Below are positions 1-49,773 of a stretch of 49,773 nt of DNA, one piece after another; position 1 is the first letter of the stretch; each line of letters starts with the position of its first letter. The position numbers and the translations under genes were made by a program. The DNA is from Nocardioides sp. (GTDB lineage Bacteria > Actinomycetota > Actinomycetes > Propionibacteriales > Nocardioidaceae): assembly GCF_030655615.1 (NCBI RefSeq), contig NZ_JAURVJ010000005.1:1-49773 (forward strand). Direction: 5' to 3'. The notes beneath the pieces were generated by a model. That model made no database searches and was not told the DNA's origin. It saw only the letters and a program-made list of their open reading frames with translations.

Positions 1-897
1 CCAACTCAACCTCCCGCCACTCGGGGACTCCGACACCCAAGGCACCGTCACCCCCTGGCTCAAGCAGGTCGGTGACAGCGTCGCGGTCGACGAGCCGTTG
101 CTGGAGGTCTCGACCGACAAGGTCGACACCGAGATCCCCTCGCCCGTCGCCGGCACGCTGCTCGAGATCAAGGCGGCCGAGGACGACACCGTCGAGGTCG
201 GCGCCGTCCTCGCCGTGATCGGCGACGAGGGCGAGTCGGCCGGCGACGCCACCGAGTCCGCCGAGCCCGAGGCGCAGCCCGCCGACGAGGGCGAGGCCGA
301 GAAGAAGGCCGAGCAGGAGGAGGAGATCGCCGACGACACGGGCGAGCTGCCCCCCGGCGACGAGACCCCCGAGTCCGAGAAGCAGTCCGCTCAGGCCGAC
401 ACCGGTGGTGGCGGCGAGGACCTCGAGCAGGAGCGCGCCGAGGCCCAGGCGGCCGAGTCCGACGGCGGTGGCTCCGGCGGCGGCTCTGGTGGCGGCGGTG
501 GCGGTACGGCCGTCTCCCTCCCGGCGCTCGGCGAGTCGGTCACCGAGGGCACCGTGACGCGCTGGCTCAAGAAGGTCGGCGACGACGTCGCCGTCGACGA
601 GCCGCTGCTCGAGGTGTCGACCGACAAGGTCGACACCGAGATCCCGTCCCCGGTCGCCGGCACGCTGCTGGAGATCAAGGTCGAGGAGGACGAGACCGTC
701 GAGGTCGGCGCCGAGCTCGCGATCATCGGTGACAAGAACGCCTCCGGCGGCGGCGCGCCCGAGAAGGCCACCCCCGAGGCGCAGCCCAAGGACGAGGAGC
801 AGGCCGAGAAGAAGGCCGAGCAGGAGGAGGAGATCGTCGAGGACAAGGGCGAGCTGCCCGCCGGCGACGAGACCCCCGAGAAGGAGAAGGCCGCCGA
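1..897 (+). repeat. 507-bp imperfect in-frame tandem duplication (lipoyl domain plus linker)
   Basis: Lipoyl motif and acidic linker recur at a constant 507-nt (169-codon) offset: the EVSTDK codons start at 104 and 611, and the [11 protein letters not shown] codons at 296 and 803. The second copy is close to the first along most of its length, which points to duplication of a whole lipoyl-plus-linker module rather than of the domain alone. Confidence 0.8.
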
Positions 898-1975
898 GCC
901 GGTCGCCGAGACCGAGCCCGAGCCCGACAAGGGACCCGAGCCCGACGCCAAGCCGGCCGCCGAGACCGCGCCGGCGCCGAGCGCGCAGTCGCCGTCGACC
1001 GGCGAGTCGTCCTCCAGCAGCGCTCCGTCGAGCGACGGCGGCGGCTACGTCACGCCGCTCGTCCGTAAGCTCGCCGCCCAGAACGACGTCGACCTGTCGT
1101 CGGTCACCGGCACCGGTGTGGGCGGGCGCATCCGCAAGCAGGACGTGCTCGACGCCGCCAAGGCCAAGAAGGAGGCCGCCGCGGCTCCCGCTGCTGCTGC
1201 TCCCGCCGCGGCGGCCCCGGCCGCCGCTGCCGCCCCCTCGGCTCCGTCGGTGACCCCGTCGCCGCTGCGCGGGACGACCGAGAAGATCAGCCGCCTCCGC
1301 AAGATCATCGCCGAGCGGATGGTCGACTCGCTGCAGACCAGCGCCCAGCTGACCCAGGTGGTCGAGGTCGACGTCACCAACGTCGCCCGCCTCCGCCAGG
1401 CCCGCAAGGACGACTTCCTCGCCCGTGAGGGCGTCAAGCTGTCCTACCTGCCGTTCTTCGCCAAGGCGGCGGTCGACGCTCTCAAGCAGCACCCCAAGCT
1501 CAACGCGACGATCGACACCGACGAGGGCACGATCACCTACTACGACCGCGAGAACATCGCGTTCGCCGTCGACACCGAGAAGGGCCTGATCACCCCCGTC
1601 GTCAAGGACGCCGGTGACCTCTCGATCGCCGGTCTGGCCAAGAAGATCGCCGACGTCGCCCAGCGCACCCGGACCAACAAGATCGGTCCCGACGAGCTCG
1701 GAGGCGGCACCTTCACGATCACCAACCTCGGCAGCGTCGGCGCCCTCTGGGACACCCCGATCGTCAACAAGCCGCAGGTCGCGATCCTCGGTCCCGGTGC
1801 GGTCGTCAAGCGTCCCGTCGTGATCGACGACCCCAACCTGGGCGAGACGATCGCGGTGCGCCACATGGTCTACCTCGCGCTGACCTACGACCACCGCCTG
1901 GTCGACGGCGCCGACGCCGGCCGCTTCCTCCAGGACGTAAAGAAGCGCCTCGAGGCCGGGGCCTTCGAGGTCTGA
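2..1975 (+). CDS. sucB/dlaT: 2-oxoacid dehydrogenase E2 (dihydrolipoamide acyltransferase), 5' partial
   Basis: This is the E2 core of a 2-oxoacid dehydrogenase complex, which moves acyl groups from E1 to CoA through lipoyl-lysine arms. The start lies left of the window; the frame is open from base 2. Two lipoyl domains are visible, each with the lipoylation motif [14 protein letters not shown] (about nt 104-145 and 611-652). They are joined by acidic linkers and a Gly/Ser-rich stretch near nt 465-505. A peripheral subunit-binding domain follows (about nt 1048-1158, TPLVRKLA and [11 protein letters not shown]), then an Ala/Pro hinge and the catalytic domain (about nt 1280-1975). The active-site His codon is at 1892 in YDHRLVDG. 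In actinobacteria one such E2 can serve both pyruvate and 2-oxoglutarate dehydrogenases, so the substrate is not settled. The lipB and lipA genes downstream supply its cofactor. The first ~60 nt match the second lipoyl domain poorly, perhaps a contig-edge effect. Confidence 0.95.
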
Positions 1976-1986
1976 GCCACGCACGA

Positions 1987-2024
1987 CAGCCCCCTCCCGC
2001 GAGCTCGCTCGCGGGAGGGGGCTG
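1987..2024 (+). terminator. Intrinsic terminator hairpin after E2 gene
   Basis: A perfect 18-bp inverted repeat, arms 1987-2004 and 2007-2024, starts 11 nt after the E2 stop codon. It lacks a strong T-tract, as is common in GC-rich actinobacteria. Confidence 0.8.
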
Positions 2025-2041
2025 TTGCGTGTGACGCGAAG

Positions 2042-2096
2042 AGGTCGAGCGAGCGCGCGACCGAGCTCGCTCGGGCGCGACCGCGGGTCGAGACCT
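2042..2096. repeat. REP-like imperfect palindrome
   Basis: The segment begins aggtcgag and ends tcgagacct with GC-rich self-complementary sequence between. Its termini resemble those of the repeats at 4419-4575 and 48712-48962 (tcgagacc / ggtctcga), so it looks like a diverged single member of that family. Confidence 0.45.
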
Positions 2097-2106
2097 GCAG
2101 AGCCAC

Positions 2107-2138
2107 GCTGACCCGTCGCGTTTACGCGACGGGTCAGC
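2107..2138. terminator. Hairpin 1 of a related pair
   Basis: Perfect 14-bp inverted repeat, arms 2107-2120 and 2125-2138 with a TTTA loop. The stem shares gctgacccgtcg with the hairpin at 2156-2193. It sits between the convergent E2 and TerB-like genes. Confidence 0.6.
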
Positions 2139-2155
2139 GCACCTCACGTCGAAAT

Positions 2156-2193
2156 CACGCTGACCCGTCGTAGTTCTACGACGGGTCAGCGTG
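2156..2193. terminator. Hairpin 2 of a related pair
   Basis: Perfect 18-bp inverted repeat, arms 2156-2173 and 2176-2193, ending 27 nt from the stop codon of the minus-strand TerB-like gene. It probably terminates that gene and may act on both strands. Confidence 0.65.
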
Positions 2194-2220
2194 GTTTGGG
2201 TGTGCGGGGTGGTGCGTGGG

Positions 2221-2676
2221 TCAGAGCTCGAACTCCGAGGGGTCGATGCCGACGGCGTGGCAGGCCTCGCGGACGACGGCCTTCTCCTGGTCGTCGAAGT
2301 TGCCGTCGGCACCACCGATGATGATGCCGATCTGGATGACGGCACGCGCCTCGGCCGGCTTCTTCTTGGTCTTGCCGACGAGCTGGATCAGCTCGACCTT
2401 GCCGAGCTGGTAGTCGGCGGCGAGCTTGTTGCAGTTGTCGTCGAAGCGGCTGCTGAGGGTGTCGGGCGGGAAGTTCGACAGCGCGGCGTTGGAGGTGATC
2501 AGGCCGGAGACCTTCTGCCGCTCCGCCTGGTCGACGCTGCCGTCGGCTGCGGCGACGAGGGCGCACATCGCCATGCTGGCGTCGCGGAAGGACCCGCTCT
2601 GCAGCTCGTTCTTCTTGGCGAGCAGCTGGTCCTGCATCCCCTTCGTGGCCTGACGGAGCTGGTTCCAGATGGGCAT
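2221..2676 (-). CDS. TerB-like tellurite-resistance family protein
   Basis: A 151-residue soluble, mainly helical protein. Two similar acidic helical blocks (ALVAAADGSVDQAER and IIGGADGNFDDQEKAVVREA) are the hallmark of the TerB fold, which carries acidic metal-binding clusters. TerB proteins are linked to tellurite and other stress responses, but many stand-alone members have no proven role, so the family name should not be read as tellurite resistance. The start at 2676 (MPIWNQL) is preceded by AAGGA. It is convergent with the E2 gene and divergent from the epimerase gene, and no other ter genes are nearby. Confidence 0.85.
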   Translation of the reverse strand: MPIWNQLRQATKGMQDQLLAKKNELQSGSFRDASMAMCALVAAADGSVDQAERQKVSGLITSNAALSNFPPDTLSSRFDDNCNKLAADYQLGKVELIQLVGKTKKKPAEARAVIQIGIIIGGADGNFDDQEKAVVREACHAVGIDPSEFEL

Positions 2677-2810
2677 GCGATTCCTTACGTGTGGGGACAG
2701 GGTTGGTCCTCTCATCGTGCCGTACGGCGAAAGCGCGGCCCGGTGCCGCCGGTCACACCCCTTCCACCAGGTGTCCCGCGACCCGGGCACGGTCTGCCAG
2801 GCTGCGGCTC

Positions 2811-3716
2811 ATGGCCTCCCTCACGATCGTGCTCGCCGGCGGTTCCGGCTTCCTCGGCAGCCACCTGCGCACCGCCCTGACCGGGCGCGGCCACACCGTC
2901 ACCTCGCTCGTCCGCCGCGAGACCAGTGCCGCCGACGAGTCGACCTGGGACCCGTACGCCGGGCAGGTCGACCGCACGCTCGTCCGCACCGCAGACGTCG
3001 TCATCAACCTGGCCGGCTCCCCCACGCTGGGAAACCCGCACTCGAAGAAGTGGGCGCACGAGCTGATGGAGAGCCGGGTGACCACGACCCGCCTGCTCGC
3101 TGAGACGATCGCGGGCGCCGGGTCGGGCCGCCCACCGGCCTACCTCGCCGGCAACGGCATCTCCTACTACGGCGACCACGGCGACGCCGTGCTGACCGAG
3201 GTCTCCGACACCCGGGGCCACGCGCTGCTGACCGACGTCGCGCGCGCCTGGCAGGAGGCCGCCGACCCGGCCGTCGCCGCGGGCTCGCGGGTCTGCGTGC
3301 TGCGCACCGCGCCGGTGATGGACCGCCGCGCCGCGCCGCTGCAGCAGCTGCGGCTGCTCTTCAAGACCGGGCTCGGCGGCAAGATCGGCAACGGCCGGCA
3401 GTACATGCCGATGATCTCGCTGCGCGACTGGGTGGGCGGTGTCGTCCACCTCGCCGAGCACGACGACGCGTCCGGCGCATTCAACCTCTGCCTGCCCGAG
3501 GCGCCGACCAACGCCGAGTTCACCAAGACCCTCGCGGCCGCCGTCAGCCGCCCGGCGTTCGTGCCGGTGCCGGCCCCGCTGATCAAGGTGGCCGGCGGCA
3601 AGATGTCGTCGGAGCTGCTCGGCTCGCTCAACGTGCGCCCGGCGGCGCTGCTCGCCTCGGGCTACGTCTTCGAGGACGCCGACGTCGACGCGCTCATCGC
3701 GACCGCCCTGCGCTGA
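2811..3716 (+). CDS. TIGR01777-type NAD(P)-binding epimerase (SDR39U1/YfcH family)
   Basis: A 301-residue extended short-chain dehydrogenase. It opens with a Rossmann fold (VLAGGSGFLGSHL, residues 7-19) and has the family signatures VVINLAGSP, the ESRVTTTR helix and GNGISYYGDHGD. Its substrate is unknown in general. The position between E2 and lipB matches M. tuberculosis Rv2216, which supports orthology. ATG 2811 was chosen because the glycine-rich motif follows directly. The hexamer CAGGCT (2799-2804) lies 6 nt before it, like the leaderless promoters elsewhere in the window. The last 23 nt overlap the convergent gene that ends at 3694. Confidence 0.88.
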   Translation: MASLTIVLAGGSGFLGSHLRTALTGRGHTVTSLVRRETSAADESTWDPYAGQVDRTLVRTADVVINLAGSPTLGNPHSKKWAHELMESRVTTTRLLAETIAGAGSGRPPAYLAGNGISYYGDHGDAVLTEVSDTRGHALLTDVARAWQEAADPAVAAGSRVCVLRTAPVMDRRAAPLQQLRLLFKTGLGGKIGNGRQYMPMISLRDWVGGVVHLAEHDDASGAFNLCLPEAPTNAEFTKTLAAAVSRPAFVPVPAPLIKVAGGKMSSELLGSLNVRPAALLASGYVFEDADVDALIATALR

Positions 3717-4227
3717 CCGACGCCACCTGCCAGTCGGTTCCTCGTCCGGCACGCACGAGCACGATCCGCCGCGTCGACGGCCGGTCGCGGGGCAGGTCGA
3801 GCCCGGCGGCAGACACCTGGGCGACCCGGTCAGTGACGACCAGCACGAGGCGGCGGTCGCGCTCGAGCTCGACGCGCAACCGCAGCACCTGGGTGGTGAG
3901 GCCCGTGACGCGGGCGCCACGGTCGGTCCACGCCCGCAGCATCGCCGCATCGCGCTCCCCCGCCACCGACCCCGGCGTGTAGAGCCGCGCCAGGGCCTCG
4001 GGGTCGCCCGACGTCCAGGCCCGGGCACGGGCGGCGTCCCAGGCGCGCAGCGCCTCACGGGCGCGGCTCTGGTGCTCCGACCCCGAAGGGCGCGCGACCG
4101 GTCGCGTCACGGCCACCTCGGCCTGCTCGGGCTCGTCGAGCACCAGCACCCCGCACGCCACCCCCACCCCGCACACCGCGCCCGCCAGCACGCTGAGCAG
4201 CACGCGCACGAGGACCCGGGACGACAT
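3694..4227 (-). CDS. Membrane-anchored hypothetical protein
   Basis: A 177-residue protein with one N-terminal hydrophobic segment (about residues 5-30), then an extracytoplasmic domain. The pattern around SRAREALRAWDAARARAWTSGDPEALARLYTPGS resembles NTF2/SnoaL-like small alpha+beta folds, where the tryptophan-rich helix precedes GDPEALARLY. This fold guess is inference and no function can be given. ATG 4227 places the membrane segment at the N-terminus; an upstream extension of the frame would only translate the repeat DNA. It overlaps the convergent epimerase gene by 23 nt. Confidence 0.7.
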   Translation of the reverse strand: MSSRVLVRVLLSVLAGAVCGVGVACGVLVLDEPEQAEVAVTRPVARPSGSEHQSRAREALRAWDAARARAWTSGDPEALARLYTPGSVAGERDAAMLRAWTDRGARVTGLTTQVLRLRVELERDRRLVLVVTDRVAQVSAAGLDLPRDRPSTRRIVLVRAGRGTDWQVASVSAGRSR

Positions 4228-4288
4228 GCGTCCCAGTGAAGCCGAAACCACCCGTACGTCGTCGGCGTCATCCACAGGCCCGCCCCAC

Positions 4289-4400
4289 GGTGATCGAGCC
4301 GGGAGCCCGGGGCGAGGTTCCCGCAGCGTCCCCACGGTGATCGAGCCGGGCGAGCCCTCGGCGAGCCCGTGTCGAGATCCCCGCAGCCGACGTGGCCGAG
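4289..4400. repeat. Two diverged REP-like units (type B)
   Basis: Two segments beginning cggtgatcgagccggg (near 4289 and 4337) run into cccgcag. The second ends gtgtcgagatccccgcag. They match in inverted form the type B units at 48839-48887 and 49052-49100, but are shorter and diverged. Confidence 0.6.
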
Positions 4401-4418
4401 TCGAGCTGGACCTGAGGT

Positions 4419-4575
4419 GGTCTCGACACGCGGTGACTCCGTCCCCGCGGCTCGACCACCGTGGGGTTGCGGGGGTTTCGACACGCGGTGACTCCGTCCC
4501 CGCGGCTCGACCACCGCGGGGTTGCGGGGGTCTCGACACGCGGTGACTCCGTCCCCGCGGCTCGACCACCGTGGG
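4419..4575. repeat. 55-bp tandem repeat, about 2.8 copies (type A REP-like units)
   Basis: A 43-nt core starting ggtctcgacacgcggtgac and ending cggctcgaccaccg occurs at 4419-4461, 4474-4516 and 4529-4571. The exact period is 55 nt; the 12-nt spacers read about tggggttgcggg. The copies differ by single bases. This array and the type B units fill the 366-nt gap between the genes ending 4227 and starting 4594. The same core occurs inverted at 48712-48754 and 48920-48962. Confidence 0.9.
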
Positions 4576-4593
4576 TGGTGCGATCCTTGCGCG

Positions 4594-5442
4594 GTGCTGA
4601 CGCGACGGACCCTGCTGGTCGGAGGTCTCGTCGGGGTCGCGGCGAGCGGCTGCGGGGTCGACACGGTCCCCGTCTCACAGCTGCCGCCCACACCGGACGT
4701 CGCACCCGGTCCGGTCGTGCTCGGCGAGTTCACGTCGAGGCGTCGGCTCGGGGCGCGGGTGCGGTGGGGCGTGACCCGGCCACCGGGCGTGGACGGGCCG
4801 CTGCCGCTGGTGGTCGCGCTGCACGGGCACGGGGGCGGCGTGGCCCAGCTGTTCGGGCCCGACCTCGCCCTCCCCCGCTACGTCGCGGCCGCGGTCGCCG
4901 GCGGCATCCCCCCGTTCGCGCTCGCCGTCGTCAACGGCGGCAACGGGTTCTGGCACGAACGGCCGACGGGTGAGGACGGCGGCGCGATGGTCGTCGAGGA
5001 GTTCCTGCCGCTGCTGGCCGGGAGCGCCGACGCCGACGTACGCGCCGGCGCGGCCGACCGGATCGGACTGCTCGGCTGGTCGATGGGCGGGTACGGCGTC
5101 CTGCACCTCGCGCCGGTCCTCGGCGCCGACCGCGTCGCCGCCGTGTGCGCGTCCAGCCCGGGCCTCTACACCGACCCGACGCAGGCGCACCCCGACGGCT
5201 TCGCCGACCCCGCGGAGTACGAGCGGTTCTCGGTGATGGACCGCCAGGCCGACCTGTCCGGCATCCCGGTCCGGGTCGCGTGCGGCACCCGCGACTACTT
5301 CTTCGACGCCGTCGAGACCTACGTCGAGGGCTTCCCCGACGACGCCGACCTCGAGGTCGCCTTCGGCGACGGCGCGCACGAGCTGGCCTTCACGCGGCGC
5401 TCCCTGCCCGAGGACCTCGGGTTCGTGGCGTCGCGGCTCTGA
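4594..5442 (+). CDS. Tat-exported lipoprotein alpha/beta hydrolase (esterase D-like), paralogue 1
   Basis: A 282-residue predicted serine hydrolase. The N-terminus LTRRTLLVGGLVGVAASGC has a twin-arginine motif and a possible lipobox ending at Cys20, so it should be exported folded and lipid-anchored. An alpha/beta hydrolase domain follows, with the oxyanion region VVALHGHGGG, nucleophile elbow GWSMGGYG (Ser163), acid in GTRDYF (Asp234) and His262 in GAHELAF. Related families are esterase D and feruloyl-esterase-like proteins; the substrate is unknown. GTG 4594 was chosen because the Tat signal begins there; GATCCT lies 6 nt upstream. The gene at 5745 is a close paralogue. The start abuts the 55-bp repeat array. 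Confidence 0.88.
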   Translation: MLTRRTLLVGGLVGVAASGCGVDTVPVSQLPPTPDVAPGPVVLGEFTSRRRLGARVRWGVTRPPGVDGPLPLVVALHGHGGGVAQLFGPDLALPRYVAAAVAGGIPPFALAVVNGGNGFWHERPTGEDGGAMVVEEFLPLLAGSADADVRAGAADRIGLLGWSMGGYGVLHLAPVLGADRVAAVCASSPGLYTDPTQAHPDGFADPAEYERFSVMDRQADLSGIPVRVACGTRDYFFDAVETYVEGFPDDADLEVAFGDGAHELAFTRRSLPEDLGFVASRL

Positions 5443-5449
5443 CGTCGCC

Positions 5450-5668
5450 TCAGGCCGCGGTGTACGCCCACGAACCGGCGAAGCGGGTCTGGCCGAGGGC
5501 GGGCGTGTTCCAGACGACCTGCACCCCGAACCTGGTCTGGGTGCTGAAGACGTGGGTGTTGTTCCCCAGGGACGGGTTGACGGCCTCGTGGGGATCGATG
5601 CACAGGAAGATCCCGATGGCGGCGATCGCCAGGGCGTCGTGGCGGAAGAAGTCGAGAGTCCTGCTCAT
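5450..5668 (-). CDS. Small secreted or membrane protein, unknown function
   Basis: A 72-residue protein between the two hydrolase genes, on the opposite strand. One hydrophobic stretch (ALAIAAIGIFLCI, about residues 11-23) could be a signal or membrane anchor. A short polar domain rich in Asn, Thr and aromatic residues follows (VFSTQTRFGVQVVWNTP). ATG 5668 has an upstream AAAGGGA at suitable spacing. The family is not recognised. Confidence 0.6.
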   Translation of the reverse strand: MSRTLDFFRHDALAIAAIGIFLCIDPHEAVNPSLGNNTHVFSTQTRFGVQVVWNTPALGQTRFAGSWAYTAA

Positions 5669-5732
5669 CGGGATCCCTTTCGGGGGTGGCCGCAACGTAG
5701 GCGTGCCGGGGCCCGAGCGGAATGGCCTCACG

Positions 5733-5738
5733 TAGCCT
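5733..5738 (+). promoter_or_regulatory. -10 box TAGCCT, leaderless promoter of second hydrolase
   Basis: TAGCCT ends 6 nt before GTG 5745, so transcription would begin at or next to the start codon. Confidence 0.6.
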
Positions 5739-5744
5739 CACGGC

Positions 5745-6650
5745 GTGCTCAGCCGTCGGACCCTCCTGCTCGGCGGAGGCGCCGCGACGGTCGCCGTGGC
5801 CGCAGGCGGCGTCGGGGTCTGGGAGGGCGCCCTCCCCGGACGCGTGTTCCTGCAGGCCGAGCTCGGCCTCAACGGCGAGGACGGCGTCGTGCCCGACGTG
5901 GCGACCGGACCGGTCGAGTCGGGATCGTTCGTCTCGCAGGCCCGGCTCGGCGCCACCGTGCGCTGGCACCTGCTGCTCCCGCCCGGCACCACGGTCGACG
6001 CCGACCTGCCGCTGGTCGTCGCGCTGCACGGGCTGGGCTGGGAGGTCGACAGCTTCCTGCCCGGCGACCTCGGCGTGCCCGAGCTCCTCGCCCAGGCCGT
6101 CGCCGACGGCGTACCGCCCTTCGCGATCGTCGTGCCCGACGGCGGCGACACCTACTGGCACGAGCGGCCGAGCGGCGAGGACGCCGGCGCGATGGTCGTC
6201 GACGAGCTGCTGCCGCTGATGGCTGAGCGGGGCCTGCGTGCCACACCCACGGACCGGATCGGGCTGATCGGCTGGTCGATGGGCGGGTACGGCGCCCTGA
6301 GGCTCGCCGGTCTCCTCGGGTCCGAGCGCGTCGCCGCCGTCGCCGTGGCCGGTCCCGCGCTGTGGTCGGACGCCGACGAGGCGAGCAGAAGCGGCTTCGA
6401 CGACGCCGACGAGTACCGCGCATTCACGGTCTTCGGCCACCAGGACGACCTGGCCGGCATCGAGGTCAGCATCGACTGCGGCACCGGCGACCCGTTCTAC
6501 CGCTCGGTCGAGGACTACGTCGACGGCTTCCCCGGCGACGCCGACGTGCGGTCGTCGTTCGAGCCCGGCGCGCACGACCGCGGGTTCTGGCGGCGCGTCA
6601 TGCCCGCGCAGCTCGAGCTGCTCGGGCGCGCGCTAGCCTCGGAGACGTGA
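5745..6650 (+). CDS. Tat-exported alpha/beta hydrolase, paralogue 2
   Basis: A 301-residue paralogue of the 4594-5442 product. It has a twin-arginine signal ([10 protein letters not shown] then a hydrophobic run to about residue 25) but no lipobox cysteine, so it is probably released or held by the uncleaved signal. Catalytic residues correspond: Ser178 in GWSMGGYG, Asp249 in CGTGDPFY, His277 in GAHDRGFW. The strings [10 protein letters not shown] and FWHERPTGED are almost identical between the two proteins. The substrate is unknown. GTG 5745 is supported by the -10 box 6 nt upstream. The stop codon overlaps the lipB start (GTGA). Confidence 0.88.
6634..6639 (+). promoter_or_regulatory. -10 box TAGCCT, leaderless promoter of lipB
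   Basis: TAGCCT lies inside the end of the preceding hydrolase gene, 7 nt before GTG 6647. lipB can therefore be transcribed on its own. Confidence 0.6.
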
Positions 6651-7378
6651 AGGACCTGACCTTCGAGGTCGCCGGCCTCGGCGCCGACGCGGTCGACTAC
6701 CTGGCCGCGTGGGACCTCCAGCGCGACGTGCACGCCGGCGTCGTCGACGGCTCGCGGCCCCCGACGGTGCTGCTGCTCGAGCACCCGCCCGTCTACACCG
6801 CCGGCAAGCGCACCGACCCCCACGAGCGCCCGGCCGACCCCGGCGGCGCGCAGGTCCTCGACGTCGACCGCGGGGGCAAGATCACCTTCCACGGTCCCGG
6901 CCAGCTCGTCGGCTACCCGATCGTCCGGCTGCCCGACCACGTCAAGGTCGTCGACTACGTGCGCCGCGTCGAGGAGGCCCTGATCGCCGTCTGTCGCGAC
7001 CTCGGCGTCGAGACCGCCCGTGTCCCGGGCCGCAGCGGCGTGTGGCTCCGCGCCGACGGCCCGCTGCCCGAGCGCAAGGTCGCCGCCATCGGCATCCGCG
7101 TCAGCCGCGGCGTCACCATGCACGGCTTCTCGCTCAACTGCGACGTCGACCTCTCCTGGTACGACCGCTTCGTCCCCTGCGGCATCGCCGACGCCGGCGT
7201 CACCACGCTCTCCGCCGAGGTGGGCCGACCGGTCACCGTCACCGACGTCCTGCCCTCGGTGGAGCGGCACTTGCGCGACTACCTCGCGTGGTCGCCCTAC
7301 GACGCCACGCCCGACTACGAGCCCCGCCCCGAGCCCGGGCGCGGCCCGCGCATCGAGCTGGTCCGCCCCGGCGGCTGA
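6647..7378 (+). CDS. lipB: Octanoyl-[acyl-carrier-protein]:protein N-octanoyltransferase
   Basis: LipB moves the octanoyl group from acyl carrier protein to lipoyl-domain lysines, the first step of lipoate assembly. At 243 residues it has normal length. The signature [18 protein letters not shown] is at residues 75-92. The catalytic pair is Lys144 ([12 protein letters not shown]) and Cys178 (FVPCGI). GTG 6647 overlaps the preceding stop. Its substrates are the E2 lipoyl domains encoded at the left of the window, and lipA, which completes the cofactor, is 3 kb downstream. In M. tuberculosis lipB and lipA are adjacent; here three genes (ABC pair, epimerase) separate them. Confidence 0.97.
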
Positions 7379-7391
7379 CCCCGCCCCCCAC

Positions 7392-7429
7392 CACGCCGAG
7401 TCGGCGTACATATGCGCCGACTCGGCGTG
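7392..7429 (+). terminator. Terminator hairpin after lipB
   Basis: Perfect 15-bp inverted repeat, arms 7392-7406 and 7415-7429 with an 8-nt loop, 13 nt after the lipB stop. Confidence 0.75.
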
Positions 7430-7472
7430 AGGGCGTGGTCTGATGTCCGTTCCCCGACGCGAGGAGCGAGAC

Positions 7473-8408
7473 ATGGCCGAGCTGGTCATCGAGGCCACCG
7501 GCCTGCGCAAGGAGTTCCGCAGCCGCAAGGGCACGCGGGTCGCGGTGCACGACCTCGACCTGGCGGTGCCGGCGGGCGGGGTGCACGGGTTCCTCGGGCC
7601 CAACGGTTCGGGCAAGACCACGACGATCCGGATGCTGCTCGGGCTGGCCCGCGCGACGCGCGGCGAGATGCGGCTGTTCGGCCAGCAGGTGCCTGCCCAC
7701 CTGCCCGCCGTGATCGACCGCGTGGGTGCGGTGGTCGAGTCTCCCAAGTTCTCGCCCAACTTCACGGGCCGTCGCAACCTGCTGCTGCTCGCGCGCACGA
7801 TCGGCGTCCCGGACGCCCAGGTCGACCGGGCGGTCGAGACCGTCGGTCTCACCGGCCGTGACCGCGACCGCTACAAGTCCTACTCGCTCGGCATGAAGCA
7901 GCGCCTGGCCATCGCCGCGACGCTGCTCAAGGACCCGCAGCTGCTCATCCTCGACGAGCCGACCAACGGCCTCGACCCGGCCGGGATCCGGGAGATCCGC
8001 GAGACCATCCGCGACCTCGGCGAGCGCGGCGTGACCGTGCTGCTGAGCTCCCACATCCTCGCGGAGGTCCAGCAGGTCTGCACCTCCGCCACGATCATCG
8101 GCAACGGCCGGCTGCTCGCCTCGGGCCGGGTCGACGACCTCATCGGCAGCGCAGGGGCGTCGGCGTACGTCGTCGAGGTGCCCGACCCGGCCCCCGCCGG
8201 CGAGGCCCTCGCCGCCGCCGGGCTCGTCGCGACCCCCGCGCCCGACGGCCTCCGCGTCGAGACCGACGACCCCGCCCTCGTCACCCGCACCCTCGGCGAG
8301 GCCGGCATCTGGCTGACCGCGCTCACCCCGCAGCGGCGCGACCTGGAGTCGGTGTTCCTCGAGCTCACCGCCGCCGACACCCTCGGCCACGGCGAGGGGG
8401 CACGATGA
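7473..8408 (+). CDS. ABC transporter ATP-binding protein (ABC-2 type exporter)
   Basis: A 311-residue ATPase. It shows Walker A GPNGSGKTT (residues 42-50), signature YSLGMKQRLAIA, Walker B LLILDEPTNGLD and the switch-histidine region SSHIL. The C-terminal ~90 residues resemble the accessory domain of antibiotic/NatA-like exporters. ATG 7473 (MAELVIE) was chosen because GAGGAG at 7461-7466 is well placed; an ATG at 7443 would add ten residues containing that site. The permease gene overlaps by 4 nt (ATGA), so the two form one exporter. The cargo is unknown. Confidence 0.93.
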   Translation: MAELVIEATGLRKEFRSRKGTRVAVHDLDLAVPAGGVHGFLGPNGSGKTTTIRMLLGLARATRGEMRLFGQQVPAHLPAVIDRVGAVVESPKFSPNFTGRRNLLLLARTIGVPDAQVDRAVETVGLTGRDRDRYKSYSLGMKQRLAIAATLLKDPQLLILDEPTNGLDPAGIREIRETIRDLGERGVTVLLSSHILAEVQQVCTSATIIGNGRLLASGRVDDLIGSAGASAYVVEVPDPAPAGEALAAAGLVATPAPDGLRVETDDPALVTRTLGEAGIWLTALTPQRRDLESVFLELTAADTLGHGEGAR

Positions 8409-9412
8409 TCCGCCTGATCGGGGTCGAGCTCACCCGGCTGCGGTGGCGCCGCGCCGTGCTGCTCATGCTGGCCGCGATGCTCGTGGTCCCCGTGGTGATC
8501 GCCGTCATCGCCCTGGTCGACCAGCAGCCCCTCGGGCCCGACGCCTACGCCCAGGCCGAGCAGCAGGCCGCCGAGGAGGCGAAGCAGCCCTACGTCCAGG
8601 AGGGGCTCCAGGCCTGCCTCGACGACCCCGTCGACTTCGGGGTGGCGCCGGGCGAGGACGCCGAGCAGGTCTGCCGCGACTACAACGTCCCCACCGCCGA
8701 CCAGTTCCTCGACTACAACCCGCTCGACCTGGCCCAGGCGCGCGACGACTCCGGGCTGGCCGTCGCGGTCATCGTGGGCCTGATCGCCCTCCTCGTCGGT
8801 ACGACGTTCGCCGGCCACGACTGGAACACCGGCTCGATGAGCAACCAGCTGCTCTTCGAGACCCGTCGGGTCCGGGTCTGGTCGGCGAAGGCCGTCGCCG
8901 TCGTGCTCGTCACCGGCGTCGTCGCGGCCATCGGCTCCACCGTCTTCTGGCTGATGATCGCCGCGCGCTTCTGGCTCGACGACCTGGTCATCCCCGACGG
9001 GGTGCTCCTCGACAGCCTGCAGCAGGGTTGGCGCGGGGCCGGGGTCGCTGCCCTCGGCGCACTGGGCGGGTTCGCCCTGACGATGCTCTCGCGCAGCACG
9101 GTCTTCACCCTCGGCGTCCTGTTCGGGGTCTCGGTCGCCGGCGGGATCCTCATCAGCCTGCTCGTCGACGACCCCGGCTGGATCGACCCCACGGTCAACG
9201 CGGCCGCGGTCATCGAGGACGGCAAGCTCTACTACGTCGACGTCCCGGAGTCCTGCTACGCCGACGCCTCGGGCAGCTATGCCACCAGCGACTCCGACTG
9301 CTTCGGGGAGAAGACGCGCTCGCTCGGCGACGGCCTCATCTACCTCGGCCTGCTGTCCGCGGCGATCAGCGGCGCGTCGGTGGCGTCGTACCGCCGTCGC
9401 GACGTGCCCTGA
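8405..9412 (+). CDS. ABC-2 family transporter permease
   Basis: A 335-residue membrane protein coupled to the preceding ATPase. The first hydrophobic segment (about 18-40) is followed by an external loop of ~80 residues rich in Ala, Glu and Gln with two Cys. Further segments lie at about 120-140, 165-190, 215-235, 240-260 and near the C-terminus. The motif GHDWNTGSMSNQLLFETRR after the second segment is typical of ABC-2 permeases. Half-transporters like this usually work as a dimer with two ATPase copies. Confidence 0.9.
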   Translation: MIRLIGVELTRLRWRRAVLLMLAAMLVVPVVIAVIALVDQQPLGPDAYAQAEQQAAEEAKQPYVQEGLQACLDDPVDFGVAPGEDAEQVCRDYNVPTADQFLDYNPLDLAQARDDSGLAVAVIVGLIALLVGTTFAGHDWNTGSMSNQLLFETRRVRVWSAKAVAVVLVTGVVAAIGSTVFWLMIAARFWLDDLVIPDGVLLDSLQQGWRGAGVAALGALGGFALTMLSRSTVFTLGVLFGVSVAGGILISLLVDDPGWIDPTVNAAAVIEDGKLYYVDVPESCYADASGSYATSDSDCFGEKTRSLGDGLIYLGLLSAAISGASVASYRRRDVP

Positions 9413-9445
9413 GGAATATCCGCCCGGGGCGCCGGTTGCCCCGAC

Positions 9446-10315
9446 ATGGACATCTTGCTGACCGGAGCGACCGGATACGTCGGGAACGCCGTGCTGAAGC
9501 GACTCCTGGCCGCGGGCCACGAGGTCACCGCCGTGGTGCGCAACGAGGACAAGGCTGCGGAGGTCGAGGCCGTCGGCGTCACGCCGGTCGTCGGCGACCT
9601 CTTCGACCCCGCCTGGCTCGCCACGCAGCTCGAGACCGTGCAGGGCGCGATCCACACCGCGGCCGGCAGCGACGACCAGGACCCCGCCCTCAACGACTCG
9701 GTCATCGACGCGGTGGTCACGGCGTTCGGTGGCACCCCCAAGCCGTTCGTGCACACAGGCGGCGTCTGGACCTACGGCGACAACCCCGACATCGCCGACG
9801 ACGACCCGCAGCAGCCGCCGGCCATCACCTCGTGGCGTCCGGCCGGCGAGGAGCGCCTGCTCGCCTCCGACGTCCGCGCGTCCGTCCTACGACCGGGCAT
9901 CGTCTACGGCCACGGCCAGGGCATCCCCGCGATGCTGGCCGGCGGCCCGCGTGACGAGTCCGGTGCCCTGACGCTCATCGGCACCGGCGACCAGCACTGG
10001 GCCACGATCCACGTCGACGAGCTCGCCGACCTCTACCTCGTCGTCCTCGAGAAGGCCCCCGGCGGCCAGGCGTACGCCGGCGCCAACGGCACCAACCCGA
10101 CGGTCCGCGAGCTCGGCGAGGCCGTCGTCGGGCCCGACGGAGCCGTCGTCGACGGCAGCACCGACGAGGCGGGCGAGCGGTTCGGTCCGGCCTTCGCCGA
10201 GGCGCTCCTGCTCGACCAGCAGTCCGCGGGCACGGCGGCCCGCGCCCTGGGCTGGGAGCCGTCGGCCCCCTCCCTGGTCGACCTGCTCCGCGCCGGCTAC
10301 CCGGCCGACCGGTGA
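9446..10315 (+). CDS. NAD-dependent epimerase/dehydratase family protein
   Basis: A 289-residue extended SDR. The Rossmann motif is TGATGYVG (residues 6-13), then a second strand VVGDLFDP and RPGIVYG before the C-terminal lobe. The Tyr-x3-Lys catalytic pair of classical SDRs is not evident, so it belongs to the atypical NmrA/epimerase-like group and may be a reductase or a regulator-like protein. The substrate is unknown. It ends 30 nt before the preferred lipA start, and its stop overlaps an alternative lipA GTG at 10312. Confidence 0.85.
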
Positions 10316-10331
10316 GTGCCGAGGCGGGTCG

Positions 10332-10337
10332 TAGGAT
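10332..10337 (+). promoter_or_regulatory. -10 box TAGGAT, leaderless promoter of lipA
   Basis: TAGGAT ends 7 nt before GTG 10345, the geometry of leaderless actinobacterial mRNAs. This favours 10345 over the upstream GTG 10312, which would lie outside the transcript. Confidence 0.65.
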
Positions 10338-10344
10338 CGACGGA

Positions 10345-11298
10345 GTGAGCACCACCTCCCCCGCACCAGCCAACCCCACCCCCGAGGGCCGCAAGCTCCT
10401 CCGCCTCGAGGTCCGCAACGCCGAGACCCCGATCGAGCGCAAGCCCGAGTGGATCAAGACGCGCGCCAAGATGGGGCCTGAGTACAAGGCGCTGCAGAAG
10501 CTGGTCAAGGGCGAGGGCCTCCACACCGTCTGCCAGGAGGCCGGCTGCCCCAACATCTTCGAGTGCTGGGAGGACCGCGAGGCGACGTTCCTCATCGGCG
10601 GCGACCAGTGCACGCGCCGCTGCGACTTCTGCCAGATCGACACCGGCAAGCCGCAGCCGCTCGACCGCGACGAGCCTCGCCGCGTCGCCGAGTCGGTGCA
10701 GAAGATGGAGCTGCGCTACGCCACCATCACCGGCGTCGCCCGCGACGACCTCGTCGACGGCGGGGCCTGGCTCTACGCCGAGACCGTGCGCGTCATCCAC
10801 GAGATGAACCCCGGCACCGGCGTCGAGAACCTCATCCCCGACTTCAACGGGCGCCCCGACCTGCTGACCGAGGTCTTCGAGTCGCGTCCCGAGGTCCTGG
10901 CCCACAACGTCGAGACGGTGCCGCGCATCTTCAAGCGGATCCGACCGGCCTTCCGCTACGACCGCTCGCTCGACGTCATCACCCAGGCCCGCGACTTCGG
11001 CCTGGTGACCAAGTCCAACCTGATCCTCGGGATGGGCGAGACCCGCGAGGAGGTCTCGCAGGCGCTGCGCGACCTGCACGGCGCCGGTTGCGAGCTCATC
11101 ACCATCACGCAGTACCTCCGCCCCTCGGTGCGGCACCACCCGGTCGAGCGCTGGGTCAAGCCGGAGGAGTTCGTCGAGCTCGCCGCCGAGGCCGAGGAGA
11201 TCGGGTTCTCCGGGGTGCTCTCGGGGCCGCTCGTGCGTTCGTCCTACCGCGCCGGTCGGCTGTACCGTCAGGCGATGGACGCGCGCGCGTCCGTCTGA
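10345..11298 (+). CDS. lipA: Lipoyl synthase (radical SAM)
   Basis: LipA inserts two sulfur atoms into the octanoyl chain placed by LipB on E2 and other lipoyl proteins. At 317 residues it is of usual length. The auxiliary cluster motif is Cys63-x4-Cys68-x5-Cys74 ([12 protein letters not shown]). The radical SAM motif is Cys89-x3-Cys93-x2-Cys96 (CTRRCDFC). The C-terminal RSSYRAG motif, whose Ser ligates the auxiliary cluster, is present. The start was set by the -10 box 7 nt upstream; GTG 10312 would add 11 residues. Confidence 0.97.
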
Positions 11299-11348
11299 CG
11301 TCCCGGACCCCACCCGGTCCACCAGCACGAAGCGAGGCAGCGACACCG

Positions 11349-12089
11349 ATGGCCAAGGAGCCCAAGGCCCCCAAGACCCCCAAGGTCAAGGAGACCGACC
11401 CGACCAAGATGAGCCGGCGTCGGCAGATCATCGAGACCTACCGGATGTCGAAGGAGCACGACAAGCGGCTCGGGCTCTGGATGCTCGGGACGTTCCTCGT
11501 CTTCGGCGCCGTCGGCTTCGGGCTCGCCTTCCTCGCCTTCGGCGGCAGCACCTTCGGGATCATCGTCGCGGTCCTCCTCGCGATCCTCATGGGCTTCCTC
11601 GGGATGATGGTGGTCTTCAGCCGTCGTGCCCAGCGGGCGGCCTACCACCGGCTCGAGGGCCGGGTCGGCGGCGGCGCCCAGGCGCTGACGATGCTGCGCC
11701 GGGGCTGGAACACCGAGCAGATGGTCGGCTTCACCAAGCAGCAGGACATGGTCCACCGCGTGGTCGGCCCTCCGGGCATCGTCCTGGTCGGCGAGGGCAA
11801 CCCCAACCGGCTGCGCGCGCTGATGATCTCCGAGCGCAAGAAGCACGAGCGGGTCGCGTTCGAGACCCCCATCCACGAGGTCGTGGTCGGCAGCGGCGAC
11901 GGCCAGGTGCCGCTCCCCCAGCTCGTCAAGCACATCCAGAAGCTCGGCCGTCAGGTCAAGCCCGCCGAGATCACCGACGTCCTAGCGCGGCTCAAGGCCC
12001 TCGACGCCCAGCGCCCCCGCGTCCCGCTGCCCCGCGGGCCGGTCCCGACCTCGATGAAGGGCATGCGCGGCAACCTGCGCGGCCGCTGA
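11349..12089 (+). CDS. DUF4191 family membrane protein
   Basis: A 246-residue protein with a Lys/Pro-rich N-terminus (residues 1-20) and two membrane segments (about 45-67 and 70-92, LWMLGTFLVFGAVGFG and IIVAVLLAILMGFLG). A cytoplasmic domain follows with WNTEQMVGFTKQQDMVHRVVGPPGIVLVGEG, typical of DUF4191. The position after lipA matches M. tuberculosis Rv2219. Function is unknown across actinobacteria, though the link with lipoate genes and glnA is conserved. Confidence 0.92.
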   Translation: MAKEPKAPKTPKVKETDPTKMSRRRQIIETYRMSKEHDKRLGLWMLGTFLVFGAVGFGLAFLAFGGSTFGIIVAVLLAILMGFLGMMVVFSRRAQRAAYHRLEGRVGGGAQALTMLRRGWNTEQMVGFTKQQDMVHRVVGPPGIVLVGEGNPNRLRALMISERKKHERVAFETPIHEVVVGSGDGQVPLPQLVKHIQKLGRQVKPAEITDVLARLKALDAQRPRVPLPRGPVPTSMKGMRGNLRGR

Positions 12090-12097
12090 CCCGTCAC

Positions 12098-12169
12098 CTG
12101 TAACTCACTGTTCACCGCACTACCCCGGTGCTGTGGCGCCGGGGTAGTGCTCGTAACAGTGAGTTGCAG
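12098..12169. terminator. Two-tier hairpin between convergent genes
   Basis: Outer 15-nt arms 12098-12112 and 12155-12169 pair with one G-T mismatch. Inside them a perfect 12-bp stem has arms 12117-12128 and 12139-12150 (gcactaccccgg). It lies between the DUF4191 stop and the lipoprotein gene stop, so it probably terminates both strands. Confidence 0.7.
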
Positions 12170-12189
12170 CTGACGGCCGGGCGACCCAG

Positions 12190-13005
12190 TCAGCTGCTCG
12201 GCACCTCGACGGTGAACGGGTCGCCCCACCCGCTGTAGTCGGTGCGGAGCACCCGGTCGCCGTCGGCGAAGTCCTCGTCGACGCGCACCGGGAGGCCCGC
12301 CTCGTCTATCGAGAACGTCACCTCGACGGCGCCGGTCAGGTCGTCGGGCACCTGGGCGCTGGGCACGAGGTCGGCCGCGTCGGCGGTGAAGGTGAAGCTC
12401 TGGACCGGCGTGCCGTCCACGTCGCCGGGACCACCCGCGGCGAAGTCGGCGCCCTCACCCAGCACCGCGGCGAGGTCGCCCAGGACGTCCCACCCCGGGA
12501 GGGCGCCGATGACGCTGGTGTCGTCGGCCGCCACGTCGGCGGGGTCGATCTCGGTGAACGGCCCGTCGGTCGCGCTCTGGAGGTAGAAGGTGCCGCCCAC
12601 GCGACGGGCCTCGACCGGCTGGTCAGCAATAGCGGTGATGACGGCGCTGTAGTCGCTGCCGCCGGAGAGGTAGTGGTGGTTGGCCTCGATCACCGACGGC
12701 TCGTCGGCGGTGCCGACCGCGAGGTGGACGCTGTCGAAGCCGCCCATGGCGCCGCCGACCTTGGTGAACAGGGCCTCGACGGTCGTGACCGATCCGCCTT
12801 CGCCGGGTGCGCCGGACGTGGTGTCTGGGGACGGCGACCCGACGACGGGGGTCGCGGCGTCCGTCCCGATCGTCACCGTCGAGCCGGGGATGACCACCGG
12901 TGTGGGGTCGGCACCCTCGGGTCCGCCCGTGGTCCCGCACCCGACGAGCCAGGTGCTCGTCGTGGCCAGCACCACGAGCGCAGCCGTACGGCGTCCCCAT
13001 GACAT
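12190..13005 (-). CDS. LppX/LprAFG-like lipoprotein
   Basis: A 271-residue predicted lipoprotein. The signal peptide ends in lipobox LVGC (Cys23). A Pro/Thr/Gly-rich spacer (24-70) precedes a domain with the LppX/LprAFG pattern (SVHLAVGTADEP, RRVGGTFYLQS, DLTGAVEVTFSIDEAGLPVRV). In mycobacteria this fold carries lipids across the envelope; the cargo here is unknown. ATG 13005 is supported by TACGGT 6 nt upstream. It is the last gene of a minus-strand run (RDD, ESX-like small protein, HExxH protein, lipoprotein), but it has its own promoter. Confidence 0.82.
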   Translation of the reverse strand: MSWGRRTAALVVLATTSTWLVGCGTTGGPEGADPTPVVIPGSTVTIGTDAATPVVGSPSPDTTSGAPGEGGSVTTVEALFTKVGGAMGGFDSVHLAVGTADEPSVIEANHHYLSGGSDYSAVITAIADQPVEARRVGGTFYLQSATDGPFTEIDPADVAADDTSVIGALPGWDVLGDLAAVLGEGADFAAGGPGDVDGTPVQSFTFTADAADLVPSAQVPDDLTGAVEVTFSIDEAGLPVRVDEDFADGDRVLRTDYSGWGDPFTVEVPSS

Positions 13006-13011
13006 GGCGGG

Positions 13012-13017
13012 ACCGTA
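13012..13017 (-). promoter_or_regulatory. -10 box TACGGT, leaderless promoter of LppX-like gene
   Basis: On the minus strand TACGGT ends 6 nt before ATG 13005. Confidence 0.55.
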
Positions 13018-13050
13018 CCCAGCCGGGAGACCCGGCAGACCCCGAACCGC

Positions 13051-13668
13051 TCAGTCGGCTGCGGGATCGGCGGTGCAGGGCGTGAGGAACGTGTCGCCGT
13101 TGCCGGCGGCCACGGCGGCGGGGTCGAGCCAACCGACGCCCTGGAAGAAGAACACGTCGGTGGGGTGGTCGGGCGACGCGGCCACGGGCTCGTCGAGGTC
13201 GACGGTCGAGCCCCACTCGAAGTCGGAGCCCTTGAGCTCGAAGGTGGCCGTGTCGGACTCCCGCCAGTCGAACCCCGACGGCAGGCCCTCCTCGACGGTG
13301 AATCCCGTGACCACCCCGGTCGGGTCGAAGGTCTCGACCGTCCGGCCGGGCTCGGTCGCGGTCAGGATCGTGTCGGTCGACCCGGCGGTGTAGGGGTCGA
13401 AGACGATCCGGATGCGCGTGACGTCGTGGCACGGCGTACCGGTGGAGAAGGTCAGCCGCTCGCCGTCGACGCGCGCGCCGAACGCCGGACGCAGCGACGG
13501 GGCGAACGGCGCGTCCGGGTCCCACTCGCCGCCGCCGGCCGAGCCACCGGCCGAGCCATCAGCGGAGTCGTCGGCGGAGTCGTCGGGGTCGCTGCACGCG
13601 ACGGCCCCGACGAGCAGCAGGGCCACCGCCCCGGCCACCCGCACCCGCCGTCGGGGCGACGTCACCAC
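13051..13668 (-). CDS. Predicted lipoprotein, unknown function
   Basis: A 205-residue protein with an Arg-rich start, a hydrophobic signal and lipobox VACS (Cys25), then a low-complexity DDSADDSADGSAGGSAGGG spacer and a beta-rich domain with two Cys (TPCHD and TPCTAD). The family is not recognised. GTG 13668 lies just 1 nt after the stop codon of the upstream HExxH gene, so the two are cotranscribed and perhaps coupled. It may be an envelope partner or immunity-type protein for that gene; this is inference from position only. Confidence 0.75.
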   Translation of the reverse strand: MVTSPRRRVRVAGAVALLLVGAVACSDPDDSADDSADGSAGGSAGGGEWDPDAPFAPSLRPAFGARVDGERLTFSTGTPCHDVTRIRIVFDPYTAGSTDTILTATEPGRTVETFDPTGVVTGFTVEEGLPSGFDWRESDTATFELKGSDFEWGSTVDLDEPVAASPDHPTDVFFFQGVGWLDPAAVAAGNGDTFLTPCTADPAAD

Positions 13669-13669
13669 G

Positions 13670-15073
13670 TCAATAGCCGCCGTCGGAGAGCCCGGCGTCC
13701 TTCTCGGTCTCGTCGTCGCCGAACACCTGCTCCCACACGTAGGACGACAGGAAGCCGACGTAGCCCTCGCGTGCCCACTGCTGGGAGTGGCGCTCCTCGT
13801 GGTGGAGCAGCCGGTCGAGGTCGAGGTTGCCCTGGTAGACGTTGCCGTCGTCGTCCTGGTAGGTCGCCTGGCCGGACCGGATGGCGTCGGCGAGCACCGC
13901 CCCCTCGTCGTCGACGTCGTCGACGTTGAGCATGAAGATGTCGCCGTACGTCGTGCCGCCGTTCTGGCTGTAGAGGTCTTGCAGCCAGTTGCCGCCGAGG
14001 CCCATCAGCATCCCGTTGGGCGTGGTCGCCAGCCGGCCGCCGTTGTCCTGGACGAACGCGACGTCGTCGTCATAGCTCCAGTCGTTGGCGTGCTGCCGGT
14101 CGATGATCCGCTGGACCTCGTAGGAGTCGTAGGGCTCGGGGTCGAAGTCGTGCTCGGTGCCGTCGCCGTAGCCGGTGCCGGCATTGAGGATGTAGGTCAT
14201 CAGCACCGCCAGCTCGGCGTCGTCCCCGCTGGTGCCGTCGGGGAGGATGAAGAACGTCTTGCCGTCGGCGTCGGTGACCTCCTCCATGCCGTCGAGGATG
14301 CTGAAGTCCTCCGGCGTGATGCCGTGGGTCTGGGCGATCTCGAGGATGGTCTGCACGCTGACACCGTTGGCCTCGGCGTTCTCGAGCCAGTCGGCGTAGT
14401 AGCCGGTGGGGGTGGGCCCGGTGAGCAGGCCGGCCTCGCGCAGCGCGTACTCGTAGGGGGTGTCCCCCGTCAGCGAGAGGTTGGCGGCGGCCGCCTGGTA
14501 GGCGACCTGGTCGAGGCTCATGCTCGTCGGCGCGTCGGGCGCGAGCACCTCGATCGCCTCGCGCAGGGCCGTGACAGCGGGCGCGGCGTCGCTGCGCAGG
14601 TCGGCCTTGACGTCCTCGTACTCGGCCTCGAGCTGGTCGATCGTGGCCTGGTAGGCCGCCTGCACGCCGTCGCGGAACTCGCCCCGGAGATAGGTGTTGT
14701 CGGCCCAGTCGGGCGGGTGCTGCAGCTCCGTCGTACGGTCCTCGCCGGCCTGGTCGTAGCGGTCGCGCAGCACGTCGATGCGGTCGCGGGCGTGCTCGAT
14801 GCGCCCGACGTAGGTCGTCATCGGGCCGATGGCCGCCTCGACGGCGTCGCTGTCGCCCTTCATCGCGGTCGAGAGCTTCTGGGTGTCGCCGAGCGCGGTG
14901 TACGCCGTGTCGGAGCGCCAGGAGTCACTGGCGGTCAGGACGCTGTCGTTGACGTCGGCGTGGCTGTCGAGCAGCAGGCGTCCGATGTTGTGCAGCGCCT
15001 TCTTCTGCGTCTCGACCGTCTCGGGGGTCTCGATCGGGTACTCGAACTTGGCCTGGGCCGCGGCGCTGCTCAC
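13670..15073 (-). CDS. WXG/LXG-like putative type VII-exported protein with C-terminal HExxH motif
   Basis: A 467-residue protein without a signal peptide. The N-terminal ~180 residues are helical and coiled-coil-like (ALHNIGRLLLDSHADVNDSVLTASDSWRSDTAYTALGDTQ; DRIDVLRDRYDQAGED), as in ESX/LXG-type effectors. The middle (about 200-330) is acidic and unrecognised. The C-terminal part has LLHHEERHSQQWA, where His425-Glu426-x2-His429 is an HExxH zinc-binding motif followed by a Gln pair, as in metallopeptidase-like toxin domains. The ATG at 15073 overlaps the stop of the small ESX-like gene (ATGA). A type VII-exported peptidase or effector is a reasonable inference; no secretion machinery is in the window. 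Confidence 0.75.
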   Translation of the reverse strand: MSSAAAQAKFEYPIETPETVETQKKALHNIGRLLLDSHADVNDSVLTASDSWRSDTAYTALGDTQKLSTAMKGDSDAVEAAIGPMTTYVGRIEHARDRIDVLRDRYDQAGEDRTTELQHPPDWADNTYLRGEFRDGVQAAYQATIDQLEAEYEDVKADLRSDAAPAVTALREAIEVLAPDAPTSMSLDQVAYQAAAANLSLTGDTPYEYALREAGLLTGPTPTGYYADWLENAEANGVSVQTILEIAQTHGITPEDFSILDGMEEVTDADGKTFFILPDGTSGDDAELAVLMTYILNAGTGYGDGTEHDFDPEPYDSYEVQRIIDRQHANDWSYDDDVAFVQDNGGRLATTPNGMLMGLGGNWLQDLYSQNGGTTYGDIFMLNVDDVDDEGAVLADAIRSGQATYQDDDGNVYQGNLDLDRLLHHEERHSQQWAREGYVGFLSSYVWEQVFGDDETEKDAGLSDGGY

Positions 15074-15363
15074 AGCGTGTACTCCACGTCGATCTCGTTG
15101 GTGACGACGATGGTGTCGTTGATGAGCTCGGCGAGTGCGTGCAGCTCCACGCCGTAGGCACGCAGCCGGCCACTCGCCGCCATCAGCAGGTCGTCGGCCG
15201 CGGACTGCACCGGTGCGGTGCCGGCGCCCATCGGTCCCTGCATCCCGGTGACGGTTCCCTTGGCCCCGTCGACGGCGGCCGTCTCGAGCTCGGTGGCGCG
15301 ACTGGCGAACCGGGACCTCGCGCTCCCGGCGCCGGCGTAGTCGAGGTAGAACTCGTCAGCCAC
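15070..15363 (-). CDS. Small ESX/WXG100-like helical protein
   Basis: A 97-residue all-helical protein (MADEFYLDYAGAGSARSRF... ending NEIDVEYTL) of the size and shape of type VII secretion (ESX) partners such as EspC/DUF-type small proteins. A clear WXG motif is absent. GTG 15363 was chosen because AAGGAGGT lies 7 nt upstream; a GTG at 15372 would overlap that ribosome site. It overlaps the larger partner gene by 4 nt, the typical arrangement of a small chaperone-like ESX protein and its effector. Confidence 0.75.
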   Translation of the reverse strand: MADEFYLDYAGAGSARSRFASRATELETAAVDGAKGTVTGMQGPMGAGTAPVQSAADDLLMAASGRLRAYGVELHALAELINDTIVVTNEIDVEYTL

Positions 15364-15370
15364 GACCGGC

Positions 15371-15378
15371 ACCTCCTT
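15371..15378 (-). promoter_or_regulatory. Strong ribosome binding site AAGGAGGT
   Basis: A full Shine-Dalgarno sequence that fixes the start of the small ESX-like gene at GTG 15363 and excludes GTG 15372. Confidence 0.85.
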
Positions 15379-15453
15379 CGCTCGACGATGGTCGAGACCT
15401 CAGGCTAACCGCCGGGGAGCCCGCTCAAACCGACGCGAGCCGACCGGAACCGC

Positions 15454-15885
15454 TCAGCGCCGACCAGGGCGCGCACCGCCGGCGACCAGGGCGCGGAACA
15501 CGTCGACCGGGACGGTGGCGGTGCCGGCCACCACGTCGTGCAGGCCGCGGCCGTCGGGGCGGAACACCAGCGGCGGGATCACGAGCGCGACCATGACCTG
15601 GCGCGCGATCAGCCGAAGCGGGTTGATGGGGCGCATCACGCCATCGGCCGGTACGACGCGCAGCCCGGTCGCGACCTTGCCGAACGACCCGCCGATGAGC
15701 CAGGTGAACAGCGCCGCCTCGACGACGTAGACACCCAGGGTGATGAACCCGGCCGGGCTCCCCGGCTCGAAGTAGGCCTCTCCCCCGCCGACGAGGACCA
15801 CCGCGACCAGCGTCGAGGCGACCCAGTCGACGAGCAGCGCGGCGACCCGACGACCCCAGGAGGCAGCGGGGATGGCGTCGTTCAC
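15454..15885 (-). CDS. RDD family membrane protein
   Basis: A 143-residue membrane protein with the RDD pattern: ASWGRRVAALLVDWVAS at residues 8-24, a second segment with FITLGVYVVEAALFTWL, then GGSFGKVATGLRVV and a third hydrophobic stretch (VMVALVIPPLVF). RDD proteins are of varied function, some ion transport. The location beside glnA corresponds to M. tuberculosis Rv2219A, but here it is divergent from glnA. GTG 15885 is set by a -10 box 6 nt upstream. Confidence 0.9.
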   Translation of the reverse strand: MNDAIPAASWGRRVAALLVDWVASTLVAVVLVGGGEAYFEPGSPAGFITLGVYVVEAALFTWLIGGSFGKVATGLRVVPADGVMRPINPLRLIARQVMVALVIPPLVFRPDGRGLHDVVAGTATVPVDVFRALVAGGARPGRR

Positions 15886-15891
15886 GCACCC

Positions 15892-15897
15892 AGCCTA
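15892..15897 (-). promoter_or_regulatory. -10 box TAGGCT, leaderless promoter of RDD gene
   Basis: TAGGCT on the minus strand ends 6 nt before GTG 15885. Confidence 0.6.
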
Positions 15898-15943
15898 GAG
15901 GGGGCCGGACCACCCTCGCGGGGAGCCACTCCTCGAACCACCT

Positions 15944-15981
15944 GTTACGCCGGTGAAACAAACCGGATACGGTCGAGAAAC
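15944..15981 (+). promoter_or_regulatory. GlnR operator upstream of glnA
   Basis: Reads GTTAC-n6-GAAAC-n6-GATAC-n6-GAAAC with exact 6-nt spacers. It fits the actinobacterial GlnR consensus gTnAC-n6-GaAAC repeated twice; only one position of the third half-site deviates. It lies about 57 nt upstream of the predicted glnA -35 element, a usual activator position. It predicts nitrogen-dependent control of glnA by a GlnR encoded elsewhere. Confidence 0.8.
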
Positions 15982-16037
15982 GCCCCGAGAGTTACCTAGC
16001 GGGCACCGACGGCGCAATGTCGCGCCCGGTTTTTCCT

Positions 16038-16065
16038 TGTCATCGTCACAGTCACCGCTAGCGTT
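16038..16065 (+). promoter_or_regulatory. Predicted glnA promoter
   Basis: -35 TTGTCA (16038-16043) and -10 TAGCGT (16060-16065) are separated by 16 nt. AAGGAGG lies just upstream of ATG 16104, so glnA, unlike many neighbours, has a leader and ribosome site. Confidence 0.55.
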
Positions 16066-16103
16066 CGGCTGCACCTGGGAGGGCTCGCAGCCAAGGAGGA
16101 CGA

Positions 16104-17522
16104 ATGTTCAGCAACAGCGACGACCTGCTCGCCTACATCAAGGACGAGGGCGTCGAGATGGTCGACGTCCGCTTCTGCGACCTGCCCGGCATCATGCAGC
16201 ACTTCACCGTCCCGGTGTCGTCCTTCGACCAGAGCGTCTTCGACGACGGACTCGGTTTCGACGGCTCCTCGATCCGTGGCTTCCAGGCCATCAACGAGTC
16301 CGACATGGCGCTCTTCCCGGACCCGACCACGGCCTACATCGACCCGTTCCGCACCGCGAAGACGATGGTCATCAACTTCTTCATCCACGACCCGATCACC
16401 GGTGAGCCCTACTCGCGCGACCCGCGCAACATCGCCCGCAAGGCGCTGGCCTACCTGTCGACCACGGGCATCGCCGACACGGCGTACTTCGCGCCCGAGG
16501 CCGAGTTCTACATCTTCGACAAGGTGCGCTACTCGACCGGCGTCAACGAGAGCTACTACCACATCGACTCCGTCGAGGGCTGGTGGAACTCGGGCGCCGA
16601 GGGCGACAACCTGGGCTACAAGACCCGCCTCAAGGGCGGCTACTTCCCGGTCGCGCCCTACGACCACTACACCGACCTGCGCGACGAGATGGTCAAGAAC
16701 CTCGAGGGCGTCGGCCTTACGGTCGAGCGGGCCCACCACGAGGTCGGCACGGCCGGCCAGGCCGAGATCAACTACCGCTTCGACACGCTGCTCAAGGCCG
16801 CCGACGACGTGATGAAGTTCAAGTACATCATCAAGAACACGGCGTGGGCCAACAACAAGTCGGTCACCTTCATGCCCAAGCCGATCTTCGGTGACAACGG
16901 CTCCGGCATGCACGTCCACCAGTCGCTGTGGAACGGCGACGAGCCGCTCTTCTACGACGAGACCGGTTACGGCGGGCTGTCCGACATGGCGCGCTGGTAC
17001 ATCGGCGGCATCCTCAAGCACGCCCCGTCGCTGCTGGCCTTCACCAACCCCACGGTCAACTCCTACCACCGTCTGGTGCCCGGCTTCGAGGCCCCGATCT
17101 CGCTGGTCTACTCCTCGCGCAACCGCTCGGCCTCGGTCCGGATCCCGATCACCGGCTCCAACCCCAAGGCCAAGCGAATCGAGACCCGCTTCCCCGACCC
17201 GTCGGCCAACCCCTACCTGGCCTTCGCCGCGCTCATGCTCGCCGGCGTCGACGGGATCAAGAACAAGACCGAGCCCGCCGCCCCGATCGACAAGGACATC
17301 TACGAGCTCCCGCCGGACGAGATGGCCGAGATCGACCAGGTGCCGACGTCGCTCGGCGCCGTCCTCGACGCCCTCGAGGCCGACCAGGACTACCTGCACC
17401 AGGGCAACGTCTTCACGCCCGACTTGATCGAGACCTGGGTCGACTACAAGCGCACCCAGGAGATCGCCCCCGTGCAGCTGCGCCCCCACCCGCACGAGTT
17501 CGAGCTCTACTACGACATCTAG
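16104..17522 (+). CDS. glnA: Type I glutamine synthetase
   Basis: Makes glutamine from glutamate, ammonia and ATP; the main ammonium-assimilation enzyme and a dodecamer. At 472 residues it is of standard GSI length. Visible motifs are [10 protein letters not shown] (51-60), the ATP/metal sites [10 protein letters not shown] (about 130-139) and [17 protein letters not shown] (213-229), [18 protein letters not shown] (257-274) and NRSASVRIP (340-348). Tyr400 in KDIYELP is the expected adenylylation site of the GSI-beta class, so activity is probably also controlled by GlnE. The gene closes the block syntenic with Rv2215-Rv2220 (glnA1). A GlnR operator, promoter and strong ribosome site precede it, and a terminator follows. 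Confidence 0.98.
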
Positions 17523-17594
17523 TCTGTGCACCCCCCTGCGACCTGAGGTGTGAGGTTCTGGGGACGGTCTCAGTGCGCTAGGAGTCCGCAAGGA

Positions 17595-17622
17595 GGTCCG
17601 CCGACGAGGTTGTCGGCGGACC
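17595..17622 (+). terminator. glnA terminator
   Basis: Perfect 11-bp stem (ggtccgccgac / gtcggcggacc) with a 6-nt loop, followed by TTCTT. Confidence 0.85.
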
Positions 17623-18034
17623 TTCTTCGTCGTTCGCCGACGCCTCGGCGACCTTGGCGGTCTACGTCCGCGGACATCAAGGGCCTGGGTCGCGCATGCG
17701 CCACACGGAGACATGGCGATCCGCGCTCGAGCAGGGCGCCGTGGTCGTCACGACGGACGAAGATTCTGCAGGGATGGTCGTCGCTGGCTGGGTGACGCCG
17801 ACGGTCGTTGGGGAACACGCTGGCACCACCCGACGCGCCGCCCTCCCGCGAAGCTCGAGCCGCTCGTGGAGCACGTCGCCGACAGATCGGACTATCGCGA
17901 TCGACTGATCGAACGTCGGCAGGTGCCGTGGCTGATGACCGCGTCGTGGGTGGCGACTTCTCGACCCGAGTCCCCCTAGATTTTCAGTCATGTGCCTCGA
18001 CCCGCCCGAAACAGCCGATGAGCGGTCGTTCCTG
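17623..18034. other. Gene-poor stretch with a possible gene remnant
   Basis: About 410 nt without a convincing intact gene. One plus-strand frame (17713-17979) ends with a protein-like stretch (KLEPLVEHVADRSDYRDRLIERR, then PWLMTASW), while its N-terminal part looks random, as expected for the 3' end of a decayed gene. The family is not recognised. Confidence 0.35.
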
Positions 18035-18757
18035 CTATCTCATCCGCCGCATGGCCACGAGATGGAACTCGTTGCCATCGGGGTCACGGAGGACAGCCTC
18101 CGAGGACACAGGCCCTTCCTCAACGTGAGCGCCTAGGGACTTCAAATGCTCGATAGCTCCTGAGATGGAATCGGAAGTCGAAAGCTCGAAACGCAACCGG
18201 TCCCGGCCCTCGCGCGGCATCAGTGGCGGCCCACTCCACGTCACCTTGGAACCGCCTTCAGGCGACTGGATCGCCGTCTCTTCATCTTGATCCCATACCA
18301 AGGGCCACCCCAGCGCATCGCTCCAGAAGTAGCCAACAGCCTGCGAGCCGTCGCAATTGATCGCGCCAATCGCGCCGGTGTTGGCGAGGAACGTGCTCCC
18401 GGGAGGTATCACACAAAACTCGTTCCCTTCCGGGTCGACAAGCACTGTGTGTGGTTCATCTGGAGACTGGCCAATGTCTCCATCAGTAGCGCCGAGGCTG
18501 TAAGCGTGTGAAATCAACTGCTGCATCTCGTCCATCGACCCGGTTGTGAGGTCGAAGTGAATTCGGTTCTGGCTGCTTTTTGAACTACCCCCAGGACGAA
18601 GCATGAGGGGGTAACCAGAAGGGGCGTCTGGCAGGACGGCGACTGCCCCGTCTTCTTGATCCTCCGCTCTCCAGCCCAACACGTCCGCCCAGAAAGACGC
18701 CATGCGACGAACGTCTTGCACATCGAGTCGAAGCCCAACTAATGCCAAAGGTGCCAT
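18035..18757 (-). CDS. VOC family (glyoxalase-like) two-domain protein
   Basis: A 240-residue protein made of two VOC modules (about 1-118 and 125-240). Each starts with a beta-alpha unit containing a conserved Trp pair (ASFWADVLGWRAED; VGYFWSDALGWPLVWDQD) and ends with DPEGNEF or DPDGNEFHLV, the Glyoxalase_6-like signature. VOC enzymes use metal for isomerase, dioxygenase or resistance functions; the reaction here is unknown. GC content is clearly lower than in the neighbours, and there is no conserved context, which suggests horizontal acquisition. Confidence 0.88.
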   Translation of the reverse strand: MAPLALVGLRLDVQDVRRMASFWADVLGWRAEDQEDGAVAVLPDAPSGYPLMLRPGGSSKSSQNRIHFDLTTGSMDEMQQLISHAYSLGATDGDIGQSPDEPHTVLVDPEGNEFCVIPPGSTFLANTGAIGAINCDGSQAVGYFWSDALGWPLVWDQDEETAIQSPEGGSKVTWSGPPLMPREGRDRLRFELSTSDSISGAIEHLKSLGAHVEEGPVSSEAVLRDPDGNEFHLVAMRRMR

Positions 18758-18998
18758 GCAGGCACGCTCTCATGTCGCTCGACCATGCCACGCTCCGAGC
18801 GCACATGCCGAAAGTCGGGCGCAGACGTTCGCGCGGAGATCATTGGCTCAGTATCAGGCTGGGGTGTGGGCTCCCAAAGCGTCGCGACTGGTCGCTGCCG
18901 CCAACATCGGCCCACCGGAGAGCGGCCCGAAGCGGCCGATGTGTTGATGACTTGTCGAGTCGCTCAACCGGGCGTCGCACCGCGGCCACTGAGACCTG

Positions 18999-19727
18999 TC
19001 AGCGGAGGTAGCCGCAGGAGTCCTCGGGCGTCAGGAACGTGCCGGAGTAGGAGCCGTCGGTCTCCGAGGAGCCGAAGTCGTAGTCAGAGCCGAAGTCGTC
19101 GGGAGAGTCGTAGGCCGAGCCGTAGTCGCCTCCGAAGTCGTAGTCGGAGCCGTATTCGGAGCCGAGTCCGAAGTCGGCTCCCTCGCTCGGGTGGTCGGCG
19201 AGGAACTCGCTGACGCACTGGTCGTAGCGGTCCTGGCGGGAGCCGTCGCCGTCGTCGTTGTTGGCCGCGGCCAGACCGGCTCCGCCGGTGCCTAGGGCGC
19301 AGCAGCCGGCGGCAACGCCGGAGCGGGCGCGTCCGGGCCGCCGTGACGAGCTCGATGAGCCGGACGAGGAGCTGCGGTAGCGGGACGACGAGCGCGCCGA
19401 CGAGCGGCGCCGGCGCCATGAGGTCGGCAAGGTCGACGAGGACGACGAGGTCGGCGAGGACGAGTCCATGGTGCCGGTGCCGTCGTCCTCGGTGTCGAAG
19501 TAGGTGTCGTAGGCCGGCGACGTCGGGGGCTCGACCGGGGTGGGCGCGGGCGGAGACGTGCTCGAGGAAGTGGTCACCGCGCAGGCGCAGGAGGTGCAGG
19601 TGCCGCCGGCCACGCAGGCCCGGCAGGTGCCGCACGCCGGACAGGTACCGCAGGCGGCGGTGGGCCCGGGGTCCGGAGTCTCGTCGCCGGCGGCGGGCGG
19701 CTCGTAGGCCTCGTAGTCGTGGGTCAC
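18999..19727 (-). CDS. Low-complexity Cys-, Ser/Arg- and Asp/Gly-rich protein, unknown function
   Basis: A predicted 242-residue protein in four compositional blocks: an acidic N-terminus; a cysteine cluster with eight Cys in about 25 residues (CGTCPACGTC...CTSCACA, about residues 30-54); a Ser/Arg-rich block with runs such as SSSSGSSSSS; a short hydrophobic Ala/Gly segment (GVAAGCCALGTGGAGLAAA); and a Tyr/Asp/Gly repeat tail (GSDYDFGGDYGSAYDS). The Cys spacing CxxC-x2-CxxC could bind zinc or an iron-sulfur cluster. GTG 19727 follows GAGGGGAC at good spacing; the frame extends further upstream but loses this composition. The family is not recognised. Confidence 0.55.
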   Translation of the reverse strand: MTHDYEAYEPPAAGDETPDPGPTAACGTCPACGTCRACVAGGTCTSCACAVTTSSSTSPPAPTPVEPPTSPAYDTYFDTEDDGTGTMDSSSPTSSSSSTLPTSWRRRRSSARSSSRYRSSSSGSSSSSRRPGRARSGVAAGCCALGTGGAGLAAANNDDGDGSRQDRYDQCVSEFLADHPSEGADFGLGSEYGSDYDFGGDYGSAYDSPDDFGSDYDFGSSETDGSYSGTFLTPEDSCGYLR

Positions 19728-19803
19728 GACGGCAGCGTCCCCTCGGGGCCGGGCCTCGAAACGGCGGAACCGCGGTTTGGTGAGCGCGGGGGAATGGGGT
19801 CGC

Positions 19804-20460
19804 ATGCACCTCGCGCGCACGGCTGCTGCCGTCGTTCGGCCACCGCGCTCGCTGCGTGTGGCGATCCCGAGCCTGACAGTCCGTCCCCACCCCGGCGACG
19901 TACCGACCGCGACGGCGGACCTCGAGCCGACGACGACGCAACCCGCGGCCGCCGCTGCCACGCTCGTGCCCGACGCCGGTGCAGGGCTGGCGCCGCGGTC
20001 GTTCAAGCAGTGGTGCACGGCGATCACCAGGAAGCAGGTGACCGCCCTGATGGGGATCGAGATCGAGGAGGTCCGCAGCACCAGCTATGTCGGTGCGGCA
20101 AGGGGTGCTCGGCCCCGCCGTTGCCAAGGAGCTGAGCGACCCGTCCTTCGGATCGGCTGGAAGACCGGCGCCGAAGACTCGCTCGAACCGTACGCACCCT
20201 CCGCCCGACGTTGCCGCTTCGAGGGCATTGCCGAGGCTGCCGGCATGACCTGGTCGAGGTCAGCGGTAGGCCGGGTCAGGGGTCAGCCTTGGACCGATCG
20301 CGAAGGCGATACGCCAACTACCTCGACCACCCTCCGGCCAAGTCTCCGGTCTACAGGTGCTCGCGATGTGGGCAGCCTCGTTCAGATCGGCGCTAGCGAT
20401 CGACTCGAAGGCGCCCGGCCACGACGCGCTGCGGGCTGTGCCCGACAAGGCCGCGTCCCG
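19804..20460 (+). pseudogene. Frameshifted remnant of a DUF3558-like lipoprotein gene
   Basis: Protein-like pieces appear in different plus-strand frames. There is a lipoprotein-like start (SATALAACGDPEPDSPSP, frame of about 19840-19900), then PTATADLEPTTTQPAAAA, then SFKQWCTAITRKQVTALMGIEIEEV near 20000-20075. That last piece resembles the CxxIT...LLG pattern of DUF3558 lipoproteins. A later piece, KELSDPSFG, is in a third frame. At least two frameshifts are needed to join them. Family assignment is tentative. Confidence 0.45.
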
Positions 20461-20498
20461 CGCTCTGCCGAGTTGAGAGCGTGCGGTGGGGTTACGAC

Positions 20499-20504
20499 TA
20501 CGCT
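20499..20504 (+). promoter_or_regulatory. -10 box TACGCT, possible leaderless promoter
   Basis: TACGCT ends 7 nt before GTG 20512, the start chosen for the small membrane protein. Confidence 0.45.
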
Positions 20505-20511
20505 CCGCGAC

Positions 20512-20814
20512 GTGCTTGAACAAGTCACCCCGCAATCACTAGCACCGGTGACCTCGGCGCAGGTCGTGATCCTTGCCGTCATCGTCATGGCGCTCACCAT
20601 GGCGGGATCCTGGTTGTGGGTACTGATCGATCTGCTGACTTGGCCTTCCTCGACGTGGGACTCGTCCGGGCTGAGCAGGGCCAGGTGGGTTTCGCGGGTC
20701 TTCCTGCTGGGCTGGATCGGGGCCGTCTGGTACATGCACTCGGCACGACGTCACCTGAAGACCACCTACGCCGAGGTTCGATCGGCCAGGAAGGACCACC
20801 ACAACCTGGGTTGA
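20512..20814 (+). CDS. Small two-helix membrane protein (PLDc_N-like)
   Basis: A 100-residue protein with two membrane segments (about 18-43 and 63-80) joined by a short polar loop with WPSSTWDSSG, and a basic tail. The layout with Trp-rich segment ends resembles the phospholipase D N-terminal-like membrane domain (PLDc_N), often found as a stand-alone protein in actinobacteria. No function is known. The frame is open far upstream, but that part overlaps the decayed lipoprotein gene; the -10 box 7 nt before GTG 20512 supports this start. Confidence 0.6.
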   Translation: MLEQVTPQSLAPVTSAQVVILAVIVMALTMAGSWLWVLIDLLTWPSSTWDSSGLSRARWVSRVFLLGWIGAVWYMHSARRHLKTTYAEVRSARKDHHNLG

Positions 20815-20871
20815 GGCGATCAGCCCGGCTCCCTCTGAGGTGATTGAGCGGTCCCCCGACATGCCGCCGAG

Positions 20872-20894
20872 CGGGCTCCGTCCGACCACATGCC
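20872..20894. repeat. Dispersed motif GGGCTCCGYCCGACCA, copy 1
   Basis: cgggctccgtccgacca followed by catgccg in the gap after the small membrane protein gene. Related copies are at 21738-21750 (cgggctccgcccg) and 24949-24970. Confidence 0.5.
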
Positions 20895-21022
20895 GCGATC
20901 GGGGCGCTGTCGTGCCGAGAGTGGGCCCCGGACGCGAGTGCTTGACTCAGCAGGTGCACGCAAACGAGGAAAGCGGCCCTTCGCCAGACGCGTTCGAGGT
21001 CACGGTCGGGTCGCGACAGGCT

Positions 21023-21295
21023 TCATGCCTTGAATGGCTGCCAGGACGGGTCTTTCAGTTCATCGGCACGCGGTCGGCGCGCGCAGAACGCTGGCGGCGC
21101 ATCATCGGCGGAGCGCCCCTCCTGTTGAAAGCGGACCTGACCTTCGACGAGGCTGATGCCGTTAGGGCCGCCGTAACGTTGGTCGGGGCTGATGCCGCCG
21201 TCGTCCTCCCATAGGCATACCGGGCACACCTCGTAACGGCCAGGCTCCTGCAAGGTGCGGAAGCCGCAGCAGCGGCACGTGGCATGCGTGGTCAT
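21023..21295 (-). CDS. CPCC family cysteine-rich protein
   Basis: A 90-residue protein with the Cys_rich_CPCC layout: TCRCCGFRTLQEPGRYEVC then VCLWEDDGG, and later GPNGISLVEGQVRFQ. The four core cysteines (CxCC and CxxC) probably bind zinc. Such small proteins are widespread, often in variable gene neighbourhoods and near toxin immunity genes; the function is unknown. Here the first motif reads CRCC instead of CPCC. ATG 21295 lacks a clear ribosome site. It is divergent from the gene at 21366. Confidence 0.85.
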   Translation of the reverse strand: MTTHATCRCCGFRTLQEPGRYEVCPVCLWEDDGGISPDQRYGGPNGISLVEGQVRFQQEGRSADDAPPAFCARRPRADELKDPSWQPFKA

Positions 21296-21365
21296 GGGAG
21301 CATCGTGTCACCACCGAACGCTCCGCATGTCGATGAGCGGATGGATCGCGTGGCAACACCCAGAC

Positions 21366-21707
21366 ATGACGAACGGCCCCGCACGTCGAGCAACCGCTGA
21401 ATCCGGCGACACCATCGATGACCCGTCCGAGGACGCCCTGTTCCTGACGCTGGACGACATCGAGGCAGGTGAAGGCACTCACCTCATTGTGGACGTGTTG
21501 GGGGACGTGACCAGTCGAACGTTCGCGCAGACCTCGCGAAACTCCGACGGGTCCTACATCGTCGAGTACCGCGACGGCGCGGCCGAACGGCACTTTGGCA
21601 CGATTGCGCCGGATGTGCTCACGGCTCACGCCCTGTTAACCGGGTGGGCATTCGCGGTGCCTGGCTGGCGCGACAGTGCGGCGGAATGGGAGCAAGTGCA
21701 CGTCTGA
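21366..21707 (+). CDS. Hypothetical protein
   Basis: A 113-residue acidic soluble protein with regular alternating structure (DALFLTLDDIEAGEGTHLIVDVL; GSYIVEYRDGAAERHFG; HALLTGWAFAVPGWRDSA). Its size, acidity and location beside a CPCC protein resemble immunity-type orphan proteins, but no family is recognised. ATG 21366 was chosen as the first Met before the well-composed region; ATG 21327 is an alternative adding 13 residues. Confidence 0.6.
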   Translation: MTNGPARRATAESGDTIDDPSEDALFLTLDDIEAGEGTHLIVDVLGDVTSRTFAQTSRNSDGSYIVEYRDGAAERHFGTIAPDVLTAHALLTGWAFAVPGWRDSAAEWEQVHV

Positions 21708-21737
21708 GGGTGCGATGCGCCCGACCGTGGCGCCCAG

Positions 21738-21750
21738 CGGGCTCCGCCCG
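21738..21750. repeat. Dispersed motif, copy 2 (cgggctccgcccg palindrome)
   Basis: A 5-bp stem with TCC loop, 31 nt after the hypothetical gene; the core of the motif at 20872 and 24949. Confidence 0.45.
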
Positions 21751-21908
21751 TCCATCCCGCTGGTCTGGCTCGGCCCGCCCATGCCGAGTCGGGGGTCGTG
21801 TCCCAGCGTCACCCGACTGGGTGGCATCTGGTTGACAGGCCTCGTGGTGCGAGCGAACGACGTACGATCTGCGGACTCGTCAGACAGGGGTGGAGATCGT
21901 TGAGGGTG

Positions 21909-23951
21909 ATGCGTCGTTGCGTTCCGGTCGTCGCTGCTGCGCTGGTGGCCGGTCTTGTTGCCGGGCCTCCCGCGTTGGCTGACCAGACCGAACCGGTGGG
22001 CGCCCCGACGTTCGCGACCACGGGCAGGTACGTCCACGCGACGTTCGACGGTGACCTCTACTTCGGTGCGAACGACGGGGTGCACGGCTACGAGCTGTGG
22101 CGTACCGACGGCACCGCCACGGGCACCAGGATGGTCACCGACGACTTTCCGGCCCGCGAGGACGACATGGACCTCTACATCGTCTCGGACCGGCTCTTCG
22201 TGGTCACCGGTAGCGGCCGGGCCTACGCCTACGACGGCACGCAGCCGCCGGTACGGATCACCGGATTCGGGACGATGCCGACTGGGGTCAACCGTGGCGT
22301 GACCGGGGTCGTGGCGGACCGGCTGATCCTCACCGGGAGCGGCTACGACCTGTACGCCGTCGACCCCGGTACGACGGTGGCGCGGCTCGTCGACAGCCCG
22401 GGCAGGAAGGCGTTCGAGTTCGCCGGGACGGACCTGGCCGTGCTCGGCGACTGGGCCTACTTCTCCGGCCGAGACCGCACCTCTGCCAACCCCACCGACC
22501 CGACCGACAAGGTGGGCGTCGAGCTGCTGCGCACCAACGGGACCGTGACCGAGCTGGTCAAGGACATCAACCCGGGTCCCGACGGCAGCTATCCCCAGGC
22601 GTGGATCACCGCCGGCGACACGTTGTTCTTCCAGGCCAACGACGGTGTCCACGAAGAGGAGCTGTGGACGACCGACGGCACGGACGCGGGCACCCACCTG
22701 GTCCGCGACCACCGCACCGACGGGAGCAGCGGGTTCGCCTACTCCCCGCTCGCGCACGGCGACGAGATCTACTACCTGCCCGGCGACGGTGGGCAGCTGT
22801 GGCGCTCCGACGGCACCGACGAGGGCACCCACCTGGTCGCCGACGTCTCGGCAGCTGACGGGGCGAGCCTCTTGCTGCTGGCCTCGGTGGGGTCCGAGGT
22901 GTACTACCTGAGGAGCTACTCGGACCGCAGCGTCCGGCCCGCAGTGCAGCGCGGCCTGTTGGTCCGCACCGATGGCACACCCGAGGGCACCCGGACCGTG
23001 GCGCAGCTGCCCGGTTCCATCTTCGAGGTGGGCCGGCCAGCCGTGGTCGGTGACCGGCTCTACTTCAGCGCCCCGTCGGCCTACGGCTCCGCGCTGTGGC
23101 GCAGCGACGGCACGGCGAACGGCACCTTCCCGGTCTCCTTGGGTGGCTTCGACGGCACCGGCACCGCGGGCGACCCCGACATCCACGAGGCACGGACGCT
23201 GGGCAACCGCGTCGTGTTCTCCTCCAGGTTCCGTCCCGAGCCTGGGTCCGAGCCGACCACGCAACGCCGCCTGTACGTCGTCGACCCCACCATCGCTGTC
23301 CCGCCTCGACGCGCCACTGCTGCACCGGAGCTCAGCTGGGACGACGTCACTGGCAAGCTCGCCGTCTCGACGGGCACGTGGACGCCGGGTACCGACACCT
23401 TCACCTACCAGTGGTTCCGCGACGGCGCAGCGATCCCAGAGGCGACCGGTCCGACCCTGCAGGTGAGGTCCATGTACGAACCGCGCCTGGGCGACCGGAT
23501 CGCTGCCGTCGTCACTGGCGCAGGTGTTGGTTCGGCCTCGGCCACCGCATCCTCGCCCACCGTGCGTGTCACCCGCGCTGCCCTGGCACCGCTGCCCCCC
23601 ATCGCACGACCGCGAGTCCAAGGACGCCCCGTGGTTGGACGCCACCTGGTGGCGGCCCCCGAAGAGCGCTACCCAGATTCGAGGACCTCCTACCGTTGGT
23701 TCGTCGGAAAGCACGTCGTGCCCCGCATCCACGGGCCCCGGTTACGTCTGGTCAGGGCCTACATCGGGAAGAAGGTGCAGGTCCAGATCATCATGAGCCG
23801 CACGGGCAACGACACCCGGCGAAGCAGGTCGCTCCCCACCGCCGCGGTCCGGGGAGCTCGACACCTACGCCCCGACGCAACACCTACGTCGGCGACCGGC
23901 GCCACGTCCGGTCATGACCAAGCCGACGGCAGATCGAGCAGTACCGCATAG
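21909..23951 (+). CDS. Secreted ELWxxDGT-repeat protein with bacterial Ig-like repeats
   Basis: A 680-residue exported protein. A signal peptide covers about residues 1-24 (cleavage near ALA-DQ). Residues 25-440 hold a beta-propeller-like set of repeats of the ELWRTDGTATGT type, alternating with strands ending in LYFGANDG or LFFQANDGVH. Clear copies lie near residues 58, 255, 300, 370 and 415. The C-terminal ~200 residues carry one or two Ig-like repeats with the FTYQWFRDGAAIPEATGPTLQV signature. Such proteins act at the cell surface, probably in binding. ATG 21909 follows GAGGG; TACGAT near 21862 may be its -10. The last ~40 residues are low complexity and may reflect loss of an original stop. 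Confidence 0.82.
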   Translation: MRRCVPVVAAALVAGLVAGPPALADQTEPVGAPTFATTGRYVHATFDGDLYFGANDGVHGYELWRTDGTATGTRMVTDDFPAREDDMDLYIVSDRLFVVTGSGRAYAYDGTQPPVRITGFGTMPTGVNRGVTGVVADRLILTGSGYDLYAVDPGTTVARLVDSPGRKAFEFAGTDLAVLGDWAYFSGRDRTSANPTDPTDKVGVELLRTNGTVTELVKDINPGPDGSYPQAWITAGDTLFFQANDGVHEEELWTTDGTDAGTHLVRDHRTDGSSGFAYSPLAHGDEIYYLPGDGGQLWRSDGTDEGTHLVADVSAADGASLLLLASVGSEVYYLRSYSDRSVRPAVQRGLLVRTDGTPEGTRTVAQLPGSIFEVGRPAVVGDRLYFSAPSAYGSALWRSDGTANGTFPVSLGGFDGTGTAGDPDIHEARTLGNRVVFSSRFRPEPGSEPTTQRRLYVVDPTIAVPPRRATAAPELSWDDVTGKLAVSTGTWTPGTDTFTYQWFRDGAAIPEATGPTLQVRSMYEPRLGDRIAAVVTGAGVGSASATASSPTVRVTRAALAPLPPIARPRVQGRPVVGRHLVAAPEERYPDSRTSYRWFVGKHVVPRIHGPRLRLVRAYIGKKVQVQIIMSRTGNDTRRSRSLPTAAVRGARHLRPDATPTSATGATSGHDQADGRSSSTA

Positions 23952-24094
23952 AGCGCGTCGAAGACAAGCAGCCCGGCAAAGAACGTGCTGCACCTGTCCC
24001 GGCCCACCAATACGCTCGACCATGCCGATGACGGTGTGCGGAGATGTCGACAGCGAGGACGGCGCACAACTACTGACGAAGGTCCGATCGCGAC

Positions 24095-24445
24095 GTGCCG
24101 CCCGGCTTGGGCTCGGCTTCTGGACCGACTTTCAGCAGTACTTGTGCTGCAGCGTCGACGACGCCCGACCCTGCCGAGTTCGTCGACGACCTGGTCTTCG
24201 GTGTCCGTCCGGACAACCGGATCTCGGTCGGCCGCGCCACCACGTCCCCGGCTGCCGGCACCGCCGCGCTCCCCGTCACGGTGCCCGGTATAGAGACCGC
24301 CTCGGTCAGCGGGCCCGGCATCGTCGGTGCGAGTCTCGACTCGGCGCGCAGACGCACGCACCGCTTCATGATTCGCGCCCGCGGGGCGGATGAACGGACG
24401 CTTCGACGCAAGGTGCGGGTCACCGTGCGGGTGACGATGACCTAA
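24095..24445 (+). pseudogene. Orphan 3' end of a secreted repeat-protein gene
   Basis: The frame reads ...VTVPGIETASVSGPGIVGASLDSARRRTHRFMIRARG..., then ends LRRKVRVTVRVTMT. This matches the usual C-terminal pattern of secreted actinobacterial repeat proteins (strand, SGxGVVGAS, basic strand, LRRxxRVTVRVTVT) but has no plausible N-terminus. The rest of the 587-nt gap (23952-24538) shows no gene. Probably a decayed fragment; a short expressed protein is not excluded. Confidence 0.4.
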
Positions 24446-24538
24446 CGCCCCAACGAGGGCATCGCGACAACCGTCGTCAAACCCGTGCCGCTCGTCCGCC
24501 GCCGCAGACGTCCGCCCGACCATGCCGTCCCGGGGGGC

Positions 24539-24856
24539 TCAGGGCGAGCGCAGACGACTGGTCGGTGCCTCATCGACGCTTGAGTCAGTCCGTCGGCTGG
24601 TTGCCCAAATCGTCAGCGGCACCAGGATGGTGACGCCGAGCAGCAAGGCACAGCCGGCGTAGAGGAAGCCGTTCGCCGAGGCTGTGTCGCACTCGCCCGC
24701 GAAGTCTGAACCGGAACAGTTCGCTTCGGTGAAGATGGCGGTAGTTGCGAGGAACACCGAGACCGGAACGACGACCAGCAGGCAGACGGCAATGGCCGTG
24801 AGCGAACCGGCCACCCTCGATCGACCTCCAAGCATCATCGTCTTCATCTCTTCCAT
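24539..24856 (-). CDS. Small membrane protein, unknown function
   Basis: A predicted 105-residue protein with two membrane segments (about 13-38, VAGSLTAIAVCLLVVVPVSVFLA; about 63-88, FLYAGCALLLGVTILVPLTIWA). The external loop between them contains two Cys (ANCSGSDFAGECD) that could form a disulfide. The C-terminus is polar. The start is uncertain: ATG 24856, ATG 24847 and a further upstream frame are all possible. The family is not recognised. Confidence 0.6.
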   Translation of the reverse strand: MEEMKTMMLGGRSRVAGSLTAIAVCLLVVVPVSVFLATTAIFTEANCSGSDFAGECDTASANGFLYAGCALLLGVTILVPLTIWATSRRTDSSVDEAPTSRLRSP

Positions 24857-24948
24857 GCCCGACGTATTGGCACTGCGGAGTGTCGCAGGATCGGAGCCAA
24901 CCGACACGAGAACTCGAGCTCATGCCGCGCCGCGTCTCGTGGCCGCAT

Positions 24949-24970
24949 CGGGCTCCGCCCGACCACGCCG
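24949..24970. repeat. Dispersed motif, copy 3
   Basis: cgggctccgcccgaccacgcc lies in the gap upstream of the small membrane protein gene; compare 20872-20894 and 21738-21750. Confidence 0.5.
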
Positions 24971-25032
24971 AATCAAACACCTCGACTGAGTCGTCCAGGA
25001 CTTGTGCCGTCAGCCCACCTGTCCGGACGCGT

Positions 25033-25347
25033 TCACTCCTTCCGTACCACGGTGGCCAGGACGGACTCGATCAGCTCGTCGCGCTCGGCCTTGGTGAGGA
25101 CGCTCAGGGCGCCCTTGGCGCACGTGACAGACAGGTCGGCGACCTGGTCTCCGACGACTCGGCCGATCGAGTATCGGATGAGCGTCCGGTCACCCCCGGT
25201 GAAGACGAAGACCTGCTGCCCTCCCACGTCACGGTCGGGCTGTCGACTGTCGCCTCCCGCGCCCTGATGCTGCTGCGCGGCCCCTTCGAGGCCCTCGACC
25301 ATCGTCTGACGAGAACCCCCGAGTGCGATCGTCGTAACCGTCAGCAT
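25033..25347 (-). CDS. Hypothetical protein
   Basis: A predicted 104-residue protein. The N-terminus (MLTVTTIALGGSR) is a short hydrophobic stretch like part of a signal peptide. In-frame codons upstream (RRTAPAALMLTV...) would complete it, but no good start codon is seen there, so the true start is unsettled. The middle is Gln/Gly-rich. The C-terminal ~60 residues look folded (QQVFVFTGGDRTLIRYSIGRVVGDQVADLSVTC, KAERDELIESVLATVV). The family is not recognised. Confidence 0.5.
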   Translation of the reverse strand: MLTVTTIALGGSRQTMVEGLEGAAQQHQGAGGDSRQPDRDVGGQQVFVFTGGDRTLIRYSIGRVVGDQVADLSVTCAKGALSVLTKAERDELIESVLATVVRKE

Positions 25348-25419
25348 CAGCGCCGCCGGTGCGGTCCTCCGTGATTGCCTAAGCCGACATCAAGCAGTGG
25401 GGTCACCTGTCTCGACGTG

Positions 25420-26304
25420 TCAGCGAAGCGCGTCTAGCTCGTCGAACGCTCGGTGGCCGCGGTCGATCACCTCGTTGACAGCTTCACTGCGCATGAGTCC
25501 GACGCGCCACTCGAGCTGCAGGAGTACCTGTGTGGCGGCGAGCGCCGCCACCCAGTCCCAGCCGACCAGGTCGAGGGCCTTGGTCCACAACCGGTGGCGG
25601 ACGCCGTTGAGCGGATCGCGGAACGTGTGCCACTGGAGGGTGATGAGATCCGTCGCCCGCGTACCGCTTCCGGCATTCTCGATGTCGACAACCGCTAGCA
25701 CGACTCCGTCGCGCGTCAGGACGTTGCTGGGATTGAGGTCGGCGTGGACCATGTCGGGGGCCCCGGGGGGCGGCCCCAGGTCTGCACAAGCGAGCAGCAA
25801 GCGCTCGACCAGGCCCGACGCCGCGGAGGAGTACGCGGAGAGCCCGGCGACGGTGGCACCCCGACGCGTGACGACTCGCCAGGCGTACCTCCAGTGATCA
25901 GGAGGCTCACTGGCCTGACCAGCCTGAAGGTCGTTGATCTCGCACAACTGCTCGACGAGGGACACAGTCAGCTCCGACGCAGGGACTGCATCGACGAAGT
26001 CCATCAGGTGCCACACGTGAGTAGCGGTGGCTCCCACTCCGAGCCAGGCCGGCGTCGGGTAGCCGCGTCCACGCATGTGCTCGACCACGCGCTGGGCTCG
26101 CAACACCTCGTCCAGTTGGCGAGGGTCTGTCCGCGGCACTGCCTTGAGCACAGCGTCTGCCCTTCCGGCCACCTGGACACGCACGGCACCAGCGTTCACG
26201 CCACCTGCGAGGCGACCAACGAGAGCGACGTCCGTCTCGACCGCACGGGCCACGTCGGCCAGGACCTCCGTCGGCACTTCCTCGGGTTGCACACCTCGCA
26301 GCAT
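25420..26304 (-). CDS. Aminoglycoside phosphotransferase-fold kinase
   Basis: A 294-residue APH/choline kinase-like protein. An N-lobe with Gly-rich strand (VGRLAGGVNAGAVRVQV) and Lys in DAVLKAVPR is followed by the hinge WHLMDFVDAVPA. The catalytic loop is MVHADLNPSNVL (HxDxxxxN) and the metal-binding Asp is in VVDIENAG. The substrate cannot be told from sequence; APH-fold kinases act on antibiotics, sugars or small metabolites. The N-terminal boundary is uncertain because the frame continues upstream with random-like composition; ATG 26304 precedes the first well-composed region. Confidence 0.85.
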   Translation of the reverse strand: MLRGVQPEEVPTEVLADVARAVETDVALVGRLAGGVNAGAVRVQVAGRADAVLKAVPRTDPRQLDEVLRAQRVVEHMRGRGYPTPAWLGVGATATHVWHLMDFVDAVPASELTVSLVEQLCEINDLQAGQASEPPDHWRYAWRVVTRRGATVAGLSAYSSAASGLVERLLLACADLGPPPGAPDMVHADLNPSNVLTRDGVVLAVVDIENAGSGTRATDLITLQWHTFRDPLNGVRHRLWTKALDLVGWDWVAALAATQVLLQLEWRVGLMRSEAVNEVIDRGHRAFDELDALR

Positions 26305-26435
26305 GCAGCAGACCCGTGCGGTAGCGCCTCTGTTCGACCACGCCGACGTGCGGGCGCACACGCTACGCCGAGCGTCAAGATGACCGGAACTGGAGCGGCG
26401 GCCCGTTCGCCGGCTCACCACGACTGCTGCGACCG

Positions 26436-26654
26436 ATGAGTTCCGCAACGGGCACGAGTCCAGTTCTCGTGTCACACCACCTGGACCGCGGCGACCACTT
26501 CGACGGAGTCAAGATCGGACGACCCGCCACCGGTGCGTTGATCGACGCCGGCTACCTGTCGATCAGCGAACTCCCCTCAGACCTGGGCGACCTGGCCGCA
26601 CTGCACGGGGTCGGGCCTGCTGCACTCCAACGCCTGGCAGACGCACGAGGCTAG
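26436..26654 (+). CDS. Small helix-hairpin-helix protein
   Basis: A 72-residue protein whose core, GRPATGALIDAGYLSISELP...DLAALHGVGPAALQRLADA, is a pair of HhH-type helices with the GVGPxAL hairpin. It resembles the RNA polymerase alpha C-terminal-like or DNA-binding HhH domains used as stand-alone small proteins in actinobacteria. It may bind DNA without sequence specificity; this is inferred from the fold. It is divergent from the kinase gene. Confidence 0.75.
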   Translation: MSSATGTSPVLVSHHLDRGDHFDGVKIGRPATGALIDAGYLSISELPSDLGDLAALHGVGPAALQRLADARG

Positions 26655-26941
26655 GGTCCGCCCACCGCTACCGCCCGGAGTGCTCCCTCGTGCCGAAGCG
26701 TTCCGACCTGGCCGCTCCCGTGCGGCGGGCCACCGCCGAAAGAGGCGTCGGCGAGGGCGGGGCAGCGGGCGTCAGACTGCGCACCTACCGCCTGGTGCCG
26801 GTCGCCAACCCGTCGTACGCCGAGCTCTTCGGCACCACGCCGTGGTCATCGCAAAAGAGGTCCACCCTGACGAACCGGGTCAACCAGGTCTACGGCGACG
26901 CCTCTTGGTCCGGATGCTGCCGGTCGGGGCTGCCGGACGCC
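26655..26941. other. Gap with possible truncated gene
   Basis: A plus-strand frame from GTG 26690 has protein-like composition for about 70 codons (LRTYRLVPVANPSYAELF, then TTPWSSQKRSTLTNRV). It then runs into the antisense of the dehydrogenase gene, so it may be a gene cut short on its right. The family is not recognised. Confidence 0.35.
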
Positions 26942-28090
26942 TCACTCGTACCTGATGACCCCTCGGATCGTCTTGCCGTCGCGCATGTCCTGGTAGCCCT
27001 GGTTGATCTCGTCGAGGGTGTACTCCTTGGTCACCATCTCGTCCAGCTTGAGCTTGCCGTCCATGTAGAGCGCGAGCAGGCGGGGGATGTCGTAGCGCGG
27101 GTTGGCGTTGCCGAAGATGCAGCCGACCAGCTCCTTGCGCTGCATCGACATGTCGAACAGGTTGAGCTTCACGTCGTCGGCCATCATGTTGGAGACCGAG
27201 GTGACCACGGCGCGGCCGGCCTTCTTGATCAACGACATCAGGGGCGCGATGTGGGCGCCCTCCGCGAGGCCGAGGGCGAGGATCGCCTTGTCGGCCATCG
27301 CGCCGTAGGTGATCTCCGACAGGAGGGGCTGAGCCTCCTCCATCGACGCCGCCGTGTGCGTGGCACCGAGGGTGAGGGCCTTCTCGCGCTTCCACTCGAC
27401 GGGGTCGATGGCCATCACGAACCTGGCGCCGGCCATGGCGGCACCCTGGACGGCACTCATGCCGATGCCGCCGAGGCCGACCACGGCGACGGTCTCACCG
27501 GACCGCACGTCTGCGGCATAGGTCGCCGACCCCCAGCCGGTCGTGACGCCGCAGCCCACCAGGGCGGCCTTCTCGAGCGGGATGTGCTTCTCGATCTTCA
27601 CGGCACTGTCGACCGAGACCACGGTGTAGGGCGAGAAGGTGCCGAGGCCGACCATGATCCCGAGGTCGGTGCCGTTCTCGGCGTGGTGGCGATAGCTGAA
27701 GTCGCTGAGCTGCATGCCGCTGAGCAGGAAGGCGCCGAGGTCGCACAGGTGGGTCTTGCCGGTCGAGCACGACGGGCACTTGCCGCACGACGGGATGAAG
27801 CTGAAGACCACGTGGTCGCCGACTTCGAAGCCGACCGTGTCAGGACCGATCTCCTGCACGACCCCCGCGCCCTCGTGACCGCCGATCACCGGGAACTGCC
27901 GGAGTCCGAACATCTCGGCCAGCTCGGGGTCGAGCACCATGTCGCCGGTGACCATGTGCTCGTCGGAGTGACACAGGCCCGAGGCGGCCAGCTTGACGAG
28001 GATCTCACCCTTCTTGGGCGGGTCGAGCTCGATGTCCTCCACGCTCCAGTCGGTGTGCGGCTTCCACAGGATGGCGGCGCGTGTCTTCAT
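26942..28090 (-). CDS. NDMA-dependent alcohol dehydrogenase
   Basis: A 382-residue zinc alcohol dehydrogenase of the class III-like group that keeps its nicotinamide cofactor tightly bound and is assayed with N,N-dimethyl-4-nitrosoaniline. Catalytic zinc ligands appear in GLCHSDEHM and GGHEGAGVV. The structural zinc motif is CGKCPSCSTGKTHLC. The Rossmann motif is VVGLGGIGMSAV. In mycobacteria and other actinobacteria this family oxidises alcohols, often linked to mycofactocin; no mycofactocin genes are in this window. ATG 28090 has GAGGGAG upstream. A KstR-like palindrome lies 33 nt before the start. Confidence 0.93.
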   Translation of the reverse strand: MKTRAAILWKPHTDWSVEDIELDPPKKGEILVKLAASGLCHSDEHMVTGDMVLDPELAEMFGLRQFPVIGGHEGAGVVQEIGPDTVGFEVGDHVVFSFIPSCGKCPSCSTGKTHLCDLGAFLLSGMQLSDFSYRHHAENGTDLGIMVGLGTFSPYTVVSVDSAVKIEKHIPLEKAALVGCGVTTGWGSATYAADVRSGETVAVVGLGGIGMSAVQGAAMAGARFVMAIDPVEWKREKALTLGATHTAASMEEAQPLLSEITYGAMADKAILALGLAEGAHIAPLMSLIKKAGRAVVTSVSNMMADDVKLNLFDMSMQRKELVGCIFGNANPRYDIPRLLALYMDGKLKLDEMVTKEYTLDEINQGYQDMRDGKTIRGVIRYE

Positions 28091-28122
28091 CGGGCTCCCT
28101 CGGGTCAGGTGCAGCGGCAAAC

Positions 28123-28136
28123 TAGAACGTGTTCCA
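28123..28136 (-). promoter_or_regulatory. KstR-like operator (TnnAACnnGTTnnA)
   Basis: tagaacgtgttcca fits TNNAACNNGTTNNA exactly and is part of a longer near-palindrome at 28122-28137. This is the consensus of the TetR-family repressor KstR, which controls steroid and lipid catabolism. It lies 33 nt upstream of the dehydrogenase ATG, where a bound repressor could block transcription. Confidence 0.55.
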
Positions 28137-28204
28137 GAAGGTAGTGCGTCGGTGTGGCATGCGTCACGAGGTAGCGGCCATGTATTTCGGCGCCGAACCT
28201 GTCA

Positions 28205-28508
28205 GTCGCGGACGATGCGGCGGGACTCGCCGACGTACGAGATCGGTCCGAAGGACGTCGGCGCCCGGATGGCCGTCAGGGTGATCGCGTCACGACCGGG
28301 ACATCGCGGCCGGGCCCAGCTGTCGACGCCGACCGGGCGGGTCACCCGGTGACGGCACCTCGTCCGAAGCTCCCCGTGCCGACGCGACACGTCCCACCTA
28401 CCGCCTCACGGGCCGCGACCGTGGGCAGCGGGTTCTGTTCGTGTCACCTACGCGCGGCACGCCGGCGGTGAGGTCCTCGACGTCCTGCCGGACGGGCAAC
28501 AGGCCTAG
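28205..28508 (+). pseudogene. Decayed Ig-like-repeat gene, frameshifted fragments
   Basis: Plus-strand pieces with the end signature of YQW-type bacterial Ig repeats appear twice: PTYEIGPKDVGARMAVRVIASRPGH (28200-28352, then a stop) and, in another frame, RPTYRLTGRDRGQRVL near 28395-28440. The latter continues after a frameshift as VRVTYARHAGGEVLDVLPDG and a TAG at 28506-28508. No start or complete domain is present. Probably the tail of a lost secreted repeat protein. Confidence 0.5.
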
Positions 28509-29299
28509 CTCGACTTCCTGGGTCGGAAGTACTGCCCGTTGGGCTTGTTGAAGGTCGCGCAGCACGTGGCGAAGGCCTGGCTGAGCGTGGCGCTGTAGTG
28601 CTCGTCCAGGACCCCTTGGACCTTGTCGACGACGTCCTCGGGGATCTTGCGGGTCAACGTCCAGGGCAGCGCGAAGGCGTCGAGGGCGATGCGCTCGATG
28701 CGCTCCGGGGGCAGGTCGAGCGACACCGCGAAGAGGTTGCCGCCCCCGGAGGTGAAGACCTCGCGGTGGGACTCGGGAAACTGGTCGAAGAGGAACTTCG
28801 GCCCCACCCCGCGACCGTTGGGCTGACGCCGGAACAGGGTGAGGTCGTCCTGCAGCACCAGCCGCGGGCCCGTCAGCACGACGTTGACGCACAGGGTGTC
28901 GATGAGCGGCCACGGATGGACGTGACCGCCGTCGACCAGCGCCATGTCGTAGGTGGCGCCCGCGGCCACGACGTCGGCGGCGGTCCACCCCGTCCGACGC
29001 TCGACGGCGACCTTCCCGTCCGGGTAGGCGAGCGGGATGACGAAGCCGGCCTCCCTGCTCGGGTCGGCGTAGAAGTGGTCGAGCAGGTCGACCGTCGTCA
29101 GACGCTCGCCACCGTGCTCCTCCAGCATGTGCGCGATGACGGCGGCGGAGAGCCCTGACGCCGTACCGATCTCGAGGAACGACGCCGGTCGGTGCGCGGC
29201 GATCAGCCCCTCGATCGAGACGAGGTCCTCCACCGACATGGTGCCGAACCCGGGCTCACGATGAGCCCCACGGATGCTGGCGATGGCGTCTCGGTCCAT
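28505..29299 (-). CDS. Class I SAM-dependent methyltransferase (Methyltransf_24-like)
   Basis: A 264-residue protein. Motif I is ASFLEIGTASGLSA (residues 39-52), followed by LTTVDLLD as the acidic strand-2 end and DMALVDGGHVHPW, the DGxH motif of the Methyltransf_24 group where the Asp and His can hold a metal. The C-terminal third has no clear assignment. The group includes O-methyltransferases and sugar-modifying enzymes; the substrate is unknown. ATG 29299 is supported by a -10 box 6 nt upstream. Confidence 0.82.
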   Translation of the reverse strand: MDRDAIASIRGAHREPGFGTMSVEDLVSIEGLIAAHRPASFLEIGTASGLSAAVIAHMLEEHGGERLTTVDLLDHFYADPSREAGFVIPLAYPDGKVAVERRTGWTAADVVAAGATYDMALVDGGHVHPWPLIDTLCVNVVLTGPRLVLQDDLTLFRRQPNGRGVGPKFLFDQFPESHREVFTSGGGNLFAVSLDLPPERIERIALDAFALPWTLTRKIPEDVVDKVQGVLDEHYSATLSQAFATCCATFNKPNGQYFRPRKSS

Positions 29300-29305
29300 C
29301 GGGTG

Positions 29306-29311
29306 ACCCTA
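29306..29311 (-). promoter_or_regulatory. -10 box TAGGGT, leaderless promoter of methyltransferase gene
   Basis: On the minus strand TAGGGT ends 6 nt before ATG 29299. Confidence 0.6.
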
Positions 29312-29370
29312 CGTGTGTGCGGCCGCGCTCTCGAGCGGACACCGGGCGACCCGTCAGGAGACCGAGGCGG

Positions 29371-30201
29371 TCAGGGGTAGTTGATGCGGTCGGCAATCGC
29401 CCAGAGCGACGTGCGGCGCGTGACGCGCAGGCACTCGATCTCGGCGTCGGCCAGGAGGTCGGCGGCGAGGTCGGCGCCGCCGGCGATCACGGTGCTGTCG
29501 TGGTCGACCTCGCTGTGCACGACCCAGGAGTGGTCCTCGGGCCACCAGTACGACGGTGACTGCACGAACCCCTGCTCCCGCGACCACTGCGCCCACCTCG
29601 TGCCGTCCGTGTGGGTGGGCTCCCTCCCGAACGTCGCCATCCCCGTCAGCCCGCCGGGAGAGTGCGCCTGCTCCTCCATGCCCAGGACCTCGAGCTCGAC
29701 CGAGAGTGGTGGCACCTCGAGCACGGGGACGGCGGGGAACAGCCAGTAGCTCCGGAACGGCCGCCGGAACATCGGGAAGTCGTGCCATCCCTCGGGGGCC
29801 TTGCCCGTGCCGTTCCACAGCGCGGCGTGGCAGGCGTCGGGTGTGGTCGTGTGCCGGGCGAGGTGGTGGGCGAGCCGGCGAAGGGTCAGCGGGTCCAGCG
29901 AGCCGGTGAGGGGTTGGTCGCTCGGCGACTCCGGGTCCCCGGGGCGGTGGAGCGACAGGTCACGGCCACCGGCGATCGCCACCCACTGGGCTTCGGGGTG
30001 CAGGACGGTGCCGTGACGTCGCGCGACCTCGGCCCAGGACGCGGCGGACTCGTCGTCCGGCAGGCCCTGGTCGGGCCGGTGGAAGACGCGCAGGTAGGTC
30101 TCGAACCCGGCCGGCAGCAGCTCGCCGACCGTGCCACCGAAGTCGTCTGCGTCGACCGCGAGCCACGCCGCCGGCGTCAGGTCGGTGGTCGGGTGCAGCA
30201 C
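29371..30201 (-). CDS. Conserved-looking hypothetical protein
   Basis: A 276-residue soluble protein rich in Trp and His. It has no signal or membrane segment. Regular blocks such as GFETYLRVFHRPDQGLP, PVLEVPPLSVELEVL and SPSYWWPEDHSWVVHSEVDHDST suggest a compact globular fold, resembling uncharacterised actinobacterial proteins. GTG 30201 (MLHPTTD) is fixed by a -10 box 6 nt upstream. No role can be given; it is next to the methyltransferase gene on the same strand but with its own promoter. Confidence 0.75.
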   Translation of the reverse strand: MLHPTTDLTPAAWLAVDADDFGGTVGELLPAGFETYLRVFHRPDQGLPDDESAASWAEVARRHGTVLHPEAQWVAIAGGRDLSLHRPGDPESPSDQPLTGSLDPLTLRRLAHHLARHTTTPDACHAALWNGTGKAPEGWHDFPMFRRPFRSYWLFPAVPVLEVPPLSVELEVLGMEEQAHSPGGLTGMATFGREPTHTDGTRWAQWSREQGFVQSPSYWWPEDHSWVVHSEVDHDSTVIAGGADLAADLLADAEIECLRVTRRTSLWAIADRINYP

Positions 30202-30207
30202 CCGACC

Positions 30208-30213
30208 AACCTA
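30208..30213 (-). promoter_or_regulatory. -10 box TAGGTT, leaderless promoter
   Basis: On the minus strand TAGGTT ends 6 nt before GTG 30201. Confidence 0.6.
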
Positions 30214-30270
30214 GTCAGGGCGCCCCGGCACGGTGCCGCTCTCGGTCCTCGGACCAGCTGGTCTCGGCCG

Positions 30271-30300
30271 CCTCGGCGGGCCTCGGCGGGCCTCGGCGGG
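30271..30300 (+). repeat. 10-bp tandem repeat (cctcggcggg x3)
   Basis: Three perfect copies of cctcggcggg, with partial copies at each side, in the 254-nt gap between the hypothetical gene and the histidine kinase. Confidence 0.85.
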
Positions 30301-30455
30301 CGTCGGCGACGACAACGCGATGGTCGTCATCGTCTGTTGGGCGATTCTGCAGTCATGAAGTGACAGGTTCCATTACATTCCGTCACGCATCTCGCCATGG
30401 TCACCCCCCAGCCTTGTCGTGAGTGGACTCCCCTGTCGACGGAAACACGAGGACG

Positions 30456-31667
30456 ATGGACCGATCCGCACATTCCTGGGCCCCCGACGCGACGTACGAG
30501 CGTTACGTACGACTCCTACGTCACACCATCGATGCGCCGATCGCTCTCGTCTCCGTCGTGGAGGCGGTCGAGCAGGTCGTCGAGCAGGCGGTGGTCGCGG
30601 CCGCGGGACTCCCCGGGGGTGGTGACCAACGCGACGAGTCACTCCTGCGGCGTGCGTTCTGCGACCTGGTGGTCGCGGAGGGTCATCCGGTGGTCGTGGG
30701 CGACGCACGGCAGGACAAGCGGCTGGCCGACAGCCCTGCGATCTCCGACCTCCAGGCCGTCGCCTGCGCGGGCTGGCCGCTGACCGGCGAGCACGGGCAG
30801 GTCGTCGGCTCGCTCTGCGTGGTCGACACGCGGCCCCACGACTGGACGCCCACCGAGCTCGCCGTCATCGAGGACCTCGCCGCTGCCTGCTCGGCCGAGC
30901 TGGCCCACGCCCGGCTGGCCGACGAGCTCACCGCCGCCAACACCGAGCTGCAGCGCAGCAACGGCCAGCTGACCGCGTTCGCGAGCCAGGTCAGCCACGA
31001 CCTCCGCACGCCGCTGGTGACGCTGTCCGGGTCGCTCGAGCTCATCGAGGCGATCGGGGTGGGCGACGACGGTGGCTCGGGGCAGGTCGAGCGGCTGCTG
31101 AGCAAGGCGACCGCCAGCACCCGACGGATGATCGACCTGGTCTCGACCGTGCTCGACTTCGCCATGGTCGAGGGACGGCTCACCCTCACCGACCTCGACC
31201 TCCGGGTGCTGCTCGACGCGGTCCGCTACGACCTCGCCGACCTGCTGGGCGACGCCGACATCTCGCTCGCCGACCCGGCACCGGTGCGAGCCGACGCGGT
31301 GCAGATCAGCACCGTTCTGCAGAACCTCCTGGCCAACGCGGTGAAGTACGCCGCGGGGTCACCGATCGAGGTCGCCGCGACCCGCGACGAGGCCGGCTGG
31401 ACCCTGACGGTCGCCGACCACGGGCCGGGCATCGCCGCGGCCGACCGCGAGCGCGTCCTCCAGCCCCTCATCCGGCTCCAGGACGACGCGCCGAGCCCGC
31501 AGCGCGGACTCGGCCTCGGGCTCGCGACCTGCCACCGGGTCGCTCTCGCGCACGGTGGCGCCCTCACCCTCGAAGAGACCCCCGGCGGGGGCACCACCGT
31601 CCGCCTCCGCATCCCGCAGCGACCCATCGCCGTCGCGCAGGGCGTGGTAGTCCGCCGGAAAGGGTGA
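30456..31667 (+). CDS. GAF-domain sensor histidine kinase
   Basis: A 403-residue cytoplasmic kinase without membrane segments. A GAF domain covers about residues 15-150. HisKA follows with VSHDLRTP (phosphorylated His181). The HATPase domain has N-box LLANAVKYA, G1 DHGPGIA and G2 GLGLGLATC. The ligand of the GAF domain is unknown; the chromophore-binding Cys of phytochromes is not evident. ATG 30456 was chosen over a GTG at 30423 because GAGGAC precedes it. No response regulator is fused; the one at 33137 is the nearest. Confidence 0.9.
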   Translation: MDRSAHSWAPDATYERYVRLLRHTIDAPIALVSVVEAVEQVVEQAVVAAAGLPGGGDQRDESLLRRAFCDLVVAEGHPVVVGDARQDKRLADSPAISDLQAVACAGWPLTGEHGQVVGSLCVVDTRPHDWTPTELAVIEDLAAACSAELAHARLADELTAANTELQRSNGQLTAFASQVSHDLRTPLVTLSGSLELIEAIGVGDDGGSGQVERLLSKATASTRRMIDLVSTVLDFAMVEGRLTLTDLDLRVLLDAVRYDLADLLGDADISLADPAPVRADAVQISTVLQNLLANAVKYAAGSPIEVAATRDEAGWTLTVADHGPGIAAADRERVLQPLIRLQDDAPSPQRGLGLGLATCHRVALAHGGALTLEETPGGGTTVRLRIPQRPIAVAQGVVVRRKG

Positions 31668-31702
31668 GTTGACGCCGTGCGGAAGGTGCGACTCTCCTGC
31701 GC

Positions 31703-31804
31703 ATGGACTGGTGGTCAATTGCTGTCACCCCCGGACTGGCGCTGGGGGCTTTCGCGTCAGCCCTCGTGACCGTCTGGTGGGCCCGGCGCCATCCGCTGGA
31801 CTAG
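31703..31804 (+). CDS. 33-residue single-span membrane peptide (candidate)
   Basis: Reads MDWWSIAVTP, then GLALGAFASALVTVWW and ARRHPLD: a hydrophobic helix of about 20 residues flanked by Trp pairs and a basic end, as in real bacterial membrane peptides. It lies between two histidine kinase genes. GGAAGG (31681-31686) is upstream but rather far. It could be a small regulator of a kinase; this is a guess from position. Confidence 0.4.
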   Translation: MDWWSIAVTPGLALGAFASALVTVWWARRHPLD

Positions 31805-31967
31805 CCCTCCAAGATCCGTCGGCCGCGCGACCTGGCGGGTCCAGGTCCCGGCCCTCATCGAGGCGTAGGGTTCTGGCTGTTGCAGCCGGAACAAGGTGAC
31901 AGGCCTGCGAGGGGACAGCTCTCGACGGCCGTTCGTCATCTCTCGGATGCGCCGTCCTGCGGGAGCG

Positions 31968-33140
31968 ATGACAGCCCGGATCGAGCTGACCATGTGCGCA
32001 CGACCGACTCCCGACGCGCACGCCCCCCGCTCCGTCATCGACGACTGGCAGCTGCTCGCCCAGATCGTCGAGGTCTCCGGCGACGCGATCTTCAGCGAGG
32101 ACATGGCCGGCAGCATCACCAGCTGGAACGCCGCAGCCGAGCGGGTCTACGGCCGCGCGGCCGCCGACATGCTGGGGCGGTCGACCAGCGAGCTGCTGCC
32201 GGACGAGACCGCGCGCCAGCTGAGCTCGGTGCACGACATGGCGCTCTCCGGGCGGCGAGTCGACCGGTTCGACACCTGGCACCTGCGACCCGACGGCCGG
32301 CACATCGCCGTCTCCCTGACGGTCTCGCCGCTGCGGGACACCGCGGGGGCCATGGCCGGTCTTGCCACGAGCGTCCAGGACGTCACCGACCGGGTCCGGC
32401 TCAGCGCCGAGCTGGAGGACGCACACCGCACCCTCGAGAAGCAGCACGTCCTGCTGACCCGCTCCAACCGCGACCTGGAGCAGTTCGCCTACGTCGCCTC
32501 GCACGACCTGTCCGAGCCGCTGCGGGCGATGACCGGGTTCGTCCAGCTCCTCGAGAAGCGCTACGCGCCCCTGCTCGACGAGCGCGGCACCGGCTACATC
32601 GCCCACGTGGTCGACGGTGCGGCGCGGATGCGGACGTTGATCGAGGACCTGCTCGAGTACTCCCGGTTCCTGCTGACCGACACGGCCAGCGGCCGTGTCG
32701 ACACCGCCGCGGCGGCCCGGCGCGTCGTGACGGTCCTCGGGCTCACCGGCGTCGAGGTCGGCGTGCTGCCCGACGTCTGGCTCGACGAGGCGTCGGTGCA
32801 CGCCGTGCTGCACAACCTCGTCGGCAACGCCGCCAAGTTCCGACGGCCGGAGCGGGCCTCCCGGGTCGTCGTCTCGGGGAGCCGCGAGGACGGGAGCGTC
32901 GTGCTCCGCGTCGACGACGACGGCATCGGGGTCAGTCCCGAGCACCGCGACCGGATCTTCCGCATGTTCACCCGGCTGCACGTCCGCGAGGCCTACGCCG
33001 GCACGGGGATCGGGCTCGCCATCGTGCAGCAGATCGCGGAGCGGGCGGGCGGACGCGCCTGGGTCGAGGAGTCCGACCTCGGGGGCGCCCGCTTCTGCAT
33101 CACCCTGCCGGCCGTCCCCGACCAGGTCGTGCTCCCGTGA
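31968..33140 (+). CDS. PAS-domain sensor histidine kinase
   Basis: About 390 residues. A PAS domain (IVEVSGDAIFSEDMAGSITSWNAAAERVYG through VQDVTDRVRL) is followed by a helix linker, a HisKA domain with the phytochrome-type motif YVASHDLSEPLRAM, and HATPase motifs NLVGNAAKF, VDDDGIGV and GTGIGLAIVQQ. There are no membrane segments, so it senses a cytoplasmic signal. The start is uncertain: ATG 31968 (after GGGAG) or ATG 31992. TAGGGT at 31866-31871 may be the promoter. The GTG of the downstream response regulator overlaps its stop (GTGA). Confidence 0.88.
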   Translation: MTARIELTMCARPTPDAHAPRSVIDDWQLLAQIVEVSGDAIFSEDMAGSITSWNAAAERVYGRAAADMLGRSTSELLPDETARQLSSVHDMALSGRRVDRFDTWHLRPDGRHIAVSLTVSPLRDTAGAMAGLATSVQDVTDRVRLSAELEDAHRTLEKQHVLLTRSNRDLEQFAYVASHDLSEPLRAMTGFVQLLEKRYAPLLDERGTGYIAHVVDGAARMRTLIEDLLEYSRFLLTDTASGRVDTAAAARRVVTVLGLTGVEVGVLPDVWLDEASVHAVLHNLVGNAAKFRRPERASRVVVSGSREDGSVVLRVDDDGIGVSPEHRDRIFRMFTRLHVREAYAGTGIGLAIVQQIAERAGGRAWVEESDLGGARFCITLPAVPDQVVLP

Positions 33141-33568
33141 CGACACCGGACTCGGCACCGCTGCGGCAGATCCTGCTCGTCGAGGACAGCCTGAGCGACA
33201 TCGAGATCACCCTCGAGGCGCTGGCCGAGGCGTCGGTGGCCAGCAACGTCGTGGTGGTGAGGGACGGCGACGCGGCCCTCGAGCACCTGCGCGCGCCGAG
33301 GGTCAGCCACCCGCACCTCGTCATCCTCGACCTCAACCTGCCCCGGCTCTCGGGCCACGAGGTCCTCGCGGCCATGCGCGCCGACCCCGAGCTGCGGATG
33401 ATCCCGGTCGTGGTGCTGACGACCTCCGCCGCGGAGTCCGACGTGCTCAAGACCTACGACCTCGGCGCCAACTGCTTCCTGACCAAGCCGTTCGGGGTGG
33501 ACCAGTTCATCGACGTCGTCCGCTCCATCGACGGCTCCTGGCTCAACCTGGCCCGGCTGCCGCGATGA
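33137..33568 (+). CDS. Rcp1-like single-domain response regulator
   Basis: A 143-residue CheY-like receiver without an output domain. The acidic pair is in LLVEDS, the phospho-acceptor Asp in LVILDLNLPRLSG, Thr in VVLTTSAAE and the conserved Lys in FLTKPF. The pattern matches the Rcp1 group that works with phytochrome-type kinases. Its overlaps with the kinase genes on both sides (GTGA at its start, ATGA at its end) show that the three are translated together, so it probably shuttles phosphate between them. Confidence 0.92.
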   Translation: MTTPDSAPLRQILLVEDSLSDIEITLEALAEASVASNVVVVRDGDAALEHLRAPRVSHPHLVILDLNLPRLSGHEVLAAMRADPELRMIPVVVLTTSAAESDVLKTYDLGANCFLTKPFGVDQFIDVVRSIDGSWLNLARLPR

Positions 33569-34764
33569 ACGACCTCCACCTGGCAGTGCTCGACCACAGC
33601 AGCGACCTGCGCTTCCTCCTCATCGAGGACTCCTCCGCCGACAGCGAGCTGGTGCTGGCCCTCCTCGAGCTCGAGTTCACCAACGCCGACATCCACACCG
33701 TGCGGTCCCTGGACGAGGCGCTCACCCGGCTGCGGGACGAGCCCTACGACCTGGTGCTGGCCGACCTGAGCCTGCCCGACGCGGACGGCCCCACGGTGGT
33801 GCGAGCGGTCCGGACCGCCAACCCCGGCACCGCCCTCATGGTGCTGACCGGGCGCAGCGACGGGGCGCTCGCGCTGTGGACCCTGGCCGAGGGCGCGCAG
33901 GACTACCTGGTCAAGGGCCAGCACGACGGCCCCCGGCTCGCGACGGCGCTGCTGCACGCGCTGCAGCGCCAGCGTGCCGAGCAGGAGGTGCACGGCCGCC
34001 TGGTGGCGGCGCTGCACCAGGAGAGCGACGCGGCGGACCGGCTGCGGGAGCTCAACGAGGCCAAGGGCGAGTTCGTCGCCACCGTGAGCCACGAGCTGCG
34101 GACGCCGCTCACCAGCATCGCGGGCTACGTCGAGCTCCTCCAGGAGGACGTCGGTGCCGGGGGCGTGAGCCCGAGGGCGGCGACGTTCGTCGACGCGATC
34201 GCTCGCAACGCCGAGCGGCTGAGCTCCCTCGCAGGGGATCTGTTGGTCCTGTCCGGCTTCGAGCCGCACGCGGCGCCGATCGAGATGGTCGAGGTGGACC
34301 TGTGTGACGTCGTCGAACGCGCTCGCGAGGTGCTCGCCACCCTCCGCCCGCACCGGCCCCTGGAGGTGCACTTCGTCCTGCCCAGGTCGCAGGTGGTCGT
34401 CCTCGGCGACGCCGAGCAGCTCGAGCGCGTCGTCCTCAACCTGATGAGCAACGCGTACAAGTTCAGCGAGGACGACGGGGAGGTCGTCTGCCGGTTGAGC
34501 AGTGAGGGTGACGAGGCGGTCCTCGCCGTCACGAACTCCGGGACTCCCATCCCCCCGGACGAGCAGGCCCGCATCTTCACGACGTTCTTCCGGGGATCCT
34601 CGGCGCGGGAGCGGGCGATCCAGGGCACCGGGCTGGGGCTGGCCATCGTCGCGGCGATCGTGGAGCAGCACCGCGGCGTGGTCTCCGTCGCGTCCGGCAG
34701 CGAGCGCGAGACGACCTTCAGCGTCCGGTTGCCTCTCACGACCACGGGTGGTGCGACCCGCTAG
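33565..34764 (+). CDS. Receiver-histidine kinase hybrid
   Basis: A 399-residue protein with an N-terminal receiver domain (LLIEDSSADSELV, phospho-acceptor Asp in LVLADLSLPDADG, Lys in YLVKG) and a coiled linker (ALQRQRAEQEVHGRLV). HisKA follows (TVSHELRTPLTSIAGYV), then HATPase (NLMSNAYKFSE, NSGTPIPPDEQARIF, GTGLGLAIV). The receiver-first order suggests the kinase is controlled by phosphorylation of its own receiver, perhaps from the PAS kinase through the Rcp1-like protein. Soluble; final gene of the operon. Confidence 0.9.
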   Translation: MNDLHLAVLDHSSDLRFLLIEDSSADSELVLALLELEFTNADIHTVRSLDEALTRLRDEPYDLVLADLSLPDADGPTVVRAVRTANPGTALMVLTGRSDGALALWTLAEGAQDYLVKGQHDGPRLATALLHALQRQRAEQEVHGRLVAALHQESDAADRLRELNEAKGEFVATVSHELRTPLTSIAGYVELLQEDVGAGGVSPRAATFVDAIARNAERLSSLAGDLLVLSGFEPHAAPIEMVEVDLCDVVERAREVLATLRPHRPLEVHFVLPRSQVVVLGDAEQLERVVLNLMSNAYKFSEDDGEVVCRLSSEGDEAVLAVTNSGTPIPPDEQARIFTTFFRGSSARERAIQGTGLGLAIVAAIVEQHRGVVSVASGSERETTFSVRLPLTTTGGATR

Positions 34765-34838
34765 GGTGACGTCGGTCACGCGGTTCAGAAGTGCGAATCG
34801 TGTTCGACCAGTAGACCTCTCGCGAAAGGCCCGGCCCC

Positions 34839-37013
34839 ATGACCCGTCTCCCGAGCACTCCCTCCCGCGTCCTGGGTGCCGCGGTCACGCTCCTCGTCCT
34901 CGTCGGCCTGCTCGCGGTCACCCGCCTGAGCCCCGACGCCGTCGCCGCCGAGCCGACCCGCACCTGGGTGGTCGACGCCGTCGACGACGGCCGGGGCAAC
35001 CGGTGGGAGTCGGTCGAGACCGGTACGTCGACCGTGCGGGTAGCGATCGGTGACACCGTGGAGTGGCAGTTCGACCGCGCCGTCATCGACCACGACCTGA
35101 CCTCGGCCACCGACTCCCCCACCGCCTGGCTCCCCCCGGTCGAGGAGTTCCGGACCCCGGGCGGGGCACCGTTCCGCTACACCTTCGACCGGCCGGGCAC
35201 CTACTCCTACCTGTGCTCCATCCACGGCACGGTCATGACCGGCACGGTCGTCGTCGAGGAGCCGGGGCAGGTCAACCAGGCCCCCACGGCCGACCCGATG
35301 GTCGGCACGCTGACCGGCACCGCCCCGCTCGCCGTCAGCGTGATGGCCCACGCGGACGACGCCGACGACGACCCGCTGACCTACCTGTGGGACTTCGGGA
35401 CCGGAGCCGAGGCCGACCGGTCGACGTTCGAGGACGCCAGCTTCGTCTACACGACCCCCGGCTTCTATCATCTCCGGCTCCAGGTCTCCGACGGCCGCGG
35501 CGGTGTCCTCGAGCGGACCTGGCAGGTGACCGTGGGCGGGGGCGGCGACGCACCGCTGGTCGACGCCGTCGCCGCGCCGACCTCCGGCCCCGCTCCCCTC
35601 CCGGTCGCGTTCACCGGGCGCGCCCACGACACCCAGGGCGGGACCCTCACCTGGGCCTGGGACTTCGGCGTCGCCGGCACCCAGGACGTCGCGAGCACCC
35701 CCGCCGCGACCTTCACGTACGACGCCCCGGGCACCTACACCGCGACCCTGCGCGTCACCGACGCCGAGGGCCACCTCGGTGTCGACACGGTCGAGGTCAT
35801 CGTGACCGGCGACGGCGCGGCCGGGCTGCCCGAGGTCGTGGCGACCGCGGCGCCCCGCACCGGACGGGCGCCGCTCGGCGTCAGGTTCTCGACCGAGGTC
35901 ACCACGGGGGGCGACGTCCGGGCCTACTCCGACGGGCTGACGAGCTATCCCGACCTCGCCGGCACCGCCACGCTCGTGCGGCGTCGCGGGGCGTCGTACG
36001 CCTCCATCGACGTGAGCGGCCTCAAGCCCGGCGCGGCCCACCAGGTGCACGTGCACGAGCGGTCGTGCGCCGACGAGCGGGGCGGCGTGCACTACCGGTT
36101 CGACGAGACCCAGCCGTTCGGCGAGGCCAACGAGATCTGGCTCTACTTCACCTCCGACGCCCAGGGGCGCAGCACGCTCGTCGAGTCGACCCGCCCGCTG
36201 CGGGCCGGACCCCAGGCCGCCGCGATCGTCGTCCACGACCCCGACAACCCGGCCCGGCGGATCGGCTGCGTCGACCTCGTGCCGAGCACCGTCGACCTCG
36301 CCTACGACTGGGACTTCGGCGACGGCACCACCGGCGAGGGACCCGACCCCGACCACGTCTATGCCGCCGACGGCACCTACACCGCGACCGTGACGGTCGC
36401 CAGCGTGCACGCCGGGCACGGCACGGGCCTCGACGCCACGACGTCCTCGTCGGTCGAGGTGGTGGTCGACTCCGTCGCGCCGCAGACCACGGTCACCGGC
36501 GGTCCGTCCGGTCCGGTCCGGTCCCGGAGTGCCCGCTTCCGGCTCACCGGCAGCGAGTCCGGCAGCACCTTCGCCTGCCGTCTCGACGGTGGGACGTGGG
36601 CCGCCTGCCCGACGGCGGCGACGTTCCGTGCCCTCCGCGACGGCCGCCACACGCTGCAGGTCCGCGCGACCGACGGGGCCGGCAACACCGACCCCACGCC
36701 GGCCGCACGCACCTGGACCGTCGACACCACGGGTCCCGTCGTCCGTGCCACCAGGCCGACCGGCACCACCCGCGACCGCACGCCCACGCTCCGGGTGACC
36801 GTCACCGACCGCGACTCGTCCGTGCGCCGTCAGGCCCTGGTGCTGCGTCTCGACGACAACCGCGTCGGCCCCGGCCGCTACGTCGCCCGCACCGGGGTCC
36901 TCACCTGGACCCCTACCCGCCCACTGGCCCGCGGACCTCACCGCGTGCGGCTCCAGGCCGTCGACGCGCTCGGCCACCGCACCGTCAGGACGTGGCGTTT
37001 CCGGGTCGGGTGA
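34839..37013 (+). CDS. Exported multi-domain protein: blue-copper, PKD and copper-only SOD-like domains
   Basis: A 724-residue protein with an N-terminal signal or anchor (about 12-37). A cupredoxin-like domain (40-140) has type I copper ligands His85, Cys126, His129 and Met133. PKD domains lie at about 147-232 and 240-323. From about 331 a third PKD starts ([10 protein letters not shown]) and resumes at 486 ([22 protein letters not shown]). Between the halves (about 365-482) sits a Cu/Zn-SOD-like domain: His404 and His406 (HVHVHERSC), His418 (GVHYRF), His466 (VVHD) and a likely Cys410-Cys477 disulfide. All four copper ligands are present, but no zinc site is seen. An Ig-like domain (545-630) and a final beta domain follow. 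Likely periplasm or surface; redox role inferred. GAAAGG precedes the ATG. Confidence 0.88.
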
Positions 37014-37055
37014 GACCGTCGACGCGGCAAAACGAGGAAAGTGGGGCGGAGGCAC

Positions 37056-37061
37056 TAGGGT
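37056..37061 (+). promoter_or_regulatory. -10 box TAGGGT of the cold-shock gene
   Basis: Upstream of a leader of about 155 nt before ATG 37223. Long leaders are usual for cold-shock mRNAs. Confidence 0.45.
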
Positions 37062-37182
37062 CGGTGTTGTTGAAGGGATGGCGCTGCAGGCCATCCGCGC
37101 CGCGCACCAAGTCGCGGCCCATGTTTCGTACTTCTGGTCTTCGGTTCGCTGGACATCAGCACAGTGGATGTCTTCAGCGCCA

Positions 37183-37199
37183 GGGAGCACAGTGCTCCC
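37183..37199 (+). promoter_or_regulatory. Hairpin in the cold-shock leader
   Basis: gggagc and gctccc pair around ACAGT, extendable to 8 bp, just upstream of AAAGGA at 37210-37215. It could affect ribosome access with temperature. Confidence 0.4.
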
Positions 37200-37222
37200 G
37201 GTACCGAACAAAGGAAATCATC

Positions 37223-37426
37223 ATGGCTCAGGGAACCGTCAAGTGGTTCAACGCTGACAAGGGCTTCGGCTTCATCGCGCAGGACGGTGGCGGCGAGGAC
37301 GTGTTCGTCCACTTCTCCGCGATCCAGACGAGCGGCTACAAGTCCCTCGACGAGAACCAGAAGGTCGAGTTCGACCTCGCCCAGGGCCCCAAGGGTCCCC
37401 AGGCCGAGAACGTCCGCATCGCCTGA
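37223..37426 (+). CDS. cspA: Cold-shock protein
   Basis: A 67-residue single cold-shock domain that binds single-stranded RNA or DNA. RNP1 is KGFGFIA (residues 13-19) and RNP2 is VFVHFSAI (27-34). Length and sequence are typical for actinobacterial CspA ([18 protein letters not shown]). AAAGGA precedes ATG 37223. It has its own promoter, long leader and terminator, so it is a single-gene unit. Confidence 0.97.
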
Positions 37427-37440
37427 CATCACGTCACTGA

Positions 37441-37470
37441 GGAGCCCCGACCGCTTGCGGTCGGGGCTCC
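37441..37470 (+). terminator. csp terminator
   Basis: Perfect 14-bp stem (ggagccccgaccgc / gcggtcggggctcc) with a TT turn, then TTGCT. Confidence 0.88.
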
Positions 37471-37482
37471 TTGCTGTCCGGG

Positions 37483-38052
37483 TCAGGTGAGCTCGGTCGG
37501 CGTCCACGCCGGCCAGTGCGCCTCGCCGACGAGCCGTCCCTCCTCGAAGCGAGCGACCTCCGCGAACGGGTCGGCCGCACGGCTGTTGTCGTAGCAGGTC
37601 GTCCGGTCGGCGACCTCGCGGGCCGCCACGACGAGCGGCCACAGCCGCGCGTGGCGTTCGCGGATCTTGGCCTCGGGGACGTCGTGGCCGCCGCGGCGGA
37701 CGCGCTCGGACACGCGGGCCACGCTCAGGGCGACCGGCACGAGCGTGACGTGGAGGTGGACGAGGTAGCCGGCGGCGTCGGCGGCCCGCACCAGGTCGAC
37801 CTTGCTCGGGTGGCTGAAGACCGTCTCGGTGACGTACGACGACCGCTCGGCCAGGAGCCGACCGCGCTCGGCGGCGGCGAGGCGGGAGGCCTCGTAGGCG
37901 TGCTCGAGCTCGGCGCCCGGCCACTCGCGTGCGGCGATGACGTCGGCGTTGACGAAGGGCAGGCCGGTGCTGGGCACCAGGACCCGCTCGGCGAAGGTCG
38001 ACTTGCCGCTGCCGTTGGGCCCGGCCAGCAGGTGGAGGACCGGGGTGGTCAC
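37483..38052 (-). CDS. Zeta-toxin-like AAA/P-loop kinase
   Basis: A 189-residue P-loop protein with Walker A AGPNGSGKST (residues 10-19), the zeta-type motif FVNADVIAAREW, and VTETVFSHPSK as the substrate-binding loop. A basic helix region (RVSERVRRGGHDVPEAKIRERHARLW) follows, matching the zeta family, which phosphorylates UDP-sugars of cell-wall synthesis or other small molecules. GTG 38052 overlaps the upstream antitoxin-like stop (GTGA). This family also includes chromosomal members without toxic activity, so a toxin role is inferred from the pairing. Confidence 0.85.
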   Translation of the reverse strand: MTTPVLHLLAGPNGSGKSTFAERVLVPSTGLPFVNADVIAAREWPGAELEHAYEASRLAAAERGRLLAERSSYVTETVFSHPSKVDLVRAADAAGYLVHLHVTLVPVALSVARVSERVRRGGHDVPEAKIRERHARLWPLVVAAREVADRTTCYDNSRAADPFAEVARFEEGRLVGEAHWPAWTPTELT

Positions 38053-38399
38053 CCGGGGTGGCGAACGACCAGGTTGCCGGCGGCGTCGACCTCGGACCAG
38101 GACTCACCGGCCGCGGCGAGCTCGCTCTCGAGGTCGAGCGCGGCGCGCGCGGCGTCGATGCGCTCGTCCCACTCGGCACGGACGACTGCCTGCTCCGGGT
38201 CGCCGAGCGAGTCGTAGGGCTGGCGGCCGGCGAGGACGCGGGCGATGTCCTTGTGACTGACCTGGCGCGACGACTCGAGCTCGCGACCCAGGCGGGCCCA
38301 GTGGCTGAGCTGCTGGGCGGCGCTGCGGCTCATGAGCGCGCCGCTGGCCTTGGCCGCCTCGAACAGGTCACCGTCGATGCGGGTCGGCATCGTCGACAT
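38049..38399 (-). CDS. ParD-like antitoxin
   Basis: A 116-residue protein. The N-terminal half (TRIDGDLFEAAKASGALMSRSAAQQLSHWARLGREL) is the ribbon-helix-helix-like DNA-binding pattern of the ParD_like antitoxin family. The C-terminal half is acidic and helical, the usual toxin-contact region. AGGAGG precedes ATG 38399. It is first in a two-gene unit with the zeta-like kinase, the normal antitoxin-toxin order, and a palindrome in the promoter suggests autorepression. Confidence 0.85.
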   Translation of the reverse strand: MSTMPTRIDGDLFEAAKASGALMSRSAAQQLSHWARLGRELESSRQVSHKDIARVLAGRQPYDSLGDPEQAVVRAEWDERIDAARAALDLESELAAAGESWSEVDAAGNLVVRHPG

Positions 38400-38429
38400 C
38401 TGACCACCTCCTGTGCTCGGTGCCACCAC

Positions 38430-38446
38430 TGTAGCAACCTGCTACA
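38430..38446 (-). promoter_or_regulatory. Operator palindrome of the toxin-antitoxin pair
   Basis: tgtagca-n3-tgctaca, a perfect 7-bp inverted repeat overlapping a minus-strand -10 like box (TACAGT), 30 nt upstream of the antitoxin start. Confidence 0.65.
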
Positions 38447-38461
38447 CCGCCGGAGCGGACC

Positions 38462-39202
38462 TCAGCGGACGGTCACCGCGACGGAGAACACTCGAGCGGG
38501 CTCGGAGGCGGGGTCCCAGGGCTGCGCGAGCTCGAGCCCGACGACGGCTCGGCCGGCCGCCCGGGCGACGAGCTCCACGACCCGGTGGCCGAGCGCCCCC
38601 GCCGCGCTCGTCGGCGCCACCTCGACGGCCGACGACAGCAGCTCCAGGCACGGGGCGGGGTCGGTGGTGATGCGCCAGCGGTAGCCGGTGGCCCCCTCGT
38701 CGAGCCGGATCCGCAGCGTCGCCCCCAGGGCCAGGGTGACCGCGCTCCCGTCCGCGGTCTCGTCGAGCACCGTCTCGTCGGGCACCGTCTCGTCGGGCAC
38801 TGTCTCGTCGGGCGCCGTTGCCGGTCCCCCGGTGACGACGGCGCCCGCGAGGCCCGACGGCGGGAGCACGGCGCCGGTCAGGTCCGCCCCCGAGAGGTCG
38901 GTGCCGGTCAGCGCGGCCCCGTCGAGCAGCGCGCCGGTGAGGTCGGCTCCGCGCAGGTCGGCGGCGGTCAGGTCGGCGTCGCGCAGGTCGACGCCGACGA
39001 GGCTGGCCGACGTCGCGACGACCGACCACAGGTGGGCCGCCCGCAGCACCGAGCCATCGAGGCGCGCGTCCACCAGCGTCGCGTAGCTGAGGTCGGCCCC
39101 GCTCAGGTCGAGCCCCGACAGGTCGGCCCCCGCGAGCTCGGCGCCGTTGAGCTGCGTCGGCCCGCCCGCGGCCAGGGCCGCTAGGACGTCGTCGCGGTCC
39201 AT
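38462..39202 (-). CDS. Pentapeptide-repeat protein fused to a chagasin-type cysteine peptidase inhibitor
   Basis: A 246-residue protein without signal peptide. Residues 17-114 are pentapeptide repeats of the A(D/N)LxG type forming a right-handed beta-helix. A short repeated linker (PDETV, 131-149) leads to residues 153-246, which match the chagasin/I42 family. The three inhibitory loop motifs are recognisable: ATGYRW (171-176, NPTTGYxW loop), AAGALGH (200-206, Gly-rich loop) and QPWD (227-230, RPW loop). Chagasins block papain-like peptidases. The papain-like gene lies two genes upstream on the same strand, so it may be its natural target. It is last in the locus, 31 nt after its neighbour. 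Confidence 0.8.
   Translation of the reverse strand: MDRDDVLAALAAGGPTQLNGAELAGADLSGLDLSGADLSYATLVDARLDGSVLRAAHLWSVVATSASLVGVDLRDADLTAADLRGADLTGALLDGAALTGTDLSGADLTGAVLPPSGLAGAVVTGGPATAPDETVPDETVPDETVLDETADGSAVTLALGATLRIRLDEGATGYRWRITTDPAPCLELLSSAVEVAPTSAAGALGHRVVELVARAAGRAVVGLELAQPWDPASEPARVFSVAVTVR
38757..38816. repeat. 15-bp tandem repeat inside the inhibitor gene
   Basis: Four copies of about gtctcgtcgggcacc encode the PDETV linker repeats between pentapeptide and chagasin domains. The number may vary between strains. Confidence 0.85.
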
Positions 39203-39233
39203 GGGTCGACGCTCCAGCGAGTGGCGGCCGCCC

Positions 39234-40859
39234 TCACGCGATCGGGGCCTTGACGAGGTACCGCTTGCGGTAGCCCCCGAAGTCGACCTCCACGGTTCGC
39301 ACCGCCACCAGCGACGCGCGGTCGCCCTGGACGTCGTAGCCGACCTCGGTCGTCCCGGGGACGGTCGCGAACCCGACCGGGAGATCGCCCTTGAGGGCCA
39401 TGCCCCGGAGCCGGTCCGAGAAAGCCCGGGCCAGGAGGCGGTCGACGTCGGGCGCGCCGCCGTCGGTGGCCGTCTGCCCCGGGGGGACCGGCTCGCTCGC
39501 CGGCCCCCGGAGGGAGCGCTCGCTGAGGTCGTCGACCACCCGGGCCGAGGAGGTCACCGACGTGACGACGCCGTCGTTGTCGACCAGCACCTGGATGACG
39601 CCGGCGTCCGACGAGACCACCGGGATGCCGGCGATGGTCTGGCGGTACTGCACCAGGGTCTCGGTGGTGTACGGCCCGTCGATGCGCTCGGGGTCCCGGG
39701 CCGAGGTGCCGGCGCCGTTCACCGACGCGACCCGGTCGAGGACCATCGGGCCGACACCGTCGAGGCCGTACTGCGCCAGCGCGTCGGCCGCGACGCTCTG
39801 GGCCGTCTGGGCGTCGAGGACGGCGTGGTTCTCGAGGTTGGCCTGGGCCAGCTGCGCGACGACCGCACCGTCCGGTCCGACAGTGAGCAGCCGCCGGCCG
39901 TCGGACACCGTCGCTCCGGCCGCCCCGCTGCTCAGCGACGACGCGTCGAAGCCGAACTGCGCCGCCAGTCGGCCGGCCGACTGCGCGCTGGGGGGCGCGA
40001 ACGCCGCGGTCAGCGGCTGGTCCGGCACCGCGCGGTTGAGCTCGCGGGCAGAGGCGGCGGCGGCGTACCAGCGCCACCACCAGTAGTTGCTGCTGACGGC
40101 GCCCCACTCGAACGACCGCTCGTTGTAGCACCGGGCCTGAGCCTCGGCGGCGGACGCGCCACAGGCGGCGGCGGTCGGTGTCTGGTGGGGCGAGATCGCC
40201 CAGCTGGCGTTGAGCCAGGCCGAGCTGAGGCTGTCCCCGGCGTTCCAGCGGTTGCCGAAGTTGCGGCCGTAGTTGGCGTTGTCATAGCTGACGGTCTCGA
40301 ACCCGAAGAGCATCCTCAGGCCCTTGTTGGGCCCGGACCACGTGCGGTAGGGCGAGTGACCGTCGAAGACCCGGAGCGAGAAGCAGGTCGACCAGAACGC
40401 GTAGCGGCAGTACTCGTTGCCGATGGCCATGTTGCTGGAGACCACCGTGCAGTCGTTGCCGGCCCAGGCCGAGCCCATCGGGACGTAGAACACGCCGTTG
40501 TTGTCCATCCCGCCGTGACCGCTGTGATAGCTGATCAGCGCGGAGTCGACGCCGTAGGTGTCCTGCCAGTTGTCGAAGTCCTCGTAGTAGGCCCAAGCCT
40601 TGACGCCCGCGTCGGTGAGCCAGAAGTTGGGCGCCACGCCGAACCCGCCCAGCCACTGCAGGAACCCCTGCGCGTCGTCGTGGGTGAGCGAGAGGGCGCC
40701 CTGGTTGCAGAACGTCTCGATGCTGAAGGCGCCGACGGTGTGGCTGACGGCGGCGGCTGCAGCACCGGCGGACGGGGCGACCGGTCCCGTGGCCGGGACC
40801 TCGGTCGCGGGCTGGTGGGTCGTGTCCGGCGGGACGGTGGTCGGGACGGTGGGAGGCAT
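39234..40859 (-). CDS. Caspase-like-fold (clan CD / DUF6345-like) protein with FTP/PepSY-like domain
   Basis: A 541-residue protein. The Pro/Thr/Ala-rich N-terminus (1-38) shows no signal peptide. Residues 45-280 resemble DUF6345-type domains. SALISYHSGHGG (His112 or His115) and AFWSTCFSL (Cys159) are arranged like the His-Cys dyad of caspase/gingipain clan CD peptidases. The Trp-rich end (YWWWRWY) closes the domain. Residues about 310-440 carry ETLVQYRQTIAGIPVVSSDAGVI, the pattern of FTP/PepSY propeptide domains that act as inhibitors or chaperones of peptidases. AAGGAGGGG precedes ATG 40859. It lies between the papain-like gene (82 nt upstream) and the chagasin fusion (31 nt downstream). 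Peptidase activity is inferred. Confidence 0.7.
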   Translation of the reverse strand: MPPTVPTTVPPDTTHQPATEVPATGPVAPSAGAAAAAVSHTVGAFSIETFCNQGALSLTHDDAQGFLQWLGGFGVAPNFWLTDAGVKAWAYYEDFDNWQDTYGVDSALISYHSGHGGMDNNGVFYVPMGSAWAGNDCTVVSSNMAIGNEYCRYAFWSTCFSLRVFDGHSPYRTWSGPNKGLRMLFGFETVSYDNANYGRNFGNRWNAGDSLSSAWLNASWAISPHQTPTAAACGASAAEAQARCYNERSFEWGAVSSNYWWWRWYAAAASARELNRAVPDQPLTAAFAPPSAQSAGRLAAQFGFDASSLSSGAAGATVSDGRRLLTVGPDGAVVAQLAQANLENHAVLDAQTAQSVAADALAQYGLDGVGPMVLDRVASVNGAGTSARDPERIDGPYTTETLVQYRQTIAGIPVVSSDAGVIQVLVDNDGVVTSVTSSARVVDDLSERSLRGPASEPVPPGQTATDGGAPDVDRLLARAFSDRLRGMALKGDLPVGFATVPGTTEVGYDVQGDRASLVAVRTVEVDFGGYRKRYLVKAPIA

Positions 40860-40941
40860 GTGTGGCCCCTCCTTCGGGGAGCTGGTGACGGAGACGGAGC
40901 TGGTGACGGGTGCCGGGGCCGGCGGCCCAGGACGGGGCACT

Positions 40942-42030
40942 TCAGTAGACGTAGACCTCGACGATGCGGTCGTTGACGAGCCGGACGTCGACGGCGGTCT
41001 TGGACGCGCGCGCGGACTGCAGGGTGGTGAGGAGGGCGAGGTGCTCGGCGTCCGTCCCCCCGCCGACGTTCTTCCAGCCGGAGCCGACGACGAAGGCCGA
41101 CGAGTTGCGCGGCTCCGCCACGGCCCAGGTCCCGGAGACCTGCTTGCGCTTGAGCCAGACGTCGTCGATCTGCGTCTCGGGCAGGTCGACGCCCCACATC
41201 TCGAAGTCGATGCCGCACTCGCCGTAGCCGATGCGGAAGAACCCACCGTCGCCCCAGGTGGTGCCCCAGCTGTTCTTGGCGATCCAGGCGCGCTGGTTGT
41301 CGTCGTACCCGATGATGCAGACGCAGTGCCCGCCCGCCGCGGCGCCGGTCTGGTGGCGGTAGACCCCGGTCTTGTAGGCGAAGAAGTCGTCGTAGACCTT
41401 GAAGCACCCGACGGCCGGACCCGCGGTGGCCAGCCAGTCCTTCATCTCCTCGATGCTGCCCAGGTGCTTCCAGGCCGTGATCTTGCTGGTCCGCTCGTCG
41501 GCGTCGGCGCAGGTCCGGCACTCCTGGTCGCCGGCGGTGTAGGGGAAGCACGCCTCGTCGACGACGCCCTTGTCCCTCACGGCGTCGAGCGCCCGGTCGG
41601 GCCACCAGCCGGTGCTGCAGGTGCGCCCGTCCGCCTTGGCGTGGCAGTAGAACAGCTGCGCCTCGGAGAGGTCGATGGCCAGGTTGGGGTCGCGGGCGCC
41701 GAACCGGGCGGTCCCCTCCATCGTCGCGATGGTCCCGAAGGACACGCAGGACCCGCACGCGCCCTGGTTCCTGATCGGCTGCACGTAGGGCGTCAGGTCC
41801 ACCTTCGACGGGGCTCCGGCGCTCACGCCGGCCCCGAACGCGTGCGCCGCGGCGGCCTCCTCGCGGTCCTCGAAGCTGGCCACGCCGTCCGGCGGGTCCG
41901 CGCCCAGCCGGATCCGGCGCTCCTGGGTGCTGAGGACGGACATCGAGGTCTCCCCCGCTGTCCAGCTGGCTCCCTCGGCGGCCAGGGTCGCCTGGATCGC
42001 CGTGACGTCGACGCTGCTGTCTGCTGCCAT
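40942..42030 (-). CDS. Papain-family (C1A) cysteine peptidase
   Basis: A 362-residue C1A peptidase. The short N-terminal region (VTAIQATLAAEGASWTAGET...ERRIRLG, residues 8-43) looks like a bacterial pro-segment. The catalytic set is complete: oxyanion Gln89 and Cys95 (NQGACGSCVSF), His235 (GGHCVCIIGYDD) and Asn253 (KNSWGTTWGDGGFFRI). The usual Trp after the active Cys is Val. At least six further Cys could form disulfides, yet no signal peptide is visible, so it is either cytoplasmic or exported by an unusual route. The C-terminal ~75 residues (about 290-362) are an unassigned beta-rich extension. ATG 42030 follows GAGGTG. Confidence 0.9.
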   Translation of the reverse strand: MAADSSVDVTAIQATLAAEGASWTAGETSMSVLSTQERRIRLGADPPDGVASFEDREEAAAAHAFGAGVSAGAPSKVDLTPYVQPIRNQGACGSCVSFGTIATMEGTARFGARDPNLAIDLSEAQLFYCHAKADGRTCSTGWWPDRALDAVRDKGVVDEACFPYTAGDQECRTCADADERTSKITAWKHLGSIEEMKDWLATAGPAVGCFKVYDDFFAYKTGVYRHQTGAAAGGHCVCIIGYDDNQRAWIAKNSWGTTWGDGGFFRIGYGECGIDFEMWGVDLPETQIDDVWLKRKQVSGTWAVAEPRNSSAFVVGSGWKNVGGGTDAEHLALLTTLQSARASKTAVDVRLVNDRIVEVYVY

Positions 42031-42108
42031 GTGCCCACACCTCTGTCGTCCGCGGGACGCTCCGGACGGGACTTCCGAGCGTCGGGCGACAGCGTGGTGG
42101 AGAGGCCG

Positions 42109-42867
42109 TTACGCCGGCGTGAGCGCCGCGTGACTGCGGCGTCCGCCGGTGGCGAGGAACGGGCGCACCAGGTCGGTCATCAGGGTGGTCGGCGGGATGC
42201 GCAGCTCGTCGTGGAGCAGACGCTCGAAGTAGTGGTAGTGCCGCAGGGCCTCGACGACGTTGCCCTCCTGGAGGTGTACGCCCACGACGACGCGGTTGGA
42301 GCTCTCGCGCAGCGGCTCGATGTGCACCGCGGCGAGCGCGGCGTCCAACGCCTCCGCCGGCCGTCCCTGGTCGCGGCAGCCCTCGGCCACCGCCTCGAGG
42401 GCGTGGAGACGGAGCTGGCGCAGCCGCTCGCGCTGCGGGTGGACCCAGTCGTCGTACCACCCGGGGAGCAGGTCGCCCTGGGTGAGGAGGCTCATCGGGT
42501 CCGGGGTCGACGCGCAGGTGCGCCCCGCGACGAGGGCCGACGCGCAGGCTGCGACCTGGTCGACGTCGACGGTGACCTCCCTCGCGAGGGCGATCGACGA
42601 CTCGGTGATGGACAGCAGGCCGCCCAGCTCGTCGCGTCGCCGGAGCCGGAAGAGCAGCGTGCGCAGGCTGCTGTGGGCGTGGTGCTCGGACTCCTCGGGC
42701 CAGAGCGTGCCCGCGACGTACTCCCGGCTCGGGCGTCGGCTGAGCGCGACCAGCGCGACGAGCCGCTGGGTCTGCTGGGAGACCGGCATCGGCGCGCGGT
42801 CGGCACCGGTGAGGTCCCACCCTCCCAGGAGGGTCAGGTGCAGGCTCTCGGTCACGACGCCCCCCAT
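42109..42867 (-). CDS. SARP/AfsR-type transcriptional regulator (BTAD domain)
   Basis: A 252-residue regulator. An N-terminal winged-helix domain (about 5-100, LTLLGGWDLTG, REYVAGTLWPEESEHHAHSSLRTLLFRLRR) is followed by a bacterial transcriptional activator domain (BTAD, about 105-245, GDLLPGWYDDWVHPQRERLRQLRLHALEAVAE). No ATPase or sensor domain is fused, as in small SARP regulators that bind direct repeats to activate local genes. It is first of a four-gene minus-strand series, 78 nt before the papain-like gene, so it probably controls the peptidase locus. The start may be ATG 42867 or GTG 42855, the latter with a G-rich site at good spacing. Confidence 0.9.
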   Translation of the reverse strand: MGGVVTESLHLTLLGGWDLTGADRAPMPVSQQTQRLVALVALSRRPSREYVAGTLWPEESEHHAHSSLRTLLFRLRRRDELGGLLSITESSIALAREVTVDVDQVAACASALVAGRTCASTPDPMSLLTQGDLLPGWYDDWVHPQRERLRQLRLHALEAVAEGCRDQGRPAEALDAALAAVHIEPLRESSNRVVVGVHLQEGNVVEALRHYHYFERLLHDELRIPPTTLMTDLVRPFLATGGRRSHAALTPA

Positions 42868-42983
42868 CGGTCGCTCGGTGCGGGCAGCCCTTGCTGCGGC
42901 CGACGTTACCGAGGTCTGACAGGCCGCACATGGTCACAACGGGGCAGATCCGGGCGGTTCCAGGACCGGGCGCGGAGCCGCCC

Positions 42984-42989
42984 TAGGCT
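42984..42989 (+). promoter_or_regulatory. -10 box TAGGCT of the exonuclease gene
   Basis: TAGGCT ends 11 nt before ATG 43001, implying a very short leader. Confidence 0.45.
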
Positions 42990-43000
42990 GGTCCCCCGTC

Positions 43001-43990
43001 ATGACCACGTCCGAGAGCACCGACCCGCGCCTGCTGCTGGTCGTCGACGCGCCCTCGCTGCTGCACCGCAACCACCACGCCCGCGTGGGCTCCGACCTCC
43101 GCGACCTGGGCGGCCGGCCGGCGTGGGCGCTGCACGGGATGCTGCGCCAGATCCTCGAGGCGGTCGACCGGTTCGCACCCGACCTGGCGGTCTTCGGCTT
43201 CGACGACCGCCGGTCGTCGGTGCGGGCGACGACCTACCCGGACTACAAGGCCGGCCGCGCCGAGAAGCAGCCCGACCTCGTCGACCAGCTCGACCGCGCC
43301 GCGGCGATGCTCGCCGCGATGGGCCTGCACACGGTCACCCCCGACGGGCTCGAGGCCGACGACGTCAGCGCCTCGGCCGCGGCCTGGGCGGAGCGCGAGC
43401 GGTGGCGGTGCGTGGTGGTCACCTCCGACCGCGACACCTTCGCCCACCTCAGCGCGACGACCCGGGTGCTGCGGCTGATCGACGGCGGGATCCACGGCTC
43501 TCCGCTGCTCGACCCCCAGCGCCTCTTCACGATGTACGGCGTCGCGGCCGAGCACTACCTCGACTACGCCGCGCTGCGCGGCGACGCCAGCGACAACCTG
43601 CCGGGCGTCTCGGGCATCGGCAAGAAGACGGCCGAGCTGCTGCTGGCGGGAATGGGCTCCATGCAGGAGGTGTGGGCCGACATCGAGCACGCCGCGGGCG
43701 CCAACCTCGTCGCCACCCTCGACTCGTTCGCCGCCGACGAGGGCGGCCGCCGGATCGGTGCCGGGGTGCTCAAGAAGCTGACGGCCGAGGGCGCCCGGGC
43801 GCAGTTCGAGTTCAACCGGTCCATGATGACCAGCCGCGACGACGTCGACCTCGGCATCAGCGCCGACGCCGACGCCGGGCCGAGCGGGCGGTTCCCGCTC
43901 GACCCCGACGTCGTGGCCAGGGTCGTCGGCTACCTCGGCAACGCCGAGACGACCGACCTGGCGCTACGAGTGCTCACCACCAGCGCCTGA
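43001..43990 (+). CDS. 5'-3' exonuclease (PolI N-terminal family)
   Basis: A 329-residue FEN-like nuclease similar to the N-terminal domain of DNA polymerase I, without a polymerase part. Metal-binding Asp/Glu are in LLLVVDAPSLLHR, FGFDDRRSSVRATTYPDYKAGR, GLEADDVSA and VVTSDRDTFAH. The helix-hairpin-helix GDASDNLPGVSGIGKKTAELLL binds DNA. Such stand-alone enzymes assist in repair and primer removal. Its promoter box lies 11 nt upstream. It is divergent from the SARP gene. Confidence 0.93.
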   Translation: MTTSESTDPRLLLVVDAPSLLHRNHHARVGSDLRDLGGRPAWALHGMLRQILEAVDRFAPDLAVFGFDDRRSSVRATTYPDYKAGRAEKQPDLVDQLDRAAAMLAAMGLHTVTPDGLEADDVSASAAAWAERERWRCVVVTSDRDTFAHLSATTRVLRLIDGGIHGSPLLDPQRLFTMYGVAAEHYLDYAALRGDASDNLPGVSGIGKKTAELLLAGMGSMQEVWADIEHAAGANLVATLDSFAADEGGRRIGAGVLKKLTAEGARAQFEFNRSMMTSRDDVDLGISADADAGPSGRFPLDPDVVARVVGYLGNAETTDLALRVLTTSA

Positions 43991-44170
43991 CCCGCTTGGC
44001 GAGCGAGGTCGCGCTCGCCGTGCCCCCGGCGCCGCGCACGGTGATCCGCACCGACTCGGCGTGGTCGGCGTACGTCGGTCCGTCAGCCGGGCCGTCGTCG
44101 TGCGGGTGCGCTGGGGGCCACTCACCCTTCAGCACGGAATGGCGGGCGCCTCCGGGCCGGTTGCCCTCCC

Positions 44171-44836
44171 ATGACTTCCATCGCGATCATCGGAGCAGGA
44201 TCAGGTCTCGGAGCAGCGGTGGCCCGGCGGTTCGGCCGTGAAGGCTTCACCGTCGGGCTCATCTCGCGCAACCAGGGCCGCCTCGATGCCCTCGCCGAGG
44301 AGCTGTCCCAGGACGGCGTGCGGGCGCAGGGCTTCGCGGCCGACGTCCGCGACCCGGCGTCGCTGACCGCCGCCCTGCGCGCGGTCACCGACGAGCTCGG
44401 GCCGATCGAGGTGCTGCAGTACTCGCCCCTGCCTGCGAAGGACTTCATGCGCCCCGTGCTCGAGACCACGCCCGAGGACCTCGTCGGGCCGATCGAGTTC
44501 TCGATCTACGGTCCGGTCGCTGCGGTGCACCAGGTCGTGCCCGGCATGCGTTTCCTGGGCGAGGACCGCGGGACCATCCTGTTCGTCAACGGCGGGTCCG
44601 CCGTCAAGCCCGGCCGCGCCGTCACAGGTACCTCGGTCGCCTTCGCTGGACAGGCCGCCTACGCCGAGCTGCTCCACGAGGTGCTCGGCGAGGAAGGCAT
44701 CCACGTGTCGCAGCTCATCATCGGCGGTGCGATCAGCGAGGACGACGACGAGAAGAGCCCGGCTGCCCTCGCCGACAAGCTGTGGGACCTGCACACCGAG
44801 CGCGACACGTTCCGCTTCCAGATCAGCGCCGACTGA
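44171..44836 (+). CDS. Short-chain dehydrogenase/reductase
   Basis: A 221-residue SDR with cofactor motif GAGSGLGAAVARRF (residues 8-21) and second-strand end ISRNQGRL, which suggests NADP. The usual catalytic Tyr-x3-Lys is replaced by QAAYAELLHE, where Tyr is present but the Lys position is not, and NAG is replaced by YSPLP. It is therefore a divergent or inactive-type member. The substrate is unknown. The 180 nt before it (43991-44170) show no gene. Confidence 0.85.
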   Translation: MTSIAIIGAGSGLGAAVARRFGREGFTVGLISRNQGRLDALAEELSQDGVRAQGFAADVRDPASLTAALRAVTDELGPIEVLQYSPLPAKDFMRPVLETTPEDLVGPIEFSIYGPVAAVHQVVPGMRFLGEDRGTILFVNGGSAVKPGRAVTGTSVAFAGQAAYAELLHEVLGEEGIHVSQLIIGGAISEDDDEKSPAALADKLWDLHTERDTFRFQISAD

Positions 44837-44947
44837 GCCGACGGGCGCCGGCGGGTTTGGGCCCACAGGTTCCTCACAAGGTCGCCCGAGGGACGACCCA
44901 GGTAGCGGCTCCATCGTGGTCCTCGACCCACCCCGAGGAGGCACCCA

Positions 44948-45463
44948 ATGACCGACCAGTCCACCAGCGGCAACCGCTGGGAGCCTGAGACTCCCCCGTC
45001 CGCCCCAGCCGCCACACCCGCACCCGGTGCGACCGCTGTCCAGGACCCGCCGGCCCCGCCGGTCGGAGCCTGGGCCCCGCCGCCGGTTCCCCAGCGTCAC
45101 GGACTCAAGGACCGCTGGCAGGGGGCACCCCGTGGAGCCCGCCTCGGTGCCGCAGGTGCCCTGGCGCTCCTGCTGCTCCTGGCCGTCGGCCTCGGCGGCT
45201 TCGCCCTGGGGCGCGGCACCGCCCCGGACGGGGGCGGCCAGCCGGACGGCCTCACCCCGGGTGGACGTCCAGGCGACCGTCCCGACGTCGACTTCGGCGG
45301 CGACGGCGGGCCCGGGCGCGGCGACTTCGCGCCACCGGACCAGGGCCTCGACGACGGCACCGGGACCGACGACGGCACCAACAGCGGGACGGGCACCGGG
45401 ACACTGTCCTGGTACGTCGTCCCGAACCCTGCCGCGGGGTCAGCAGGCTCGACGGCCGCATGA
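44948..45463 (+). CDS. Pro/Gly-rich single-span membrane protein
   Basis: A 171-residue protein with a Pro/Ala-rich cytoplasmic N-terminus (1-50), one membrane span (about 66-88, GAAGALALLLLLAVGLGGFALG) and a Gly/Asp-rich external tail with GTGTDDGTNSGTGTGT. GAGGAGG lies 6 nt before ATG 44948. Its end overlaps the ferric-reductase-like gene (ATGA), so it is the first gene of the electron-transfer operon. It may be an envelope scaffold of that system; its own function is unknown. Confidence 0.75.
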   Translation: MTDQSTSGNRWEPETPPSAPAATPAPGATAVQDPPAPPVGAWAPPPVPQRHGLKDRWQGAPRGARLGAAGALALLLLLAVGLGGFALGRGTAPDGGGQPDGLTPGGRPGDRPDVDFGGDGGPGRGDFAPPDQGLDDGTGTDDGTNSGTGTGTLSWYVVPNPAAGSAGSTAA

Positions 45464-46878
45464 CCGTCCTGGCGTCGCCGCCGGTCGCGCGCTCGTCGCG
45501 GCCAGCGGGGCTTCCAGCGCTCGGGCGACGTGCCCGCCGTGACGCGGTGGTCCGCCACGCAGCAGGTTCGGCCCTGTGGCTGAGCCTGCTGCTCGTCTCG
45601 TACTGGTGGGTCTCCGGCGGTGGCGTCCGGGACCTCGCCGGGTGGGGTGAAGGGCTGACGTCCGTGGGACGCCTGACCGGTCTCGTCGCGTCGGTCCTGC
45701 TGCTCGCCCAGGTGCTGCTGATGGCGCGGATCCCCGCCCTCGAGGCGGCGTACGGACAGGACCGGCTCGCCCGGATCCACCGCTGGGTCGGCTTCACGTC
45801 GTTCAACCTGATGGTCGTGCACGTCGTGCTCGTGACGTGGGGCTATGCCGCGGGGTCGCTGCTGCGCATCCCGGCGATGCTCTGGGAGCTGACGGTCAAC
45901 TACCCCGGGATGCTCCTGGCCGTCGCCGGGTCGCTGTCCCTGGTCATGGTGGTCGTCACCAGTGTCCGGGCGGCTCGCCGTCGCCTGCGCTACGAGTCGT
46001 GGCACCTCCTGCACCTCTACGCCTACCTCGGCGTCGGCCTCGCTCTCCCCCACCAGCTGTGGACCGGCCAGGACCTTGTCTCGTCGACCGCGCGCACCGT
46101 GTTCTGGTGGACGGCCTGGGGCGTGACCGCTGCCGCCGTCCTCGTGTGGCGCGTTGGGCTGCCGCTCACGCGGACGCTGCGCCACGACCTCCGCGTGACG
46201 TCGGTCGTCCCCGAAGCCCCGGGCGTCGTGTCGGTATACCTCACCGGACGACGTCTCGAGTCCCTCGGCGCCGAGGCCGGGCAGTTCCTGGTCTGGCGCT
46301 TCCTCGGCCGCCGCGGCTGGACCCGCGCCAACCCCTACTCGCTGTCGGCCGCACCCGACGGTCGCAGCCTGCGGATCACCGTGCAGTCCGTCGGCGACGG
46401 CAGCGCCGCGCTGGGCGTCGTGCGCCCAGGCACCAGGGCCGTGGTCGAGGGGTCGTACGGACGGCTCAGCGCCCGCTCGCGCAGCCGCCGCAAGGTCGCC
46501 CTGATCGGCGCCGGCGTCGGGCTGGCCCCGCTGCGCTCGCTCGCCGAGGGGCTGGCCTACCACCCCGGTGAAGCCGTGCTGCTGCACCGGCACAGCACGC
46601 ATCCGCTGTTCGCCCGCGAGCTGGGTCAGCTGTCCGCCGAGCGCGGTCTCGGGCTCGTCCCGCTGCCCGGGCCCCGGCGCGGGCCGTCCTCCTGGCTCGG
46701 CGCCGGGATCCACCCGCAGGTCAGCGACCTCCAGGCGTTGCAGCACTGGGTGCCCGACATCGCGGAGCGCGACGTGTTCGTCTGCGGACCGCAGGCTTGG
46801 GCCGACCTGGTCCGCGCCGACCTCCGCCGTGCCGGGCTCCCGCCCGAGCACCTCCACCTCGAGACCTTCGGCTGGTGA
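45460..46878 (+). CDS. Ferric-reductase-like transmembrane oxidoreductase
   Basis: A 472-residue protein of the ferric reductase/NOX-type. The N-terminal half has about six membrane segments (residues 35-240) with heme-ligand candidates HRWVGFTSFNLMVVHVV and YESWHLLHLYAYLGVG. The C-terminal half is an FAD/NAD(P)-binding reductase: FAD motif ANPYSLSAAP, NAD motif ALIGAGVGLAPLRSL and terminal DVFVCGPQAW. It passes electrons from NAD(P)H through FAD and heme across the membrane. The next two genes supply an FMN-carrying protein and its flavin-attaching enzyme, so the final acceptor is probably that external FMN protein. Confidence 0.92.
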   Translation: MTVLASPPVARSSRPAGLPALGRRARRDAVVRHAAGSALWLSLLLVSYWWVSGGGVRDLAGWGEGLTSVGRLTGLVASVLLLAQVLLMARIPALEAAYGQDRLARIHRWVGFTSFNLMVVHVVLVTWGYAAGSLLRIPAMLWELTVNYPGMLLAVAGSLSLVMVVVTSVRAARRRLRYESWHLLHLYAYLGVGLALPHQLWTGQDLVSSTARTVFWWTAWGVTAAAVLVWRVGLPLTRTLRHDLRVTSVVPEAPGVVSVYLTGRRLESLGAEAGQFLVWRFLGRRGWTRANPYSLSAAPDGRSLRITVQSVGDGSAALGVVRPGTRAVVEGSYGRLSARSRSRRKVALIGAGVGLAPLRSLAEGLAYHPGEAVLLHRHSTHPLFARELGQLSAERGLGLVPLPGPRRGPSSWLGAGIHPQVSDLQALQHWVPDIAERDVFVCGPQAWADLVRADLRRAGLPPEHLHLETFGW

Positions 46879-46882
46879 CCCG

Positions 46883-47323
46883 ATGACCCGCATCACCCTG
46901 TGGGCCCTGAGCACGCTCAGCGTCCTCGTCCTGCTGTTCGGCTACCACACGTCGACCGCCGGGCCCTCCGGCACCGCGTCGCCGCCAGCGGCGTACTCCG
47001 GGAGCGTCGCCGGCGCTCCGGCGGCTGCCACGTCCGGCGGGACGACGGCCGGGACCTTCACCGGCGACGCCGCCGACACGCGGTGGGGACCGGTGCAGGT
47101 GGCCATCACGGTGGCCGACGGGACCATCACCGACGTCCAGGTGCCGGAGTACCCGACCGGCAACCCCAAGGACGAGGAGATCAACCAGTACGCGCTGCCG
47201 GTGCTCATCCAGTCGACCCTCGACGCCCAGGGCGGTGACATCGACATGGTCAGCGGCGCCACCGTGACCAGTGTCGGCTACCAGGAGTCGCTACAGAGCG
47301 CCCTCGACCAGGCGGGACTGTGA
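46883..47323 (+). CDS. Exported FMN-binding domain protein
   Basis: A 146-residue protein with a signal anchor (residues 4-22) and Ala/Gly/Thr-rich linker (25-58). An FMN_bind domain follows (59-146, GPVQVAITVADGTITDVQVPEY). The flavinylation motif SGATVT is at residues 124-129, where ApbE attaches FMN through a phosphoester to Thr. It probably takes electrons from the reductase encoded just upstream and passes them to an external acceptor. ATG 46883 lies 4 nt after the reductase stop; its own stop overlaps the apbE start (GTGA). Confidence 0.93.
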   Translation: MTRITLWALSTLSVLVLLFGYHTSTAGPSGTASPPAAYSGSVAGAPAAATSGGTTAGTFTGDAADTRWGPVQVAITVADGTITDVQVPEYPTGNPKDEEINQYALPVLIQSTLDAQGGDIDMVSGATVTSVGYQESLQSALDQAGL

Positions 47324-48168
47324 ACGTCGTGAGCACTCGACCGTGGCGTGCCGTCGAACAGGTCATGGGCCTGCCGATCAGCGTCGCCCTGCGCGGACGG
47401 CACGCCGGAGACCGGCGCGGCCACGACGCGTGGTCAGCCGTGGTCGCCGAGCTCCGTGAGGTCGACCGCGTCTTCAGCACCTATCGCGCCGACTCGGTCG
47501 TGTCCCGCCTGGACCGCGGTGAGATGACGCCGGCCGCGGCGCCGCCAGAGGTCCGCGAGGTCCTGGCCATCGCGGAACGCGCGCGGGTCGAGTCGGGCGG
47601 CGCCTTCGACGTACGCCGCCGTGGCGACGACAGGGTTGTGCGGCTCGACCCGAGCGGGGTGGTCAAGGGGTGGGCGGTGCAGCGCGCTGCGGCTCATCTG
47701 GCCGCGCTTCGGGAGACCGACTACTGCCTCGGCGGCGGCGGGGACGTCGTCGCCCGCGTCGTCGATCCTCAGGCCCCGGCGTGGCAGATCGGCGTCGAGG
47801 ACCCTCGCGAACCCAGACGTCTGGTCGCCCGGGTGCCCCTGCGGGACGGGGCGGTCGCGACCTCGGCCGAGACCCACCGCGGTCCCCACGTCGTCGACGC
47901 CCGGACCGGACGCCGACCGACCGGTCTCGCGTCGGTCACGGTGGTGGCCCCGGACCTCACGTGGGCCGACATCGACGCCACCGCGGCGTTCGCGATGGGC
48001 ACCGACGGGCTGGCCTGGCTGGAGTCGCGTCCCGGTCGCAGCGGGCTCGTCGTGCTCGACGACGGCACGCCACGCGTCCTCGGTCAGCCGGCGCGGTGCC
48101 TGCCGTCGGCATCGTCGACGCCGTCGGCCGGGATGCCCTTCATGTCGGGGCCGACGATCGGCTCGTAG
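47320..48168 (+). CDS. apbE: FAD:protein FMN transferase
   Basis: ApbE cuts FAD and attaches FMN to a Thr in the SGATxT motif of FMN_bind proteins, here most likely the preceding gene product. The 282-residue protein shows the N-terminal MGLPISVAL strand and VDRVFSTYRADSVVSRLD, the flavin-binding SGGAFDVR, DPSGVVKGWAVQRAA and LGGGGDVVA. The metal-site region is ATSAETHRGPHVVDARTGRRP. The C-terminal ~25 residues (after DDGTPRVLG) are unusual and overlap the convergent gene ending at 48084 by 85 nt. No lipobox is visible, so it probably acts in the cytoplasm or is exported another way. Confidence 0.93.
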   Translation: MNVVSTRPWRAVEQVMGLPISVALRGRHAGDRRGHDAWSAVVAELREVDRVFSTYRADSVVSRLDRGEMTPAAAPPEVREVLAIAERARVESGGAFDVRRRGDDRVVRLDPSGVVKGWAVQRAAAHLAALRETDYCLGGGGDVVARVVDPQAPAWQIGVEDPREPRRLVARVPLRDGAVATSAETHRGPHVVDARTGRRPTGLASVTVVAPDLTWADIDATAAFAMGTDGLAWLESRPGRSGLVVLDDGTPRVLGQPARCLPSASSTPSAGMPFMSGPTIGS

Positions 48169-48515
48169 TCGGGGGCACTGGTGTCCACGCGCGGGTCCAC
48201 CTCGTCGGCCCGGCGTACGACGTCCTCCTGCGCGGCCTGCTCCTGCGCGAGGTCACGGTGGGCGCCGGCTGCGGTCTGCTCGGCCTGGTCGGCCCGGGCC
48301 CGCGCCCGCTCGGCCTCGGCGTCCGCCTGCTGGGCCCGCTCCTCAGCGGAGCGAACGTCCGGCAGGTGGCCCGCCGCCCGGCCGCGCAGGTCATCGGCGT
48401 GCGCGAGCTGCTGCTGGCGCTGGTGGTCGGAGCGTCGCCGCAGGAGCAGCGCGACCAGCGCGACGACCGCCACGACGACGACCACCGCCACGACGATCCA
48501 GATGACGGTGCCCAT
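48084..48515 (-). CDS. Membrane-anchored coiled-coil protein
   Basis: A 143-residue protein with one N-terminal membrane span (about 3-25, a Val/Ala-rich helix) and a long Ala/Glu/Arg/Gln coiled coil (about 30-105, ERAQQADAEAERARARADQAEQTA). The conserved-looking C-terminus APDYEPIVGPDMKGIPADGV is unassigned. The start ATG 48515 overlaps the stop of the small upstream gene (ATGA). Function is unknown. The 3' end overlaps convergent apbE by 85 nt. Confidence 0.78.
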   Translation of the reverse strand: MGTVIWIVVAVVVVVAVVALVALLLRRRSDHQRQQQLAHADDLRGRAAGHLPDVRSAEERAQQADAEAERARARADQAEQTAAGAHRDLAQEQAAQEDVVRRADEVDPRVDTSAPDYEPIVGPDMKGIPADGVDDADGRHRAG

Positions 48516-48646
48516 CACTCGCCCTCGGGCTCGGGGGCGGGCTTCGTCTGCGGGTCGGCGTAGGGCTGGTCCGGGTCGAGGCTCGGGACGACGTCGGGGT
48601 GCTCGTCCGGCGTGGCCGGCTCGGGGTCCTGGGGCATCGTGGTCAT
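48515..48646 (-). CDS. 43-residue acidic Pro-rich protein
   Basis: A very small protein (MTTMPQDPEPATPDEHPDVV...) with many Pro, Asp and Glu and no hydrophobic segment, so it is probably disordered. GGGGAG precedes ATG 48646. It overlaps the coiled-coil membrane gene by one base (ATGA), indicating a shared transcript. The stop of the HNH frame overlaps its ATG in the same way. Confidence 0.65.
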   Translation of the reverse strand: MTTMPQDPEPATPDEHPDVVPSLDPDQPYADPQTKPAPEPEGE

Positions 48647-49773
48647 CTCCCCACGGTGCCGCTCCCGGGCCCGGTGGTGTCCACCCGCTGAGGTGGTCTG
48701 GCCGCCACACACGGTGGTCGAGCCGCGGGGACGAAGTCACCGCGAGTCGAGACCTCCGCAGGCGACGTACTCAGGTCGACCACACGGAGGTCGAGGAGAC
48801 CAGCCGCAGGGCTGGGATGGGCCGGGTGGGTCGGCTGCGGGGATCTCGACACGCCGGGCCATAGCCGGCCCGTCGGCTCGATCACCGTGAGCCGTCGCGG
48901 TGCTCCCAGGCCCACCACACGGTGGTCGAGCCGCGGGGACGGAGTCACCGCGTGTCGAGGCCGCGCAGCGACGTACCCAGGCTGACCACACGGAAGTCGA
49001 GGAGACCGCGACCGGCCGCGGCGGCGGGGTCGGGTCGGCGGAGTCGATTGCGGGGATCTCGACACGCCGGGCCGTAGCCGGCCCGTCGGCTCGATCTCCG
49101 TGGGAGTGCCGCCATGGGCATGCCAGCGACCCCGTCCTCTTGGTGGGTGCGGGGTCCTCGGGGCGTTCAGGGTCGTCGACGGCGGTGGTCGACGACGTAG
49201 CTGATCCCGGGTGGGGCTGGTCCACTCGTACAACCCGGGCTCGAGGACCCGGTAGGACCAGTGGCCGTGGGTCTTGGCCCGGTGGTGCCGCCGACACAAC
49301 ATCGCGAGGTTCTCGACGCTCGTCGGGCCGCCTGCGTCGAACGGGACGATGTGGTCGAGGTCGACGTGGCGGCGGTGGCAGCCCGGGAACACACACGTCC
49401 CGTCCCTGAGGCGCACTTGTTCGCGGATGGCCTCGGTCGGGCGGTAGGCCTCGGTCGAGAGGTTGGTGTTGAGATCGATGACCGGCTTCACCGTCACCTT
49501 CGTACCCGCGCTCTCGCACCAGTGCCGGATCTGCTCGAGCAAGACCGGGGACCACGTGTTCTCCACGAACCCCGGACGGGCGGCAGCTTCGGCGTCGAGG
49601 TGGACGTAGAGCGTCACCCCCCGACCCGACCCACTCGACTCGGGGAAGTCGAGGTCGAGGGCGAGCTGGTGGCGGCCCATCTCACCCAACGCATGAGACC
49701 GTCGTACGTCGAGGGTCTCGGTGGAGCCGAGGTCGGCCAACGCCTGGGCGCCGGACTTCAACGCGGCTTCGAG
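48643..49773 (-). CDS. DUF222/HNH endonuclease (13E12-like), 5' partial
   Basis: The gene starts beyond the right end of the window; 376 codons are visible. The visible start (LEAALKSGAQALADLG...) belongs to the DUF222 helical domain. The HNH nuclease motif is about 49230-49400: CVFPGCHRRHVDLDHIVPFDAGGPTSVENLAMLCRRHHRAK, with a CxxC and the DLDH/N/H set. Such genes are multicopy in actinobacteria (mycobacterial REP13E12 family). After the domain (near WTSPTRDQL) the frame stays open through ~170 codons, most of it repeat DNA, which gives an Arg/Pro/Ser-rich tail (AVTPSPRLDHR). Whether that tail is made is uncertain. The stop at 48643 overlaps the next ATG. Confidence 0.85.
   Translation of the reverse strand, partial: LEAALKSGAQALADLGSTETLDVRRSHALGEMGRHQLALDLDFPESSGSGRGVTLYVHLDAEAAARPGFVENTWSPVLLEQIRHWCESAGTKVTVKPVIDLNTNLSTEAYRPTEAIREQVRLRDGTCVFPGCHRRHVDLDHIVPFDAGGPTSVENLAMLCRRHHRAKTHGHWSYRVLEPGLYEWTSPTRDQLRRRPPPSTTLNAPRTPHPPRGRGRWHAHGGTPTEIEPTGRLRPGVSRSPQSTPPTRPRRRGRSRSPRLPCGQPGYVAARPRHAVTPSPRLDHRVVGLGAPRRLTVIEPTGRLWPGVSRSPQPTHPAHPSPAAGLLDLRVVDLSTSPAEVSTRGDFVPAARPPCVAARPPQRVDTTGPGSGTVGR
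48712..48887. repeat. Composite REP-like element, copy 1
   Basis: Inverted type A core (cggtggtcgagccgcgggga...cgagacc, 48712-48754), a middle part beginning cacacggaggtcgaggagac, and a type B unit (48839-48887, ggatctcgacacgccgggc...gctcgatcaccg). It is the counterpart of the arrays at 4289-4575. Confidence 0.85.
48920..49100. repeat. Composite REP-like element, copy 2
   Basis: Repeats the layout of copy 1 about 210 nt further: type A core at 48920-48962, middle part starting cacacggaagtcgaggagac, and type B unit at 49052-49100. The order and orientation are the same, so the whole composite was duplicated. Confidence 0.85.

Follow-up and report, generated by a model that had tools for sequence, protein, structure and literature searches.

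The question raised by this locus is whether a papain-type peptidase, a candidate inhibitor and a caspase-like protein encoded side by side form one proteolytic device and, if so, where such a device would act. The window, the whole stretch of 49,773 nucleotides analysed here from a Nocardioides sp. contig (NZ_JAURVJ010000005.1), contains a cluster of four genes at 38462..42867, all on the minus strand (Table 1). Re-reading gave the gene order and the gaps of 78, 82 and 31 nt that the original prediction had listed. The predicted inhibitor is of the kind that goes with the peptidase's family and lies within the same gene cluster, as in peptidase-inhibitor operons. A consensus scan of the cluster found 0 promoter-like and 0 terminator-like sites, with shuffled sequences giving 0.1 and 0.6, respectively, so that these counts carry no information either way. 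A ParD-like/zeta-AAA pair is located 62 nt downstream on the same strand. Among the open-licence PMC papers listed by several searches, none deals with this gene arrangement, judged by title and start of abstract.

Table 1. Features of the four-gene cluster, with positions in the window
Feature	Position	Strand	Basis
SARP/BTAD-type regulator, 252 aa	42109..42867	(-)	PF03704 BTAD
C1A papain-type peptidase, 362 aa	40942..42030	(-)	Peptidase_C1
Propeptide-like N-terminal region of C1A, ~residues 1-70	41821..42030	(-)	structural superposition
Unnamed C-terminal module of C1A, ~75 aa	40945..41163	(-)	profile matches
DUF6345 protein, predicted caspase fold with PepSY-like C-terminal half, 541 aa	39234..40859	(-)	PF19872, model
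Predicted caspase-fold domain, residues 28-251	40107..40778	(-)	fold comparison
His115; Cys159	40515-40517; 40383-40385	(-)	within caspase-fold domain
PepSY-like domain, YycH/YycI/YpeB type, residues 270-541	39237..40052	(-)	fold comparison
Pentapeptide-chagasin fusion, 246 aa	38462..39202	(-)	PF00805, PF09394
Pentapeptide-repeat part of fusion	38810..39202	(-)	alignment A3, profile matches
Chagasin (I42) domain	38474..38734	(-)	genome's sole PF09394 match

The peptidase and its predicted inhibitor

The C1A protein matches Peptidase_C1 (PF00112) with an E-value of 1e-43 (150.4 bits, cut-off 20.7) and carries the full catalytic set that had been read from its sequence (Gln89, Cys95, His235 and Asn253). 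Among 120 listed homologues, Q..CGSC is present in all 120, GGH[CA] in 118 and NSW in 119, and the papain-type cysteines are conserved across the family, so that an oxidising location would also fit. The model has a cathepsin fold with the catalytic set in it. Over residues 1-286 it can be superposed on procathepsin zymogens together with their propeptides, and the protein is predicted to be a procathepsin-B-like zymogen. The profile of the C-terminal module also matches the C-terminus of a Microcystis M6 peptidase and separate reading frames at three other loci (L008, L078 and L091), the L008 protein having no Pfam match at E <= 0.01. This module is scarcely covered by a fold search with the whole C1A model.

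Both halves of the proposed pentapeptide-chagasin fusion are recognised by Pfam, the repeats (PF00805) at E 1.5e-30 and the chagasin domain (Inhibitor_I42, PF09394) at E 8.3e-12, with 45.7 bits against a cut-off of 27.2. A profile of five such chagasin domains matches solved chagasins with E-values down to 4.4e-18, and the TGY, G..G and W regions, which we take to be the loop-forming regions, are aligned. From these sequence features the fusion is predicted to inhibit the neighbouring C1A enzyme. At least one further pentapeptide-chagasin fusion was found in a protein search with the chagasin region, a lower bound since the search needs shared 5-residue words. In Mycetocola (L038), such a fusion accompanies only the PepSY-like half of DUF6345, with no C1A gene within 10 kb. 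The pentapeptide part is related to a small protein encoded after DUF6345 in other lineages; an alignment of eight sequences (A3) gives 37-64% identity to that of the window. Among open-licence PMC papers, none combined 'pentapeptide repeat' with 'chagasin'.

The DUF6345 protein

From its motifs, the third gene product had been assigned a clan CD-like His-Cys dyad and an FTP/PepSY-like region. His115 and Cys159 are present, and the possible loss of the dyad in homologues was not seen, with YH[SC]GHG conserved in 118 and STC in 120 of the 120 listed. One correction is that the protein belongs to a named family, DUF6345 (PF19872; E 9e-18, 65 bits, cut-off 26.9). Fold comparison of the model (pLDDT 85, pTM 0.88) identified the N-terminal domain, with its conserved His-Gly and Cys motifs, as having a caspase fold; Foldseek by itself found no caspase at E <= 0.001. 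In predicted structure this domain is thus caspase-like and appears to have its fold and His/Cys motif pair in common with the clan CD proteins metacaspases, SAVED-CHAT, gingipain and legumain. It differs from clan CD peptidases in that the protein matches no solved chain by sequence at E <= 0.1, carries a PepSY-like half, and is only a putative cleaving enzyme. The FTP/PepSY assignment stands in part. Fold comparison of residues 270-541 recovered YycH (11.6), YpeB (11.1) and YycI (11.0), but the Pfam FTP (PF07504) match, at 17.9 bits, is under the cut-off of 21, and this half is therefore named PepSY-like only. We know of no experiment on proteolysis by a DUF6345 protein, and the word DUF6345 is absent from the open-licence PMC papers searched. 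An N-terminal PTxxP-type motif is present in 53 of the 120 listed relatives (shuffled mean 2.5).

Exchange of peptidases and matching inhibitors

The C1A-DUF6345 pair recurs in unrelated phyla, as does a chagasin gene adjoining C1A. A peptidase gene lies directly ahead of the DUF6345 gene in members of Actinomycetota, Cyanobacteria, Zixibacteria and Methanosarcina; in Chlorobiaceae it is one gene further away, and at L012 it follows DUF6345. At DUF6345 loci with a peptidase other than C1A, chagasin is absent and in two cases, L012 and L039, its place is taken by emfourin, paired there with an M4 peptidase. The inhibitor family beside DUF6345 thus agrees with the peptidase family several times. 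A Methanosarcina locus (L015) has C1A and DUF6345, and chagasin is absent on its 4.8-kb contig.

With the profiles used, 25 of the 36 DUF6345 loci have no peptidase, 16 of these being from Streptomyces, so the DUF6345 core needs no partner. Conversely, C1A and chagasin genes are neighbours without DUF6345 at 5 of 20 Acidobacteriota C1A loci and, together with a SARP gene, in Kineococcus (L091), so this pair does not need the core. The 15 carrier genomes contain 13 PF09394 matches; those outside DUF6345 loci, minus two G306 pieces, form seven stretches, with C1A adjoining in five (Kineococcus, Microcystis twice, Solitalea and Methanosarcina) and not nearby in two (Arthrobacter and Methanosarcina).

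The regulator of the window has a BTAD domain (PF03704; E 1.2e-15, 58.5 bits, cut-off 22.1), and the AfsR model aligns with its residues 6-236 at E 3.9e-8, under that model's cut-off; the N-terminal part, where a winged-helix DNA-binding domain would lie, has no Pfam match. Besides the window and the Kineococcus locus, a SARP gene is present in Blastococcus, and the regulator at the Microcystis locus is a LuxR. SARP is not a general partner of the cassette.

Distribution

Sampling of 294 genomes from the family found PF19872 in three, that of the window included. The copies in the other two begin in a signal-peptide-like manner, a form to which a second copy in the window's genome also belongs. 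The 541-aa type is present only in the window's own genome among the 294, contrary to the expected conservation of the neighbourhood in relatives. Further samples at E <= 0.001 gave 2/386 (one weak), 2/394, 2/118 (one weak), 1/112 and 2/111 (one weak); each count includes the genome on which the sample was centred, which had been selected as a carrier, and the second match among the 394 is on a contig equal in length to that of L028, so the samples brought no clearly new carrier. Patchy horizontal spread is part of the reading preferred below.

Carriage by phages or viruses was rejected: phage records gave no tblastn match at E 1e-5, and IMG/VR contigs gave none. A role as contractile-injection cargo was set aside, the sheath family PF04984 having 0 matches in the window's own genome (a 94.9% complete draft); it is matched in 6 of 13 carrier genomes searched.

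Comparison with known systems

Staphopain-staphostatin, SpeB-Spi and Bacteroides C10-inhibitor operons, in the portions of their descriptions consulted, resemble the window in encoding a papain-fold peptidase with an inhibitor, whereas their enzymes are C47 and C10 and their inhibitors unrelated. We know of no DUF6345 partner for any of them. In the part of the literature consulted, these inhibitors are thought to prevent premature activity in the cytoplasm (PMC3462683).

In protealysin-emfourin of Serratia proteamaculans a peptidase likewise adjoins its own inhibitor, there in one operon and with an intracellular peptidase; the consulted part of that report mentions neither a caspase-fold core nor a regulator or a pentapeptide part, and the window has C1A-chagasin instead. 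Without emfourin, culture optical density drops earlier, which the authors link to possible toxicity (PMC9505478, in part). Caspase-containing conflict systems (eLife 2020, PMC7159879, in part) resemble the cassette in joining a constant module to variable partners, there including pentapeptide repeats, caspase-type domains and other peptidases. They differ in that the window has nothing that Pfam recognises as EAD, STAND NTPase or TRADD-N, and the words chagasin, BTAD and PepSY are absent from the consulted main text.

Proposed function and alternatives

The original prediction had proposed an intracellular peptidase module with its own inhibitor and no visible signal peptides. The last point held: by a rough hydrophobicity comparison, no N-terminus among 240 listed C1A and DUF6345 homologues reaches the hydrophobicity seen at the N-termini of two secreted controls. 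Recurrence in unrelated phyla and the tracking of peptidase by inhibitor family also favour the module, whereas conservation in close relatives and a general SARP partner do not form part of it. The reading that we prefer, and give about an even chance of being correct, is of a patchily spread cassette in which a constant DUF6345 protein is combined with an exchangeable peptidase, here a C1A zymogen with chagasin, likely as a locked intracellular proteolytic switch. Its basis is computed: gene order, domains, model folds, recurrence over phyla, exchange of peptidase families, inhibitor-peptidase agreement and the lack of signal-peptide-like starts. The SARP-type protein would switch the gene set on, the C1A enzyme would be produced as a procathepsin-B-like zymogen, and chagasin, perhaps docked on a partner by the pentapeptide part, would trap any that became active prematurely. 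The caspase-fold protein would be restrained by its own PepSY-like half until a signal freed it to cut the propeptide or inhibitor of the partner peptidase, which might then degrade cell proteins, leading to arrest or death. This order of activation and its outcome we infer by analogy.

More tentatively, and less likely than not, the cassette could be a new kind of modular intracellular death or defence machine that has spread horizontally in bacteria and archaea. DUF6345-PepSY and its pentapeptide partner would then be a caspase-fold core, sensor and protease in one, that unlocks peptidase-inhibitor cartridges of unrelated catalytic classes in a two-step proteolytic cascade. The cartridges would be C1A with chagasin, M4 with emfourin, M6, metzincin and S8.

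One alternative for the cassette is interbacterial antagonism, as proposed for protealysin-emfourin (PMC9505478, in part): neighbouring cells would receive the peptidase, by release or delivery, while the inhibitor gave the producer immunity. Inhibitor families that track peptidase families, as in effector-immunity pairs, and the conserved papain-type cysteines are in its favour, but we consider it unlikely, given N-termini that are not signal-peptide-like by the rough test, an own draft genome with no match to the sheath family, and a constant part that is DUF6345 rather than the peptidase, which immunity logic leaves unexplained. An abortive response to phage or other invaders through regulated self-proteolysis would fit the patchy spread, the ParD-like/zeta pair and a caspase-fold protein that stays constant while the effector-like peptidases beside it change; it too is improbable, as no PADLOC-DB family, the test applied for a known anti-phage system, matches any of the four proteins at E <= 0.1, no copy was found in the phage records or IMG/VR contigs and no sensor domain is recognised. 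Independent genes for ordinary regulated turnover or nutrition, adjoining by chance, could explain the DUF6345 loci lacking a peptidase and the C1A-chagasin neighbours lacking DUF6345, but this very improbable reading is already strained by linkage far above chance, by covariation and by the recurrent position of the peptidase beside DUF6345 from Actinomycetota to Methanosarcina.

If the constant-core reading is true, a prokaryotic caspase-fold protein would be the fixed partner of proteases that can replace one another, several of which bring a safety catch of their own, and DUF6345 would gain a likely role. Natural peptidase-inhibitor pairs would become additional protein tools, and the function of bacterial caspase relatives would be directly testable, since the exchanged catalytic classes amount to a natural experiment that could tell which protein activates the other.

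Plasmid-borne relatives

Distant DUF6345 genes are present in seven Paracoccus plasmid records. Of three of these loci that were examined, two (L052 and L090) combine DUF6345 with a pentapeptide protein and have no match to the peptidase profiles used, and the third (L053) has DUF6345 alone. At L052, an IclR-type gene is located upstream of DUF6345.

Gene organization and catalytic motifs of the cluster

The four genes, all on the minus strand and spaced by 78, 82 and 31 nt, were found again as originally described, and Pfam names their products BTAD, Peptidase_C1, DUF6345 and, on one protein, Pentapeptide plus Inhibitor_I42 (chagasin). The FTP/PepSY-like region proposed for the third product does match FTP, but below the Pfam threshold, and the main family is DUF6345. 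The predicted catalytic residues are present in the C1A peptidase (Gln89, Cys95, His235 and Asn253) and in the DUF6345 protein (His115 and Cys159), and both sets are near-invariant among the 120 homologues listed per protein. Genome-wide, the single PF00112 and single PF09394 matches in this draft (94.9% complete) are both within the cluster. Behind the fusion gene, after 62 nt and on the same strand, come two genes that overlap by 4 nt, one for a ParD-like antitoxin (PF11903) and one for a zeta-toxin/AAA protein; both may be on the fusion gene's transcript. A cold-shock-like protein of 67 aa, judged by eye, lies inside a longer open frame.

Features in the window and in compared loci (L-numbers; L046 is from the window's own genome, G000)
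Locus	Position	Strand	Feature
Window	38462-42867	-	Four-gene cluster
Window	37483-38399	-	ParD-like/zeta pair
Window	37223-37426	+	Cold-shock-like protein
Window	40945-41163	-	C-terminal module, ~75 aa
L008	1758-1979		C-terminal module
L009	7329-7547		C-terminal module
L078	8661-8882		C-terminal module
L091	2470-2691		C-terminal module
L091 (Kineococcus, G297:C223)	2112-5116		SARP-type gene; propeptide-bearing C1A carrying the C-terminal module; one extra module; chagasin on opposite strand
L006 (Blastococcus)	8170-9506		Split S8 gene
L039 (Nocardia seriolae)	9951-11169		Fragmented DUF6345 gene
L015/L056 (Methanosarcina)	1344-2936		DUF6345 gene with two in-frame TAG codons
L052 (Paracoccus plasmid)	7622-8338		DUF6345, then pentapeptide protein
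L046 (G000:C169:17389-18024)	7160-9037	+	Second DUF6345 protein

A constant core with exchanged peptidases

One scan of contigs, with one genome per species, gave 36 DUF6345 loci, and all loci retrieved were scanned with profiles, with additional Pfam checks. A peptidase adjoins DUF6345 in 11 of the 36: C1A in L014 (Zixibacteria), L015 (Methanosarcina) and L030 (Chlorobiaceae), M6 in L009-L011 (Microcystis), S8 in L006 (Blastococcus), M4 in L039 and L012 (the latter an Actinomycetota bin), and a metzincin in L005 and L007. The Arthrobacter metzincin (L005) scores above the astacin cut-off; that of Kineococcus (L007) falls short of it, with HExxHxxGxxH present. No peptidase was found with the profiles used in the other 25 (L008, where the contig begins within DUF6345; L038, which has no caspase half; L040, with just a short match; L013, L016-L018, L019-L029 and L031-L037), and 16 of these 25 are Streptomyces; as these profiles were made from peptidases already found, further families may have escaped in these loci. 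The S8 gene is split over two frames, N-terminal part versus catalytic part, either by an assembly error or by a true frameshift. The M4 and emfourin genes adjoining the fragmented N. seriolae gene are open. Methanosarcina may decode TAG as pyrrolysine.

DUF6345 is followed by the pentapeptide protein in the window and in 7/36 loci (L005-L007, L009-L011 and L038), and also in two of three Paracoccus plasmids inspected. The last ~90 residues of the L052 pentapeptide protein match no Pfam family and, by eye, are faintly chagasin-like. The pentapeptide-chagasin fusion is present in the window, L038 and P0241, a protein whose longest contig, 6512 bp, is the same size as for the DUF6345 and C1A proteins most closely related to those of the window; chagasin is a separate protein in L014, L030 and L008. 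In L012 and L039, M4 is followed by emfourin (PF20242, E 6e-17 and 3.6e-20). With Microcystis counted as one lineage, chagasin is present in three of four C1A lineages (window, L014 and L030; absent from L015), emfourin in both M4 lineages and neither in the four remaining. This agreement was matched by 0.0016 of shuffles (0.004 without the window), in a test that left out L008 and L038, with chagasin and no visible peptidase, and every other locus lacking a peptidase. In a smaller table predating the M4 loci, Fisher's test for chagasin versus C1A gave only 0.14, and 0.048 on adding the 6512-bp relative.

The window's C1A and the Microcystis M6 peptidase end in the same unnamed ~75-aa module, which ties the exchanged peptidases to one another; it is also found apart from peptidases, and may link the peptidase to the DUF6345 core. 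The lists of 120 DUF6345 and 120 C1A homologues share 22 longest-contig sizes, including the window's (1.1 for perturbed lists). Their distance matrices correlate (r 0.77, 22 pairs; r 0.74, 15 pairs, with the closest clade removed), values not attained in 5000 shuffles (0/5000).

The C1A-chagasin unit

Chagasin matches occur outside DUF6345 loci in several carrier genomes, with C1A adjoining in 5/7 such stretches fetched. Kineococcus, with a metzincin at its DUF6345 locus, has on a separate 5.9-kb contig (L091) a SARP-C1A-chagasin group, with 203 bits to the SARP profile and no DUF6345 match on that contig. Microcystis, with M6 at its DUF6345 locus, has two C1A-chagasin stretches elsewhere (L093, L094), and chagasin is near C1A, with DUF6345 absent, in 5/20 loci of Acidobacteriota C1A relatives. 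C1A plus chagasin, once with SARP, is therefore a unit in its own right, and the window looks like such a unit joined onto a DUF6345-pentapeptide core. L091 supports an exchangeable peptidase-inhibitor cartridge and no less shows that C1A does not need DUF6345. SARP-type regulators are present in the window, Blastococcus (two in tandem) and L091; the Microcystis regulator is LuxR-type (E 2e-16), and signs of a regulator at the Kineococcus DUF6345 locus are weak.

A chagasin profile from five domains, the window's placed first, matched 2wgn, an inhibitor of cysteine peptidase from Pseudomonas (E 4.4e-18), as well as 2cio (T. brucei ICP) and 2nnr (T. cruzi chagasin), and the loop regions align in these matches. 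Chagasins bind papain-like enzymes via three loops, with Ki values from picomolar to 100 nM (PMC7863939).

The zymogen propeptide, the PepSY-like half on the caspase and chagasin look like layered locks. Given these and the protealysin-emfourin, staphostatin and Spi precedents, we propose a switch whose constant activator would be the caspase-fold DUF6345 protein and whose plug-in effector would be the peptidase. An earlier drop in culture density is reported for Serratia lacking emfourin, possibly from protealysin toxicity (PMC9505478), and staphostatins and Spi are thought to prevent premature peptidase activity (PMC3462683). Antagonism of neighbours and defence against invaders are both live alternatives to this switch.

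Place of action

The predicted lack of signal peptides extends to the relatives, all with hydrophobic N-terminal peaks below 2.0. The highest value is 1.68 among DUF6345 relatives and 1.8 among those of C1A. Two DUF6345 proteins whose starts resemble signal peptides, taken as controls, peak at 1.93 and 2.13; as one is below 2.0 the cut is rough, with the family still under both controls. The conserved papain-type cysteines in C1A leave room for extracellular action. Of the 120 DUF6345 relatives listed (P0001-P0120), 53 carry at the N-terminus a short motif of PTxxP type, with a median position of 6 and a variable linker behind it. The second DUF6345 protein in the window's genome, 625 aa long, has a signal-peptide-like start, as do proteins of the same kind in two further genomes of the family (L047, L048).
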